The notes below the pieces were generated by a model. The model worked only from the letters and a program-made list of their open reading frames with translations. It was not told where the DNA came from and searched no databases. From positions 16,448,650-16,512,649 of the forward strand of contig NC_134026.1 of assembly GCF_964204645.1 (NCBI RefSeq): DNA of 64,000 bases, given 5' to 3'. A program made the position numbers and the translations under genes. Of this stretch, positions 1 to 64,000 are shown piece after piece. Within the stretch, counting starts at the first letter, position 1. Each line of letters opens with the position of its first letter. The stretch is from Tubulanus polymorphus. Its lineage: Eukaryota; Nemertea; Palaeonemertea; Tubulaniformes; Tubulanidae.

Positions 1-238
1 TTAAACAGAAGACGACTTAGGATACTAACTTGCGTGACTCCACTAGTTAGACCGTCTCATTCCAAGATGAGGCGTTCCGTTGATTTCGGTTACAAGTTTC
101 CGTTCAGAGATAACTGCTGAGCCATTTGGGCGACCTATCGTTGATACTGTTTCCTAATAGCCTGTTTAGTAATGGCTGATGTTGAGCCTTATCAAATGCT
201 TTGTTGAAATCCCCCGTTGAACAGGATTCTAAGACTGT

Positions 239-1548
239 GCAGAAAAACCCGTTATCGCTGCTTTGCAGCTATATTTATCATTATTATTATATTCTTTTTC
301 ACACTGGATCTTACTGAAAGCATATAAACTACTGCAACTTACTTTCACTGTCGGCGAATCAATTCTGTATCACAAGTACTACGCTGCATTGACATATACT
401 GCGTATGATATTAATCAGAATGCCACTGTTTACTCACTGTGAGCCTCTAAACATCGAAATTTAAGCCCGATTCAAACAGTATCCATCTACGTATGTGTAT
501 TGCCTGTGTGTCATTCCCACAGCGCGTCAGTATGTGTGTTTGTGTCAGTGTCCGTCAGTGTCAGCATTGATAGAGCTGGTGTACTAGATCAGTAGTTTTT
601 TAGTATTTTTATCTCTTATACTATTGTGGCGCACTGAATGAGGTCAGTCTCGAGTGAACGCAACTGAGGAATTTAGCCTCGTTTGTGCCGCCTATACAAG
701 CAATAGCAATCCTGGCAGTATCTTCCCTGTGTAGAGCTAATTAATGCAGCTATACGCGAGAGCCTGGATGATTATATTCTGCTAGCATTACAATATTCCT
801 TGACGGATTTACTTGAAACTTTCGTGAGATGTACGGATCACAAGTACCTTGAGTTAAGTCGAAGGGATCTTTGATTGGGGACCCCGTTCACCCACCAGGG
901 GCGTTTTACTTTTGAAAATTCTGACATCGAAAAGTTACTGTGTGAAAACAATGTTTGTCTTTGAGTTTTCAGCTTTAGCCGAGTACGAAAGTTGTTCATA
1001 ACAGCCTGGAGGCTAAAAAAGTCAATGGCACGCCCTATCTGCGATTAACCGTTTGGGCTCTACGGGCTCGAAAATGGGCCCCCAAATTTTTTAATGACAT
1101 TTTTCTCCTAGCTCCTTAACCGTTGGAGATAGAATCTTGGTTGCAACGAGTGATCAGTTGCCCTTGCGAAGACGCTTTTATTGATGTATGGTATAACTAT
1201 GTAACTCATATGGTTCTCCAGTAGCGCCACCTATAAGGCGCTGGAATACGCATTTTCATCTATATCGACTAAGGGTATCAATGGATTTCTATAAAAATTG
1301 ATACACATGTACCTGGTTACAAAACGAAACGAACCCCTCATATGATTAGTTCCCATTTTAACCACTAGGGGGCGTAACTTTTGAAAAATCGATTTCAGCA
1401 CCCATTTTTCGCATTAAATGCGGTCTGTTTATTATGAAAATCACAAAACTTGGTATAAGAACAATGTCATGGCAAAGAACATGCCATCCTGCATGATTAG
1501 TTCATACACCTGCTACCAGGGGACTGTGAAAACAACGATTTTTGCTCG
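239..1548 (+). repeat. Interspersed repeat family, member 1
   Basis: This copy aligns by eye along its whole length with 3,131-4,463. The shared order is a head containing the short hairpin GCTGC-TTT-GCAGC, an ATT-rich run, a block ending near a CACTGTGAGCCTC motif, and a tail with CCACTAGGGGGCG-like words. No open reading frame survives in any frame. The head-plus-microsatellite layout resembles non-autonomous Helentron or 'pearl'-type elements of molluscs, but that assignment is inference and neither terminus was proved. Confidence 0.7.
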
Positions 1549-2479
1549 AACCTATGAAAATGAAAATTGCCGATTAAACCTTTAGTATAGTCGAAATAGT
1601 TTGTTGCGAAAAAAGTATAGATACGCACTGTACTGTAAGTAGATGAATTTGACTAATTAACCTTAGACATATCCCCTGAGAAGTGTTCCGTATTCTAATA
1701 CTTATAGTACGAAATTAAACTAAAATTGATTTATGCCGATTGGAACTAGATGCCTAGAAAAAAAGAATTGTGAATCATACTATTTAAACCGGCGATAACT
1801 TTCTTGATCGTACGGTAGTATCTTATATCCAAATTCCTATAATTTTCTATCATCTTCATCTGACCACTAATTCGAGACAAAGAAGCAACTATATTACCTT
1901 CGGCTGACAAAAAGTTACCGTTATGCATTGTATCCACTGAAACAGCAGCAATGTTCACGATCTGTACGGCCATCTTGTCACAGGTGTAGTTGAATACGAT
2001 CTTCTCGTGAGGTCTACGTTCCAGTCACAATCAATAGTTTAACAGCTTCATCTGTACTGGTGTAAGTCACGAGGACGTAAATTCGGGTTCTCCCCATCTG
2101 TGACCGGCTGGTTGTTGTATCGGCAGGCTGGCTGGGGAACTAGCATTTACACCAGCGGTACAGGATTCCATCCATCAGGAACAACAAGGCAGTTAAACCT
2201 TATATGTACAATCTTTATTGCATCCCGGAATGAGAATGATTATCATAGCTTTACATATTCTTTATATACAGAATCATAAGTATAATGTGAGAACTACGTG
2301 TCAGACAAGTTGTAGACATCAGGACTCAAAAACAAACACCTAGTGACATGTTTGAGAGACATTAATTAATTATCGATGAGCACTGACTATAGCTTATTAT
2401 TGTGAAAACATGTTGAGTAATGTCACATGTTGATTACGACCTTAAAAGCACATATTGACACTATAGTCATAAGATATAT

Positions 2480-2481
2480 TA

Positions 2482-2550
<69 letters not shown>

Positions 2551-2551
2551 C
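2480..2551. repeat. (ATT)n microsatellite
   Basis: An uninterrupted run of ATT trinucleotides of about 24 units lies in otherwise non-coding DNA between two members of the dispersed repeat family. The same trinucleotide follows the head of several family members, for example at 3,165-3,211. Confidence 0.95.
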
Positions 2552-2648
2552 ATTAATATGTAGTAGAGCTATGAAATGTTATGAACTGTTCGATATGACA
2601 TTGTAGATCTATATGATTATGAAATATGCAAATTATATCAGGGTGACA

Positions 2649-2935
2649 CTTAACCGTTGGCGATAGAATCGAGGTTGCAATGTGTGGTTAGCAGCCCTTT
2701 TCAAGATACTTGTATTGATGTATGGTTCAAGTAGGTAACTTATATGGTTCTCCAGGAGCGCCACCTACATTTTGCTGGAAATGCATTTTCATTGATAGCT
2801 ACTAAGCGGATAAAGGGATCTCTATGCAAAAATTGATATACATGTACCTGGATATAAGATACAACGAATCCCTGACATAATTAGTTCCTATTCTAACCAC
2901 TAGGGGGCGTTAATGTTGAAAACTCATTCAGTTTT
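2649..2935 (+). repeat. Partial copy of the dispersed repeat tail
   Basis: The words TTAACCGTTGGCGATAGAAT, GGTTCTCCAG.AGCGCCACCTA and CCACTAGGGGGCGT occur here in the same order and spacing as in 1,115-1,375 and 4,033-4,293. It is a tail-only fragment with visible divergence from both. Confidence 0.6.
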
Positions 2936-3130
2936 TTCGATTGTAATTCAGTAGTACGCTAACCGGCAAATTACCGACCACTTAGGCATGGTAAAAGTAC
3001 CGTATCTTCGTTATTCTCGTTGTCATTTCCCCTAACCTTGGTACATTAGAACTTTTCGCGTAGTATCCCATGTGAATCAACATAGCCATGTTATCAGCTG
3101 ACCCCTAGGTTGCGCTCCTCGTCCAGCAAG

Positions 3131-3161
3131 GCAGAAACCCGTTATCGCTGCTTTGCAGCTA

Positions 3162-3212
<51 letters not shown>

Positions 3213-4463
3213 TCTTTTTCACACTGGATCTTACTGAAAGGATATAAACAACTGCAACTTACTTTCACTGTCGGTGAAACCATTCTGTATCACAAGTACT
3301 ACGCTGCATTGACAAATTCTGTACGTGATATTAATCAGAATTGCACTGTTTACTCACTGTGAGCCTCTAAACATCGATATTTAAGCCCGATTCAAACAGT
3401 ATCCATCCATGTATGTGTATTGCCTACGTGTCATTCCCACAGCGCGTCAGTGCGTCTGTTTGTGTCAGTGTCCCTATAAGCAGTGATAGAGCGTGTGTAC
3501 TAGATCTGTAGTTTTTTAGTATCTTTATATATATATATATATGTGGCGCACTGAATGGTCAGTCTCGAGTGAACGCAACTGAGGAATTTTTGCGCCACAT
3601 ATACAAGCAATAGCATCCTTGCAGTAACTTCCCTCTGGATAGAGCTAATGAATGCAGCTACGGTATCTATATGCGAGAGCCTGGATGGCTATATTCTGTT
3701 AGAATTACAATATTCCTTTACGGATTTACTTGAAACTTTCGTGAGATGTACGGATCACAGGTACCTTGAGGTAAGTCGAAGGGATCTTTGATTGGGGCCC
3801 CGTTTACCCACCAGGGCGTGTTTTACATTTGAAAATTATGACATCGAAAAGTTACTGTGTGAGAAAATCTTTTGACTTTGACTTTTCAGCTTCGGGCGAG
3901 CACGAAAGTTGTTCATAACAGCCCGGAGGTTAAGAAAGTCAATGGCACGCCTTATCTACGATTAACCGTTTGGGCTCTACGGGCTCGAAAATGGGCCCCC
4001 AAATTTTTTAATGAGATTTTTGCTCCTAGCTCCTTAACCGTTGGAGATAGAATGGTGGTTGCAGCGAGTGATCAGTAGCCCTTGCGAAGACGCTTTTATT
4101 GATGTATGGTATTACTATGTAACTCATATGGTTCTCCAGTAGCGCCACCTATAAGACGCTGGAAAACGCATTTTCATCTATATCGACTAAGGGTACCAAT
4201 GGATTTCTTTAAAAATTGATACACATGTACCTGGTTACTAAACGAATTGAACCCTTTATATGATTAGTTCCCATTTTAACCACTAGGGGGCGTAACTTTT
4301 GAAAAATCGATTTCAGAATCCATTTTTCGCATTTAATGCGGTCTGTTTATTATGAAAATCACAAAACTTGGTATATGTACAAAGACATGTGTAATATGCC
4401 ATCCTGCATAATTAGTTTATACAACTGCCACCAGGGGACCTTGAAAACAATGATTTTTGCTCC
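3131..4463 (+). repeat. Interspersed repeat family, member 2
   Basis: This is a direct repeat of 239-1,548 with numerous substitutions and small indels. It includes an expanded ATT run at 3,165-3,211 that is much shorter in member 1. The short reading frames inside it (for example 3,872-4,078) are not conserved as coding sequence between the members, so I treat the unit as non-coding. Confidence 0.7.
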
Positions 4464-4618
4464 TAGGTCCTTAACCGTTGGCGATAGAATCGAGGTTGCA
4501 ATGTGCGCGTAGTAGCCCTTGTGGGTCAACATATCCATGTCATAAGTTGACCCCCAGATGGCGCTCCTTTAAAAAGGGGAACGTTATGAACTGCTTTCGG
4601 TGAAATGTATCCAGCAAG

Positions 4619-5490
4619 GCAGAAACCCGTTTTCGCTGCTTTGCAGCTATATTTATAATTTTTTTCCCTTTTCCACACAGTTTTTGTTAAAAGTGTAAAG
4701 GCTTCCTTACCTTACCGCTGTCGCCGATACAATCCGTATGATATCCTTCAGCTCACTTCAATCTCCAGATACTGCATGGGAATTTTGATAAATCCACGTT
4801 ATAAAGGCACTGTCGAGCCGTAAACATCGGAAATTTGGCTCCGTACAATTAGTAGCCATGTTGTGTTTTCTTTCCGAAACTTCTCTCTTCTTTTCGAGGA
4901 AGAGCTATCGAATAATTCCCTCTCTTCCCCACAATCAATTTCAAAGTCAATTTTATGAATTTATTGCTCAGCGGGTCCGAGTCCAAGAGTTTACGAGTCC
5001 GGCGTTCGCGTATCTGACAGGTTTACGGGCATTTGTTTGTTACCTCTTTAATATTTTTGATTTCTTGTTATTCCAGTTATTTCATTTGAGTATATTGCTG
5101 ATCAGTTCATGTAACCAAAAGCGTCAATAAACAGATTTTGAATTGATCAAGTTTAAATCAAGGTCGTTGAGTCGCGGAAGGCTACTAGAATTACGTTCGT
5201 CTCAGAGAGAAAACAAACGACAGAAAAGTATCAGGTGTTTATCGATAGCCTACTACGGTACACACAGTTGACAAATAGTGTAAGGCCTGTGCCGGTTGGT
5301 GCGTACTGGGTTGAATAAATATACTGGTTGGTCAGTTGGTTCGGTTGTGAAGTGTGGAAGCTAAGAAAGCCTACCGGTATTTATTTGTCTATAGGCCTAT
5401 TATATAGTAGCCAATACCATTTTAAGTACGTAGTTGTTGACTGTACGGTGATCTCCACAGGTTAACCGTACGTGAGTTCCCTACTAACGC
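4619..5490 (+). repeat. Interspersed repeat family, member 3, with the uninterrupted KDZ target site
   Basis: The head (CAGAAACCCGTTTTCGCTGC and on) is shared with members 1 and 2. The body from about 4,655 matches 25,131-25,613 and, after CAATAAAC at 5,125-5,132, matches 35,700-36,210. It is therefore a paralogous empty site for the 10-kb transposon at 25,614. The 90-codon frame at 4,858-5,130 is preserved in both copies with few changes, but it has no recognisable domain and may simply be repeat sequence. Confidence 0.8.
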
Positions 5491-5577
5491 TGTAATTTTT
5501 TTGTGGAGCGGTGTAGCTTAGTATACACGCGCGATGAAATACTTCAATAGTTCAACTAGGCCTAACTGCATTTTGAA

Positions 5578-5822
5578 TATTTCTCCCGAGAGTTTTAACA
5601 CTGCACCGGGATGAAAATGTATTTGTCGCCACTTCTCCCTAACTTCCTCCACTGACCTCACCTCTACACCCAACGCTGATCTTCGATCTTCTTTTTGTGG
5701 TTTAATTTGTAATTAAAGCCACTGTGAATGGTGTGATAATTTTCTTCAACCAAATTGCACATTCGAATTGAATATTCCTCCCGAGAGTTTTAACACTGCA
5801 CCGGGATGAAAATGTATTTGAA
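5578..5822. repeat. Local duplication of Harbinger-type fragment
   Basis: The segment at about 5,624-5,757 repeats 6,283-6,415, the middle of the broken Myb-like gene. A 45-bp word containing CCCGAGAGTTTTAACACTG occurs at both 5,583 and 5,778. This is a short tandem rearrangement of transposon debris; no function is inferred. Confidence 0.65.
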
Positions 5823-6069
5823 TAAGGTGACCCGTATTGTAAACTGTGTTGACATAGTGGGATTAAGCTCCAATTCAAGGACTACTCTACGGTATGTAAA
5901 CTCATTAATTATTCATTTGTTTGACCCTGAACTCTATGACATCATTTGTAAGGAATCCCGACCAAATGTAAAAAAAAAAACAGACTGTACAACTAACCGA
6001 ACCGAAAAATCATGTTTATGGCCTGAAAGCAATAAATCTTTTAGAAATCAAAATACTCTTGTTGAATTA

Positions 6070-6510
6070 GAAATATACATACTCTCATCATTGACACCAT
6101 CTTCAAGTTGAAAAGAGTCTAGATTAATTGTTCCTTCAATCCCAGTGAAAGAAGGGTTTCCATCTTGGATCTTCAAGAATGCCTGACTAATTTCCGAGAT
6201 TTCTTATGGTGGGGGACCTCCACCAGTTTTCTTGATGTCCTTTTCGTATCCCGATTTCTCCTGCTTAGCGTTTGTATTTAACTGTCGCCACTTCTCCCTA
6301 ACTTCCTCCACTGACCTCACCTCTACACCCAACGCTGACCTTCTTTTTGTGGTCTAATTTGTAATTAAAGCCACTGTGAATGGTGTGATAATTTTCTTCA
6401 ACCAAATTGCACAATAGTGTGATCTCTTGTGATGAGAAATTAGTCTTCCTCTTCCTTTTAAAGCACATATTATGAGGAGCATTCTCACTTATATTTGAAG
6501 CGGTAGCCAT
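6070..6510 (-). pseudogene. Broken Myb/SANT-like accessory gene of a Harbinger-type transposon
   Basis: From the ATG at 6,510 the - strand reads MATASN..., then KRKTNFSSQEITLLCNLVEE, the first helices of the Myb/SANT-like domain (Myb_DNA-bind_5 type) that accompanies PIF/Harbinger transposases. Near 6,340 the frame breaks. The second half (VRSVEEVREKWRQLNTNAK, then KKTGGGPPP) continues in another frame and meets a stop right after PPP. In the family this protein binds transposon ends and helps nuclear import of the transposase. Here it is a frameshifted relic, and no transposase frame is visible nearby. The matching transposon terminus lies upstream at 6,714. Confidence 0.75.
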
Positions 6511-6663
6511 CTTGGAATCAACTAACGACTGCTTAAGGGACTTTAACGACTCGTTAAAGTTCCTAAACAATCGTTAGCTAACGGTTCCTCTAACGGTTGT
6601 TTGAGCAACACTTTTCAACGCGGATGTTTACTAACGAGTCGTTAGGAACTTTAACGAGTCGTT

Positions 6664-6714
6664 AGGCTTAACGAACCAACTTAAGTTAACCAACTTTTGA
6701 GCAACCGGCCCCTG
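6664..6714 (-). repeat. Terminal inverted repeat end of the Harbinger-like element
   Basis: Read on the - strand the end is CAGGGGCCGGTTGCTCAAAA followed by GTTGGTTAACTT, immediately upstream of the Myb-like relic. The same terminal words (CAGGGGC-GTTGCTCAAAGG-TTGGTT) close the non-autonomous element at 14,566-15,261, so both probably used the same transposase. Confidence 0.55.
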
Positions 6715-6954
6715 AAAACTGTTAGAATCAGGTGACCGCAAATTCAGTATCATAGATACTGCACCTACATGGCTATCGCTGTGTTTATTTGAAAATAAAT
6801 TTCGCGTTCTTGTTAAATTGATTTTGTTGTCAAGCTGCTGCAATACGCTCGACTTATCAAGGACCATGGGCGCTAGTTTGAAAATTGCTTCAGCTAGGAA
6901 CACTGGTGTCAAACGCATTGAGTGGGACTATTTTGTATTTTTGGCTTGCGTAAA

Positions 6955-7230
6955 GGCTGGCTTATGTCGACAAGCAAAGCGACGCCTACCGACGCAACTG
7001 GGTTTATCGCCGATTAGCCGCAACTAGCGGCCTACGAGAGGCCACCAGTTGCTCCTCAATCGGTTCGACATAAGCCGGCTTGCGACGGCAACTCGACGCC
7101 TACCAACGCCTACCGACTCGTCGCAAGCCGTATCCGGCTAGTTGCCCATGTTCTACTCCGGCCTACGATAGGCGGGCAGTTGCTTTCGATCGCAATCGAC
7201 ATAAACTCATCTGCGACGCGACGGAACTGA
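6955..7230. repeat. Nested palindromic element
   Basis: GGCTGGCTTATGTCGA at 6,955 is inverted at about 7,063-7,080 (TCGACATAAGCCGGCT). A second pair, CGGCTTGCGAC and GTCGCAAGCCG, follows at once. The words CGACGCCTACC and GCAACT recur in both orientations. It looks like a small foldback or MITE-like element without coding capacity; exact ends were not found. Confidence 0.45.
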
Positions 7231-8261
7231 GCGCAAAAATTCCAGCCAATCAGAGACCAAATCAGAGACCGAATATATAGTACAAATTTTGACCGCTAGT
7301 TAGCGTCATTAGTATCACATCACAAACTTTCAAATTCAAGTAGTTTCAAACGCAAACCAAACCTTCAGCTCGGCAGATGAGTGGACAGAAGATCTCGAAA
7401 TGAAATAGGTAGAATTATGGCGTGAGCGGCCCTCTCTATACGATGTCGCTAGCACGTTGTATTCCAATAAGAATCAGAAAGATAAAGATCAGTGTCTGAT
7501 AACATCAAAGTAAGATATGATCGTCGTAAATTTACCTAAACTAATTCAGGAATTGGTCTAATAATCTCAAAAAGTGACTTGCCAAAACATCGGAAAACAT
7601 TAATGCAATTGATTTGTCAGTTTTCCATTTAATCTTCCTTGGCCTTTTTTCCGTGGCCATTTTTTCCGTTCACCGTATAAATGCAGGGAGGATCGGGAGC
7701 TTTATGTTCAATAGCATTAGGTTCCTATAAATGTTTGCTCTATGGATTTCAAAATAAAAGAAAAATCTACGTTAAACGTGATATCTGTTTCATTACTCGT
7801 TATATATCGGGGAATCTCTGCAATAAAATTTGACGATTTCAAAACTATTACAAAATGAGCAAATTGCGATTCTGGTAAAAATTCTAAAAAATCTAAACCC
7901 AAGGTAAACATGGTAAACATACCCTGGGTAAAAATCCCCAAATATTCAATAATCCCTTGGTGATTGTCAAGAACGAATCCGGGACATAACACCTCCGCCC
8001 AAAATAACTCCCCCAAAATGTAGTACAATGTTTTCTTAGATTATATGACTTATTGATATTCTATAATCTAAATATTGAATTGTTTCCGGAGAAATCTAGT
8101 ATTAGATTAGAGACATGAGATAAACTAATTAATATTCCCAGCCATAACTAATTGCAAGTGAACAATGTCATTAATTGTTTTTCAATTATTATTCAGTATA
8201 GGTTTATTTGAATCTGTTAAATCGTTAAAGGGTATTAGAATTTGAAAAACTTTTCTCTGAC

Positions 8262-11200
8262 GTGCATTGCCCGGTTACAGCAGAGCTCAAGCTTAAAACC
8301 CGAACAGCAAATTTGCCTCCACTTAGTAGAGAAGACGATTATTTGAAAGAAATCCTAAACTGGAAGCCCGAAAGAAGGGAGCAATTTTGTATAGCACTTG
8401 AAAAGGAAATTCCTCTTCTTGATGAAATAACAGAGGGTTTAACCAATTTTAACTTAAACGCTAGTGATGCAAACGACAGAGTGTGTATAATCCTATTAAA
8501 AGCTGTGGGTACTGTCATGGGCAAAAAGGTAATTCATCGCAGAAACAAACCTCGGCCTGCTGCAAAGGCCACTCACGCTGTAACTGTTAGAATGGCGAGG
8601 TCTGATTACCGCCGGGCCAAAAATACTTACCTACATCTCCGAAATAGAAACAATCACTTTGAGATGAATCGTGCTTTTCGCAGGTACAAGAAAGCGATCA
8701 ATAAATGGAAAAACAACAGGAAGCATGAATTCAATTAAAAAAATCAGATCATTGTCGAACTCGGACCCTCATCAGTTTTGGAAATTTTTCAAAAAAGAAG
8801 GTAATAGTAGCTATTGTAAAATCCCTAATTCTGATCTTTTTCAACATTTCAAATCCATGAATGAACCTATTGTATTAAACGGCGAAGAACCACCATTACA
8901 TAATGTAGACGAATTTGTTGAAGAAAATTTAGCCGATGACCTATTAAATCAACCTTTACCCAAGCGGAAATATCGAAATGTATAAAAAAATTATAGAATT
9001 ACAAAGCTTGTGGTATTGATAGTATTCCTAAAGAGTTTCTGAAAACCGCTGAAATGTTATCGTTACCTGTTTTGGAAAGCCTTTGCAATAACCTCCTCGA
9101 TACTGGCAATATACCAGATGCATGGTTGGCAGGCATCATTATCCCTTTGTTTAAACAAAAAGGAAACATCGAGGATCCAGCCAACTATAGAGGCATAACT
9201 CTATAAAAACACTAGTAGACACACCTTAAAAACACTAGTAGACGCTTTTTTGAACAGTAATGGTAAATTATACTGCATTCATATCGACTATATGAAGGCT
9301 TTTGATAGCATTTGGCGAAAAACACTCTGGCATAAACTAATTAATAAATGGTATCACAGGCAAAATTCTCAACGTTATCTATAATATGTATCAAGGCATC
9401 AAGTCCTGTGTCTTTTCTAATGAAACAAGATCAGAATTTTTTGAAAGTTTCACTGGGGTAAGACAAGGTGAGGACCTCTACCCAATATTATTTTCAATAT
9501 TTTTAAATGACCTGGAAGGTTATTTACTCGAAAACAATAGCCCAGCCATAAGCTTTTTCAAACCCGGTCAGCAGAACAGTGTGTGGTTTAAACTTTTAAT
9601 ACTCATGTACGCCGATGATACGGGCTATTCGCCGATAGTCCACAAGAACTTCATCATTTAATTGATAACCTGTATGCCTACTGTAAAAAAGTGGAAATTA
9701 TGTATTAATAGTGATAAGACGAAAGTGATGATTTTTTCTAAACGACGGTTACGGAAACCTGATTTCGTTATAAACGGCCAGAAACTGGAAATAGTTGATA
9801 GTTATAAATACCTGGGTATGATTTTTTCTCATACAGGATCCTTTGTTCGATGTCGTAAAACTCTAGCGGAGCTAACAAGGAAATCGTTATTTTTGGTACT
9901 AAAGAAGGCCAGCGAGCACTCCCTAGACTTAGATATAACCTTAAAACTTTTCGATAGCATGGTATTACCAATTTTATTGTTTAGCTGCGAAATTTTGGGT
10001 TTTGAAAACCTCCAGGTACTTGAACGAGTCTAGTTATCTTTTTTCAAGTACATACTTAGAGTAAAGCGATCCACCCCTAATATTTTCATCTATTGTGAAC
10101 TGGGAGTCCACCCTTTGGATATTTTTGTTAAAATGGTGAAATTTTGGGTCAAATTAGTCAATGAAACAAACAATATTTCTTCGTTAATATATAAACATGG
10201 TTATTACATGCACATCAATGGACAATCTAATAAGTGGATTAGTCATGTTAAGAATTTCCTTGTGAGAAATGGCCTTGGTTACTTCTGGGAGAACCAGGCA
10301 GTCCTGACATCAACCAGCTAACTGCTATTTTGACTGACTGACCAGTATATCCAAGACTGGCACGCGAAAATCAATGAATCACCAATTGCTGTATCTTACA
10401 GAAAATTTAAAAATCATGCCGGTTTCAAATTTGAAGATTATTTAACTTCCATCCCTTTAAACCTCCGTGTAGAGATGTGCCGTTTCAGATGCTCCTATCA
10501 TAGGTTACCTATAGAGGAGGGTAGATATGGGTACTTCTAAAGTACGAAACTACGAAATTAAGAAATGTGCAACGAAATTACGAAATATGAAACGAAATTA
10601 CGAAATGCAAACCGAAATTAAGAAATGCTAAAGTACGAAACGAAATACTATACGAAAAGCTAAACTACGAAACGAAATGGTCATTTTTTCGCGGGTCCTG
10701 CTAAAGTATAAAATGAAATACGAAACGAAAATTTTGTAATTTTTTGCGCTATAGCAGCGGATTCGTGGAGCTGGCTTAAACATGCGCTCCCGGTGCCGCG
10801 ACTGAGTTTAGCGATGCCATCAGGGAGATTGATCTGCGCATGCTCATATACAACTGGTAGGTAGCGATTAATAAATTACGGGTTAGAGAACGAAGTGTGC
10901 CTTAAAATATATCCTGCAGTGTTTAGGCTAAAAAATTGATACCTCGTTTCTCCTCTGCTGAGGAGCTTAAAAGTCTGGATTTTGCAAGGGATGCGGATTC
11001 GAAAAGAAAATTCACGGCCGGAATCTTTTTCAAATTGCTCGTCACTACGCTGTTAAGCGGTAAAAAGATCGTCATGTAGTCCATGTGTAGGGCCTATCAT
11101 TTCACTATGCTTTACCGCGTCTGACTTCGTGGAAATGGCGCAGCGTATTCATTATTTGTTTTTGAGAACATCCTACAAGTTTCTACTAATTGTAAACGTT

Positions 11201-11835
11201 CTTTAAACCCTCCAGTTTAAGAAAATAAATTCTTGAATATGGTACTTTCAAAAGATCATTTACATGCACCGCCGAGATTTTTACAGTCCCGTAGCGTTAT
11301 AACGAGCTAGTATGGGCGTGTGTTTGAAATGTGACCATTTCGTTTCGTATTTCGGTTCGTATTTTAGCACTACTGGCAAAAAATTTCCATTTCGTAGTTT
11401 CGTACTTTAGCAGGACCCGGTAGATATCGCCATATTGAGCGGAATGAAAGAATATGCACTATGTGTAATATGGGAGTGGTTGGTGACGAATTTCATTTTC
11501 TTTTAGTGTGTCCATTTTCACAAATTTAAGAACTAAATACATCCCTAGATATTTCTGGCGCTCCCCACACCAAAGCCAACTCCAAAATCTGTTCAACTTA
11601 TCTGGATCACTCCTTCTCAATTTGGCGATATATATCGAAAAAGGTTTGCAATTATATTATTAATATCTGTCATGTTCGCCGTGTTGTTATTATGTGTATA
11701 TACCCGTATTGTAATTTTTCTCGTTTGTTTTTTGTTTTTTTTTGTTTTCTCTTTTCTATAAATATATTGTATTATATGTTTAGCTCTGTGCAATGAGTTA
11801 ATTGTGGAGCAATAAACTTAACTTAACTTAACTTA
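8262..11835 (+). pseudogene. Decayed non-LTR retrotransposon (LINE) reverse transcriptase
   Basis: Several frames together spell a LINE ORF2. They give a linker region (8,262-8,738), a pre-RT part (8,671-8,985), IPKEFLKTAE.. to DPANYRGITL (about 9,015-9,200), motif A YMKAFDS (about 9,290), motif B GVRQGEDLYPILFSIFLNDL (in 9,386-9,661), the catalytic YADDT box (about 9,608), then WKLCINSDKTKVMIFSKRR (9,662-10,033) and a C-terminal RICTMC...DEFHFLLVCP segment after 11,428. Frameshifts and stops separate the pieces and no endonuclease domain is visible, so it is dead and probably 5'-truncated. The 3' end has AATAAA followed by (CTTAA)n at about 11,810-11,835. It is interrupted by the insertion at 10,529-11,418. 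I do not assign a LINE clade. Confidence 0.85.
10529..11418. mobile_element. Non-autonomous inverted-repeat element with 9-bp target duplication
   Basis: GGTAGATAT occurs at 10,520-10,528 and again at 11,419-11,427, flanking an 890-bp insertion. Its ends are inverted: GGGT...CTAAAGTACGAAACTACG on the left, and on the right the reverse complement reads GGGTCCTGCTAAAGTACGAA. The left subterminal region is a cluster of TACGAAA-type words, echoed near the right end. Removing the insert plus one duplication rejoins the LINE frame (EEGRY to RHIERNE), which confirms the boundaries. A 9-bp duplication and long repetitive termini are typical of Mutator-like elements; no transposase is present. Confidence 0.85.
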
Positions 11836-14565
11836 TATACCGTAATACATTATATATGATCCTATACAAGTATAATAGTCAATATTGGTGGTACTTTAAA
11901 CATCTAAATAATAGAATTATAGTATTTTCTAAATTCTGGGTGGAGGAATTTTGGACACATATGAGGGTATTCTGGGTGGATGGATTATGGGTGTGGGATT
12001 TTGGACGGAGGTATATTTTGGGCGGAGGTATTATGGGCGTATCCTGTCAAGAATATTTCAAAGCACGATGTTTCTCCAATTTAATTCATTTGCAATGAGA
12101 CTGAAATATGTTTGAACTTTTTAATTAAATCTTTCGTTGCGATAAATTCTTAAGGATAAAATAAATTGTAAGAATTAATGAGAGTAAAAACTTTTATTTG
12201 TAATATCTTTAGATTCGAACTGGAATATTTTTGAACTGCGGACTCTTGTTAACTTGTGGTATATTTCAGCTGTGCGATGCCATGAATTATTAGAAATAAT
12301 GTACTTTTGATATTACATATTTTAGATTCAAGCTAGTGTAATATATTTGAAATGTGCGATGAACCCCTTACTGAGCTGTGCAATAACTACATGTATATGA
12401 ACTAATTTAGTATCAATGAAACGTTAATTTGTAGTATGTTTTAATTCAAATAGCATAGTTTGTATGGGCATATTGATATCCTTATGGTGTTCGACAGTAA
12501 AATATGAATAAATTGGATAGACGTATCAATAATACGAATTAATTGACCTTAAGATTGTGTCTACTTATAATCCCTTCAAAGGGAGGGCATTACGTACTTT
12601 GAAGAATTGGCGATTTTTACCGACGGGATATTTTCTCAGGGGATTTTTACCGCTAACCCTTAGCAATGCACTGTAACGAACAATTTACCTTGTTTTGCTA
12701 AATTAACTACTTGTAATCAATTCGCTATAGAACTGTGGTCGATCCTAACAAAGAGTCCGGCCTGCTATTCTAAACTTCAGTGGACAAAAATCTCTTTTTA
12801 AAAATTATATTGCTAAGATATTCCTGGTCTTCATCCTTCAGCATGAACTCTAGATTTTGGGCCTGGGTATATTTCGGATTAATTAAATGGTATCATGTGG
12901 TTTGGCGGAGGTATTATCCCCCGGTTTCACGCATAAAACAAAGAGAAAAAAAATATTTTCAAACATAGGTCATCGCATTATAGAAATTGAACGGTTGACA
13001 AGTTGTATTAAATCTCTATAGATGAAACACTTTTAAGGAAAACGCATTATGTTTGTAGTTTCTATGTATCTACTATTGACTGTGCGCCTCGGGTTCAGTC
13101 AACGCGTCGTCATCTACATGATTGAAATATTTGATAGTGTCGTAAATTCATACAAGCGAATAATTTGTTGTTTCCAAAGGTTTTTGTTACCGGCTCGTCT
13201 ACACGGTAATGGTCGAAATTCCCCGGTAAAATCCCCTAATAATACCCATTAAAGAGCTTATGATTTGCTGCCGCTGGCATGTTTTCGTTTGTATTGCAAA
13301 ATGATGTTCAAAATAACTGGAATCGTTTTAAAAGGATTTCTGTGAAGATAAGATTTTCAATTTTTCCCCACACGTCAACAAGTGCCTTTCAAATCGAGAT
13401 TCATGCGTAGAAACGATTGTAGCAATTTTTCAGTTTTATTTATTTATGGTTTGATACGTCAAGATTTCAGTAAGAAGGGCAACATCATCGTTTATGTCAG
13501 CGAAGCTTGGTGTACAAGCAAGCTGACAAGAACAAGCCACTGAATTTTATCGGGTTAGGCTTTGTATAGCTCATTATCTATAGAAAGTCAGTGATTAAGT
13601 CCTAAGTAAATATTGCTCGATTAAAAAGAATTAATTAGTCGATGAACAATGTACAAGCGATGACAGGCCTATGAGGCACCTGTAAATCAAAAATGTATTT
13701 CACGGATTCCGCTGTGCGATGCGATAAATCATTGAAACTTTTAATTTCAAATATCTTTGAAATACTATTTGAAATTTGAAATATTATTTTAATCAATGAT
13801 TGTTTATGGAAAATGAATACATATTTACAAATTTGAAACAAATGAAGTAGCATAAAAAAAATATTTTCATATCATCAATTTCAATTACAGGTCCGAACTA
13901 TAGCGACCGTGCTCGTTCCCGTGGTCGACCATTTCCAGACCAGTTCCGACTAACTGACATTTCAGTTTCACTTAGTTCGTCACTCGGCGACTAAGTCCGG
14001 CCGAAGTTAGCATTGGGAGTGATTGGAGTCACCATCCCCACTAGCCGCACAGAAAATCGTAGCCATTCGAGATACTGCCAAAAGCAGAATAAAGACGTCC
14101 TTCTCACTTACAACAAGCCACCATTGACCACAATCACTCGCCAGGGCAGCCTGAGATTCAGGTCTTCCATAAAACACCGCGTTCACGTTTAATGGTATTG
14201 CAGGCATTTGATATTTTACACTAACTCTGGAACTCATAAACTTGAGGACTCAGGATGTAATGAACCCGAGAACTCATGAGCTCAAGATTTCGTCCCAGGG
14301 CTTCCATAAAAGATGTTTGCATTGTATTCCCGCGTCCCCTCGTAAAATATTAAGAAAAAGAAACGACTGTATGATTTCTAACAAAATCTCCACCCCACTA
14401 TCCAATTTGTAACTCTATCGAATGAAAAATTGGATTGAAGTGCAATGACCTGACCTAAACACCCGTATTTCACTGTACAATTCCAAGTCGGGAATGTGAA
14501 ATAAGATTTTTATTGCTTGTCCAAGGATTAAGCAGTTGTATGTAGCTGCGTTCCAGGTCAACATA
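11836..14565. other. Non-coding stretch with scattered repeat words
   Basis: I see no supported gene here. The word ATTTTGGGCGGAGGTATTATG near 12,016 has an inverted relative at about 7,998-8,025 on the other side of the LINE. GGGATTTTTACCG near 12,640 has an inverted relative near 13,219-13,235. These may be ends of older elements, but target duplications were not found. Confidence 0.4.
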
Positions 14566-15261
14566 CTGGGCCGTTTGCTCAAAGGTTGGTTAAACTCTTA
14601 ACCGTCGATTAAATCTCTAACGATTGGTTTAACTCTGACCTGTCGGTAAGATTGGGTTGCTCAAAAATTTAACCAATGGTTATATTCCCTAACCATTGGT
14701 TAACGTTGAATCACTTATGGGGCAATGTTAAGTTCTTAACCAATGGTTAAAATCGCCGACGTAGTTTTTTATTGCCTACATTTGGCTACAGCAAGAGTTA
14801 ATCTACAGCGATTCGAGCATGTAACTCAATTCTCGGATGAATGTTTTAGAGAAAGAAGATTGCATTTTGAAAGGGATTGGATAAATTTTATACCTGAACT
14901 TTTACGTGAGGAGCCACAGATAGAAGTCATGCTAGGATATTACCTTTCCACCAAGTAGTATAGATAACGTTGACATTTTTTTCCTTTAGAATTGGTTATC
15001 AAATTTCCTAGTCATTATCGATCAAAACAGACTCCATTTTTATGATGTGAGTGATCAATTTCAAAGTGAGAGTGGACAAAATAAAAAGAGGTTAACCAGT
15101 GGATAATGATTAAACGACGGTTTAAGGAAGTTTAACCACCGGTTTGCAAACCGCAACCTAACCGAGGTTTCGAGCAACTGCATTTAGCTAGTGGTTAACT
15201 AACCGGTAGTTAAGAACTTATCCACCGGTTATCTAAACCAACCTTTGAGCAACTGCCCCTG
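14566..15261. mobile_element. Harbinger-like non-autonomous element (MITE)
   Basis: The left end reads CTGGGCCGTTTGCTCAAAGG-TTGGTT. The reverse complement of the right end reads CAGGGGCAGTTGCTCAAAGG-TTGGTT. Subterminal regions at both ends are packed with TTAACCAATGGTTAA-type palindromes. The 71-codon frame at 14,743-14,958 has no recognisable domain. The termini resemble the Harbinger-type end at 6,714. The target duplication is not clear. Confidence 0.65.
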
Positions 15262-15359
15262 GGCCCAGTTCCACAGTTCTGAGTTAAGATTAGACTCTGG
15301 GTTAAAACATCGAAAATGAACTAACTTTAACTCTTACTCATGACTGTGGAACTGGGTCC
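15261..15359. mobile_element. 100-bp MITE
   Basis: GGGCCCAGTTCCACAGT at the left and ACTGTGGAACTGGGTCC at the right form near-perfect 17-bp inverted ends around about 65 bp of AT-rich sequence. It abuts the previous element. It is a typical miniature inverted-repeat element without coding sequence. Confidence 0.65.
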
Positions 15360-15409
15360 AGGATGTTAAAGTTATCCTGTTTCTCGGAGCTTTTCTACGT
15401 GCATAAGTG

Positions 15410-16248
15410 AGTAATGGGAAATATGGGATTTCATACCAGAGGGCGAGAGGGCGTCAAATCACTCATTACCACTATTTTTTTTTTCCCAATAAATTGGAGA
15501 CAGAAATTAAATCGGTGTTTCTAAAATGTTTCTAATTAAATGGATGAAAATATATTAAATCTTATTAAATCTTATTTACAGAAATCAAGAGAAAATGAAA
15601 TCTATTATAATGGTCTCAGGATTAGTTTCATTTTACTCACACTTTACTCACACATTATATAACTTAATATCTAATTCATTCTACTCACACTTTTAGTATT
15701 AATAAATCTAAATCATTTTTACTCACACTTTACTCACACTTTTAGTATTGAAAAATCTAAATTATTTTAACTCACACTTTACTCACACTTTTAGTATCTT
15801 AAAGTCTAAATTATTTTACTCACACTTTTAGTATTGAAAAATCTAAATTATTTTTACTCAATTTTACTCGCACCTTAATCATTGAACAATTTTATCATTT
15901 TCTTAACGCTTTTATATTAACAAGTTTGATTATTTTTGGAAAAAAGCAAAAAAAAAAAAATTTTTTTAAAATCTTTAAACTTATTTTTATTTTTTAATTA
16001 GCTGATATTTTATCTCAATATTTAGTTTTTATCTTTTCTAATTTTGATATTTTATGTTCAATTTCTTTTGTAACATCGACTAACTTTTTTTGTATCAAAT
16101 TGTTTTTTTTTGCTGGTTTTATTCTGTTATTTATTGCCGCTAAGAATGCTTTTCTGTCTCCTATTTATTAGGAAAAAGATTACTAGTGGTGATGAGTGAT
16201 TTGACGCCCTCTCGCCCTCTGGTATGAAAGCCCACATTTCCCATTACT
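15410..16248. mobile_element. 839-bp inverted-repeat element with a satellite core and 6-bp target duplication
   Basis: TAAGTG flanks the unit at 15,404-15,409 and 16,249-16,254. The inverted ends are about 65 bp: AGTAATGGGAAATATGGG at the left, and the reverse complement of the right end reads AGTAATGGGAAATGTGGG, both followed by TTTCATACCAGAGGGCGAGA. Between them, 15,640-15,870 holds tandem units built on ACTCACACTTTTAGTATTG plus an AAATCTAAATTATTTT block. No transposase is present. The 6-bp duplication rules out hAT, Mutator and Tc1 but leaves several families possible. Confidence 0.8.
15640..15870. repeat. Tandem repeat (ACTCACACTTT units)
   Basis: Four to five imperfect units of roughly 55-60 bp repeat the words TTACTCACAC and TTTTAGTATTGAAAAATC, wholly inside the inverted-repeat element at 15,410-16,248. 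Satellite-like cores inside non-autonomous elements are known in invertebrates; here it is seen directly. Confidence 0.8.
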
Positions 16249-16358
16249 TAAGTGGAACGACTAACTCGGATTTCCTCCAACGTAATCGAAGCTAAAGATT
16301 TTCATGCCAAGACGGTGATAACTTTTATTTCTTATTCGTTTACATTTCAACAATCAAG

Positions 16359-18553
16359 ATGAAGAAGAACTTAAGGTATTGAAAAGGCAATATCCGGAAC
16401 CGAAGATGTTAAATACATATATGAAGCGTGGGATGTATCGTATGTTAAAACAATATTCTGTTCTTGAAGACCGACAAAAACGCATGAGATATCTTGCATC
16501 GCTAATTAACAATACAACAACCACTGACGTAACCGGCGAAGAGGTAACTGGGTATATTGTGTTTAAATTGGTTATCCGGTATGTGCTATAATTTTGTTCA
16601 ATATATATGTCGTATGTTGAATTCCCCATCTTACATATTTCCACAGCCAACTAAACTTGACAAGAGAATGCAAGCACAGGAAATGAGCAGTAAATTACAA
16701 AATGAGCCTGAAAAATCAGGTGATCCTTCGGAGCTTATATCTGACCTTGGAGAAATCCTCGCTGCCGCACCAGGTAATGATCAAATTGAGAAACATGATA
16801 AAATCCTGATCGTTGATATATGTTCACGGATCTGTGGATCCGTTCTAAGATATGCCCTTCTAGCATATTTGAAATATGAAATTAATTGAAGGACAGGCTA
16901 TTTATAATTTGTGAAGCTGCCGCGTCAAGCCCAATGGGGCTCTTGTTTAACTTCATCATGAAATTACCGCCACCTCAATTTAATTCAGTCGACGTGAACT
17001 TCGACGGTCATGTTCATACGGCTCTTTTATTAATTCGTTTAGATTATTTTTAATTTTTATTATAACATATATGTGCCTATGCTGATTATTTGGACCAAAA
17101 GAATCTTATTGGTACCGGTACTGGACGGCCGTAAAATTATAATAATTTCAAAGGAATTTGAACCGGTACTTGTTTGGTCGTAGGATTTCATGTTTGCAAC
17201 CATCTACAACTACGGTCCGACACCGCGAACGTGCTCAATATTTATCTGATAATATTCGTTTCTGAAGTTTTCAAAAAGTCGATGAACTTCGATAACCGAA
17301 GTTTGCCTAGTAGAAATAGACATTAGGTACCTGGTCTCTTTCACCCCACTTGATTCTGACTTCTTCTACAGGTGGCAGCCAGGGCCACCTTCGGTTATCT
17401 GAGTTAGTCGAGTATAGTCGAACTAAACGAAACCGAATGTCCGATAGTCGGAACTATATTCCGGGAAATAGTTCGAAAATCAAGCGCATTCGGTTATTAG
17501 TTCCGACCACTAGTCGACTAGATACGAAAACCGAATTTGGCCCAGTCAACGGTATCGTAATATAATAATTCCATATAAAATTGCCTGCAAATAATGGGAT
17601 TCGAACCTAACTCGTTGCATCGATAGGTCCGGTGCCCTGTCCGACAGTGGGTATCCCCGTGGGAAAACCCGTTTACTATTTAAAGAAAAAATGAAGAAAT
17701 TCCGCGTTTTTGGAATCCGCGATTCAGTCTTTCCGCGATATGACAACACCGCATCTCCATCAGTATATCCTTACAACCATATGCAGTAAATTTGATTCGT
17801 GCCTAAAATTTATTTGTTCAATACACATGATAGAACCAATTAACTACCGGTACGCCTGCGATCCATGAATTTCCAGTGTACAGTTTTGTACTGGACTACG
17901 TATTCTTTTCATTAAAAGTCGAACCATTTTGCCTGGTGTTTGCATAAAACTGCCCGTGTTAACACGAACGGGAAAGTCCACTCTGACTCCGTGACTATTC
18001 GCTTATAGGTATATGTAATTAAGTACCGGCAATATGTGACTTGAAAAAACTTTAATACGCAGTCAGTAGGTTATATTTCTGCCTTGCCTGCCTTTTTATA
18101 ACCATTTTTGGAAATTTCAATCTTTATTGAATATCGAAGGCCTCACCGGTCGATCAAATGCTAGAAGAAACTTAGCAGCTACCCGTCGCCAACAACTCAT
18201 GGATGAAGACGTAAGTACTATTGATAATAATAGTTAATTTCAAGTTTATTCTGATATTCGCTGTTATGTCTTAATTTCTATGAATATTTTCATAGTTACT
18301 TATCAAAATCATAAATGATTGTGATAAGTTATTAAGAAGATTGATATCAAGTTACGATATCAATTGGAGGTGCCCGACGATGCAAATCGCTCGTATATTC
18401 GGGTCACCCAGATCGCACTCTCCACACCATATGTCACGAAAGAAAATTCTGATCAAGAAATGTGAAAAATTGTTAGAGTATGTTCTTGGATTTCAAGCGA
18501 ATTGTTTAAGGAAGATTTCATATCAGTATTCCAATTTGCCAGTTCAAGGATAA
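16359..18553 (+). CDS. Unrecognised spliced gene, four 3' exons
   Basis: Four exons join with matching phases and consensus sites: 16,359-16,543 (after CAATCAAG, donor GTAACT), 16,647-16,773 (acceptor TTTCCACAG, donor GTAATG), 18,140-18,210 (donor GTAAGT) and 18,296-18,553 (acceptor TTTCATAG, stop TAA). The first exon is entered in phase 1, so upstream exons are missing or lie elsewhere. The product starts DEEELKVLKRQYPEPKML, is rich in Lys, Arg, Met and Gln, has a charged helical look (ED-RQKRMRYLASL, LDKRMQAQEMSSKL), and ends SYQYSNLPVQG. There is no signal peptide, membrane segment or catalytic motif that I recognise. Four compatible splice junctions argue for a real gene, although the exact model is inferred from sequence only. 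Confidence 0.55.
17580..17660 (-). repeat. tRNA-like SINE relic
   Basis: On the - strand GGTTCGAATCCC (17,596-17,607) is a perfect polymerase III B box. It is preceded by a degenerate A-box-like GGACAGGGCACCGG about 40 bases upstream. No complete cloverleaf can be drawn, so this is more likely a tRNA-derived SINE remnant than a tRNA gene. It lies in an intron of the gene at 16,359-18,553. Confidence 0.45.
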
Positions 18554-20834
18554 CTTCGATCGCTCCTACTTAATATAAATTGTTCGCTTTGAGTTGAGTA
18601 TATATTGACAGTCCTGTTTCTGAGTTCTTGATTGTATTGAGCGTTTTGTACTTATTACCGGACGGTTAATTTTGGGTATTTGTTTCGGGCCGATCGTCTT
18701 CTTCGTCTGTATGATCAGTAAAGTACAATTGAAAGTGCTTCGTCTGCGTTTCGATGTCAATATAGCTTTCTTCTCCATTCTTCTGATCTCTATTTAACAT
18801 CGACCAGACATTTCTCGGGTTATTCGACAGTAACGTACGTAGATCGTGATGGAAATTTATAACGCGTTATTTCTCTTATTTTTGCGCAGTTGTTTTGTAC
18901 GCGTTACACGCAACAATATTTGACGATTCTTGCCTATTTCGATCTTACAATGAATATTCCTTATTTTTCTGTATTCGCGTCTTCTACGGTTGCATTCGGG
19001 TACCGAACCAAACCTTGTTACCCTGTTGTGGCAACCTAGGTTTCTTTCGAGATACCGGCTTAATTTTACGGGAACAGTCACCAAGCAAATTAGGCATATT
19101 GCGCAACAGATTCTCAATTGCTTATCTATCTGCTTCGGTGCCTATGTTCATGGGCGACAATCCCCGCCAAAAAATGATGTTTTGTTTCACGTAGCGAAAA
19201 ATTATGTCATCCTGGTTATCCGGAAATAATTCTTTCAACGTTCAGCTGTTTCGACGTTTCGACCAGCAGTTAATACGATCTTCTTTAAATGACGATAATT
19301 GGGGAACACGGAAATAGTTCGCCTTTTAACTGAGAGAGCGTTGTTTTCTATCGGCCACAGCAGATCTCCTCACAACGCATGCGCAGCGGAAGTAAACAAA
19401 CACACTTTGCTGGTGGTGCAGTAGTGCTAGATAGTAAACAATAGGTGGTGTCGATTTCTATCCATCAGAGCAGGATCGTTTAACTGCTGTGGATAGAAAG
19501 TAGGTTTCCTTTCGATTTTCTATCCGTCAGAGCGGGATCGTTTTACTAGTTGTGATGGATAGAAATTGGGTTTCTTTTCGATCATTTAACCGTCCAGAGA
19601 AGGATCTATAATACAGGCTTTTAAAAGCTTTAAAGGCTTTTATAATTTTGATCGGTTGGTTTTCGTTCAACATACATATTCCAATTATTTCAAAAGTATT
19701 TTTTGCGTATTTACTGGCAAATTCATTTCTTTTTTCCTTTTGAATGATTTTTAAGTTTTGCAAATTATTTCCGGGTTTCTCGGGATGACGTTATTTACAT
19801 TTACCCGGCGTCAGCTACTGACATTTCGGCGCATGACTTCGCGGCGCAGAGATGTCTTCGCGACGCAGATTTGTCTTTATCGCGGCTTTATTACTACGCG
19901 TAACTCAACACAGTCTTTTTGGCGGGGATTGTCGCCCATACATGTTGCGTTGATTCGTGCTTCATGGCAATCGATTTCGTTATCAGGCAGATTTTCTATA
20001 TATATACATGTTTTATGATAAAAATGGCGGTGACCATGTTGGACGATAACTTATTGTGCGCTGAACGTGCGTGACCCAGCCCTGGCAGTGGTTGTCTCCG
20101 CAGTGATCTCCGTCGCTCTACGATCCTAGTGTGTAACCGATCACCCAGACACGTTCACTCAAATTTGCGTGACTTTTGCCAACCGGTTGGCATTTTTGTC
20201 CGTATTCAAACTGTGATATCTCAGCAAATAAACAACCGATTTTGATAAATTAACTATCTGCAATAACCTTAAGACGACTTACGTTTGTTCATTATATGAT
20301 TTTGACGATAGATCTGATTTTATTACGATTAATTTTAAGATACAAAAATGATGTCCCGTTAAGCTCGATGTATTGTTGCTAACAACGCCTAGTAACAATG
20401 CCTAGTTTCAAAGTGAAAAAGTGATGTCGTTTTTGCTATTTCTGTATTCATATCGCACCAGGCATTGGCTAAGATGATGGATAATCCAAATGAATATATT
20501 GATAAACTGAATGTGGGAGGTTTGTAATGCTAGTCTATTTTCACAATCGGTTTGCTGGTGGTTTAAAGTCACAGGTGATTTAAAAGTATTGAGAAAATGT
20601 TGTTCGTGTCTTTGCATAGTGTCTGTGATACAACAGACGCTAAGGTTCTAGGTGAAGTTCCTTAGTGTATCCGTGTGTACGCGCGTCACTGTTTGTCGCA
20701 TCTGGCTTTCGCGCACTGCGGCTCATTTATTGAAATTGTAGCCCTCTGAAATACCAGTTAATCACGATGCCCACGGGCCCATGGGACCCCGGTCTTATTT
20801 TTGTGTTGGTAATATTTATATATGTCATTTCCAG
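18554..20834. other. Non-coding stretch
   Basis: I see no supported gene. It contains the tandem repeat at 19,450-19,606. Both strands have only short frames without motifs. Confidence 0.5.
19450..19606. repeat. About 66-bp tandem repeat, 2.4 units
   Basis: The words TCTATCC.TCAGAG.GGATCG and TGGATAGAAA..GGGTTTC recur three times in order, the last unit partial. No coding capacity is seen. Confidence 0.6.
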
Positions 20835-20984
20835 CTGAGCGATACTGTCACTACCCCTTCAGCGATACAGCATAAAAGTACCCATGATCATATTAAAGAG
20901 CCGCCTAGATTACTGGGACCACGATGGGAGCTTCCAACCTACGAATCTACAATCGCGAGCCGATTGAGGGATATGTGGAGACAG
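20835..20984 (+). CDS. Candidate isolated exon, product unknown
   Basis: A 150-bp open stretch sits between a good acceptor (CATTTCCAG) and a donor (ACAG then GTGACT), phase 0 at both ends. The translation (LSDTVTTPSAIQ... to ASRLRDMWRQ) has no motif I recognise. No partner exon was found, so this is weak evidence for a gene. Confidence 0.25.
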
Positions 20985-23900
20985 GTGACTGGAATATTCC
21001 GCCGAAGAACCGTTTCGGTAAACCCGGATATATAAGTGCCACCCGGGCCGTCAGGTGGCCGTTGCACAATCTGCCCCGGATCAACAATATTTGTTAGCGA
21101 TTACTTATTGAGATTAAATATTTTCATCGTATTGATGTGCATATAGTTATGGCAGGCTAATTTCTATTCAAATCTGCGGCTATGTCAATGTTTGTCATCG
21201 TTTATTATCGTAGGGAACTCTAAACACGGGTAACTGTCAAGTAGATTTGGAGAGTTCCTCAAAACCCTGTTTATAAGAATCGAAACGATATGTATCAATA
21301 TGTATATGTCTAGTAACAGTCAATCTCGCTTAACTCGTCGTCGGTTAATTCTTAAAACTACCTCATTCGTTTAGAAATAAAAGGTCTCAATGTTTCCTTT
21401 GTCATTGCTTTAGATAATTCGCACTTCGTAATTCATCGCCGTTTCCACGGTCTCTTAACAAGAATTGAAAATGCGAAGCATAATTCGTTTTTCATTGTTC
21501 CGCCTGCAGCGGCTGGCAGTGATTGGTAAACAATATCGATTACTGGTAAGTCATTGCTACTGAGCGTGCCACAGCCACGCGACGTATTTTCCCGCCATTT
21601 AACAATGAATAGCCGTGGCACGCGGCGCTTGTATCAATGCCAATGGAAACAATTTTTAGCAAGTTTTTTATTCGTAGTTTATACGAATTAATAGATAGAT
21701 CGTTAATTCTTCGAATTATACATAATTCATAGAAAATATACGATTATTACGTATAATCCGTATAGTGTCTAATTCGTGCAAAAACCACGGACCCATGAGT
21801 ACGAATACAGCGAGGTGGACTGTTCTTGTCCGAAATGATGCTTCATCTAAAAGGGCCACTTTTCGAAGCAAAACATCGATAAAAAGTCACACAATGATGA
21901 AGATTGTCCTCTCAATCCTCTCAATGTGTTGTTTATGTGGCAAAGTTATTCATTTTCTGCTGCTGAAAATGGAAAGGTGGAGATTCGTTTTCGAAAAGAC
22001 GTGCGGAGGTAAACCTTTGATTTGAATTAACCTAGTTCAGTCGTCTAGGATTCTTCAAATACGTCCTCGTACATCTCAATTTCCCATTTACTAATCAATT
22101 TTACGCATTTGGCTCTACAAATTCATAAGGATAGTGACGAGTGCAATGAATCGCGAAAGACAAACACAAAAGTAAAACATAAGTCCGACAATCACGAAAT
22201 CGAAAAATGTTTTGAAACATCGTAACGTTAAAGTTTATCAAGAGTCCGAATTTTCGGTTTTTCGACTAAAAACCATTTTCAAGGAATAACTCGAAAAACA
22301 ACATGGCGAGGTAAATATACAACGATACACACTATTGCACACTAAACTACTGGGTGTAAATGACCAGATAGGAGATTTACTGGTAGACTCAACTACAGTA
22401 GACTCCTCTCGAATTGAGTTTTGTTTTATAATTTTGTCAAAATCCAACTGGAATTCCGCTTAACTTGTTGATTTTTTATCTGGTCCCAATGAATTCAAGT
22501 TGAGCGGATTTTACTGTCTATGGCACCAAGTTGCTGTTAAGCGGGAAAACTGTCAATTTCTCGGAATTATTTCTATTTACAGACGCGTTCATATAGACGA
22601 GTGTGTGTTTTGCACGACAGGCAACATACACAACTGAAATCCAGGCATCATCTTAGGGGCTGACCCAGCCTACTGCTACTACCGCTTGAGCGGTACCATG
22701 ATTGTAGAAAGGCCCCTCTTTTTTCACTTTTCGATCATTTACAGTGTTCACGTGAACCTGCGGTATTGTCTACCGTTTTACTTCCGGGTTTAATTTTAAG
22801 ATCTAAAATTGTATTTCAATATCGATATCTGTGAAATCTTTAATTGATTTGGTTTTTGGGAGGAATATTTTTATTTGCACTACAGAAAATATCAATGACA
22901 ATTGTGCAAAGTCCGGGAAATGTAGCTTTTTCTCAATTCGGATGGATGACCTTGATATGCTAATTAGCCATGTGCTCGAACTGCAAACTCAATCAAATTT
23001 TATTCTGCATAAATATCAAATCCAATTCAATTTTACTTTATTGAACAAGCTAAAACAGCAATTCCAATTCAATTGTTTTATTGAGCAAAGTTCAGAAAAT
23101 TCAATTGTATTCAGCATTCAAATCAATACGACCAAGGCAAAAGATCTATCTGAGGTATTTGTTCCTGCCAGCTCCAGTTGCTGTCTGTGCTAGTTACGAA
23201 AACACGATTGAATTGTGTAAATTATTAGCCTGGGATTGACACGTATGAGCTGGGGTGTATTTGGACAAACTTAACCCACAGAATGCATCATTTGCCATTT
23301 TATGAGTAGCTGACAGGCTGGCCATAGTGCCCCTTTGGGCTCTTGTTCTTTAATGTAAAAATGTAATATTTTGTGGATGCAGAGAATTAGGACTTGATCC
23401 GCCCGAATTGACTCAGATTGGACCTTATTCACAAACGCCACGCAAGCAAATCCTCCCTTAAGTCCAAATTTGCGAAAATCTCCGTATTCACTAAAATCCA
23501 CGCAAATATTTTCCTCGCAAATTCATAAATATTTCCCGCAAATCTGCGTGGACTAAGGGGCACCCCTAAACGCTCAATTTTCCACGCAAATAATTTTTCG
23601 TGGCTTTTTAAAGTGAAATTACGTGAATGATTGATATTTTGCAACGAACGAACGATTTTATAGACCGGTACCCTACTAACTTTTTCCGGAACCCAACTGG
23701 GATCCATTGTTAGTTGAGACTCTATTCATCTATTTGCCGTATGGTGGCCAGACTTCGTCGTTATATCACCTATACATAATTATTTTATTAAGGAAAGGCT
23801 TTTGAATTAAATTTTTGATGTATTCTCGAATTCCAAAATCATGAAATCGATCATATGTTAAGAAAGGTTCATGTGTCCATTCCCCATCATGGATAATGAA

Positions 23901-24471
23901 TGTTTGAAATGTTATGTTAATTCAAATATGATGATTGTTGCTTTGATGATAAATCAAATCAAATACAAATTTTTTTCAACGAGGTCACTTCAAGAATCCA
24001 GTTATGGAGGCGGTAAAATTAGATATTGATGCAATATATCAATCTGCAATCGAAGTTTTACATTTGGAATGGTTCGGTTGCGTGAAAAATTGCGAATCAC
24101 TTTTTGCGAGGAGTTTTTTTAGTGAATACCACGCAACGCAAAATTATTTTCATCACAAATGGTCTCGCAACGCAAATCCATGCGAACTTGCATAACGTTA
24201 ATGATGTGCCCCAGAGTCCTAGAAATTCCAAATTTTCTATGACATAGGTGCCCTTCCACAGCTTTTTTTGGGGGGGGGGGGAGGTGGAGGATCAGCTGTG
24301 AATGAGCGCTTGTATACACACAATCTGGTCACGTGCTTCAATTAAAATTATTCACGAGCCGTATTTGAATTATTCAAGATAAAAAGGAACTAGTCTTCCA
24401 TCTAGTAGATTTACAAATTAATCTAAAAAGATAGCAAGAAAATGTTTGTCTAAATCATAATACATGCACTA
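20985..24471. other. Non-coding stretch
   Basis: I see no supported gene. The longest frame (22,831-23,193, 120 aa) is rich in Asn, Gln, Phe and Ile and sits in AT-rich sequence with no domain. At 23,430-23,600 and 24,080-24,190, words such as CACGCAAAT and CTCGCAA recur in both orientations and may be the ends of an old inverted-repeat element. Confidence 0.4.
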
Positions 24472-24775
24472 TAAAGCCCAACGCACACGGCAAAACATTC
24501 GTTCCGCCGAAAGTGAAAACACGTCTTTCACAAAACGTTTTTCGTAAAACGTTTTGCCCGCAAACGATAAAACGTTCAACGCACATGGGACGAAAAACGT
24601 TTTCGACTACACAAAACGTTTTTCGCAAATCAAGCAGTGCTTGTTTCGCGAAAAACGTTTTTCAGTTCGGCGTTTTGTGTTTTGCCTCCCCCGCACACGG
24701 CATAACAAAAAACATCGAAAACGTTTTTTTCACGAGGAAAAAACGTTTTTTCGGTGCCGTGTGCGTTGGGCTTTA
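24472..24775. mobile_element. 304-bp inverted-repeat element built of AAAACGTTTT words
   Basis: The ends are inverted repeats (TAAAGCCCAACGCACACGGC and GCCGTGTGCGTTGGGCTTTA). The interior repeats the self-complementary word AAAACGTTTT, often as AAAACGTTTTTCG, at least six times, so the whole unit can fold on itself. The frames inside (24,513-24,781) only reflect these words. The flanking duplication is too short to identify. Confidence 0.75.
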
Positions 24776-25080
24776 GGCTGAAAAATGGTTTTTATTAAAA
24801 AATGGTCAATTTCACTTTCGCCTGTAAGCTGGTCTGCAACATCATTGCCTCCATGGATGAGGAAAGAGCTCTTCTGATGTCTGCTTCATCATGACTTTGG
24901 AGCATATCGTGTGGCCTAGCCAAGTCGGTTTGGCTGCCACTCAATATCCTTTTGAGTCTGGATTGAAGTGGACGTCATTTGAAATAACTTGTTTATGTTG
25001 TTCTGTATGAATTACGCATGTGTTTCGTGTTCTATTTCCTTATGTTTAAATTTGTAACTTGTGTTTTGTATATTGTATTT

Positions 25081-25613
25081 TTAGGGTTTTCTGTTTCTTC
25101 ACAGAAAACCCTATTGAAATTCGCGTGATTATTATTATTTTTTTTTCCCTTTTCCACATAGTTTTTGTTAAAAGTGTAAAGGCTTCCTTACCTTACCGCT
25201 GTCGCCGATACAATCCGTATGATGTCCTTCAGCTCACTTCAATCTCCAGATACTGCATGGGAATTTTGATAAATCCACGTTATAAAGGCACTGTCGAGCC
25301 GTAAACATCGGAAATTTGGCTCCATTCAATTAGTTGCCATGTTGTGTTTTCTTACCGATATTTCTCTCTTCTTTTCGAGGAAGAGCTATCGAATAATTCC
25401 CTCTCTTCTCCACAATCAATTTCAAAGTCAATTTTATGAATTTATTGCTCAGCGGGTCCGAGTCCAAGAGTTTACGAGTCCGGCGTTCGCGTGTCTGACA
25501 GGCTTACGGGCATTTGTTTGTTACCTCTTTAATATTTTTGATTTCTTGTTATTCCGGTTATTTTATTTAAGTATATTGCTGATCAGTTCATGTAACCAAA
25601 AGCGTCAATAAAC
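25081..25613 (+). repeat. Interspersed repeat family, member 4, left part
   Basis: It begins with the hairpin AGGGTTTTCTGT...ACAGAAAACCCT, then ATT and T runs. From 25,131 it matches member 3 (4,655-5,132) with few changes, up to and including CAATAAAC at 25,606-25,613. It is cut there by the 10-kb transposon, and the rest resumes at 35,700. Confidence 0.85.
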
Positions 25614-25667
25614 GAGATTGGTGCGGTTTCTGACATTTTTCATACTTTACTATCGTTTTTCTGACTA

Positions 25668-25860
25668 TTTCCGGATCGTTCCAGAATAAATTAGAATTGC
25701 TTTTCCAGAAATTTCCGGATCTATCCAGAAAGCTGATCTCGTAACGGCACGGAGGGGGGATGCCGCGGAATTCCGGAAAATCGGAATTATTTTTCCAGAA
25801 ATTTCCGGATCGTTCCAGAATAAATTAGAATTGCTTTTCCAGAAATTTCCGGATCTATCC
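25668..25860. repeat. Left subterminal repeats of the KDZ element
   Basis: A block of about 70 bp with TTTCCGGATC, AGAATAAATTAGAATTGC and TTCCAGAAATTTCCGGA is present twice (about 25,669-25,735 and 25,802-25,868). A GC-rich spacer (GGCACGGAGGGGGGATGCCG) lies between. The same TTCCGGAAA core fills the right end. Confidence 0.8.
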
Positions 25861-25898
25861 AGAAAGCTGACCGTCAACAATATCCGGATATACTTAGG

Positions 25899-28800
25899 AT
25901 GGAGACTATTCACAAAGATATAATTTATGGGACTGTGTCATCCAGAAGAGATGGATTTAAACCAATCGTGCTAATGCCGCCGTTACAGATGTGTTTGTTT
26001 TGCGATCGAAAAATAACTTTGAGAAATGAACCGTCTTTTCCACATGTATTTACGAAAACCGGAGTTCACATAGCGGCTTCGTTTTCTGGAGAATGTAGGC
26101 ATTGTGTGAACAAGAAGCTTTTATATCACCCGCAATATTTCACAATGAATGGAATGAAGGACGAGCGTTATTATTATGAAAATCCAAACGAAACCTATTT
26201 TCTATCAACATCTCAAACCGCGTTTTCAATTGATTATCTTGAACATGTTTCCGTCTCGATAAATCATTTCGGGGCCTCTTTCAAAGCGCTCGCGGACGCC
26301 TACAACGAAGAACACGAAAATGCGAACAAAACAAGACTGCACTGTTCATCGGTCTTTTCGCGTACTCCTACAAGTGATGGTCAAGATGATTCGATAAATT
26401 GGTACCTGAATGAACTCAGACTCGAAGAAGCGTGGTTTTTGTACAGAATAACTAGGGAATCAAAACTGAACTACCCAAACCTGAAGACGCCAATATCAAA
26501 TTTCAAATACTTAAAGAATGGACACATCGATTTAGATGCAATTTGCAAACAAGCGTGGCCGGTGAGTCTTTGAAAATTGTTCCTCAATGTTGACAAGAAA
26601 GATATAGGCTACTGATATCATGCTACATTTCACATTGAGTCCATGTTAACATTACATATACTTATAAGAAACCCACATAACAGAAACGAACTAGGATTCT
26701 AACCATCTAAACCCCAATAAGCTATGGTACTCTCAAGCATAAACACCCACCAAAATAAACCTAACCGTAACTCTCTAAACACTAAACCCTCTAAATTCTC
26801 TCTAAAACCTTATCCCTAAACCCCCATTGAAACCTAACCCGCTAAACACTAAACCCTAACCCCCTAAACCCTAACCCTCTGAACACTAAAACCCGCTAAA
26901 ATCTAACTCTCTAATCCCTGAACACTAAACCCTAGCCCCCTAAGCCCTAGCCCCCTAAACCCTAACCCTCTAATCACTAAACCCTAACCCTAACCCCCTA
27001 ACCCCGTAAACCCTAAACCCTAACCCTCTAAAACCTAACCCCGTAAACCCTAACCCTCTAAACCCTATAAACACTAAACCTCTAAAGACAAAACCCTAAC
27101 CCTCTAATCACTAAAACTTACCCTCTAAACACTAAACCCTAGCCCCCTAAAACCTAACCCTCTAAAAACTAAACCTCTAAACACTAAACCCTAACCCTCT
27201 AATCATTCAACCCTAACCCTCTAAACACTAAATCCTAGCCCCCAAAACCCTAACCCTCTTAAACCTAAACCTCTAAACACTAAACCCTAACCCTCTAAAC
27301 ACTTACCCTCTGAACACTAAACCCTAACCCTCTTAACACTAAACCCTAGCCCCCTAAACCCTAACCCCGTAAACCCTAAACCCTAACCCTCTAAACACTA
27401 AACCCTAACCCTCTAATCACTAAACCCTAACCCTCTAAACACTAAACCCTAGCCCCCTAAACCCTAACCCTCTAAAACCTAAACCTCCAAACACTAAACC
27501 CTAACCCTCTTAACACTAAACCCTAGTCCCCTAAACCTTAGCCCCCTAAACCCTAACCCTCTAAAACCTAAACCCCTAACCCCGTAAACCCTAAACCTCT
27601 AAAACCTAACCCCGTAAACCCTAAACCCTCTAAAACCTAACCCTATAAACACTAAACCCTAACTCTCTAAACACTAAACCCTCTAAATTCTCTCTAAAAC
27701 CTTATCCCTAAACCCCCATTGAAACCTAACCCGCTAAACACTAAACCTCAACCCCCTAAACCCTAACCCTCTGAACACTAAAACCCGCTAAAATCTAACT
27801 TTCTAATCCCTGAACACTAAACCCTAGACCCCTAACCCTAGCCCCCTAAACCCTAACCCTCTAAAACCTAACCCCGTAAACCCTAAACCCAAACCCTCTA
27901 AAACCTAACCCTATAAACACTAAACCCTAACCCTCTAAACACTAAACCCTAACCCTCTAAACACTAAACCCTAGCCCCCTAAACCCTAACCCTCTAAAAC
28001 CTAAACCTCTAAACACTAAACCCTAACCCTCTAAAACCTAAACCTCTAAACACTAAACCCTAACCCTCTAAACACTAACCCTCTGAACACTAACCCTCTT
28101 AACACTAAACCCTAACCCTCTAAACACTAAACCCTAACCCCCTAAACCCTAGCCCCCTAAACCCTAACCCCCTAACCCCGTAAACCCTAAACCCTAAAAA
28201 CCACTGAACCCTAACCCTCTAACTCTCTAAACCCTGAACCCTCTAATTTCTCTCTAACCCTTTGAACACTAAACCCCCTAAACCCTAACCCTCTTAACCC
28301 TAACCCTCTAAACACTAAACCCTAACCCCCTAAACCCTAACCCCTAAACCCCTAAAACCTAAACACTAAACCCCTGAACACTCTAAACCCAAACCCTTTA
28401 AAACCTAAATCTATAAAATTTAACCCTTTAAAAACTAAACCCCTAACCCCGTAAACCCTAACCATATGAAACCTAACGCTCTAAAGCCTAACCCCCAAAC
28501 ACCACTCCTCTAATATAATGGGAAATAAATAGTTCGTTGCTTTGTTTATATAGAATCGCAGACAATAACGCGATTCTTTGCGATCTAATTTTAAAATAAG
28601 CTTAGCAGTCCGGTACTCGTTATATTAAAGGTATTTGAAGAAAAAGAACGAAAGTGGATTAAACATGTGTGCGAAACGAAGGGGTGTAGGGAGGGGTACG
28701 TCACTATCGATGGCAATGAAAAGCTTCATCGGGCAAAGTGTGCAGCGGATAGCCAAGTACATTTTGACGATACAAACTCAATCAGAACAATCATAACATG

Positions 28801-30254
28801 TCAGAATGACCCTTCTTATGGCGGGAAACACAACCCTCGTCAAGGGAGGTGTCAGCTCTGATCACTTCAACTCTTACGATGAATTCTCGATGATAGTTTA
28901 TTTACGGGCGTAGGCTATAACATGCTCGTACATTTAGGTTGCCCTATCATTGAAAACATCAGCAAAACGTATACCTGTTAATTTAAAGTTACTTAATATC
29001 AATAGGTTCTGTAACGAACATAGACCAATGGAAGAGAAAAAGCTGACAGACAAACCCAATAAAGACGACCATACAAAACGACCTGAAAGACAGACGCGGA
29101 TTCCATTATATCTCACAGGTACATGAAAATTAACGCTAGGTTTATACTCATAGGGTCAGCGACAATTCAAGATGTTTTTGATTTATATTTTTAATTACAA
29201 TCTGTTACTATTAAAGAATATATTTAAATGTTTGCATGTATATAAATATAAATTCAAGGTTAATTCAATACAACCTAAGAACATATTTAATATTTCAACC
29301 CTCTAGTAACCCTCTAATGACAATACTAATCCTATGACTTCACTGACCATGTAATGATACTGAACATGTGACACTCTCGAACACAAGAACCCTTTCTTAT
29401 GCTCCAACGCTATTGACAATATAACCCTATTACCTTCCCTGACACAACAACCCTATGATCCTATGACCCTCTCTGACCCTACGTTTAACTATACCCCCAG
29501 TATGGTTATGGTCAATGTCAGGGATTTACTTTAAACAATGATTCTGACCCTGTAAACAGGGTTTTATTTCTTTCGTTGCGATTCATATAGTAACGAAATC
29601 GATATTGTTTACAGATGTATCACGTTACTGTATCACGTTGTTGTACACGATGTTAAACGTGCGCGAAATATGTTACTTGTGGATGAATCCGTCGCTGAAT
29701 TAGGATGCAAAGATAGAGTACAGAAATTGAATAAGTTTTATTCTACTACTGCCGGTATGTTTGCTGCGATAAAACCTTGTGGAATCGTCGTCAGAATGGT
29801 TGAGATGTTTTCGCATGAAAGTATAACACAGGCTTTCCTTTTCTTACATGAAACATATGTGAGAAATGGATATAAAGATTACTTGAGATACGTCGGTTAT
29901 GATCGTTGCTGTGAGTTGCATCCATTTTTGTGCCGACTAGCCAAAGACGGTGTTGTTGAAGCATCCGAATTGTTGGAGAACACCAAGTTTTTGGTGGATA
30001 TTTTCCATGTTGTGAAACACACGAAGCCTACATGCATGCCTCTCGATGGGCCTCAATGTAAATACCATCCTAATTTAGATGCATTTCAAGATATCGCCGG
30101 CACGAATACAGAAAGTTGCGAACAGGGTTTCGTTCGATTGAATCGATACAAAGCGGCAACTAGATACATGACCAGGAATAAAAGGAAATTATTTTTCAAC
30201 TTGATTAATAATGACTTTAACGAGAGACTTGAAAAAAGATTAAAACTTGTATAA
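25899..30254 (+). CDS. KDZ-superfamily transposase with cysteine clusters, spliced
   Basis: Exon 1 is 25,899-26,561 (221 codons, phase 0, donor GTGAGT). It holds LPPL-type N-terminal sequence with CLFC (residues 32-35) and CRHC (66-69), a zinc-binding cluster of the CxC type found with KDZ transposases. Exon 2, 28,631-28,848, carries HVCETKGC, then the motif YVTIDGNEKLHR with the likely first catalytic Asp, and more cysteines. Exon 3, 29,006-29,118, restores the cluster end FCNEH in phase 2, then turns Lys/Arg-rich. The last exon, ending at 30,254, has VGYDRCCEL, FLVDIFHVVKHT and GTNTESCEQ, which hold the remaining acidic candidates. The exon 3-4 junction is uncertain: an acceptor at 29,614 breaks phase, while one at 29,559 keeps it. 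The protein would be about 530 residues. It probably cuts and joins transposon ends; domestication cannot be excluded. Confidence 0.75.
26700..28505. repeat. Telomere-like degenerate array (copy A), in transposase intron 1
   Basis: About 1.8 kb of CCCTAA, CCCTAAA, CCCTCTAA and ACACTAAA words, with CCCTAGCCCC and CCCCGTAAA variants. A block beginning AACTCTCTAAACACTAAACC and running through AATTCTCTCTAAAACC occurs at 26,769 and again at 27,661, a higher-order period of 892 bp. The C-rich strand is the transcribed-sense strand of the transposase gene. Heavy degeneration argues against a functioning chromosome end. Confidence 0.9.
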
Positions 30255-30912
30255 AACATGTGTAAAACGCGCTTCACACCGTATGTTTATTACTTTTCTA
30301 AACTGATAAAGATATTAGTATAAACGAGGAGATTTTTCTAAGCTTTTGGCTACGTATTCCAATGGTCGTTTTATTGAAGCTTAAGACCTGAAATTTGATA
30401 GAAAAATGTTGTATTATACAGAACTAGTAACATGTTATGTTATGTTGTAATCACAGCAATGAGATTTGCTCTTTATAGGTTATTTTAGCTGATGTTTGTC
30501 TCATTTCAGCCCAACATTAATGAAGGAGTTAATACCCGGCATTACTTTTTCCGAATCCTCATAGTTTCTGAAATATTGAACTGTAAACTGTCTAATAGGG
30601 GGGGGGGGGGGGGGGGTTACAAAGCTAATCCCGCTAAAACCAATTTCAAACGTCTTCTCTGGGATTAAAGATGTAGTTGACACGAAAATAGATGTGAATA
30701 TAAACTTAAATCATAGCTCCAATGAAAATATATATATTCCCATTGTAATGTTACGATGTAAATAAGGATATACTTTTGAGATATTTTCAAGAAATGGTAA
30801 GTGGATAAGTAACTTCAGTTTAAATTCTAATGTGTACCGGTAATTATATTCGGATGGGCAAATATATAAACAGATACACTTACTGTTGTTCCAAAGGCAC
30901 TTTTGATGCTGA
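30255..30912. other. Intergenic gap between the convergent transposon genes
   Basis: This is a 658-bp spacer between the stop of the transposase and the stop of the NTPase gene. It contains a G run at about 30,598-30,617, whose length differs from copy B, and no supported gene. It presumably supplies the 3' ends of both transcripts. Confidence 0.6.
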
Positions 30913-33900
30913 CTAGCTGTTAACAAACTCTGATCTTGTCACTTTCAACGAAGTTAACATCTCATCTTCTATGTTTTCAGTTTTGAGAAAACTTATCTGA
31001 AAAGAGATCAATCATAATTGTATATCAATATATATGTACAGAGAGGAATGAAAGGGTCATAAATATTTTAATGGACCCATGTATACAAATATATTGTGTT
31101 TGTATATCACGCGACAAACTGAAAGAATATTTTTTGCCTAGAACTAAGAATTGTTTAAAATGCCTACCTTATCAGTAGCAATGTTTATGGTGCCGGCATT
31201 TCGGTTCTCAAGCATTTGGAATATTTCTTTAATCTTATTCTTCCCCCCATTTACTTTGAATGCCGACTTCTTTTGCATCGCACTCATGAATACCTCTCTC
31301 CCTTGATTTAATATGACAATTTTCATGAGTCGTTGGTTCGTTTCGGTGATACCTTTAGTAAAACAATATTTAGATAATTGTTTGACGTATACGAAATAGT
31401 CGATGCGTGTACAAATGAAAAGCACAAAAACAAAATCTGGATTTTCCCGGAAAACTCAATCTAAAAATCTTATAATCTTTCTATTATGAGACCAAAAATG
31501 AAAAATAGTGGTTTTTCTCGGGAAATGCAAATCTTTATATCCCTCTAGTTATCATATAGGCCTATAGCTCCCATTTTATGTTGCGGTACCGTGGAATTCC
31601 GCGTAAACATAATTATTCTAACATAATTATTTTTATCAAGACATTATATTTGGATGACTGTCGAAATTAATTTTTGCTTTTATTCAAAAGCCGATAAGGC
31701 TAGCCTGTATACCTATATACCTGTACAAATATAACATATTTTACATTATTCTACCGGTTGATAATCTATTAGTGAAAGTTACACTTTTACCATTAATCTA
31801 GTAGTTTAAAAAAACAACAAATACGTGCGTTTTCATAATTGATAATCATTTACCATCGTATGTTTTACAGTCATTTTTAATAATGAAGCTTCAATTTGTA
31901 CAACCTACTACGCTTCTTCAATTACACAAAATCTACTCCGGAATGAAGGCCAGTATACGCCAAACGTGATTTAAGTTCAGGACACTGTTACAGGATCCGA
32001 TTGACCGATTGCCCGGGATAAGCATATTCTCAATAAGGCAAGTTAGTGTCAATAGTTCTATCGATTAGGACGAGGTACCTTTTCTACAGCCAGGGTTTGA
32101 TGTAGCCTACGTCTTAAATTTTTTGACCGTCCATGTGGAGTAGTCCCGAGTGCATCGTCGACATAATGTTACATCACTCAGAAAAGTCCAAGGTGACTTG
32201 TGAGGAACTGTTATTGCGTTTATCTAAGTAACGTATCTTACCATCCGGGATTAAGACTGGCGGCGAATCATTTTCCATTCCCACCACAGTCGCGACATGG
32301 TCAATGCATAGCGAAACAATTTCTACCGAAGCCCTGATCACTTCCGATCTGATTGTGTTCCTCTCGTGATCAAGCTGTTCATCATCACCGTCATAGAAGA
32401 TGTTGAATAGTAGTTGTATCGCTGGGCAAAGACGAAGTACCTGTCCCTTGCCTTTTGAGTAAAGCGCTGTTAATATGAAAGCAATATCAAATTAATTTTT
32501 CTTTAATGATTTTGTGGTAATATGTTAAACCGTAAAGTATGATCAATATTCAAATCGTATAGAACACTTGCTGATTAATTTGCTATGACATTATCATTTG
32601 CAAGTAGGTGAATTTGTTATTTTCTTTGTTTTCAACAGCTGGAAATACCTGAAGACTTGAAAGTACTCCTCGCTACTAAAATATAACTATAATATAATTT
32701 ATTAGATTTAAACTCACCACTTAGCAGGTTGTTGGCCAAACAATTCGATTTCAATTTTTGTTGAAATTTATCATAAATGTCCGAAACTTCGTTATCTGTA
32801 TCTGTGTCTATTCTGTACAAGGTCACATCATTGTCACCGTTGTGCAGTACTTGTTTACTGAATGCCTCGCCTACATTTAGTGAAACATTTATAAATCAAA
32901 AATTTGAAAAATATAGGAGGTACTTTTTAGGACTAGAATAAAAACATATAATGATCTTAATAAAAGACAAATTTTTTACTTTCAATACGTAAAAATACAC
33001 TTCCAAGTAAAGAGTTAATTTAGAATTTTCAAAAAATATAATGAAAACTAATTGAACTATTACAACGATTTAGCAATTCACGATATTCCGCTCCAAAACA
33101 CGTTTTGTGCGATGAGGAACAAGTGACCAACATCAGTCACGAATCAGAACATTAAACTGACCCGTTTCCCGTCTACATAGCAACATTTCATAAAACCGGC
33201 AACTATCTATTTACTTACATAAACGCTCAATGAAGACATCTCCGGTATCATCGTCCGTACACTTTAAATCTTCGAATGTGTTGAATTTCGGCTTAGGAAA
33301 TAACCAAAGAAATCTTGATGTGAGACCTTTGTCAATATTTTGCTTCTCCGTTATTAATGAATATGCCGTACTTGGCTGTGTCATCCCAAATATCGATAGG
33401 CCGGTGGTTTCCATTGTAAAATTAGCTTTTTCACCAACTGTAAAATAGATACCGGCATTATTATCTTTTATGTTGAGCATGTTTATGTTAAAAATGAGAA
33501 TTTCTAACAATACAACCGGTGGGTGTCTATGTTCTTGTTGTTAGTAAATTTTGTATATCAATAGACAAATGGTTACTAGTGGGCTCATGTGTTTTGATTA
33601 TGTTCAATGACTTTAATAGGTGGCAGCTTCCCTGGCCTGGACACTGAGAGGTGACGACTATTGACTTGTTGCCGCGATCTGGACTGGTCCGGACACAAGT
33701 ATGATTTAACTTTTATATGGTTTATCTTATTTATTGAATTGAACCTGCAGTGAATAGGCTTAAATTATTTGGATGAATCCAGAAATGACCTTACCCGTTT
33801 TCCTTGTCCAGGAATTACCGTTATACATTTGTAATATTCTTGAAAATTCGTTTGTTTCTAACAATCCCTTGCTTCCGCTGTATATGTTTATTTGCGTTAA

Positions 33901-35187
33901 GAAATTTGTTAATTCATCTTGTAGGGCAAATGCTTTTCCGTTGTTTTCGGCCATCAAGGCGCCCATTTTTTCAAAACTTTGATCGTCTAATGTCCAGATA
34001 ACAGATTTAACGTCTGGTCTTGACTCTTCCACCTTGTTTTTGATCATTTTTAGTACTTTACTCATCAGCCTATACACTGTTGACTTCCCTGACCCAGTCG
34101 GGGTGCAAACGGCAAGCCAGTTGATAGCCGGTTCTTCCCACATGGTGTTTGAAACTTTGACGATCGCGTTACTACATATATATGATGATATGCCTAATAA
34201 CCCAAAAAGTACTGACGAATCGGGTACGTTCATCTTATCTGCAAGAAATTTACAACCCTGCAACAAAATAAAATAGAATCATTTTTTTAGAATTACTTTT
34301 TGTTATAGGCCTAGGCCTATAATGAAATGAACTTCATAAAATATTATTCTAATACTGTTATACTTTGTTCAGAGGTTATGGCTCAACCGCATTCCTAAAT
34401 TCACGAGAAAAAGGTTAAATATTCATTGACTTGAATATGGAAGAAATGTATTTTTTTATGATTTATACCCTAGAAATTTATTGCTCAATTTCTTGTAAAT
34501 GATATCCTAGCTATTCAATGACAAGGGTTAAATTTTCAAATTCCTGGAGCGGGGTGTTTTTGAGTCATACAGGGCATGGTTTTGAGAAAAATTATAGGTT
34601 ACCAGGGCTGTTAGGAAGTCTACTGACTAAAAAATCTAATCAATAATTAGGCCTAGACCTAGCCTTAGATCTATAGGCCAACCATGTTGACGATATTAAT
34701 GATGACTATTTCCGCGATTTAAATTATTGTTGTTATGAAATAGGCTTAGCCTAACTAGAAAACCGAAGAACAATTTTGTATGAAATAATGGTAATCTCTT
34801 TGACGCGACGGGTACATACTCTGTGTTGGTATCAACAGACAAATAAGAGGCCTCTACAGGGACACATTTACGTCATTTCAAACGGTGAAATGGTTAACGA
34901 CTTCCACTACATATTTATTAAATAGACCTATTCCAACTGCATAATGTAGACAATAGTGCGGCATACATAGCCATTGAGCTATATATCCATACGATGCAAG
35001 GAAATAGCATATGTTATGGAAAAGGTGCATGAATTACGAATTAATTCTGTTGCTAAATGCAGGCCTTAAGTAGCCTATTTGATATGGTTGGCTAAAGTTT
35101 ACTTACCTCTTCCAGCTTCGTTGGGAAAACATTCCAGCGTATTTCTTTCTCCCAACATTTATTTAAATAAGCTAATCTAGATTCCAT
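30913..35187 (-). CDS. DUF3987-like P-loop NTPase, seven exons, intact (copy A)
   Basis: The - strand exons are 35,187-35,107, 34,257-33,795, 33,437-33,219, 32,870-32,718, 32,466-32,242, 31,352-31,168 and 30,996-30,913. All have GT-AG borders and matching phases (0,1,1,1,1,0), giving 1,410 bp or 469 residues from MESRLAY to SEFVNS-stop. The Walker A motif TPTGSGKST is at residues 79-87. A Walker-B-like LQDEL (Asp141, Glu142), SRILQMYNG..WTRKT, GMTQPSTAY (about 200) and GLTSRFLWLFP with a possible arginine finger (Arg223) follow, the order seen in DUF3987 proteins. That family is best known beside primases in bacteria and phages; its chemistry is not settled. Placement inside the transposon and convergent with the transposase suggests an ATP-driven accessory role in transposition or element copying (inference). 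Confidence 0.8.
33573..33581. other. Empty target site for the 2.4-kb element of copy B
   Basis: TTACTAGTG is present once here. In copy B it is duplicated at 54,624-54,632 and 57,009-57,017 around an insertion. The site lies in the second intron of the NTPase gene. Confidence 0.95.
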
Positions 35188-35339
35188 GTTGAAATGATTG
35201 AATGGGATCAGCTTTTTATGTTTGATGATAAAAGTCGTTGTGTTACTACGCAACAAATGACTGTTCCCTAAATAAATTAGTTAATTTCCGTGGTAACGGA
35301 TCAAAATCCTTATAACATTATTCACTGTACACGATTTTT

Positions 35340-35672
35340 GGAATGAGATTTCCGGAAATTTCCAGAAAAATCCGGAATTTATTTTCCGGAATTCCATTTG
35401 ACCCCCCCCCCCCTGCGATAATGAGATTTCTAGAATTTTCCGGAAATTTCTGGAATTATTTGTTTAAATTTTAACACCACGATTTTTGTAATGAGATTTC
35501 CGGAAATTTCCAGAAAAATCCGGAATTTATTTTCCGGAATTCCAAGTGACCCCCCCCCCCCTGCGATAATGAGATTTCTAGAATTTTCCGGAAAATTCTG
35601 GAATTATTTGTTTAAATTGTAAGACCCCTCCTTAGATTTTTCCGGAAATTTCTAAATGATTCCGGAAATTGA
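35340..35672. repeat. Right subterminal repeats of the KDZ element
   Basis: A unit of about 120 bp (ATGAGATTTCCGGAAATTTC, then a C run, then CTGCGATAATGAGATTTC) is repeated twice, followed by further TTCCGGAAATT words. The C-run length differs between copies A and B. It mirrors the left subterminal zone. Confidence 0.8.
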
Positions 35673-35699
35673 GAAAATGTCAGAAACCGCACCATTATG

Positions 35700-36212
35700 C
35701 AATAAACAGACTTTGAATTGATCAAGTTTAAATCAAGGTCGTTGAGTCGCGGAAGGCTACTAGAATTACGTTCGTCTTCGTCTCAGAGAGAAAACAAACG
35801 ACAGAAAAGTATCAGGTGATTATCGATAGCCTACAACGGTACACACAGTTGACAAACAGTGTTAGGCCTGTGCCGGTTGGTGCGTACTGGGACTAAATAT
35901 ACTGGTTGGTCAGTTGGTTCGGTTGTGAAGTGTGGAAGCTAAGATTATAAGAAAGCCTACCGGTATTTATTTGTCTATAGGCCTATTATATAGAAGCCAA
36001 TACCATTTTAAGTACGTAGTTGTTAACCGCACGTGATTGACGGTGATCTCCACAGGTTAACCGCGTATGTGAGGTCCCTACTAAGTATATAATGCCATAT
36101 GAGTGAGTTCCTAGTAGCCAATACCATTTTAAGTACGAAATTGTAACACGTACGTGACTGTACGGTGATATCCACAGGTTAACCGTACGTGAGTTCCCTA
36201 AAAACGCTGTAT
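35700..36212 (+). repeat. Interspersed repeat family, member 4, right part
   Basis: It continues the repeat cut by the transposon and aligns with 5,125-5,490. Its tail contains two tandem copies of a unit of about 97 bp beginning AGCCAATACCATTTTAAGTA (35,994 and 36,116) and ending with CCACAGGTTAACCG and GTGAGTTCCCTA-type words. Confidence 0.8.
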
Positions 36213-36319
36213 GTGAGTTCCTATAATCAGCAAACGCGCATGCGTAAAAGAATAGAGTTTGGGTTAGGTGAGGCTAGGCTATTTGTAAATCAAATTTCAT
36301 CCACCCACCAGTTACGTTC

Positions 36320-36392
36320 TGTGGCACAGTGGGTAAATCACTGGACTACTACTGGATTTTTTTTTCGTTTGGTTTCGAATCCCAATATTGCA
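36320..36392 (+). repeat. tRNA-derived SINE-like sequence (copy A)
   Basis: TGGCACAGTGGGTAAATCAC fits a polymerase III A box (TRGYNNANNGG). GGTTTCGAATCCC about 40 bases later is a B box with one extra T. A T run interrupts the region between them, so no functional tRNA is proposed. Confidence 0.5.
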
Positions 36393-37516
36393 AGTCTGAG
36401 CGTCAACGTACTCACATATGGCTAACCTGTAGAAATCACCGTACAGTCACGTACAGGTAACAACAGCGTTTTAAGTATTAAGTGAGTACGACAAGCCTAC
36501 CATGCCTATGTACCACAAACACAACTTTTTCCCTCTCGTCGGCCCTACAGTGATGTTACTATAACTGGTGCCATTATAATATGGATAGGATTTGGTCAGG
36601 ACTAGCCTAAAGTCTAATTCAGTCTATGTACTAATTCACTCAATAGGCCTATTTTTAAAACAATACAGTGAAATATTCACACGCAGAAAGGCTAATTGAT
36701 TTGAGCCATGTGATTAAGTTTGGCCAGGCCTTCTCTGACCTGCTGACATTAATAGTCAAACCAAACCGTTCATGTGGTCACGGCTTGTATTACCAGAAAT
36801 CATTGTAGGCCTGTACATTTTGCTGTTCGTAAGTTTGGTATACCGATTTCTCCATTCTTGACTGATAAGTGTACGGTACAGCTGTACGCATTATATAATT
36901 GTTCCAATGGGAATAGGGCCTATTGATTGGGCTTATTATTTCCTGCTTTAGAGTACTGAAATAAACCTAATGTTCATTCAAATATCCAACATCGGTGAAA
37001 GTTTGATTAATACTGTATACATGTACTGTAGGTTTTCATGTTGTATGAATATTTTGCAGTTCAAATGGGTATGATGCTGATTCCATTGTCAAACGCATGA
37101 AGTTAGATGGTCAAGGACAGTCAACACCAAGATATCTCTCTTCGACCGATGTTGTACCATAGAAGATCTGATTCTTTCAACTCAAGGAAAGTGATTCAAC
37201 ACGATCGACAACACTGGAATAGGTTTGCAGTAACTAACTGTTCATTTCATTTAGTCCTATGTACTTTTTAGCCAATTTGGATTTGATTGTAATTGAAACT
37301 CTGGAACTGTTAACAAAAGACAAGTAAGACAAGTTGAAAAAACACAAGTTATGCTTGATTCTCATGTTCAAATTTAATTCAAATTTATTTTATTACATCA
37401 TATTTACAAAGCATATCATTGGTTCATACAGTAATAAAAATTAGGGCAGAACAAATATCATTACAGAAACTCCAAAAAGGCAATGAATTTCTATGACTAA
37501 ATGAACATTATTTTTA
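36393..37516. other. Non-coding stretch
   Basis: I see no gene or clear repeat structure. The word TAGGCCTA and its variants are frequent here, as elsewhere in the window. Confidence 0.4.
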
Positions 37517-38066
37517 GCCCACTTGGGACTTTAGTCCCAGCGGGCTATTGCGTTCACTTTTCGTCCGTCGTCCGTCCGTAGACGGAAATCAGTTATTTTA
37601 GGAAGTTCTGAAGACGCTTCAATGTAATGTCTTGATATTTGGGTTACACATGTATCTACCCTAGACACATCTTCAGCTCAAAAACTGGCCCTGTCAGAAT
37701 CAAGATGGCCGACTGGCAGCCATTGTTGTTCGCCAAAATCAACACTTTTTACACATTTTTGAACTTTTTGAGGGAAATTTTGAAGATGCTTTGATCAATT
37801 ACCTTGATCTTTCGGATATATGTGAATGCCCCTGGGCTCATCAGCATAACAAAAATTGGGATACGGACTCAAGATGGCCGTCCTATGACCTTTTTTAGTG
37901 AATTTTGGCCCGAATTCTGAGTTTGCAATTTCTCATTGCAATTTGTGATGGGTATTCTTTGAAAAGGGATGTTTTATACCTTTGATACCTGAATTGTTAG
38001 ATTGTTGAGCATTTGGAACCACTTCCCAAGTGGGCATGGTGTCCCTGGACCCCTAGTTCTAATAAC
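37517..38066 (+). repeat. Interspersed element with terminal hairpin (copy A)
   Basis: It starts with the hairpin AGCCCACTTGGGACTTTAGT-CCCAGCGGGCT, then CGTCCGTCGTCCGTCCG. It ends after CCAAGTGGGCATGGTGTCCC and CCCCTAGTTCT. No coding sequence is present. A 5' hairpin followed by a short microsatellite, with CTAG near the end, recalls non-autonomous Helitron/Helentron elements; the assignment is tentative. Confidence 0.5.
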
Positions 38067-38606
38067 TCAGAACACACGCAACTAGTGGAATAGGTTTGAT
38101 TTACACACATGTTGCAGGTATCAATTGTTTATCACTGTAGAATTTGTAATCCATAAAAGCCAAAATCAACATCAGCCGGAAACCCAGACCAAATCAATTC
38201 ATAATTTATTGATTGAATCTACACTACGATATATGTATTTATTCAAATATTTCAATAAAAACATTAACTTCTTAAATCTAATCTATTCTAAATCATAATA
38301 CGTTCTTATTTGTGAATTCACTCAATCTATCGGCTCAGCAGGTGCTTAAGATGAGTTCTTAATAGGACAGATCCATTTTTAAGGATGGTGATAATACAGT
38401 ATCATGATGTTTGAATGCCAAAATAAGTGCCTGGTCAAATATATTAATATTTGTGATTGTACGTCCACGTATGTTCGGTTTCAAAGCTGAATCATATTTG
38501 ACGTTTACACAGTGGTTGCATATTAGGTTCGAATCTGTCAATGCGTTTTATTCTATGTATCGATATTTCAATTTACTACAATTCCCATCATTCTGAATGG
38601 CTTTAC

Positions 38607-38720
38607 AGAAAACCCGTCATCGCTGCTTTGCAGCTATATTCTTATTTTAAAATTTGTAACTTTATTGGATTTGGGAATCGGACCAATAAAGATTGAATTG
38701 AATTGTCCCCTGATACAAAT
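38607..38720 (+). repeat. Head fragment of the dispersed repeat family
   Basis: AGAAAACCCGTCATCGCTGC-TTTGCAGCTATATT matches the head of the members at 239, 3,131 and 4,619. Downstream sequence is different, which suggests a related subfamily. Confidence 0.5.
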
Positions 38721-39396
38721 GCCATTAGGGGATGCGGAGCCGTATTGGAAAGCTATGCTATTATAGATTGGATAATCGGGATGATCCCATGAAACCTGCA
38801 TACCTCTAATATCGAACACATTTTCTAAAACATTTGAATATTGAAATCACATGTTTACACATTTTTACATTACGATTTTTATCGAATAATCCGATTTACT
38901 TATCATTTCTATTTATGCCTACCGCTTCTGATATAATCATACATCCATTACTATTACAATACGTCTTCTCATGATATTCAATGCAATATAACATTTCGAC
39001 GTTCAAATATGGCTCATTGTATAATCACAGGAAGACATTCTACATCTTTGTCAATACAACTTTGCCAAATAGCTTGTTTGTGTACACATAGACCTGTAAC
39101 GTTTTGCACATCGATTCACGGTTACGTAAAATGACGCTGAATGGTTAACATTGTTAAGGTTTCATAATGGTAACGTTTTATAATAAGGCGTCAAAAAATC
39201 AAGTCCGGGAAGCCTGGTCCCTTCGAAAAGCAGGTGTGAAATAAATCCGAAAATAAAATCTGGCCTGACGGGTGAATATAAATCTTAATTTGAGCTGAAT
39301 TGTACATGAATTGGGAGAAATTCATCGGAGCAACACGCGCACCAATCAACGGAATCCTCGCTCGGTAAAGAAAAGACTTAAAGCGAGGGCACAATG

Positions 39397-39537
39397 CGCG
39401 ATTTCGTCGGGCGATTTTAGTTTATAACAACTATTCAGTCCCCCACCTGACTCCAGTGGGTGCGATGTAGATGTAATGGAGCTTTCCACTAACAAATAAA
39501 GTAAGATATTAAAAAAATTATAGGCCGACGAAATCGC
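39397..39537. repeat. Short inverted-repeat unit
   Basis: GCGATTTCGTCGG at the left and CCGACGAAATCGC at the right face each other about 115 bp apart. The antisense frame of 131 codons across it (39,346-39,741) is therefore probably not a gene. The same arrangement is in copy B at about 62,829-62,970. Confidence 0.45.
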
Positions 39538-40334
39538 ATGTGCGTCAGGTAGGACGGATTGTTCGCCTCGAGCGCCGTATTCAATCGACCAATCACAGCT
39601 TTTCAACGGTTCACGAGGCAGTAGCGCTAGTGAAGTTTCAAGGCTGTTGATGTTCACGGTGATTGAATTGAACTGATTGATTTGAACATGATGCTGTTGA
39701 GTCCATACACGGGCCCTGGTTTCCCGTTTAAAGCATTTCATTTTAGAAAAAAACTTTGGTTTGCCATGTATGTTGGAGCTTCGTTCTCACGCTTGGAGGC
39801 GCGGAAGGAGTTGAGTGTTAGGTTATTTTCGAGTCGAACCATTTTACCTCGTACATGTACATATATTTGCATGAAATAGAAATACAGTTAAACGAGGGGG
39901 AATGCCCATCCTGTCTCCGTGACTAAATTCACTTATAGTTTTTTCTTGTTATTTGGTACCGGTGACAATATATCATTTGAAAACATTAATATGCAGTCAG
40001 TAAGCCATAACTCGAGTCTTTCCCTGCCATTTTATATCTATATTTGAAAATTTCAATCTTTTTTTATTCAAAAAAGTTGCAAAAATTTGTTTTTGATAAC
40101 GATAAAATCCTGCCTGCCGGGTGCAGAGTTTCCACAAATCTGTATTTTCTTAATAAATAAGAAAACATCTGCCTGCTCGGTCACTTTGGTGGGTAGAGAA
40201 GGTGGAGAAACAAGGCATCATTGTTGTTTAGCCTCAGTTACAGTGTACAATCTTATAGCTTTTTTAGGTGCATCACAGTCATGATGGGAATCAGCAGCCA
40301 ATCTTAAATTCACCAGAACTCCAATCATTGGAAT

Positions 40335-40673
40335 TCATGATTTCTGCTTCGCCCGTCTAGACCATAATTTGAAGATATATCTTGCTTTCAATTCCATGTT
40401 TGATGATATTTCTTCAGCGAATTCGTAGGCTGCTTTGTAATTTGAAAATTCCATAATACGGGATTGATGTGTCGCAATCAGAATCTGCATCGTTTCTGTT
40501 TTCAGAAACTGCGCTACGGTCTGTGAACGTGAAGCTGCATCAGTAGGATTCATCGCACCTGGGCAGAATAGCCATTGGTCCGATGAGGAATGATCGCGTA
40601 TTGTAGTGATTTTATTTGCTACAAATGTCTTGAAACGCTTATCCTCGTTCTTAATGTATTTCAGTACTGACAT
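40335..40673 (-). pseudogene. BEL/Pao retrotransposon pol fragment
   Basis: The 112-residue frame reads SVLKYIKNEDKRFKTFVANK and later WLFCPGAMNPTDAASRS. This matches the RNase H to integrase linker of BEL/Pao polyproteins (there typically RF.TFV.NR and PG..NPAD..SRG). No other pol domain is attached, so it is a truncated remnant. The partner in copy B is cut by the window end. Confidence 0.7.
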
Positions 40674-41070
40674 ACTATCATACGAACATTTGAGAGATGT
40701 TCATCATGGCATCGTTTAAGGAAAGCCATAGTCTGGTTTTGTAGATACAAGATATTCTTACGAAGGTCCACCAATGGCGAAAAACATTCTGCGAATAACA
40801 GTTGAATTACAGGGCAAGAGATGAGACGAGCAGAAGATATTATACTGATGAATATCCAAATAGCTCACTTTCCAGAGGAATGTAGATAGAATCCCACAAT
40901 GATAAGGAAAAAGTCTGAAAATTTAACTTTGAGAGAGCAGTTTATTTTGCTTATGCTTATTACCCTTTGGTTTGTTTCCCTTTAATCTATTTTGGCGTGT
41001 AACTGCGTAACGTTAATTTGCCTTAGTTTGTATCATCTCTGATTACTTGAATAAGTCTCTTTGTCTATAT

Positions 41071-41216
<146 letters not shown>

Positions 41217-41414
41217 GATGTTAAAGATAATATTTCTGTAGGCGACCTGGTGTTAATCCTGGATGATAGAGTCCATCGCTGTGAATGGCCAATGGCGCGT
41301 ATCCTGGCAGTGTTCCCCGGAGCTGATGGGTTAGTCCGTCGCGTCAAAGTAAAAACCGGGAAAGGTGAATCAGACCGACCAATTAGTAAATGCGTTCGCC
41401 TCGAATCAACTTAA
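41217..41414 (+). pseudogene. BEL/Pao integrase C-terminal fragment
   Basis: The frame reads [10 protein letters not shown] then [20 protein letters not shown] and VKVKTGK, ending [12 protein letters not shown]-stop. This is the conserved C-terminal domain of BEL/Pao integrases (GD.VLL.D....R..WP.GR.....G.DG..R...V). Orientation is opposite to the fragment at 40,335, so they come from different elements or an inversion. AT-rich sequence after the stop could be part of a 3' LTR, but its ends were not established. Confidence 0.75.
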
Positions 41415-42236
41415 AGCGATCGTGCAATGAAAGTACGATTTAATCCGTAGGGCAGACCCCTTAATTTGTTGGCGTTTAAGTAGTTACCCTTTTTCGTTGG
41501 ATTTATAATTAAAATAATTCATTTGATTAAACGATATAGTTCGGTTTAAAGTTGCGGGAAATGTAATGTGTAAATGAAATGTAATGTGTGTATATATAGT
41601 TTAGTTATTTCAATTCTGAACTGAATTTTAAGTCGACTCGTCTTGTATACAGATTTAGAAATTATGACAAATGTATTTTCACGCTTTGTCAGTTTAAAGC
41701 TTAGTTGAGGTACAAAAGTCGAAATGCGCGCTTTTTGGGTGTCAGTCCATTCTCTAAGTCGGCAGGAAGAGTATCGTTCGCTCTGAAATAAATCTTTGCA
41801 GGAATAATGTGTTGTAAGTACATGTACTATTAATTTTGTAATGTATCTCGGTGTTTGTCGACATTTTGTGTAAATTTCCGTCAAGATTCAAGGATTTGAA
41901 AGCTCGTAGTTTACATTTTTGCAGCCAATTTCAGGATACGTTTCGAGTTATTTCTCTTGTCAAAATTTATTCGCTGTAAGAGCGCTTAAATTTATCGTTT
42001 TTTCTGCATGCTTCATAAATTTAAAACTTTTTCATGAATTTCGTAGCTTGTTTGCATAATAATCAAACATGTTAATTATGGCTTGTAAGCCCTGTAGTAT
42101 TTGCTTAGACTTAGTATGTTTACAATTTGTATTTTGTAGAAACCGTGTCTTATCGTCGAATTAAAACTGCATATATCTAAACACGCGCGTTTACTCTGTG
42201 ACGTCTCGTTTCGACCATCCAGTATAGGTACCGACC

Positions 42237-42479
42237 TCATGACTGCAGTGAATTGATATGGATCTCAGTATAGTTAACAAATAAAAACCCACAGGTAGAT
42301 TGTAGAAACAGTTTATTTTTTAACAGTTTTGAGTTTAAAACTAAACCTCATCTTCAGAGGAACAAAAAGATACAATAAACTAATTGTATCTTTTTGTTCC
42401 TCTGAAGATGAGGTTTAGTTTTAACCTCGAAACTGTTAAAAAATAAACTGTTTCTACAATCTACAGTGGGTTTTTATTT
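42237..42479. mobile_element. Foldback insertion with hammerhead-like arms (probable Penelope-like remnant)
   Basis: GGTACCGACC occurs at 42,227-42,236 and 42,480-42,489, a probable 10-bp duplication. Inside, 42,279-42,479 is a near-perfect 201-bp inverted repeat. The right arm contains CTGAAGATGAGG...CCTCGAAACTG: a CUGANGA box, a four-pair stem and GAAA, the core arrangement of the small hammerhead ribozymes of Penelope-like elements. The left arm has the stem mutated (ACTCAAAAC). Inverted terminal modules are common in that retroelement class. Confidence 0.55.
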
Positions 42480-42489
42480 GGTACCGACC

Positions 42490-43676
42490 CCAGTTTCCTT
42501 CCTTGGATGTAACTACTTTTCCAGGTATCGTTTGACAACCAGACTTCCCCTCCACATTTTAGATATCCTGTTGTGCAAAATCAGTTGGACCCCCTCGCTC
42601 ATCCATTCGATTTTACATCTCGAATATTTCGAGCCGTTCACTCGATCGCAAATCTATTTCAGAGTCCTTAGCTGGCTTTCGAACAGGCAAGCTGCCAATC
42701 ATTTTAGCGACTGCCGTAAAAGCATCTGATTTTGCAACTTATTCTGTGTAAACTTAAGTATGTCCATGGTAGACGCTCCAATAATTCTTGGAGATTACGC
42801 AACGGCAAATACGGCAAAGGACAACGATATTTGGCAGGGTGATAAAGTTTTAGCATGGCAGTATTAGCTTAGCACAGAAGGTCGACGAGCCTTGCGCATA
42901 CAGTCCGACGAGAACACTGGACATGGTATGCACCTTTTCGTTCAATCCTGTTCGTTGTATCTTGATCACACATTTCGTGGTTCTAACCAATCGACATAGA
43001 AACGATCTGATGGGTTTTTATTGTCGATATTTCGATATCGAGTGGATGCCGAGTTCATCCAATTGATTGACGGGTGCATCAGAAAATACACAAATTGTCT
43101 TGTGATTCACCAAACTGCTTAATGTCACGTGCATTACAGATGACTTGGCCACAGTAGAACTGAATAACTCAACTCTTTCAGCAAGAAAGGGTTATCATCT
43201 TAACCCAATGATCATCTTTTCTCGCTCTCCTCTACACACCAACATGTTAACTGCACATAACACAAATAACCCGTTTGGGTAACGCACGAAGTGAATAGTT
43301 ATAAGAAGTTAAAAGGCAATTCATTCTTAGTATAGGTCAGGAATCAAGTTTACATTGCTTTGTGAAATAGAGCCGTCGACTTAGAACCCGCTGAATCGTC
43401 CGACACATAAACCACGCGACTTTCTGTCATTATTCTTTGTACCCGCCTTACCGTTGAAATGTATGCTATCTCCATTTCGTCCACTAACTTAACCCAGTTT
43501 AAGGTTAACAGTAGGCTATTGAAAAAACATGACTGCGCGAAGATTTTGCGATGATAATTTACGTTCTAATGATACGGTGATCAAACTTGATTAACTGAAT
43601 CCCTAAAATAATTATGATTAGGAAATCAAACTTAAATATACCGGTAATTATGATGAATAGATAGTTATAGCGCAAT
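42490..43676. other. Non-coding stretch
   Basis: I see no gene. Sequence just right of the foldback may continue the BEL/Pao LTR interrupted by it. Nothing else is identifiable. Confidence 0.4.
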
Positions 43677-43824
43677 AGTAATAGGGGTTTAGTTGTTTCA
43701 TACCAAAGGTCGAAGGGTCGAGTGAGTAAAAAATAAAAAATAAATTCTCGCACACTCGAATTTATTTTTTATTTTTTACTCGCCCCTTCAACCTTTGATA
43801 TGAAACAACTAAACCCCTATTACT
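43677..43824. repeat. 148-bp near-perfect palindrome
   Basis: AGTAATAGGGGTTTAGTTGT at the left is mirrored by ACAACTAAACCCCTATTACT at the right, with arms of about 65-70 bp including AAAAAATAAAAAATAAATTC. The loop is very short. It lies just upstream of the Penelope-like element and may be a separate hairpin MITE or part of its 5' region. Confidence 0.8.
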
Positions 43825-43932
43825 CTTAAAATATTCATATATATGAATAAAATATAAATGAATAACTTCTAAAATCAATTTTAATTAAAAAAATTAGTAT
43901 TAAAATGGAAGCAAATAGGTGATTCCTGCACT

Positions 43933-43968
43933 GACACTGACGAAGGCAACCTCGCCGAAATATCTGTC
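43933..43968 (+). ncRNA. Small hammerhead ribozyme-like motif
   Basis: The order is GACA, CTGACGA (43,937-43,943), GGC-AACCTC-GCC stem, GAAA (43,957-43,960), TATC, TGTC. GACA pairs with TGTC as stem I and GGC with GCC as stem II, while stem III is nearly absent. This matches the compact hammerhead variants reported in Penelope-like elements. The motif ends just before the ORF1 ATG at 43,970. Confidence 0.6.
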
Positions 43969-43969
43969 A

Positions 43970-45472
43970 ATGGAGCGATCTACTCGAAAGAAGAAACGAC
44001 CACCAGCTGAGAAGACCAGCAAGGGCGGAGGACGCCCTGAGCGACACCAGCAACCCGGGATGTCGCCGAAAAATTACTATAGAGCTCTTCAAGTGGCGCA
44101 CCACCTTGCCCAGTTGAGCTCTGGTCCGAAAGCGATTCGGAGGAAGAAGGACCATCTGAAGATGTTCCTGCGGCCGGCGGCTTGCACCGAAGCAGTAACG
44201 GTGCAGCTGCACGCTACCGCGGACGTCTGGATGGAGACAGTTTCGAAAGAGCTGACCATCCATTACGCTGCCACATTTGTTCAGCTAATGGGTGATCCTC
44301 TGCCGGACTGTCTATCAGCACAGGATGTCGCCCTGACATGGGCCCGGAGGAATTTCGGCTCCCGTCTGAGCCCCGGAACGATCCGGCTTTTCAACATCGC
44401 GCTGGATTTGCGGTCGAAATTCCGCGGTCAGGCTCTGTCTGACAAACTCAGAAATGTCCTATCTAACCCACCTTCTTCCCCTTCTCATTTCAGGTCACAC
44501 CACCAGGAGGCACCCACGGAACCGAAGATTCGTCCGCCGCCGAGACCGAGCCGGAAGATTCGAAAGCCCGCGACGCCGAGGACGCCTGCACCAACCGCAG
44601 CCGCGCCCGCCGCGCCCACAGCGCCTCCTTCTTTTTCTGATTCCAGGTCACCGAGAAGCTACGCGGATGTCACCAGGACGCCACCAACCAGAATGGCGCC
44701 ACCACCGAGAAGTCCGATGCCGACGCCGCCACCAAGTAGTCCGACGCCACCGCCTCGAAACCCGACGCCGCCGCCTCGAAACCCGACGCCGCCGCCGCAG
44801 AGAACGCCGACCGCACCAACCAGCAGTCCGACGCCGTCTCTCTCTTCTTCTCTTTCCAGCTCTCCGTCTCATTACAGGTCACCAGGGCGCCTACTGCCAG
44901 CGCGAAGTCCGACGCCAACACCGAGACCGATGGCGCCCCAGGAAGTTCGCCGTCATCCGAATACGGGTCGGAAGAAACAGGATTGGAGTCTGCCACCAAC
45001 CCGGCGACCCATTCTGGTGATTGGTGACTCAAATCTGAGTAACATCACATCAAGCCGCCGTCCGGATGACGTCCAGATCGAGAGCTTCCCCGGCTGCAAG
45101 ATAGCTCATCTCGCCGACCTGATCGATGCTGTACCGGAGCGCCGAGATCGCCCGGATACGGTGATCATCAGCGTCGGAATCAACAACCGCGACAACAACT
45201 TCGAAGCGACCGCCAGGAAGACCACACAGCGCCTGATCAACGCCGCAGTCAAGAAGTATCAGCACTCGTTCGTCCACTTCGTTCAACTCAACACGACCCG
45301 CGAACACCAGCAGTTCGCCCGGAAGTTCAACGAATTCCTCGAGAATAACGACGACGTCACCGCGATACCACCCATCGATAATCGACGCTTCAGAGTTGTT
45401 GGAGACGGGATCCACTGGAACCGTGGTACAGCTAACACCCTGCTGGACCACTGGCTCAGTGGTTTAAACTAA
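43970..45472 (+). CDS. Penelope-like element ORF1, SGNH-hydrolase-like protein
   Basis: Starting from the first ATG in frame gives 500 residues. The N-terminal 130 residues are basic and then helical (MERSTRKKKRPP...). The middle (about 180-350) is Pro/Ser/Arg-rich with repeats of NPTPPP type. The C-terminus carries SGNH/GDSL signatures: GDSN (Gly352-Asn355, nucleophile Ser354), SVGINN with Asn405/406 in the block III position, and DGIHW with Asp479 and His482. Esterase-like domains are known in ORF1 of CR1-type LINEs; in a Penelope-like element I regard this as notable. The stop lies 155 bases before the start of the open ORF2 frame. Several in-frame acceptor-like sites interrupt the Pro-rich part. 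Confidence 0.8.
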   Translation: MERSTRKKKRPPAEKTSKGGGRPERHQQPGMSPKNYYRALQVAHHLAQLSSGPKAIRRKKDHLKMFLRPAACTEAVTVQLHATADVWMETVSKELTIHYAATFVQLMGDPLPDCLSAQDVALTWARRNFGSRLSPGTIRLFNIALDLRSKFRGQALSDKLRNVLSNPPSSPSHFRSHHQEAPTEPKIRPPPRPSRKIRKPATPRTPAPTAAAPAAPTAPPSFSDSRSPRSYADVTRTPPTRMAPPPRSPMPTPPPSSPTPPPRNPTPPPRNPTPPPQRTPTAPTSSPTPSLSSSLSSSPSHYRSPGRLLPARSPTPTPRPMAPQEVRRHPNTGRKKQDWSLPPTRRPILVIGDSNLSNITSSRRPDDVQIESFPGCKIAHLADLIDAVPERRDRPDTVIISVGINNRDNNFEATARKTTQRLINAAVKKYQHSFVHFVQLNTTREHQQFARKFNEFLENNDDVTAIPPIDNRRFRVVGDGIHWNRGTANTLLDHWLSGLN

Positions 45473-45557
45473 GTATTAGTGAGACCAACGGGTCCACTAT
45501 TGGTGAGTTAAATCAACCGGAATTAACCAATGCTTCTCTGATTTCATCCATTTCCAG
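44470..45557 (+). promoter_or_regulatory. Series of splice-acceptor-like sites in ORF1 and the inter-ORF gap
   Basis: Pyrimidine tract plus YAG occurs at 44,493, 44,646, 44,859, 44,877 and 45,557. All but the one at 44,859 are followed directly by GTC. The last is preceded by a donor-like GTGAGT at about 45,504. Penelope-like elements are known to keep introns, so some may be used; ORF2 is open right from 45,558. Confidence 0.45.
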
Positions 45558-47928
45558 GTCCGACGAACACGAAGAACCGGCACCAAACCAAGCGCGACGC
45601 GATCCGGTCACCGCTCTCGGGAGCCCGGTGGTCAACCTCACACGTTCACTCCGCCTAAGTCCGGCGCAACATCAGCTACTCCGAAAGGGCCTCACTTATT
45701 GCCCGACTCCAAAAATCGGTTCTGATGCCGCCGCGACCGAGCGCACCAAGGGAGTGTGCCGATTCAACCGGCTAGTGAAACTCGACCATCACTTCCGAGA
45801 CAAACCGGACCGCGAGGCTCCGCGTTTCCGTCTGCCCAGCAGTTGGGCTCCGGATGAAATAGAACCAGTAATCGCCGGGTTCTGCAACGACGCGCACGAA
45901 TTGGCTCAACAAACCAGGGATACGCGTCGCGTAAATGATAACCTCACTAAACAGGAACGCGAAGCCCTCCAGCAGCTGCGTGACAACACTAATATTGTCA
46001 TCAAAGCCGCCGATAAGGGTTCCGCTACGGTTATCATGGACCGCGACGACTACGTCCACGAAGCCATGCGCCAACTAGCCGATCTCGAGTATTATCAGCC
46101 GCTGCAGCAACCGATCTTCGAACAGACCGGGGAAGAAATTCGCGAAATCATCGAAAATATGGCTCGACGAAAAATCATCCCGCTAAAAACCGCCGAATAT
46201 CTATTACCGCCCGATAATCCGAAACAGAGGCAGTTCTATCTGCTTCCCAAAATCCATAAAGAACGCGAGAAGTGGACGGTACCCGATCGCGTACCGCCGG
46301 GGAGACCGATCGTCTCCGACTGCGGCTCCGAAACCTACGAAATTTCGGAATGGATCGACTACTATTTGCAGCCGATCGCCCGCGGTCACCCGTCGTACGT
46401 GAAAGATACCAACCACTTTCTAGATATTTTGGCCGGTAAACAATTTAGCGCCGATGCGTTACTCGTCACCATGGACATCGATTCGCTCTACACCAACATC
46501 CCCCACGAAGAGGGTATCGCCAGCATCCGACAAGCTCTCCGAGATAACCCAAACCCGGGACGCCCGGATGCCGAGCTGCTGAAACTACTCGAAATCAGCC
46601 TGAAGAAAAATGACTTTAACTTTAACGAAAACACATATTTACAGGTAAAAGGTACCGCAATGGGTAAGCGTTTTGCTCCTTCTTATGCCAATATCTTTGT
46701 AGCCGAATGGGAAAAAGAAGGTCTGTCCAGAAGCGAACTCCAACCATCGCTATACGCTCGGTTCATCGACGACATCTTCATAGTTTGGGAACACGGCCGC
46801 GAAACGTTGATGCAATTCATCGACGTCCTACAAACAGTGAGCCGATCCATCAAACTCAAGTTCGAAATCAGCGACACCAGCGTCAACTTCCTGGACGTAA
46901 CCACTTTCAAAGGCCCGCGATTCGAGACAAGTGGCACAGTAGACACCAAAGTCTACTTCAAACCAACCGATTCGCATCAATTACTACATCGATCCTCGTT
47001 TCACCCTAAACACACATTTTCCGGTATAGTTAAAAGTCAAATTCTCCGGTTCCGGCGCATCTGCAATAACGATTCGGACTTACACGCAGCGTCCGGAACC
47101 GTCCTTAAAGTACTCAGAGGTCGTGGCTACAAAGACCGCGAACTGCGACACATCAAAAGCCAAGCTCTACGGCACCACGCCGAACGAGATCTACGAGAAC
47201 AACAACGGGCCGACGAACCGCCGAAAAAGCGTTTACCGCTTATCTTACCTCACTCCGAAGCCAACCGAACCCTAGCCCGTAACATCCGAACCAGATTTAC
47301 GGAACTGGCTACGGCCACCGGCCGGTCTGACGAGGTAACCACGGTCACCGCCTACACCAAGCACAAGAGTCTCAAAGATCTCCTAACTTCGTCGCAGCTC
47401 AAACCCACGGAGCCACCCCCTCCCCGAGTCCCCTCTTCACCGCATCGTAACAGAAATACTTCCGTTGTTTCCAATTCTTCTATTTCCAGGTCTACTCAAA
47501 GAACTCCGTCAACCCGACGTCGAGGCACCGAGAAATGCAGAACACCGAGATGTCGTACGTGTCCACTCGTCCGAGAAACAACCGTTTGCCGCAGCCACAA
47601 CAAAATGCACGCGATCCGCAGCACAATTAATTGCGCGACCCGTGAAATTGTATACTGCATCGAATGCACCAAGTGCAACATGCTGTACGTCGGCCAAACC
47701 GGAATGTCTCTACGAGAACGCGTCACTCATCACGTCTCACGCATCAGAACGAAGAATTCGACTCCAGTCTCGGACCACTTCAACCAAGTCGACCACACCC
47801 GCGAACACTTTCGGGTGTACGGTCTCCAACACCTACCAGGCTCCACGAGACCGATCCGCGAAGCAGCCGAACAAGACTGGATACGACGACTCGACACGAA
47901 CACGCCCCGAGGCATGAACGTCCCGTAG
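45558..47928 (+). CDS. Penelope-like element ORF2: reverse transcriptase plus GIY-YIG endonuclease
   Basis: The frame is open from the acceptor-like site at 45,557; the first in-frame GTG is at 45,628 and no early ATG exists, so it is probably reached by splicing or unusual initiation. Numbered from 45,628: motif A TMDIDSLYTNIP (Asp283, Asp285), motif B GTAMGKRFAPSYANIF, catalytic FIDD (Asp381, Asp382), then INFLDVTT-like NFLDVTTF. The C-terminus has Cys/His pairs (CRTPRCRTC, CRSH) and a GIY-YIG endonuclease: IVYCIECTKC, LYVGQTG (687-692), Arg696 and HH at 701-702. The protein copies its RNA at a nick made by the endonuclease. All key residues are present and the frame has no break, so the element could be active. 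Confidence 0.88.
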
Positions 47929-48029
47929 ACCGCCTCACTACAACAATTAACTCTCACTACTTTTTTACAGGGATAACCCGCTGCCCGTGCACTAGTGGGG
48001 TCTCCAAACCTTCGGTTTGGTCCCCTAAC

Positions 48030-49560
48030 CTCTATCTCTAAACCTAACCCCCTAACCCCGTAAACCCTAAACCCTAACCCTCTAAAACCTAACCCTGTAA
48101 ACCCTAACCCTCTAAACCCTATAAACACTAAACCTCTAAAGACAAAACCCTAACCCTCTAATCACTAAAACTTACCCTCTAAACACTAAACCCTAGCCCC
48201 CTAAAACCTAACCCTCTAAAAACTAAACCTCTAAACACTAAACCCTAACCCTCTAATCATTCAACCCTAACCCTCTAAACACTAAATCCTAGCCCCCAAA
48301 ACCCTAACCCTCTTAAACCTAAACCTCTAAACACTAAACCCTAACCCTCTAAACACTTACCCTCTGAACACTAAACCCTAACCCTCTTAACACTAAACCC
48401 TAGCCCCCTAAACCCTAACCCCGTAAACCCTAAACCCTAACCCTCTAAACACTAAACCCTAACCCTCTAATCACTAAACCCTAACCCTCTAAACACTAAA
48501 CCCTAGCCCCCTAAACCCTAACCCTCTAAAACCTAAACCTCCAAACACTAAACCCTAACCCTCTTAACACTAAACCCTAGTCCCCTAAACCTTAGCCCCC
48601 TAAACCCTAACCCTCTAAAACCTAAACCCCTAACCCCGTAAACCCTAAACCTCTAAAACCTAACCCCGTAAACCCTAAACCCTCTAAAACCTAACCCTAT
48701 AAACACTAAACCCTAACTCTCTAAACACTAAACCCTCTAAATTCTCTCTAAAACCTTATCCCTAAACCCCCATTGAAACCTAACCCGCTAAACACTAAAC
48801 CTCAACCCCCTAAACCCTAACCCTCTGAACACTAAAACCCGCTAAAATCTAACTTTCTAATCCCTGAACACTAAACCCTAGACCCCTAACCCTAGCCCCC
48901 TAAACCCTAACCCTCTAAAACCTAACCCCGTAAACCCTAAACCCAAACCCTCTAAAACCTAACCCTATAAACACTAAACCCTAACCCTCTAAACACTAAA
49001 CCCTAACCCTCTAAACACTAAACCCTAGCCCCCTAAACCCTAACCCTCTAAAACCTAAACCTCTAAACACTAAACCCTAACCCTCTAAAACCTAAACCTC
49101 TAAACACTAAACCCTAACCCTCTAAACACTAACCCTCTGAACACTAACCCTCTTAACACTAAACCCTAACCCTCTAAACACTAAACCCTAACCCCCTAAA
49201 CCCTAGCCCCCTAAACCCTAACCCCCTAACCCCGTAAACCCTAAACCCTAAAAACCACTGAACCCTAACCCTCTAACTCTCTAAACCCTGAACCCTCTAA
49301 TTTCTCTCTAACCCTTTGAACACTAAACCCCCTAAACCCTAACCCTCTTAACCCTAACCCTCTAAACACTAAACCCTAACCCCCTAAACCCTAACCCCTA
49401 AACCCCTAAAACCTAAACACTAAACCCCTGAACACTCTAAACCCAAACCCTTTAAAACCTAAATCTATAAAATTTAACCCTTTAAAAACTAAACCCCTAA
49501 CCCCGTAAACCCTAACCATATGAAACCTAACGCTCTAAAGCCTAACCCCCAAACACCACT
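48030..49560. repeat. Telomere-like degenerate array (copy B)
   Basis: It matches 26,989-28,505 of copy A with few changes, including the block at 27,661 (here 48,715). The left 290 bp of the copy A array is absent. About a dozen bases at the junction (TCTATCTCTAAACC) belong to neither side with certainty. Confidence 0.9.
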
Positions 49561-49684
49561 CCTCTAATATAATGGGAAATAAATAGTTCGTTGCTTTGTT
49601 TATATAGAATCGCAGACAATAACGCGATTCTTTGCGATCTAATTTTAAAATAAGCTTAGCAGTCCGGTACTCGTTATATTAAAG

Positions 49685-51308
49685 GTATTTGAAGAAAAAG
49701 AACGAAAGTGGATTAAACATGTGTGCGAAACGAAGGGGTGTAGGGAGGGGTACGTCACTATCGATGGCAATGAAAAGCTTCATCGGGCAAAGTGTGCAGC
49801 GGATAGCCAAGTACATTTTGACGATACAAACTCAATCAGAACAATCATAACATGTCAGAATGACCCTTCTTATGGCGGGAAACACAACCCTCGTCAAGGG
49901 AGGTGTCAGCTCTGATCACTTCAACTCTTACGATGAATTCTCGATGATAGTTTATTTACGGGCGTAGGCTATAACATGCTCGTACATTTAGGTTGCCCTA
50001 TCATTGAAAACATCAGCAAAACGTATACCTGTTAATTTAAAGTTACTTAATATCAATAGGTTCTGTAACGAACATAGACCAATGGAAGAGAAAAAGCTGA
50101 CAGACAAACCCAATAAAGACGACCATACAAAACGACCTGAAAGACAGACGCGGATTCCATTATATCTCACAGGTACATGAAAATTAACGCTAGGTTTATA
50201 CTCATAGGGTCAGCGACAATTCAAGATGTTTTTGATTTATATTTTTAATTACAATCTGTTACTATTAAAGAATATATTTAAATGTTTGCATGTATATAAA
50301 TATAAATTCAAGGTTAATTCAATACAACCTAAGAACATATTTAATATTTCAACCCTCTAGTAACCCTCTAATGACAATACTAATCCTATGACTTCACTGA
50401 CCATGTAATGATACTGAACATGTGACACTCTCGAACACAAGAACCCTTTCTTATGCTCCAACGCTATTGACAATATAACCCTATTACCTTCCCTGACACA
50501 ACAACCCTATGATCCTATGACCCTCTCTGACCCTACGTTTAACTATACCCCCAGTATGGTTATGGTCAATGTCAGGGATTTACTTTAAACAATGATTCTG
50601 ACCCTGTAAACAGGGTTTTATTTCTTTCGTTGCGATTCATATAGTAACGAAATCGATATTGTTTACAGATGTATCACGTTACTGTATCACGTTGTTGTAC
50701 ACGATGTTAAACGTGCGCGAAATATGTTACTTGTGGATGAATCCGTCGCTGAATTAGGATGCAAAGATAGAGTACAGAAATTGAATAAGTTTTATTCTAC
50801 TACTGCCGGTATGTTTGCTGCGATAAAACCTTGTGGAATCGTCGTAAGAATGGTTGAGATGTTTTCGCATGAAAGTATAACACAGGCTTTCCTTTTCTTA
50901 CATGAAACATATGTGAGAAATGGATATAAAGATTACTTGAGATACGTCGGTTATGATCGTTGCTGTGAGTTGCATCCATTTTTGTGCCGACTAGCCAAAG
51001 ACGGTGTTGTTGAAGCATCCGAATTGTTGGAGAACACCAAGTTTTTGGTGGATATTTTCCATGTTGTGAAACACACGAAGCCTACATGCATGCCTCTCGA
51101 TGGGCCTCAATGTAAATACCATCCTAATTTAGATGCATTTCAAGATATCGCCGGCACGAATACAGAAAGTTGCGAACAGGGTTTCGTTCGATTGAATCGA
51201 TACAAAGCGGCAACTAGATACATGACCAGGAATAAAAGGAAATTATTTTTCAACTTGATTAATAATGACTTTAACGAGAGACTTGAAAAAAGATTAAAAC
51301 TTGTATAA
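49685..51308 (+). pseudogene. KDZ-type transposase lacking exon 1 (copy B)
   Basis: Exons 2-4 are kept (49,685-49,902; 50,060-50,172; about 50,614 or 50,669-51,308) with the motifs DGNEKLHR, FCNEH, YDRCCEL, VDIFH and NTESCEQ. The only difference seen in the last exon is a silent change at 50,840. Exon 1 with the first cysteine cluster is missing because the copy begins inside the intron array. Unless another exon is captured upstream, no full protein can be made. Confidence 0.75.
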
Positions 51309-51963
51309 AACATGTGTAAAACGCGCTTCACACCGTATGTTTATTACTTTTCTAAACTGATAAAGATATTAGTATAAACGAGGAGATTTTTCTAAGCTTT
51401 TGGCTACGTATTCCAATGGTCGTTTTATTGAAGCTTAAGACCTGAAATTTGATAGAAAAATGTTGTATTATACAGAACTAGTAACATGTTATGTTATGTT
51501 GTAATCACAGCAATGAGATTTGCTCTTTATAGGTTATTTTAGCTGATGTTTGTCTCATTTCAGCCCAACATTAATGAAGGAGTTAATACCCGGCATTACT
51601 TTTTCCGAATCCTCATAGTTTCTGAAATATTGAACTGTAAACTGTCTAATAGGGGGGGGGGGGGGGGTTACAAAGCTAATCCCGCTAAAACCAATTTCAA
51701 ACGTCTTCTCTGGGATTAAAGATGTAGTTGACACGAAAATAGATGTGAATATAAACTTAAATCATAGCTCCAATGAAAATATATATATTCCCATTGTAAT
51801 GTTACGATGTAAATAAGGATATACTTTTGAGATATTTTCAAGAAATGGTAAGTGGATAAGTAACTTCAGTTTAAATTCTAATGTGTACCGGTAATTATAT
51901 TCGGATGGGCAAATATATAAACAGATACACTTACTGTTGTTCCAAAGGCACTTTTGATGCTGA

Positions 51964-54900
51964 CTAGCTGTTAACAAACTCTGATCTTGTCACTTTCAAC
52001 GAAGTTAACATCTCATCTTCTATGTTTTCAGTTTTGAGAAAACTTATCTGAAAAGAGATCAATCATAATTGTATATCAATATATATGTACAGAGAGGAAT
52101 GAAAGGGTCATAAATATTTTAATGGACCCATGTATACAAATATATTGTGTTTGTATATCACGCGACAAACTGAAAGAATATTTTTTGCCTAGAACTAAGA
52201 ATTGTTTAAAATGCCTACCTTATCAGTAGCAATGTTTATGGTGCCGGCATTTCGGTTCTCAAGCATTTGGAATATTTCTTTAATCTTATTCTTCCCCCCA
52301 TTTACTTTGAATGCCGACTTCTTTTGCATCGCACTCATGAATACCTCTCTCCCTTCATTTAATATGACAATTTTCATGAGTCGTTGGTTCGTTTCGGTGA
52401 TACCTTTAGTAAAACAATATTTAGATAATTGTTTGACGTATACGAAATAGTCGATGCGTGTACAAATGAAAAGCACAAAAACAAAATCTGGATTTTCCCG
52501 GAAAACTCAATCTAAAAATCTTATAATCTTTCTATTATGAGACCAAAAATGAAAAATAGTGGTTTTTCTCGGGAAATGCACATCTTTATATCCCTCTAGT
52601 TATCATATAGGCCTATAGCTCCCATTTTATGTTGCGGTACCGTGGAATTCCGCGTAAACATAATTATTCTAACATAATTATTTTTATCAAGACATTATAT
52701 TTGGATGACTGTCGAAATTAATTTTTGCTTTTATTCAAAAGCCGATAAGGCTAGCCTGTATACCTATATACCTGTACAAATATAACATATTTTACATTAT
52801 TCTACCGGTTGATAATCTATTAGTGAAAGTTACACTTTTACCATTAATCTAGTAGTTTAAAAAAACAACAAATACGTGCGTTTTCATAATTGATAATCAT
52901 TTACCATCGTATGTTTTACAGTCATTTTTAATAATGAAGCTTCAATTTGTACAACCTACTACGCTTCTTCAATTACACAAAATCTACTCCGGAATGAAGG
53001 CCAGTATACGCCAAACGTGATTTAAGTTCAGGACACTGTTACAGGATCCGATTGACCGATTGCCCGGGATAAGCATATTCTCAATAAGGCAAGTTAGTGT
53101 CAATAGTTCTATCGATTAGGACGAGGTACCTTTTCTACAGCCAGGGTTTGATGTAGCCTACGTCTTAAATTTTTTGACCGTCCATGTGGAGTAGTCCCGA
53201 GTGCATCGTCGACATAATGTTACATCACTCAGAAAAGTCCAAGGTGACTTGTGAGGAACTGTTATTGCGTTTATCTAAGTAACGTATCTTACCATCCGGG
53301 ATTAAGACTGGCGGCGAATCATTTTCCATTCCCACCACAGTCGCGACATGGTCAATGCATAGCGAAACAATTTCTACCGAAGCCCTGATCACTTCCGATC
53401 TGATTGTGTTCCTCTCGTGATCAAGCTGTTCATCATCACCGTCATAGAAGATGTTGAATAGTAGTTGTATCGCTGGGCAAAGACGAAGTACCTGTCCCTT
53501 GCCTTTTGAGTAAAGCGCTGTTAATATGAAAGCAATATCAAATTAATTTTTCTTTAATGATTTTGTGGTAATATGTTAAACCGTAAAGTATGATCAATAT
53601 TCAAATCGTATAGAACACTTGCTGATTAATTTGCTATGACATTATCATTTGCAAGTAGGTGAATTTGTTATTTTCTTTGTTTTCAACAGCTGGAAATACC
53701 TGAAGACTTGAAAGTACTCCTCGCTACTAAAATATAACTATAATATAATTTATTAGATTTAAACTCACCACTTAGCAGGTTGTTGGCCAAACAATTCGAT
53801 TTCAATTTTTGTTGAAATTTATCATAAATGTCCGAAACTTCGTTATCTGTATCTGTGTCTATTCTGTACAAGGTCACATCATTGTCACCGTTGTGCAGTA
53901 CTTGTTTACTGAATGCCTCGCCTACATTTAGTGAAACATTTATAAATCAAAAATTTGAAAAATATAGGAGGTACTTTTTAGGACTAGAATAAAAACATAT
54001 AATGATCTTAATAAAAAACAAATTTTTTACTTTCAATACGTAAAAATACACTTCCAAGTAAAGAGTTAATTTAGAATTTTCAAAAAATATAATGAAAACT
54101 AATTGAACTATTACAACGATTTAGCAATTCACGATATTCCGCTCCAAAACACGTTTTGTGCGATGAGGAACAAGTGACCAACATCAGTCACGAATCAGAA
54201 CATTAAACTGACCCGTTTCCCGTCTACATAGCAACATTTCATAAAACCGGCAACTATCTATTTACTTACATAAACGCTCAATGAAGACATCTCCGGTATC
54301 ATCGTCCGTACACTTTAAATCTTCGAATGTGTTGAATTTCGGCTTAGGAAATAACCAAAGAAATCTTGATGTGAGACCTTTGTCAATATTTTGCTTCTCC
54401 GTTATTAATGAATATGCCGTACTTGGCTGTGTCATCCCAAATATCGATAGGCCGGTGGTTTCCATTGTAAAATTAGCTTTTTCACCAACTGTAAAATAGA
54501 TACCGGCATTATTATCTTTTATGTTGAGCATGTTTATGTTAAAAATGAGAATTTCTAACAATACAACCGGTGGGTGTCTATGTTCTTGTTGTTAGTAAAT
54601 TTTGTATATCAATAGACAAATGGTTACTAGTGCGGTTCCTGAACTTCGCTGAAAAAGCTGAATCACTGAAACGCTGAAACGCTGAAATAAAAACGCTGAA
54701 ATTTCAGGGAATTTCCGAAAAACGCCGAAATTTCAGGGAATTCCCGAAAAACGCTGAAATCGTGCTAGGTACCAACAATACACGTTTTGAAATATTTTCC
54801 GGGCCGGTGTCCGCTGCCGAGTCCTGAACCGTGTTTTAGTCTCTACCTTCGGTTACAGAGACATGCATGGACAGTATGTGTGGAGTATACTTCTAGAGGG

Positions 54901-57900
54901 CCACTTGTTGGACAAATTAATTCGCTTGAAATCCGGATTTTTAATGCATACAGGCAGCATAATGAGGAAAACCCATTCACAAACCGTGCAAGTTACCTTA
55001 AACACTATGCTCAATATTCCCTGCAAGACGCAAAATATCTTATTTGAACGTTCATGTATAAAACATGGAGCAACTTTTCTTTTGTCAACACGTTGATGGG
55101 CGACGAACTATGTCACTATGGTATTCTCTGAAGGAGGTAAATTAAATTTGACAGCTAGTTATATAAATGATGCAGCTTTTGGACAAAAGGGATCTAACTA
55201 AATTTCTTTTAATTCACTGTGGAATGGAATGGAATGGAATGGATTGACGCCAATGGCAAGCAGTAGGCCCCTACATATGGGTCATACTGATTAGCGTCAA
55301 CCAATTAATCTAAATCGGGCTAACCATTCAACAACTGTGAATAATTTATTTGCTGTGGCGTGATAATAATTAGTTTTTTTGAAGAAATGACATACCAACT
55401 GTTAGAAAAATGTACCGATTCTTATTTTTAGACTACTACTGAATCTATAAAAGGAGGAGTCATAGACAAAGTTGATTTGCTTAGCTGGTGACACTTCTTG
55501 TCAAGTACATCATCTCAAGTACTGGGTGTTTTGTAAGTTTAATTTCAGTATTTATTTACTAAGTGCTGTTCTCTCGGACCTCAGTGCTTTCAAACTAGGC
55601 CCACCCCATAGGCTATATAGTCCAGGGTGCATTAGCCACTATTCTTTTATATCCGACTAAAATGCACCTTTTTCTATTTTTAGATTCAGGCTTAGAATGT
55701 GCAAATTTTTTGAGATACTGAGAAATCAGATGGCACCAGTAAACTTCAACTGCGAAATTTGCAGCAGGATAGCTGAACGACACAATTTTTAAAAATAAAA
55801 TGGCTATTCGAATGCTATTTCAATAATAACTTGATTCAACCAGAGAGAAATAAGTCAATTGCGGATGTACAGTACACCCACTTTTCTTCCCTGTTTCCTG
55901 GTACCAAATTTTTAGTCTTAAGCTAAGCGATATTCTAAGGTATACTAGTGGATTTCATTAGAATATGAAGCAATGGAACCAGAATTCTAGCCAGAGTTAA
56001 GCGAACTATTGATTCTGATATAATGTAAGAACTGATTTCCTTTGTATACTCTTGCAGAATGTGTTATGTTTTATTTCAAGCTGTTAAATAATATAGTTAG
56101 ACAAATGTCCAATTATTGGATCTTTCTTGTTGACTCGTTTAATTTTGTGAGTTAAGAGTTCCAGTCAATCCACAATGTGCAGTGCCTAGCCTTCATCTAC
56201 ACTAAAGCCAAGCCTGTGTATGGGAAAAAAATATCGTTCGACTCCTATAGGCCAGACACATCAAAGCATGCAATACATTGCAGATAGTAGTCTCCGGCAA
56301 GTCGAAAGAGAAAGTAAACCAGGTTTTACCCCGTACCCTACCCGGGAACAAAGACACTTAAAGATTCCTTCCTCCTTGTAGAAATTGTAGAAATATGGCA
56401 CCCAATTGTAGCAATGCTAAGTACAGTATACTATGACGGTTGAACCTTTATTAACGAATTTCAATGACACCGAAAATAGAATCAAAATAATCATCAGTTC
56501 CATGCTAGCACTTAATTTGGGTTATCAGGTTCAGCCTAACTGTACTTTCATTCAGCTACTACTTGTATGAGACTTGGCAATGATAAGTTGCAAGAAATCA
56601 CCAAACATAAGAAAAAATATTGTCAATTAATATTACTGTGATTAAGAATTTATTCAAATGAAGTGATAACTTCATTGTTAGATCGTACCGGTATATGCAC
56701 ATAAAACTATGGCAAAAAAAACACATCTAACAATCCACGCAATCGATCAAGTCGATCAGAACGACGACCTTAAGGCATGTCTCTGTAACCGAAGGTAGAG
56801 CATAAAACACGGTTCAGGACTCGTCAGCGGACACCGGCCCGGAAAAAATTTCAAAACGTGTATTGTCGGTACCTAGCACGATTTCAGCGTTTTTCGGGAA
56901 TTCCCTGAAATTTCGGCGTTTTTCGGAAATTCCCTGAAATTTCAGCGTTTTTATTTCAGCGTTTCAGCTTTTCAGTGTTTCAGCTTTTTCAGCGAAGTTC
57001 AGGAACCGTTACTAGTGGGCTCATGTGTTTTGATTATGTTCAATGACTTTAATAGGTGGCAGCTTCCCTGGCCTGGACACTGAGAGGTGACGACTATTGA
57101 CTTGTTGCCGCGATCTGGACTGGTCCGGACACAAGTATGATTTAACTTTTATATGGTTTATCTTATTTATTGAATTGAACCTGCAGTGAATAGGCTTAAA
57201 TTATTTGGATGAATCCAGAAATGACCTTACCCGTTTTCCTTGTCCAGGAATTACCGTTATACATTTGTAATATTCTTGAAAATTCGTTTGTTTCTAACAA
57301 TCCCTTGCTTCCGCTGTATATGTTTATTTGCGTTAAGAAATTTGTTAATTCATCTTGTAGGGCAAATGCTTTTCCGTTGTTTTCGGCCATCAAGGCGCCC
57401 ATTTTTTCAAAACTTTGATCGTCTAATGTCCAGATAACAGATTTAACGTCTGGTCTTGACTCTTCCACCTTGTTTTTGATCATTTTTAGTACTTTACTCA
57501 TCAGCCTATACACTGTTGACTTCCCTGACCCAGTCGGGGTGCAAACGGCAAGCCAGTTGATAGCCGGTTCTTCCCACATGGTGTTTGAAACTTTGACGAT
57601 CGCGTTACTACATATATATGATGATATGCCTAATAACCCAAAAAGTACTGACGAATCGGGTACGTTCATCTTATCTGCAAGAAATTTACAACCCTGCAAC
57701 AAAATAAAATAGAATCATTTTTTTAGAATTACTTTTTGTTATAGGCCTAGGCCTATACTGAAATGAACTTCATAAAATATTATTCTAATACTGTTATACT
57801 TTGTTCAGAGGTTAGGGCTCAACCGCATTCCTAAATTCACGAGAAAAAGGTTAAATATTCATTGACTTGAATATGGAAGAAATGTATTTTTTTATGATTT

Positions 57901-58623
57901 ATACCCTAGAAATTTATTGCTCAATTTCTTGTAAATGATATCCTAGCTATTCAATGACAAGGGTTAAATTTTCAAATTCCTGGAGCGGGGTGTTTTTGAG
58001 TCATACAGGGCATGGTTTTGAGAAAAACTATAGGTTACCAGGGCTGTTAGGAAGTCTACTGACTAAAAAATCTAATCAATAATTAGGCCTAGACCTAGCC
58101 TTAGATCTATAGGCCAACCATGTTGACGATATTAATGATGACTATTTCCGCGATTTAAATTATTGTTGTTATGAAATAGGCTTAGCCTAACTAGAAAACC
58201 GAAGAACAATTTTGTATGAAATAATGGTAATCTCTTTGACGCGACGGGTACATACTCTGTGTTGGTATCAACAGACAAATAAGAGGCCTCTACAGGGACA
58301 CATTTACGTCATTTCAAACGGTGAAATGGTTAACGACTTCCACTACATATTTATTAAATAGACCTATTCCAACTGCATAATGTAGACAATAGTGCGGCAT
58401 ACATAGCCATTGAGCTATATATCCATACGATGCAAGGAAATAGCATATGTTATGGAAAAGGTGCATGAATTACGAATTAATTCTGTTGCTAAATGCAGGC
58501 CTTAAGTAGCCTATTTGATATGGTTGGCTAAAGTTTACTTACCTCTTCCAGCTTCGTTGGGAAAACATTCCAGCGTATTTCTTTCTCCCAACATTTATTT
58601 AAATAAGCTAATCTAGATTCCAT
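51964..58623 (-). CDS. DUF3987-like P-loop NTPase, seven exons (copy B)
   Basis: Exons are 58,623-58,543, 57,693-57,231, 54,488-54,270, 53,921-53,769, 53,517-53,293, 52,403-52,219 and 52,047-51,964, with the same borders and phases as copy A. One amino-acid difference was noticed (LNQGREV is LNEGREV, base 52,356). Intron 2 is enlarged by the 2,376-bp insertion, which leaves both splice sites intact, so the product could still be made. Walker A, the Walker-B-like DE and the SRF motif are unchanged. Confidence 0.78.
54633..57008. mobile_element. 2,376-bp Mutator-like non-autonomous element in NTPase intron 2
   Basis: TTACTAGTG flanks it at 54,624-54,632 and 57,009-57,017; copy A has the single empty site at 33,573-33,581. 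Inverted ends of 234 bp (54,633-54,866 and 56,775-57,008) start CGGTTCCTGAACTTCGCTG and are filled with GCTGAAA, TTTCAGGGAATT and related words. The interior is AT-rich, has a GGAAT run at 55,221-55,241 and only short frames without transposase motifs. A 9-bp duplication and long repetitive ends fit the Mutator superfamily. Confidence 0.9.
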
Positions 58624-59751
58624 GTTGAAATGATTGAATGGGATCAGCTTTTTATGTTTGATGATAAAAGTCGTTGTGTTACTACGCAACAAATGACTGT
58701 TCCCTAAATAAATTAGTTAATTTCCGTGGTAACGGATCAAAATCCTTATAACATTATTCACTGTACACGATTTTTGGAATGAGATTTCCGGAAATTTCCA
58801 GAAAAATCCGGAATTTATTTTCCGGAATTCCATTTGACCCCCCCCCCTGCGATAATGAGATTTCTAGAATTTTCCGGAAATTTCTGGAATTATTTGTTTA
58901 AATTTTAACACCACGATTTTTGTAATGAGATTTCCGGAAATTTCCAGAAAAATCCGGAATTTATTTTCCGGAATTCCAAGTGACCCCCCCCCTGCGATAA
59001 TGAGATTTCTAGAATTTTCCGGAAAATTCTGGAATTATTTGTTTAAATTGTAAGACCCCTCCTTAGATTTTTCCGGAAATTTCTAAATGATTCCGGAAAT
59101 TGAGAAAATGTCAGAAACCGCACCATTATGCAATAAACAGACTTTGAATTGATCAAGTTTAAATCAAGGTCGTTGAGTCGCGGAAGGCTACTAGAATTAC
59201 GTTCGTCTTCGTCTCAGAGAGAAAACAAACGACAGAAAAGTATCAGGTGATTATCGATAGCCTACAACGGTACACACAGTTGACAAACAGTGTTAGGCCT
59301 GTGCCGGTTGGTGCGTACTGGGACTAAATATACTGGTTGGTCAGTTGGTTCGGTTGTGAAGTGTGGAAGCTAAGATTATAAGAAAGCCTACCGGTATTTA
59401 TTTGTCTATAGGCCTATTATATAGAAGCCAATACCATTTTAAGTACGTAGTTGTTAACCGCACGTGACTGTACGGTGATCTCCACAGGTTAACCGCGTAC
59501 GTGAGGTCCCTACTAAGTATATAATGCCATATGAGTGAGTTCCTAGTAGCCAATACCATTTTAAGTACGAAATTGTAACACGTACGTGACTGTACGGTGA
59601 TATCCACAGGTTAACCGTACGTGAGTTCCCTAAAAACGCTGTATGTGAGTTCCTATAATCAGCAAACGCGCATGCGTAAAAGAATAGAGTTTGGGTTAGG
59701 TGAGGCTAGGCTATTTGTAAATCAAATTTCATCCACCCACCAGTTACGTTC

Positions 59752-59824
59752 TGTGGCACAGTGGGTAAATCACTGGACTACTACTGGATTTTTTTTTCGT
59801 TTGGTTTCGAATCCCAATATTGCA
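59752..59824 (+). repeat. tRNA-derived SINE-like sequence (copy B)
   Basis: This is the identical counterpart of 36,320-36,392, with the same A-box and B-box words and the internal T run. Confidence 0.5.
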
Positions 59825-60948
59825 AGTCTGAGCGTCAACGTACTCACATATGGCTAACCTGTAGAAATCACCGTACAGTCACGTACAGGTAACAACAGCG
59901 TTTTAAGTATTAAGTGAGTACGACAAGCCTACCATGCCTATGTACCACAAACACAACTTTTTCCCTCTCGTCGGCCCTACAGTGATGTTACTATAACTGG
60001 TGCCATTATAATATGGATAGGATTTGGTCAGGACTAGCCTAAAGTCTAATTCAGTCTATGTACTAATTCACTCAATAGGCCTATTTTTAAAACAATACAG
60101 TGAAATATTCACACGCAGAAAGGCTAATTGATTTGAGCCATGTGATTAAGTTTGGCCAGGCCTTCTCTGACCTGCTGACATTAATAGTCAAACCAAACCG
60201 TTCATGTGGTCACGGCTTGTATTACCAGAAATCATTGTAGGCCTGTACATTTTGCTGTTCGTAAGTTTGGTATACCGATTTCTCCATTCTTGACTGATAA
60301 GTGTACGGTACAGCTGTACGCATTATATAATTGTTCCAATGGGAATAGGGCCTATTGATTGGGCTTATTATTTCCTGCTTTAGAGTACTGAAATAAACCT
60401 AATGTTCATTCAAATATCCAACATCGGTGAAAGTTTGATTAATACTGTATACATGTACTGTAGGTTTTCATGTTGTATGAATATTTTGCAGTTCAAATGG
60501 GTATGATGCTGATTCCATTGTCAAACGCATGAAGTTAGATGGTCAAGGACAGTCAACACCAAGATATCTCTCTTCGACCGATGTTGTACCATAGAAGATC
60601 TGATTCTTTCAACTCAAGGAAAGTGATTCAACACGATCGACAACACTGGAATAGGTTTGCAGTAACTAACTGTTCATTTCATTTAGTCCTATGTACTTTT
60701 TAGCCAATTTGGATTTGATTGTAATTGAAACTCTGGAACTGTTAACAAAAGACAAGTAAGACAAGTTGAAAAAACACAAGTTATGCTTGATTCTCATGTT
60801 CAAATTTAATTCAAATTTATTTTATTACATCATATTTACAAAGCATATCATTGGTTCATACAGTAATAAAAATTAGGGCAGAACAAATATCATTACAGAA
60901 ACTCCAAAAAGGCAATGAATTTCTATGACTAAATGAACATTATTTTTA

Positions 60949-61498
60949 GCCCACTTGGGACTTTAGTCCCAGCGGGCTATTGCGTTCACTTTTCGTCCGT
61001 CGTCCGTCCGTAGACGGAAATCAGTTATTTTAGGAAGTTCTGAAGACGCTTCAATGTAATGTCTTGATATTTGGGTTACACATGTATCTACCCTAGACAC
61101 ATCTTCAGCTCAAAAACTGGCCCTGTCAGAATCAAGATGGCCGACTGGCAGCCATTGTTGTTCGCCAAAATCAACACTTTTTACACATTTTTGAACTTTT
61201 TGAGGGAAATTTTGAAGATGCTTTGATCAATTACCTTGATCTTTCGGATATATGTGAATGCCCCTGGGCTCATCGGCATAACAAAAATTGGGATACGGAC
61301 TCAAGATGGCCGTCCTATGACCTTTTTTAGTGAATTTTGGCCCGAATTCTGAGTTTGCAATTTCTCATTGCAATTTGTGATGGGTATTCTTTGAAAAGGG
61401 ATGTTTTATACCTTTGATACCTGAATTGTTAGATTGTTGAGCATTTGGAACCACTTCCCAAGTGGGCATGGTGTCCCTGGACCCCTAGTTCTAATAAC
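60949..61498 (+). repeat. Interspersed element with terminal hairpin (copy B)
   Basis: Counterpart of 37,517-38,066, differing by at least one substitution (CATCGGCATA against CATCAGCATA). Confidence 0.5.
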
Positions 61499-63767
61499 TC
61501 AGAACACACGCAACTAGTGGAATAGGTTTGATTTACACACATGTTGCAGGTATCAATTGTTTATCACTGTAGAATTTGTAATCCATAAAAGCCAAAATCA
61601 ACATCAGCCGGAAACCCAGACCAAATCAATTCATAATTTATTGATTGAATCTACACTACGATATATGTATTTATTCAAATATTTCAATAAAAACATTAAC
61701 TTCTTAAATCTAATCTATTCTAAATCATAATACGTTCTTATTTGTGAATTCACTCAATCTATCGGCTCAGCAGGTGCTTAAGATGAGTTCTTAATAGGAC
61801 AGATCCATTTTTAAGGATGGTGATAATACAGTATCATGATGTTTGAATGCCAAAATAAGTGCCTGGTCAAATATATTAATATTTGTGATTGTACGTCCAC
61901 GTATGTTCGGTTTCAAAGCTGAATCATATTTGACGTTTACACAGTGGTTGCATATTAGGTTCGAATCTGTCAATGCGTTTTATTCTATGTATCGATATTT
62001 CAATTTACTACAATTCCCATCATTCTGAATGGCTTTACAGAAAACCCGTCATCGCTGCTTTGCAGCTATATTCTTATTTTAAAATTTGTAACTTTATTGG
62101 ATTTGGGAATCGGACCAATAAAGATTGAATTGAATTGTCCCCTGATACAAATGCCATTAGGGGATGCGGAGCCGTATTGGAAAGCTATGCTATTATAGAT
62201 TGGATAATCGGGATGATCCCATGAAACCTGCATACCTCTAATATCGAACACATTTTCTAAAACATTTGAATATTGAAATCACATGTTTACACATTTTTAC
62301 ATTACGATTTTTATCGAATAATCCGATTTACTTATCATTTCTATTTATGCCTACCGCTTCTGATATAATCATACATCCATTACTATTACAATACGTCTTC
62401 TCATGATATTCAATGCAATATAACATTTCGACGTTCAAATATGGCTCATTGTATAATCACAGGAAGACATTCTACATCTTTGTCAATACAACTTTGCCAA
62501 ATAGCTTGTTTGTGTACACATAGACCTGTAACGTTTTGCACATCGATTCACGGTTACGTAAAATGACGCTGAATGGTTAACATTGTTAAGGTTTCATAAT
62601 GGTAACGTTTTATAATAAGGCGTCAAAAAATCAAGTCCGGGAAGCCTGGTCCCTTCGAAAAGCAGGTGTGAAATAAATCCGAAAATAAAATCTGGCCTGA
62701 CGGGTGAATATAAATCTTAATTTGAGCTGAATTGTACATGAATTGGGAGAAATTCATCGGAGCAACACGCGCACCAATCAACGGAATCCTCGCTCGGTAA
62801 AGAAAAGACTTAAAGCGAGGGCACAATGCGCGATTTCGTCGGGCGATTTTAGTTTATAACAACTATTCAGTCCCCCACCTGACTCCAGTGGGTGCGATGT
62901 AGATGTAATGGAGCTTTCCACTAACAAATAAAGTAAGATATTAAAAAAAATTATAGGCCGACGAAATCGCATGTGCGTCAGGTAGGACGGATTGTTCGCC
63001 TCGAGCGCCGTATTCAATCGACCAATCACAGCTTTTCAACGGTTCACGAGGCAGTAGCGCTAGTGAAGTTTCAAGGCTGTTGATGTTCACGGTGATTGAA
63101 TTGAACTGATTGATTTGAACATGATGCTGTTGAGTCCATACACGGGCCCTGGTTTCCCGTTTAAAGCATTTCATTTTAGAAAAAAACTTTGGTTTGCCAT
63201 GTATGTTGGAGCTTCGTTCTCACGCTTGGAGGCGCGGAAGGAGTTGAGTGTTAGGTTATTTTCGAGTCGAACCATTTTACCTCGTACATGTACATATATT
63301 TGCATGAAATAGAAATACAGTTAAACGAGGGGGAATGCCCATCCTGTCTCCGTGACTAAATTCACTTATAGTTTTTTCTTGTTATTTGGTACCGGTGACA
63401 ATATATCATTTGAAAACATTAATATGCAGTCAGTAAGCCATAACTCGAGTCTTTCCCTGCCATTTTATATCTATATTTGAAAATTTCAATCTTTTTTTAT
63501 TCAAAAAAGTTGCAAAAATTTGTTTTTGATAACGATAAAATCCTGCCTGCCGGGTGCAGAGTTTCCACAAATCTGTATTTTCTTTATAAATAAGAAAACA
63601 TCTGCCTGCTCGGTCACTTTGGTGGGTAGAGAAGGTGGAGAAACAAGGCATCATTGTTGTTTAGCCTCAGTTACAGTGTACAATCTTATAGCTTTTTTAG
63701 GTGCATCACAGTCATGATGGGAATCAGCAGCCAATCTTAAATTCACCAGAACTCCAATCATTGGAAT

Positions 63768-64000
63768 TCATGATTTCTGCTTCGCCCGTCTAGACCATAA
63801 TTTGAAGATATATCTTGCTTTCAATTCCATGTTTGATGATATTTCTTCAGCGAATTCGTAGGCTGCTTTGTAATTTGAAAATTCCATAATACGGGATTGA
63901 TGTGTCGCAATCAGAATCTGCATCGTTTCTGTTTTCAGAAACTGCGCTACGGTCTGTGAACGTGAAGCTGCATCAGTAGGATTCATCGCACCTGGGCAGA
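63768..64000 (-). pseudogene. BEL/Pao pol fragment (copy B, cut by window end)
   Basis: Counterpart of 40,335-40,567. Its frame begins beyond the window; the visible part reads MNPTDAASRSQ to RRAKQKS-stop. Confidence 0.65.

What the first reader, a model, noticed from the sequence alone, without database searches (positions are those of the whole stretch)
25614..35699. Complete 10-kb two-gene KDZ-type transposon with an in-window empty site
The 8-bp duplication CAATAAAC on both sides, 20-bp inverted inner ends, TTCCGGAAA subterminal arrays and the uninterrupted relative at 5,125-5,132 fix the element to the base. It carries a transposase and an NTPase gene facing each other. The outermost six bases differ between ends (GAGATT and CATAAT), which is odd for a cut-and-paste element.
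Basis: partly seen in the sequence, partly recalled or inferred. Interest (0 to 1): 0.9.

Follow-up and report, generated by a model that had tools for sequence, protein, structure and literature searches.

The report
Jumping gene hosting an integrated virus
The window holds a complete 10-kb cut-and-paste jumping gene of a known type, and in two other places of the same genome a member of this family encloses about 150 kb of what looks like a large DNA virus, sitting in a telomere-like repeat inside the jumping gene.

Summary
Window 25614-35699 is a 10,086-bp KDZ-type DNA transposon flanked by the 8-bp duplication CAATAAAC, with an uninterrupted paralogous site at 5125-5132. Copies in unrelated flanks keep GAGATT (left) and CATAAT (right) outside the shared inverted repeat, so these hexamers belong to the ends. 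Five copies on five contigs have perfect 8-bp duplications; a sixth has 7 of 8. The element carries a CxC5+KDZ transposase and, convergent to it, a DUF3987 P-loop gene; my searches found no earlier report of this pairing.

The finding is larger than described. The inferred intron 1 of the transposase holds a ~1.7-kb degenerate telomere-like (CCCTAA) array. At two loci (C2, C3) the same transposon ends lie 161 kb apart, with a virus-like segment (150.3 kb at C2) between array and array. It has long unbroken frames, a 2,229-aa family-B DNA polymerase frame and a zinc-finger tyrosine recombinase. Sampled virus parts differ by 0.06-0.12%, the transposon right arms by 0.44%, so the virus probably entered two existing transposons separately, as crustacean nimaviruses enter telomere repeats. 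A Penelope-like element abuts the array in two copies. Movement of the 161-kb composite as a unit is not shown.

The parts
25606..25613 (.). left target-site duplication CAATAAAC
25614..25640 (+). left terminus GAGATT + inverted repeat GGTGCGGTTTCTGACATTTT
   Evidence: same hexamer in other copies with different flanks
25656..25876 (.). left subterminal TTCC[AG]GAA array (134-bp spacing; more units in several other copies)
25899..26561 (+). transposase exon 1 with CxC5 cysteine cluster; GTGAGT follows at 26562 (inferred splice donor)
   Evidence: 45.5% identical to a compact relative on C4
26755..28500 (.). degenerate telomere-like array (CCCTAA-rich, periods 15/22/37) in inferred intron 1; the virus-like segment lies between two stretches of this array in the C2 and C3 giants
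28631..28858 (+). transposase exon 2 (TIDGNEKLHR region); its 3' end differs between copies
   Evidence: 45.8% identical to C4 exon 2; alignment of copies
29556..30254 (+). transposase exon 3, KDZ domain; true start of the exon not fixed
31147..35280 (-). second gene, multi-exon, DUF3987 family; P-loop exon 33763-34278 (CTPTGSGKST), next matching exon 33214-33540; the other exons are guesses from open frames
35330..35670 (.). right subterminal TTCCGGAA array (148-bp repeat)
35674..35699 (-). right terminus, read inward CATAAT + GGTGCGGTTTCTGACATTTT
35700..35707 (.). right target-site duplication CAATAAAC
5125..5132 (.). paralogous empty site, single CAATAAAC
48038..59130 (+). second copy, left end missing, right end with the same CAATAAAC; part of a duplication of 26984-40567

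Best explanation
The element is a KDZ (Kyakuja-Dileera-Zisupton) cut-and-paste transposon. A spliced CxC5+KDZ transposase would bind the subterminal TTCCRGAA arrays, cut at GAGATT/CATAAT (six bases outside the inverted repeat) and insert with an 8-bp stagger; a convergent DUF3987 NTPase travels with it in an unknown accessory role. The inferred intron 1 of the transposase has become a telomere-like array. At two loci a large dsDNA virus-like segment (150.3 kb at C2) lies in this array, flanked by telomere-like repeats and, where both ends were read (C2), with its own 24-bp inverted ends. The virus most likely entered each transposon copy separately, by its zinc-finger tyrosine recombinase or by repeat homology, as endogenous nimaviruses enter telomere repeats. 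Shown: anatomy, duplications, array, virus-like segment at the array in the assembly, differing divergences. Inferred: splicing, binding, the actions of the enzymes, virus lineage, order of events.
For: Termini and duplications. Genes. Array: (68 CCCTAA in 1,801 bases; shuffled mean 3.2, maximum 8); a 33-base array word has 13 exact matches in the genome, 13 of 13 inside copies of this family, 0 for the reversed control. Giants: ends 161 kb apart on C3 and C2, with the left and right arms of the element on either side of long open frames. Virus-like: DNA_pol_B in a 2,229-aa open frame in both (with exonuclease domain on the C3 piece), tyrosine recombinase with an N-terminal C2H2-like finger, a 100% identical 780-aa frame in both and divergent relatives on contigs C23 and C30. 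Virus ends at C2: 23 of 24 inverted (score 43; maximum of 300 shuffles 28), abutting CCCTAA-type repeats. Divergence: virus 11/17,559 (21/17,926 with a short edge piece) against right arms 30/6,796; Fisher p 2e-9 and 4e-6. Nimavirus parallels: PMC10871703, PMC7016691.
Against: No RNA data: exon joins are inferred. Exon 2 of the window copy differs from C2, C3 and C10 by a one-base gap and lacks the donor-like GT they have, so the window copy may not make a full transposase. Only 4 of 47 frames of the giants that I scanned pass a Pfam cut-off (polymerase, recombinase, RING, bZIP). PIF2 and p74 models found nothing, and neither search had a working positive control. No relative in IMG/VR by searches that reach close relatives, one of them with a two-row profile, or in the phage collection. 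The C2 giant has no matching duplication. The right-hand parts of the two virus copies do not match: the 2.3 kb at the C2 right end is missing from C3 and the 1,335-aa piece of a 1,703-aa C3 frame had no long match in C2 (the search scores only the best candidates). The exact right end of the virus at C3 was not read. Without the subterminal arrays the divergence contrast weakens (16/5,205; p 5e-5, or 0.005 with the edge piece); sites are treated as independent.
Confidence: 0.72

Rival explanations
1. The 161-kb composite is the mobile unit (a Teratorn-like fusion): virus and KDZ transposon were joined once, and the composite was copied to C2 and C3 by the KDZ transposase.
For: Same order and orientation in both loci; C3 has a 7/8 target duplication across 161 kb; precedent Teratorn, a piggyBac-herpesvirus fusion (PMC10175614, passages).
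Against: Right arms differ about 4-7 times more than the sampled virus; the left virus joins lie in different local sequence in C2 and C3; C2 has no duplication. The C3 duplication is equally expected if the virus entered an already inserted transposon.
Confidence: 0.2
2. The 10-kb element is a deletion product of the giant: KDZ and DUF3987 are virus genes at the virus ends, and recombination between the two arrays removed the rest.
For: In the giants the array lies on both sides of the virus, so recombination between arrays would give a 10-kb copy.
Against: At C2 the virus has its own inverted ends inside the array. KDZ and DUF3987 exons had no match on contigs C23 and C30, which carry virus relatives, though these relatives are only 23-29% alike in protein and the contigs may be partial. 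The five right arms compared are, apart from the local window duplicate, about equally distant, 0.44-0.59%, and short copies hold the array without virus.
Confidence: 0.08
3. The giant loci are assembly artefacts (virus contigs mis-joined at telomere-like repeats).
For: The joins lie in repeats; virus-like relatives also occur on small contigs C23 and C30.
Against: Two loci on two large contigs with different left joins; left and right arms in the expected order and orientation, and a 7/8 duplication at C3.
Confidence: 0.08

Closest known systems
Zisupton / KDZ DNA transposons
   Same: KDZ transposase with a CxC cluster, multi-exon gene, 8-bp duplications, inverted repeats.
   Different: Non-matching outer hexamers, TTCCRGAA subterminal arrays, a convergent DUF3987 gene and a telomere-like array between exons 1 and 2. 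I did not see these in the passages read of PMC12730594 and PMC9297572; searches for DUF3987 with 'transposon' (4 papers listed, none on KDZ by title) and with KDZ names (10 papers, none holding DUF3987) gave no report.
Teratorn (piggyBac-herpesvirus fusion of fish)
   Same: A ~180-kb element in which a DNA virus is joined with a cut-and-paste transposon (PMC10175614, abstract and passages).
   Different: Other transposase superfamily and probably another virus; here the virus sits, at C2 between its own inverted ends, inside a repeat of the transposon, and joint movement is not shown.
Endogenous nimaviruses in telomere repeats
   Same: Large DNA virus integrated in telomere-type repeats, tyrosine recombinase with C2H2 finger, very long polymerase (wsv514-like, 2,455 aa in Nimav-1_LVa) (our frame 2,229 aa).
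   Different: Target here is CCCTAA-like and lies inside a transposon; segment 150 kb against 278-401 kb for majaniviruses; apart from the polymerase's length and family, no nimavirus core gene was shown.
Penelope-like elements
   Same: Reverse transcriptase + GIY-YIG element whose 3' end abuts CCTAACCC repeats.
   Different: The repeats here are those of the array inside KDZ copies. That such elements can be tied to telomeres is recalled, not taken from a call.

Membership tests
KDZ DNA transposon | KDZ transposase domain (PF18758) over its cut-off | tested here: met
   44.3 bits, cut-off 26.6; positions 70-214 of 217
KDZ DNA transposon | CxC cysteine cluster associated with KDZ | tested here: met
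   PF18718, 44.9 bits, cut-off 26.9
KDZ DNA transposon | 8-bp target-site duplication (Zisupton, Dileera; Kyakuja has 7) | tested here: met
   of 9 copies with both ends looked at: 5 have 8/8, 1 has 7/8, 1 has no match, 1 unscoreable, 1 has 8/8 but shares its flanks with another; literature
KDZ DNA transposon | place within Kyakuja, Dileera or Zisupton by tree | not tested
   no reference sequences were held
KDZ DNA transposon | transposition activity | not testable with these tools
   needs an assay; similarity of copies (0.44-0.59%) only suggests recent spread
Nimaviridae (virus segment) | very long B-family DNA polymerase | tested here: met
   2,229-aa open frame with DNA_pol_B; exonuclease domain on the piece read
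Nimaviridae (virus segment) | naldavirus envelope core genes (PIF2 and p74 models tried) | tested here: inconclusive
   no match, but no positive control worked
Nimaviridae (virus segment) | grouping with nimaviruses in a core-gene tree | not testable with these tools
   no nimavirus proteins were at hand; no relative found in IMG/VR
Teratorn-like composite | transposon ends mobilise the virus as one unit | tested here: inconclusive
   7/8 duplication at C3, none at C2; divergence contrast argues against

The most novel reading that the evidence does not exclude
A DNA transposon has built a telomere mimic in an intron of its transposase, and this decoy array is a preferred landing site for telomere-targeting parasites: a nimavirus-like large DNA virus and a Penelope-like element. 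The result is a 161-kb nested composite whose outer KDZ ends could carry the virus to new places, a route to a transposon-virus fusion that does not need the transposon to jump into the virus.
Probability: 0.3. Interest if true: 0.92.

Novelty: new variant of a known kind. Interest (0 to 1): 0.74.

Why it matters
The 10-kb element fixes the ends of a KDZ family to the base, with an empty site, and ties a DUF3987 NTPase to it. The giant copies show, in the assembly, a large DNA virus-like segment at a telomere-like repeat inside a transposon. How fusions such as Teratorn begin is called unclear in the review passages read; a repeat array inside a transposon that attracts telomere-specific integrators would be a concrete, testable first step.

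Tried and rejected
Outer hexamers as sequence picked up from a donor site: rejected, they recur across different flanks. Placing the virus by Pfam, NCBIfam, PDB sequences, IMG/VR and the phage collection gave only the polymerase, the recombinase, a RING and a bZIP frame; in PDB the polymerase was nearest to DNA polymerase delta (E 3.4e-9). The DUF3987 P-loop exon had no match below E 0.03 in PDB and none in plasmids. Inversion as the reason for the different right halves of the virus copies: not supported, the 2.3 kb at the C2 right end has only short matches in C3. Nimaviruses outside arthropods in print: one search showed 15 of 1,224 papers, none relevant by title; this is weak. One search (endogenous large DNA viruses, telomeric repeats, invertebrates; 20 of 79 listed) and 77 (20 of 295 listed) showed no KDZ-virus composite by title or abstract start.
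Full report
The finding. The element at 25614-35699 is real and exact to the base. CAATAAAC stands at 25606-25613 and 35700-35707, and a paralogous flank at 5125-5132 has it once, with no insert. The inverted repeat is 100% complementary between the ends (21 bases). TTCC[AG]GAA is concentrated at the two ends: on the + strand 6 hits in the left 285 bases, 10 in the right 370, 0 in 26559-35329 and 1 in 1-25605.

The termini. The window's genome (267.8 Mb, 77 contigs, unnamed) was searched with each end: 36 matching pieces for the left and 29 for the right, many of them internal repeat units, and lower bounds by the tool's own statement. Reading outward from the inverted repeat, copies in different surroundings keep GAGATT at the left and CATAAT at the right, with these departures: CACATT at the C2 giant, CATAAC at C1, CATTAT at C10 6.21 Mb, and a lost right hexamer at C6 9.89 Mb. 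The eight bases beyond match between the ends in window, C6 11.43 Mb, C1, C10 and C8 (8/8 each) and in the C3 giant (7/8). They do not match in the C2 giant; C6 9.89 Mb could not be scored; C3 25.16 Mb has the C8 flanks. The outer hexamers are therefore part of the element, and the ends lie six bases outside the inverted repeat.

Genes. Exon 1 (25899-26561) carries CxC5 and exon 3 (within 29556-30254) the KDZ domain. A relative on C4 has all three exons within 2 kb, 45.5%, 45.8% and 57.9% identical. This supports exon 2 (28631-28858) and places the array region in intron 1; GTGAGT follows exon 1 in frame. There are no RNA data. On the other strand, frames from 35280 down to 31147 include a P-loop exon matching DUF3987 over its cut-off and a further exon matching it just below. 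The P-loop exon has five matches in the genome, all in this family; at the C2 giant it is broken. Around the C4 relative only a chance-level match (E 0.14) to one frame of the second gene was seen in 10 kb.

The array. Positions 26755-28500 are a degenerate tandem array with periods 15, 22 and 37. The stretch 26700-28500 holds 68 CCCTAA and no TTAGGG; 200 single-base shuffles gave a mean of 3.2 and a maximum of 8. A 33-base array word has 13 exact matches in the genome, all within copies of this family; this says nothing about more diverged arrays.

The giants. The ends on C3 (16020292-16180914) and on C2 (18032044-18193017, reverse) are about 161 kb apart. The left arm of the window element (end, exon 1, array) lies on one side, the right arm (array, exons 2 and 3, DUF3987 gene, end) on the other. 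Between them the pieces read hold long unbroken frames. Both giants give the same DNA_pol_B score in a 2,229-aa open frame, confirmed with an exonuclease domain on the C3 piece, and share a 100% identical 780-aa frame. A 515-aa frame is a tyrosine recombinase with an N-terminal C2H2-like finger (the finger read by eye and by a weak zf-DBF match). RING and bZIP frames also pass; a BIR match does not pass its cut-off. In all, 4 of the 47 frames of the giants that I chose to scan pass a Pfam cut-off. Relatives at 23-29% protein identity lie on contigs C23 (136,000 bases) and C30, and a 192-base stretch matches both at 81%.

The joins. At C2 the left virus end follows CCCTAACCCCCTAACCC and the right end is followed by CCCTAAACCCTAGCCCCC of the array. 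The two ends form a 23-of-24 inverted repeat (score 43; 300 shuffles reach 28 at most). The segment spans C2 18039202-18189485, 150,284 bp. At C3 the same left end follows AAACCTAACCCTAACCC at the tail of a Penelope-like fragment; on the right, a longer copy of that element is followed by the array, but the virus's own right end at C3 was not read. The left side of C3 also repeats array plus exon 2 with a base that only the C3 copy has among the six rows aligned, so the C3 insertion involved a local duplication that I cannot explain.

Order of events. Over three sampled overlaps, virus C2 and C3 differ at 11 of 17,559 aligned positions. An adjoining 367-bp edge piece with 10 differences was left out of that figure; with it the count is 21 of 17,926. 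The transposon right arms differ at 30 of 6,796. Fisher p is 2e-9 or 4e-6. Without the subterminal arrays the arms differ at 16 of 5,205 and p is 5e-5 or 0.005. Gaps were not counted, sites are treated as independent, and gene conversion is not excluded. Together with the different left joins this favours two entries of a virus into two older transposon copies. Beyond about C3 16139350 the two virus copies stop matching in the pieces read. The 2.3 kb at the C2 right end has only short matches in C3, and a 1,335-aa piece of a 1,703-aa C3 frame had no long match in C2. Each copy thus seems to lack sequence that the other has.

Against the known. KDZ elements with 8-bp duplications are known (PMC12730594, passages), and Zisupton genes are multi-exonic (PMC9297572, passages). 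Searches for DUF3987 with transposon and with KDZ names listed no paper on this pairing. Endogenous nimaviruses enter telomere repeats with tyrosine recombinases that typically carry C2H2 fingers, and some use an acquired Ginger2-like transposase (PMC10871703, abstract and passages); the wsv514-like polymerase is 2,455 aa in Nimav-1_LVa (PMC7016691, passages). Teratorn is the precedent for a transposon joined with a virus (PMC10175614, abstract and passages). The library searched is open-access PubMed Central only.

Verdict. The transposon is a new variant of a known kind with firm ends. The nested virus is well supported as a structure in the assembly; its lineage, its way in, and any joint movement are inferences.

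Noticed in passing
window 43919-48037: Penelope-like element (ORF 43919-45472; ORF 45436-47928 with RVT_1 over its cut-off and a GIY-YIG match just below it) whose 3' end abuts the telomere-like array of the second KDZ copy; a 98% copy with the same join lies on the right side of the C3 giant.
   Followed up: partly
window 54632-57008: 2.4-kb insert in the second copy, flanked by the 8-bp duplication TTACTAGT, with long inverted ends beginning (G)CGGTTCCTGAAC, much like the KDZ core GCGGTTTCTGAC; the first copy has the empty site at 33573-33580. Perhaps a related non-autonomous family.
   Followed up: partly
window 26984-40567 and 48038-64000: Duplication at 99.8-99.9% identity (apart from the 2.4-kb insert) whose left edge lies in the telomere-like array.
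   Followed up: no
G000 contigs C23 (136 kb) and C30: Contigs with divergent relatives of the virus-like segment; C23 begins with a frame that matches the Cas12f1-like TNB domain over its cut-off (L057 93-623).
   Followed up: partly
G000:C8:4618822-4619268: Another family-B DNA polymerase match in a 992-aa open frame.
   Followed up: no
L038 4981-5584 against L044: On C3 the array and exon 2 of the transposase occur on both sides of the virus-like segment with the same private base; unexplained duplication.
   Followed up: no
L059 4953-6882: Compact KDZ relative with exons close together and no array; no convincing DUF3987 exon in its 10-kb stretch.
   Followed up: partly
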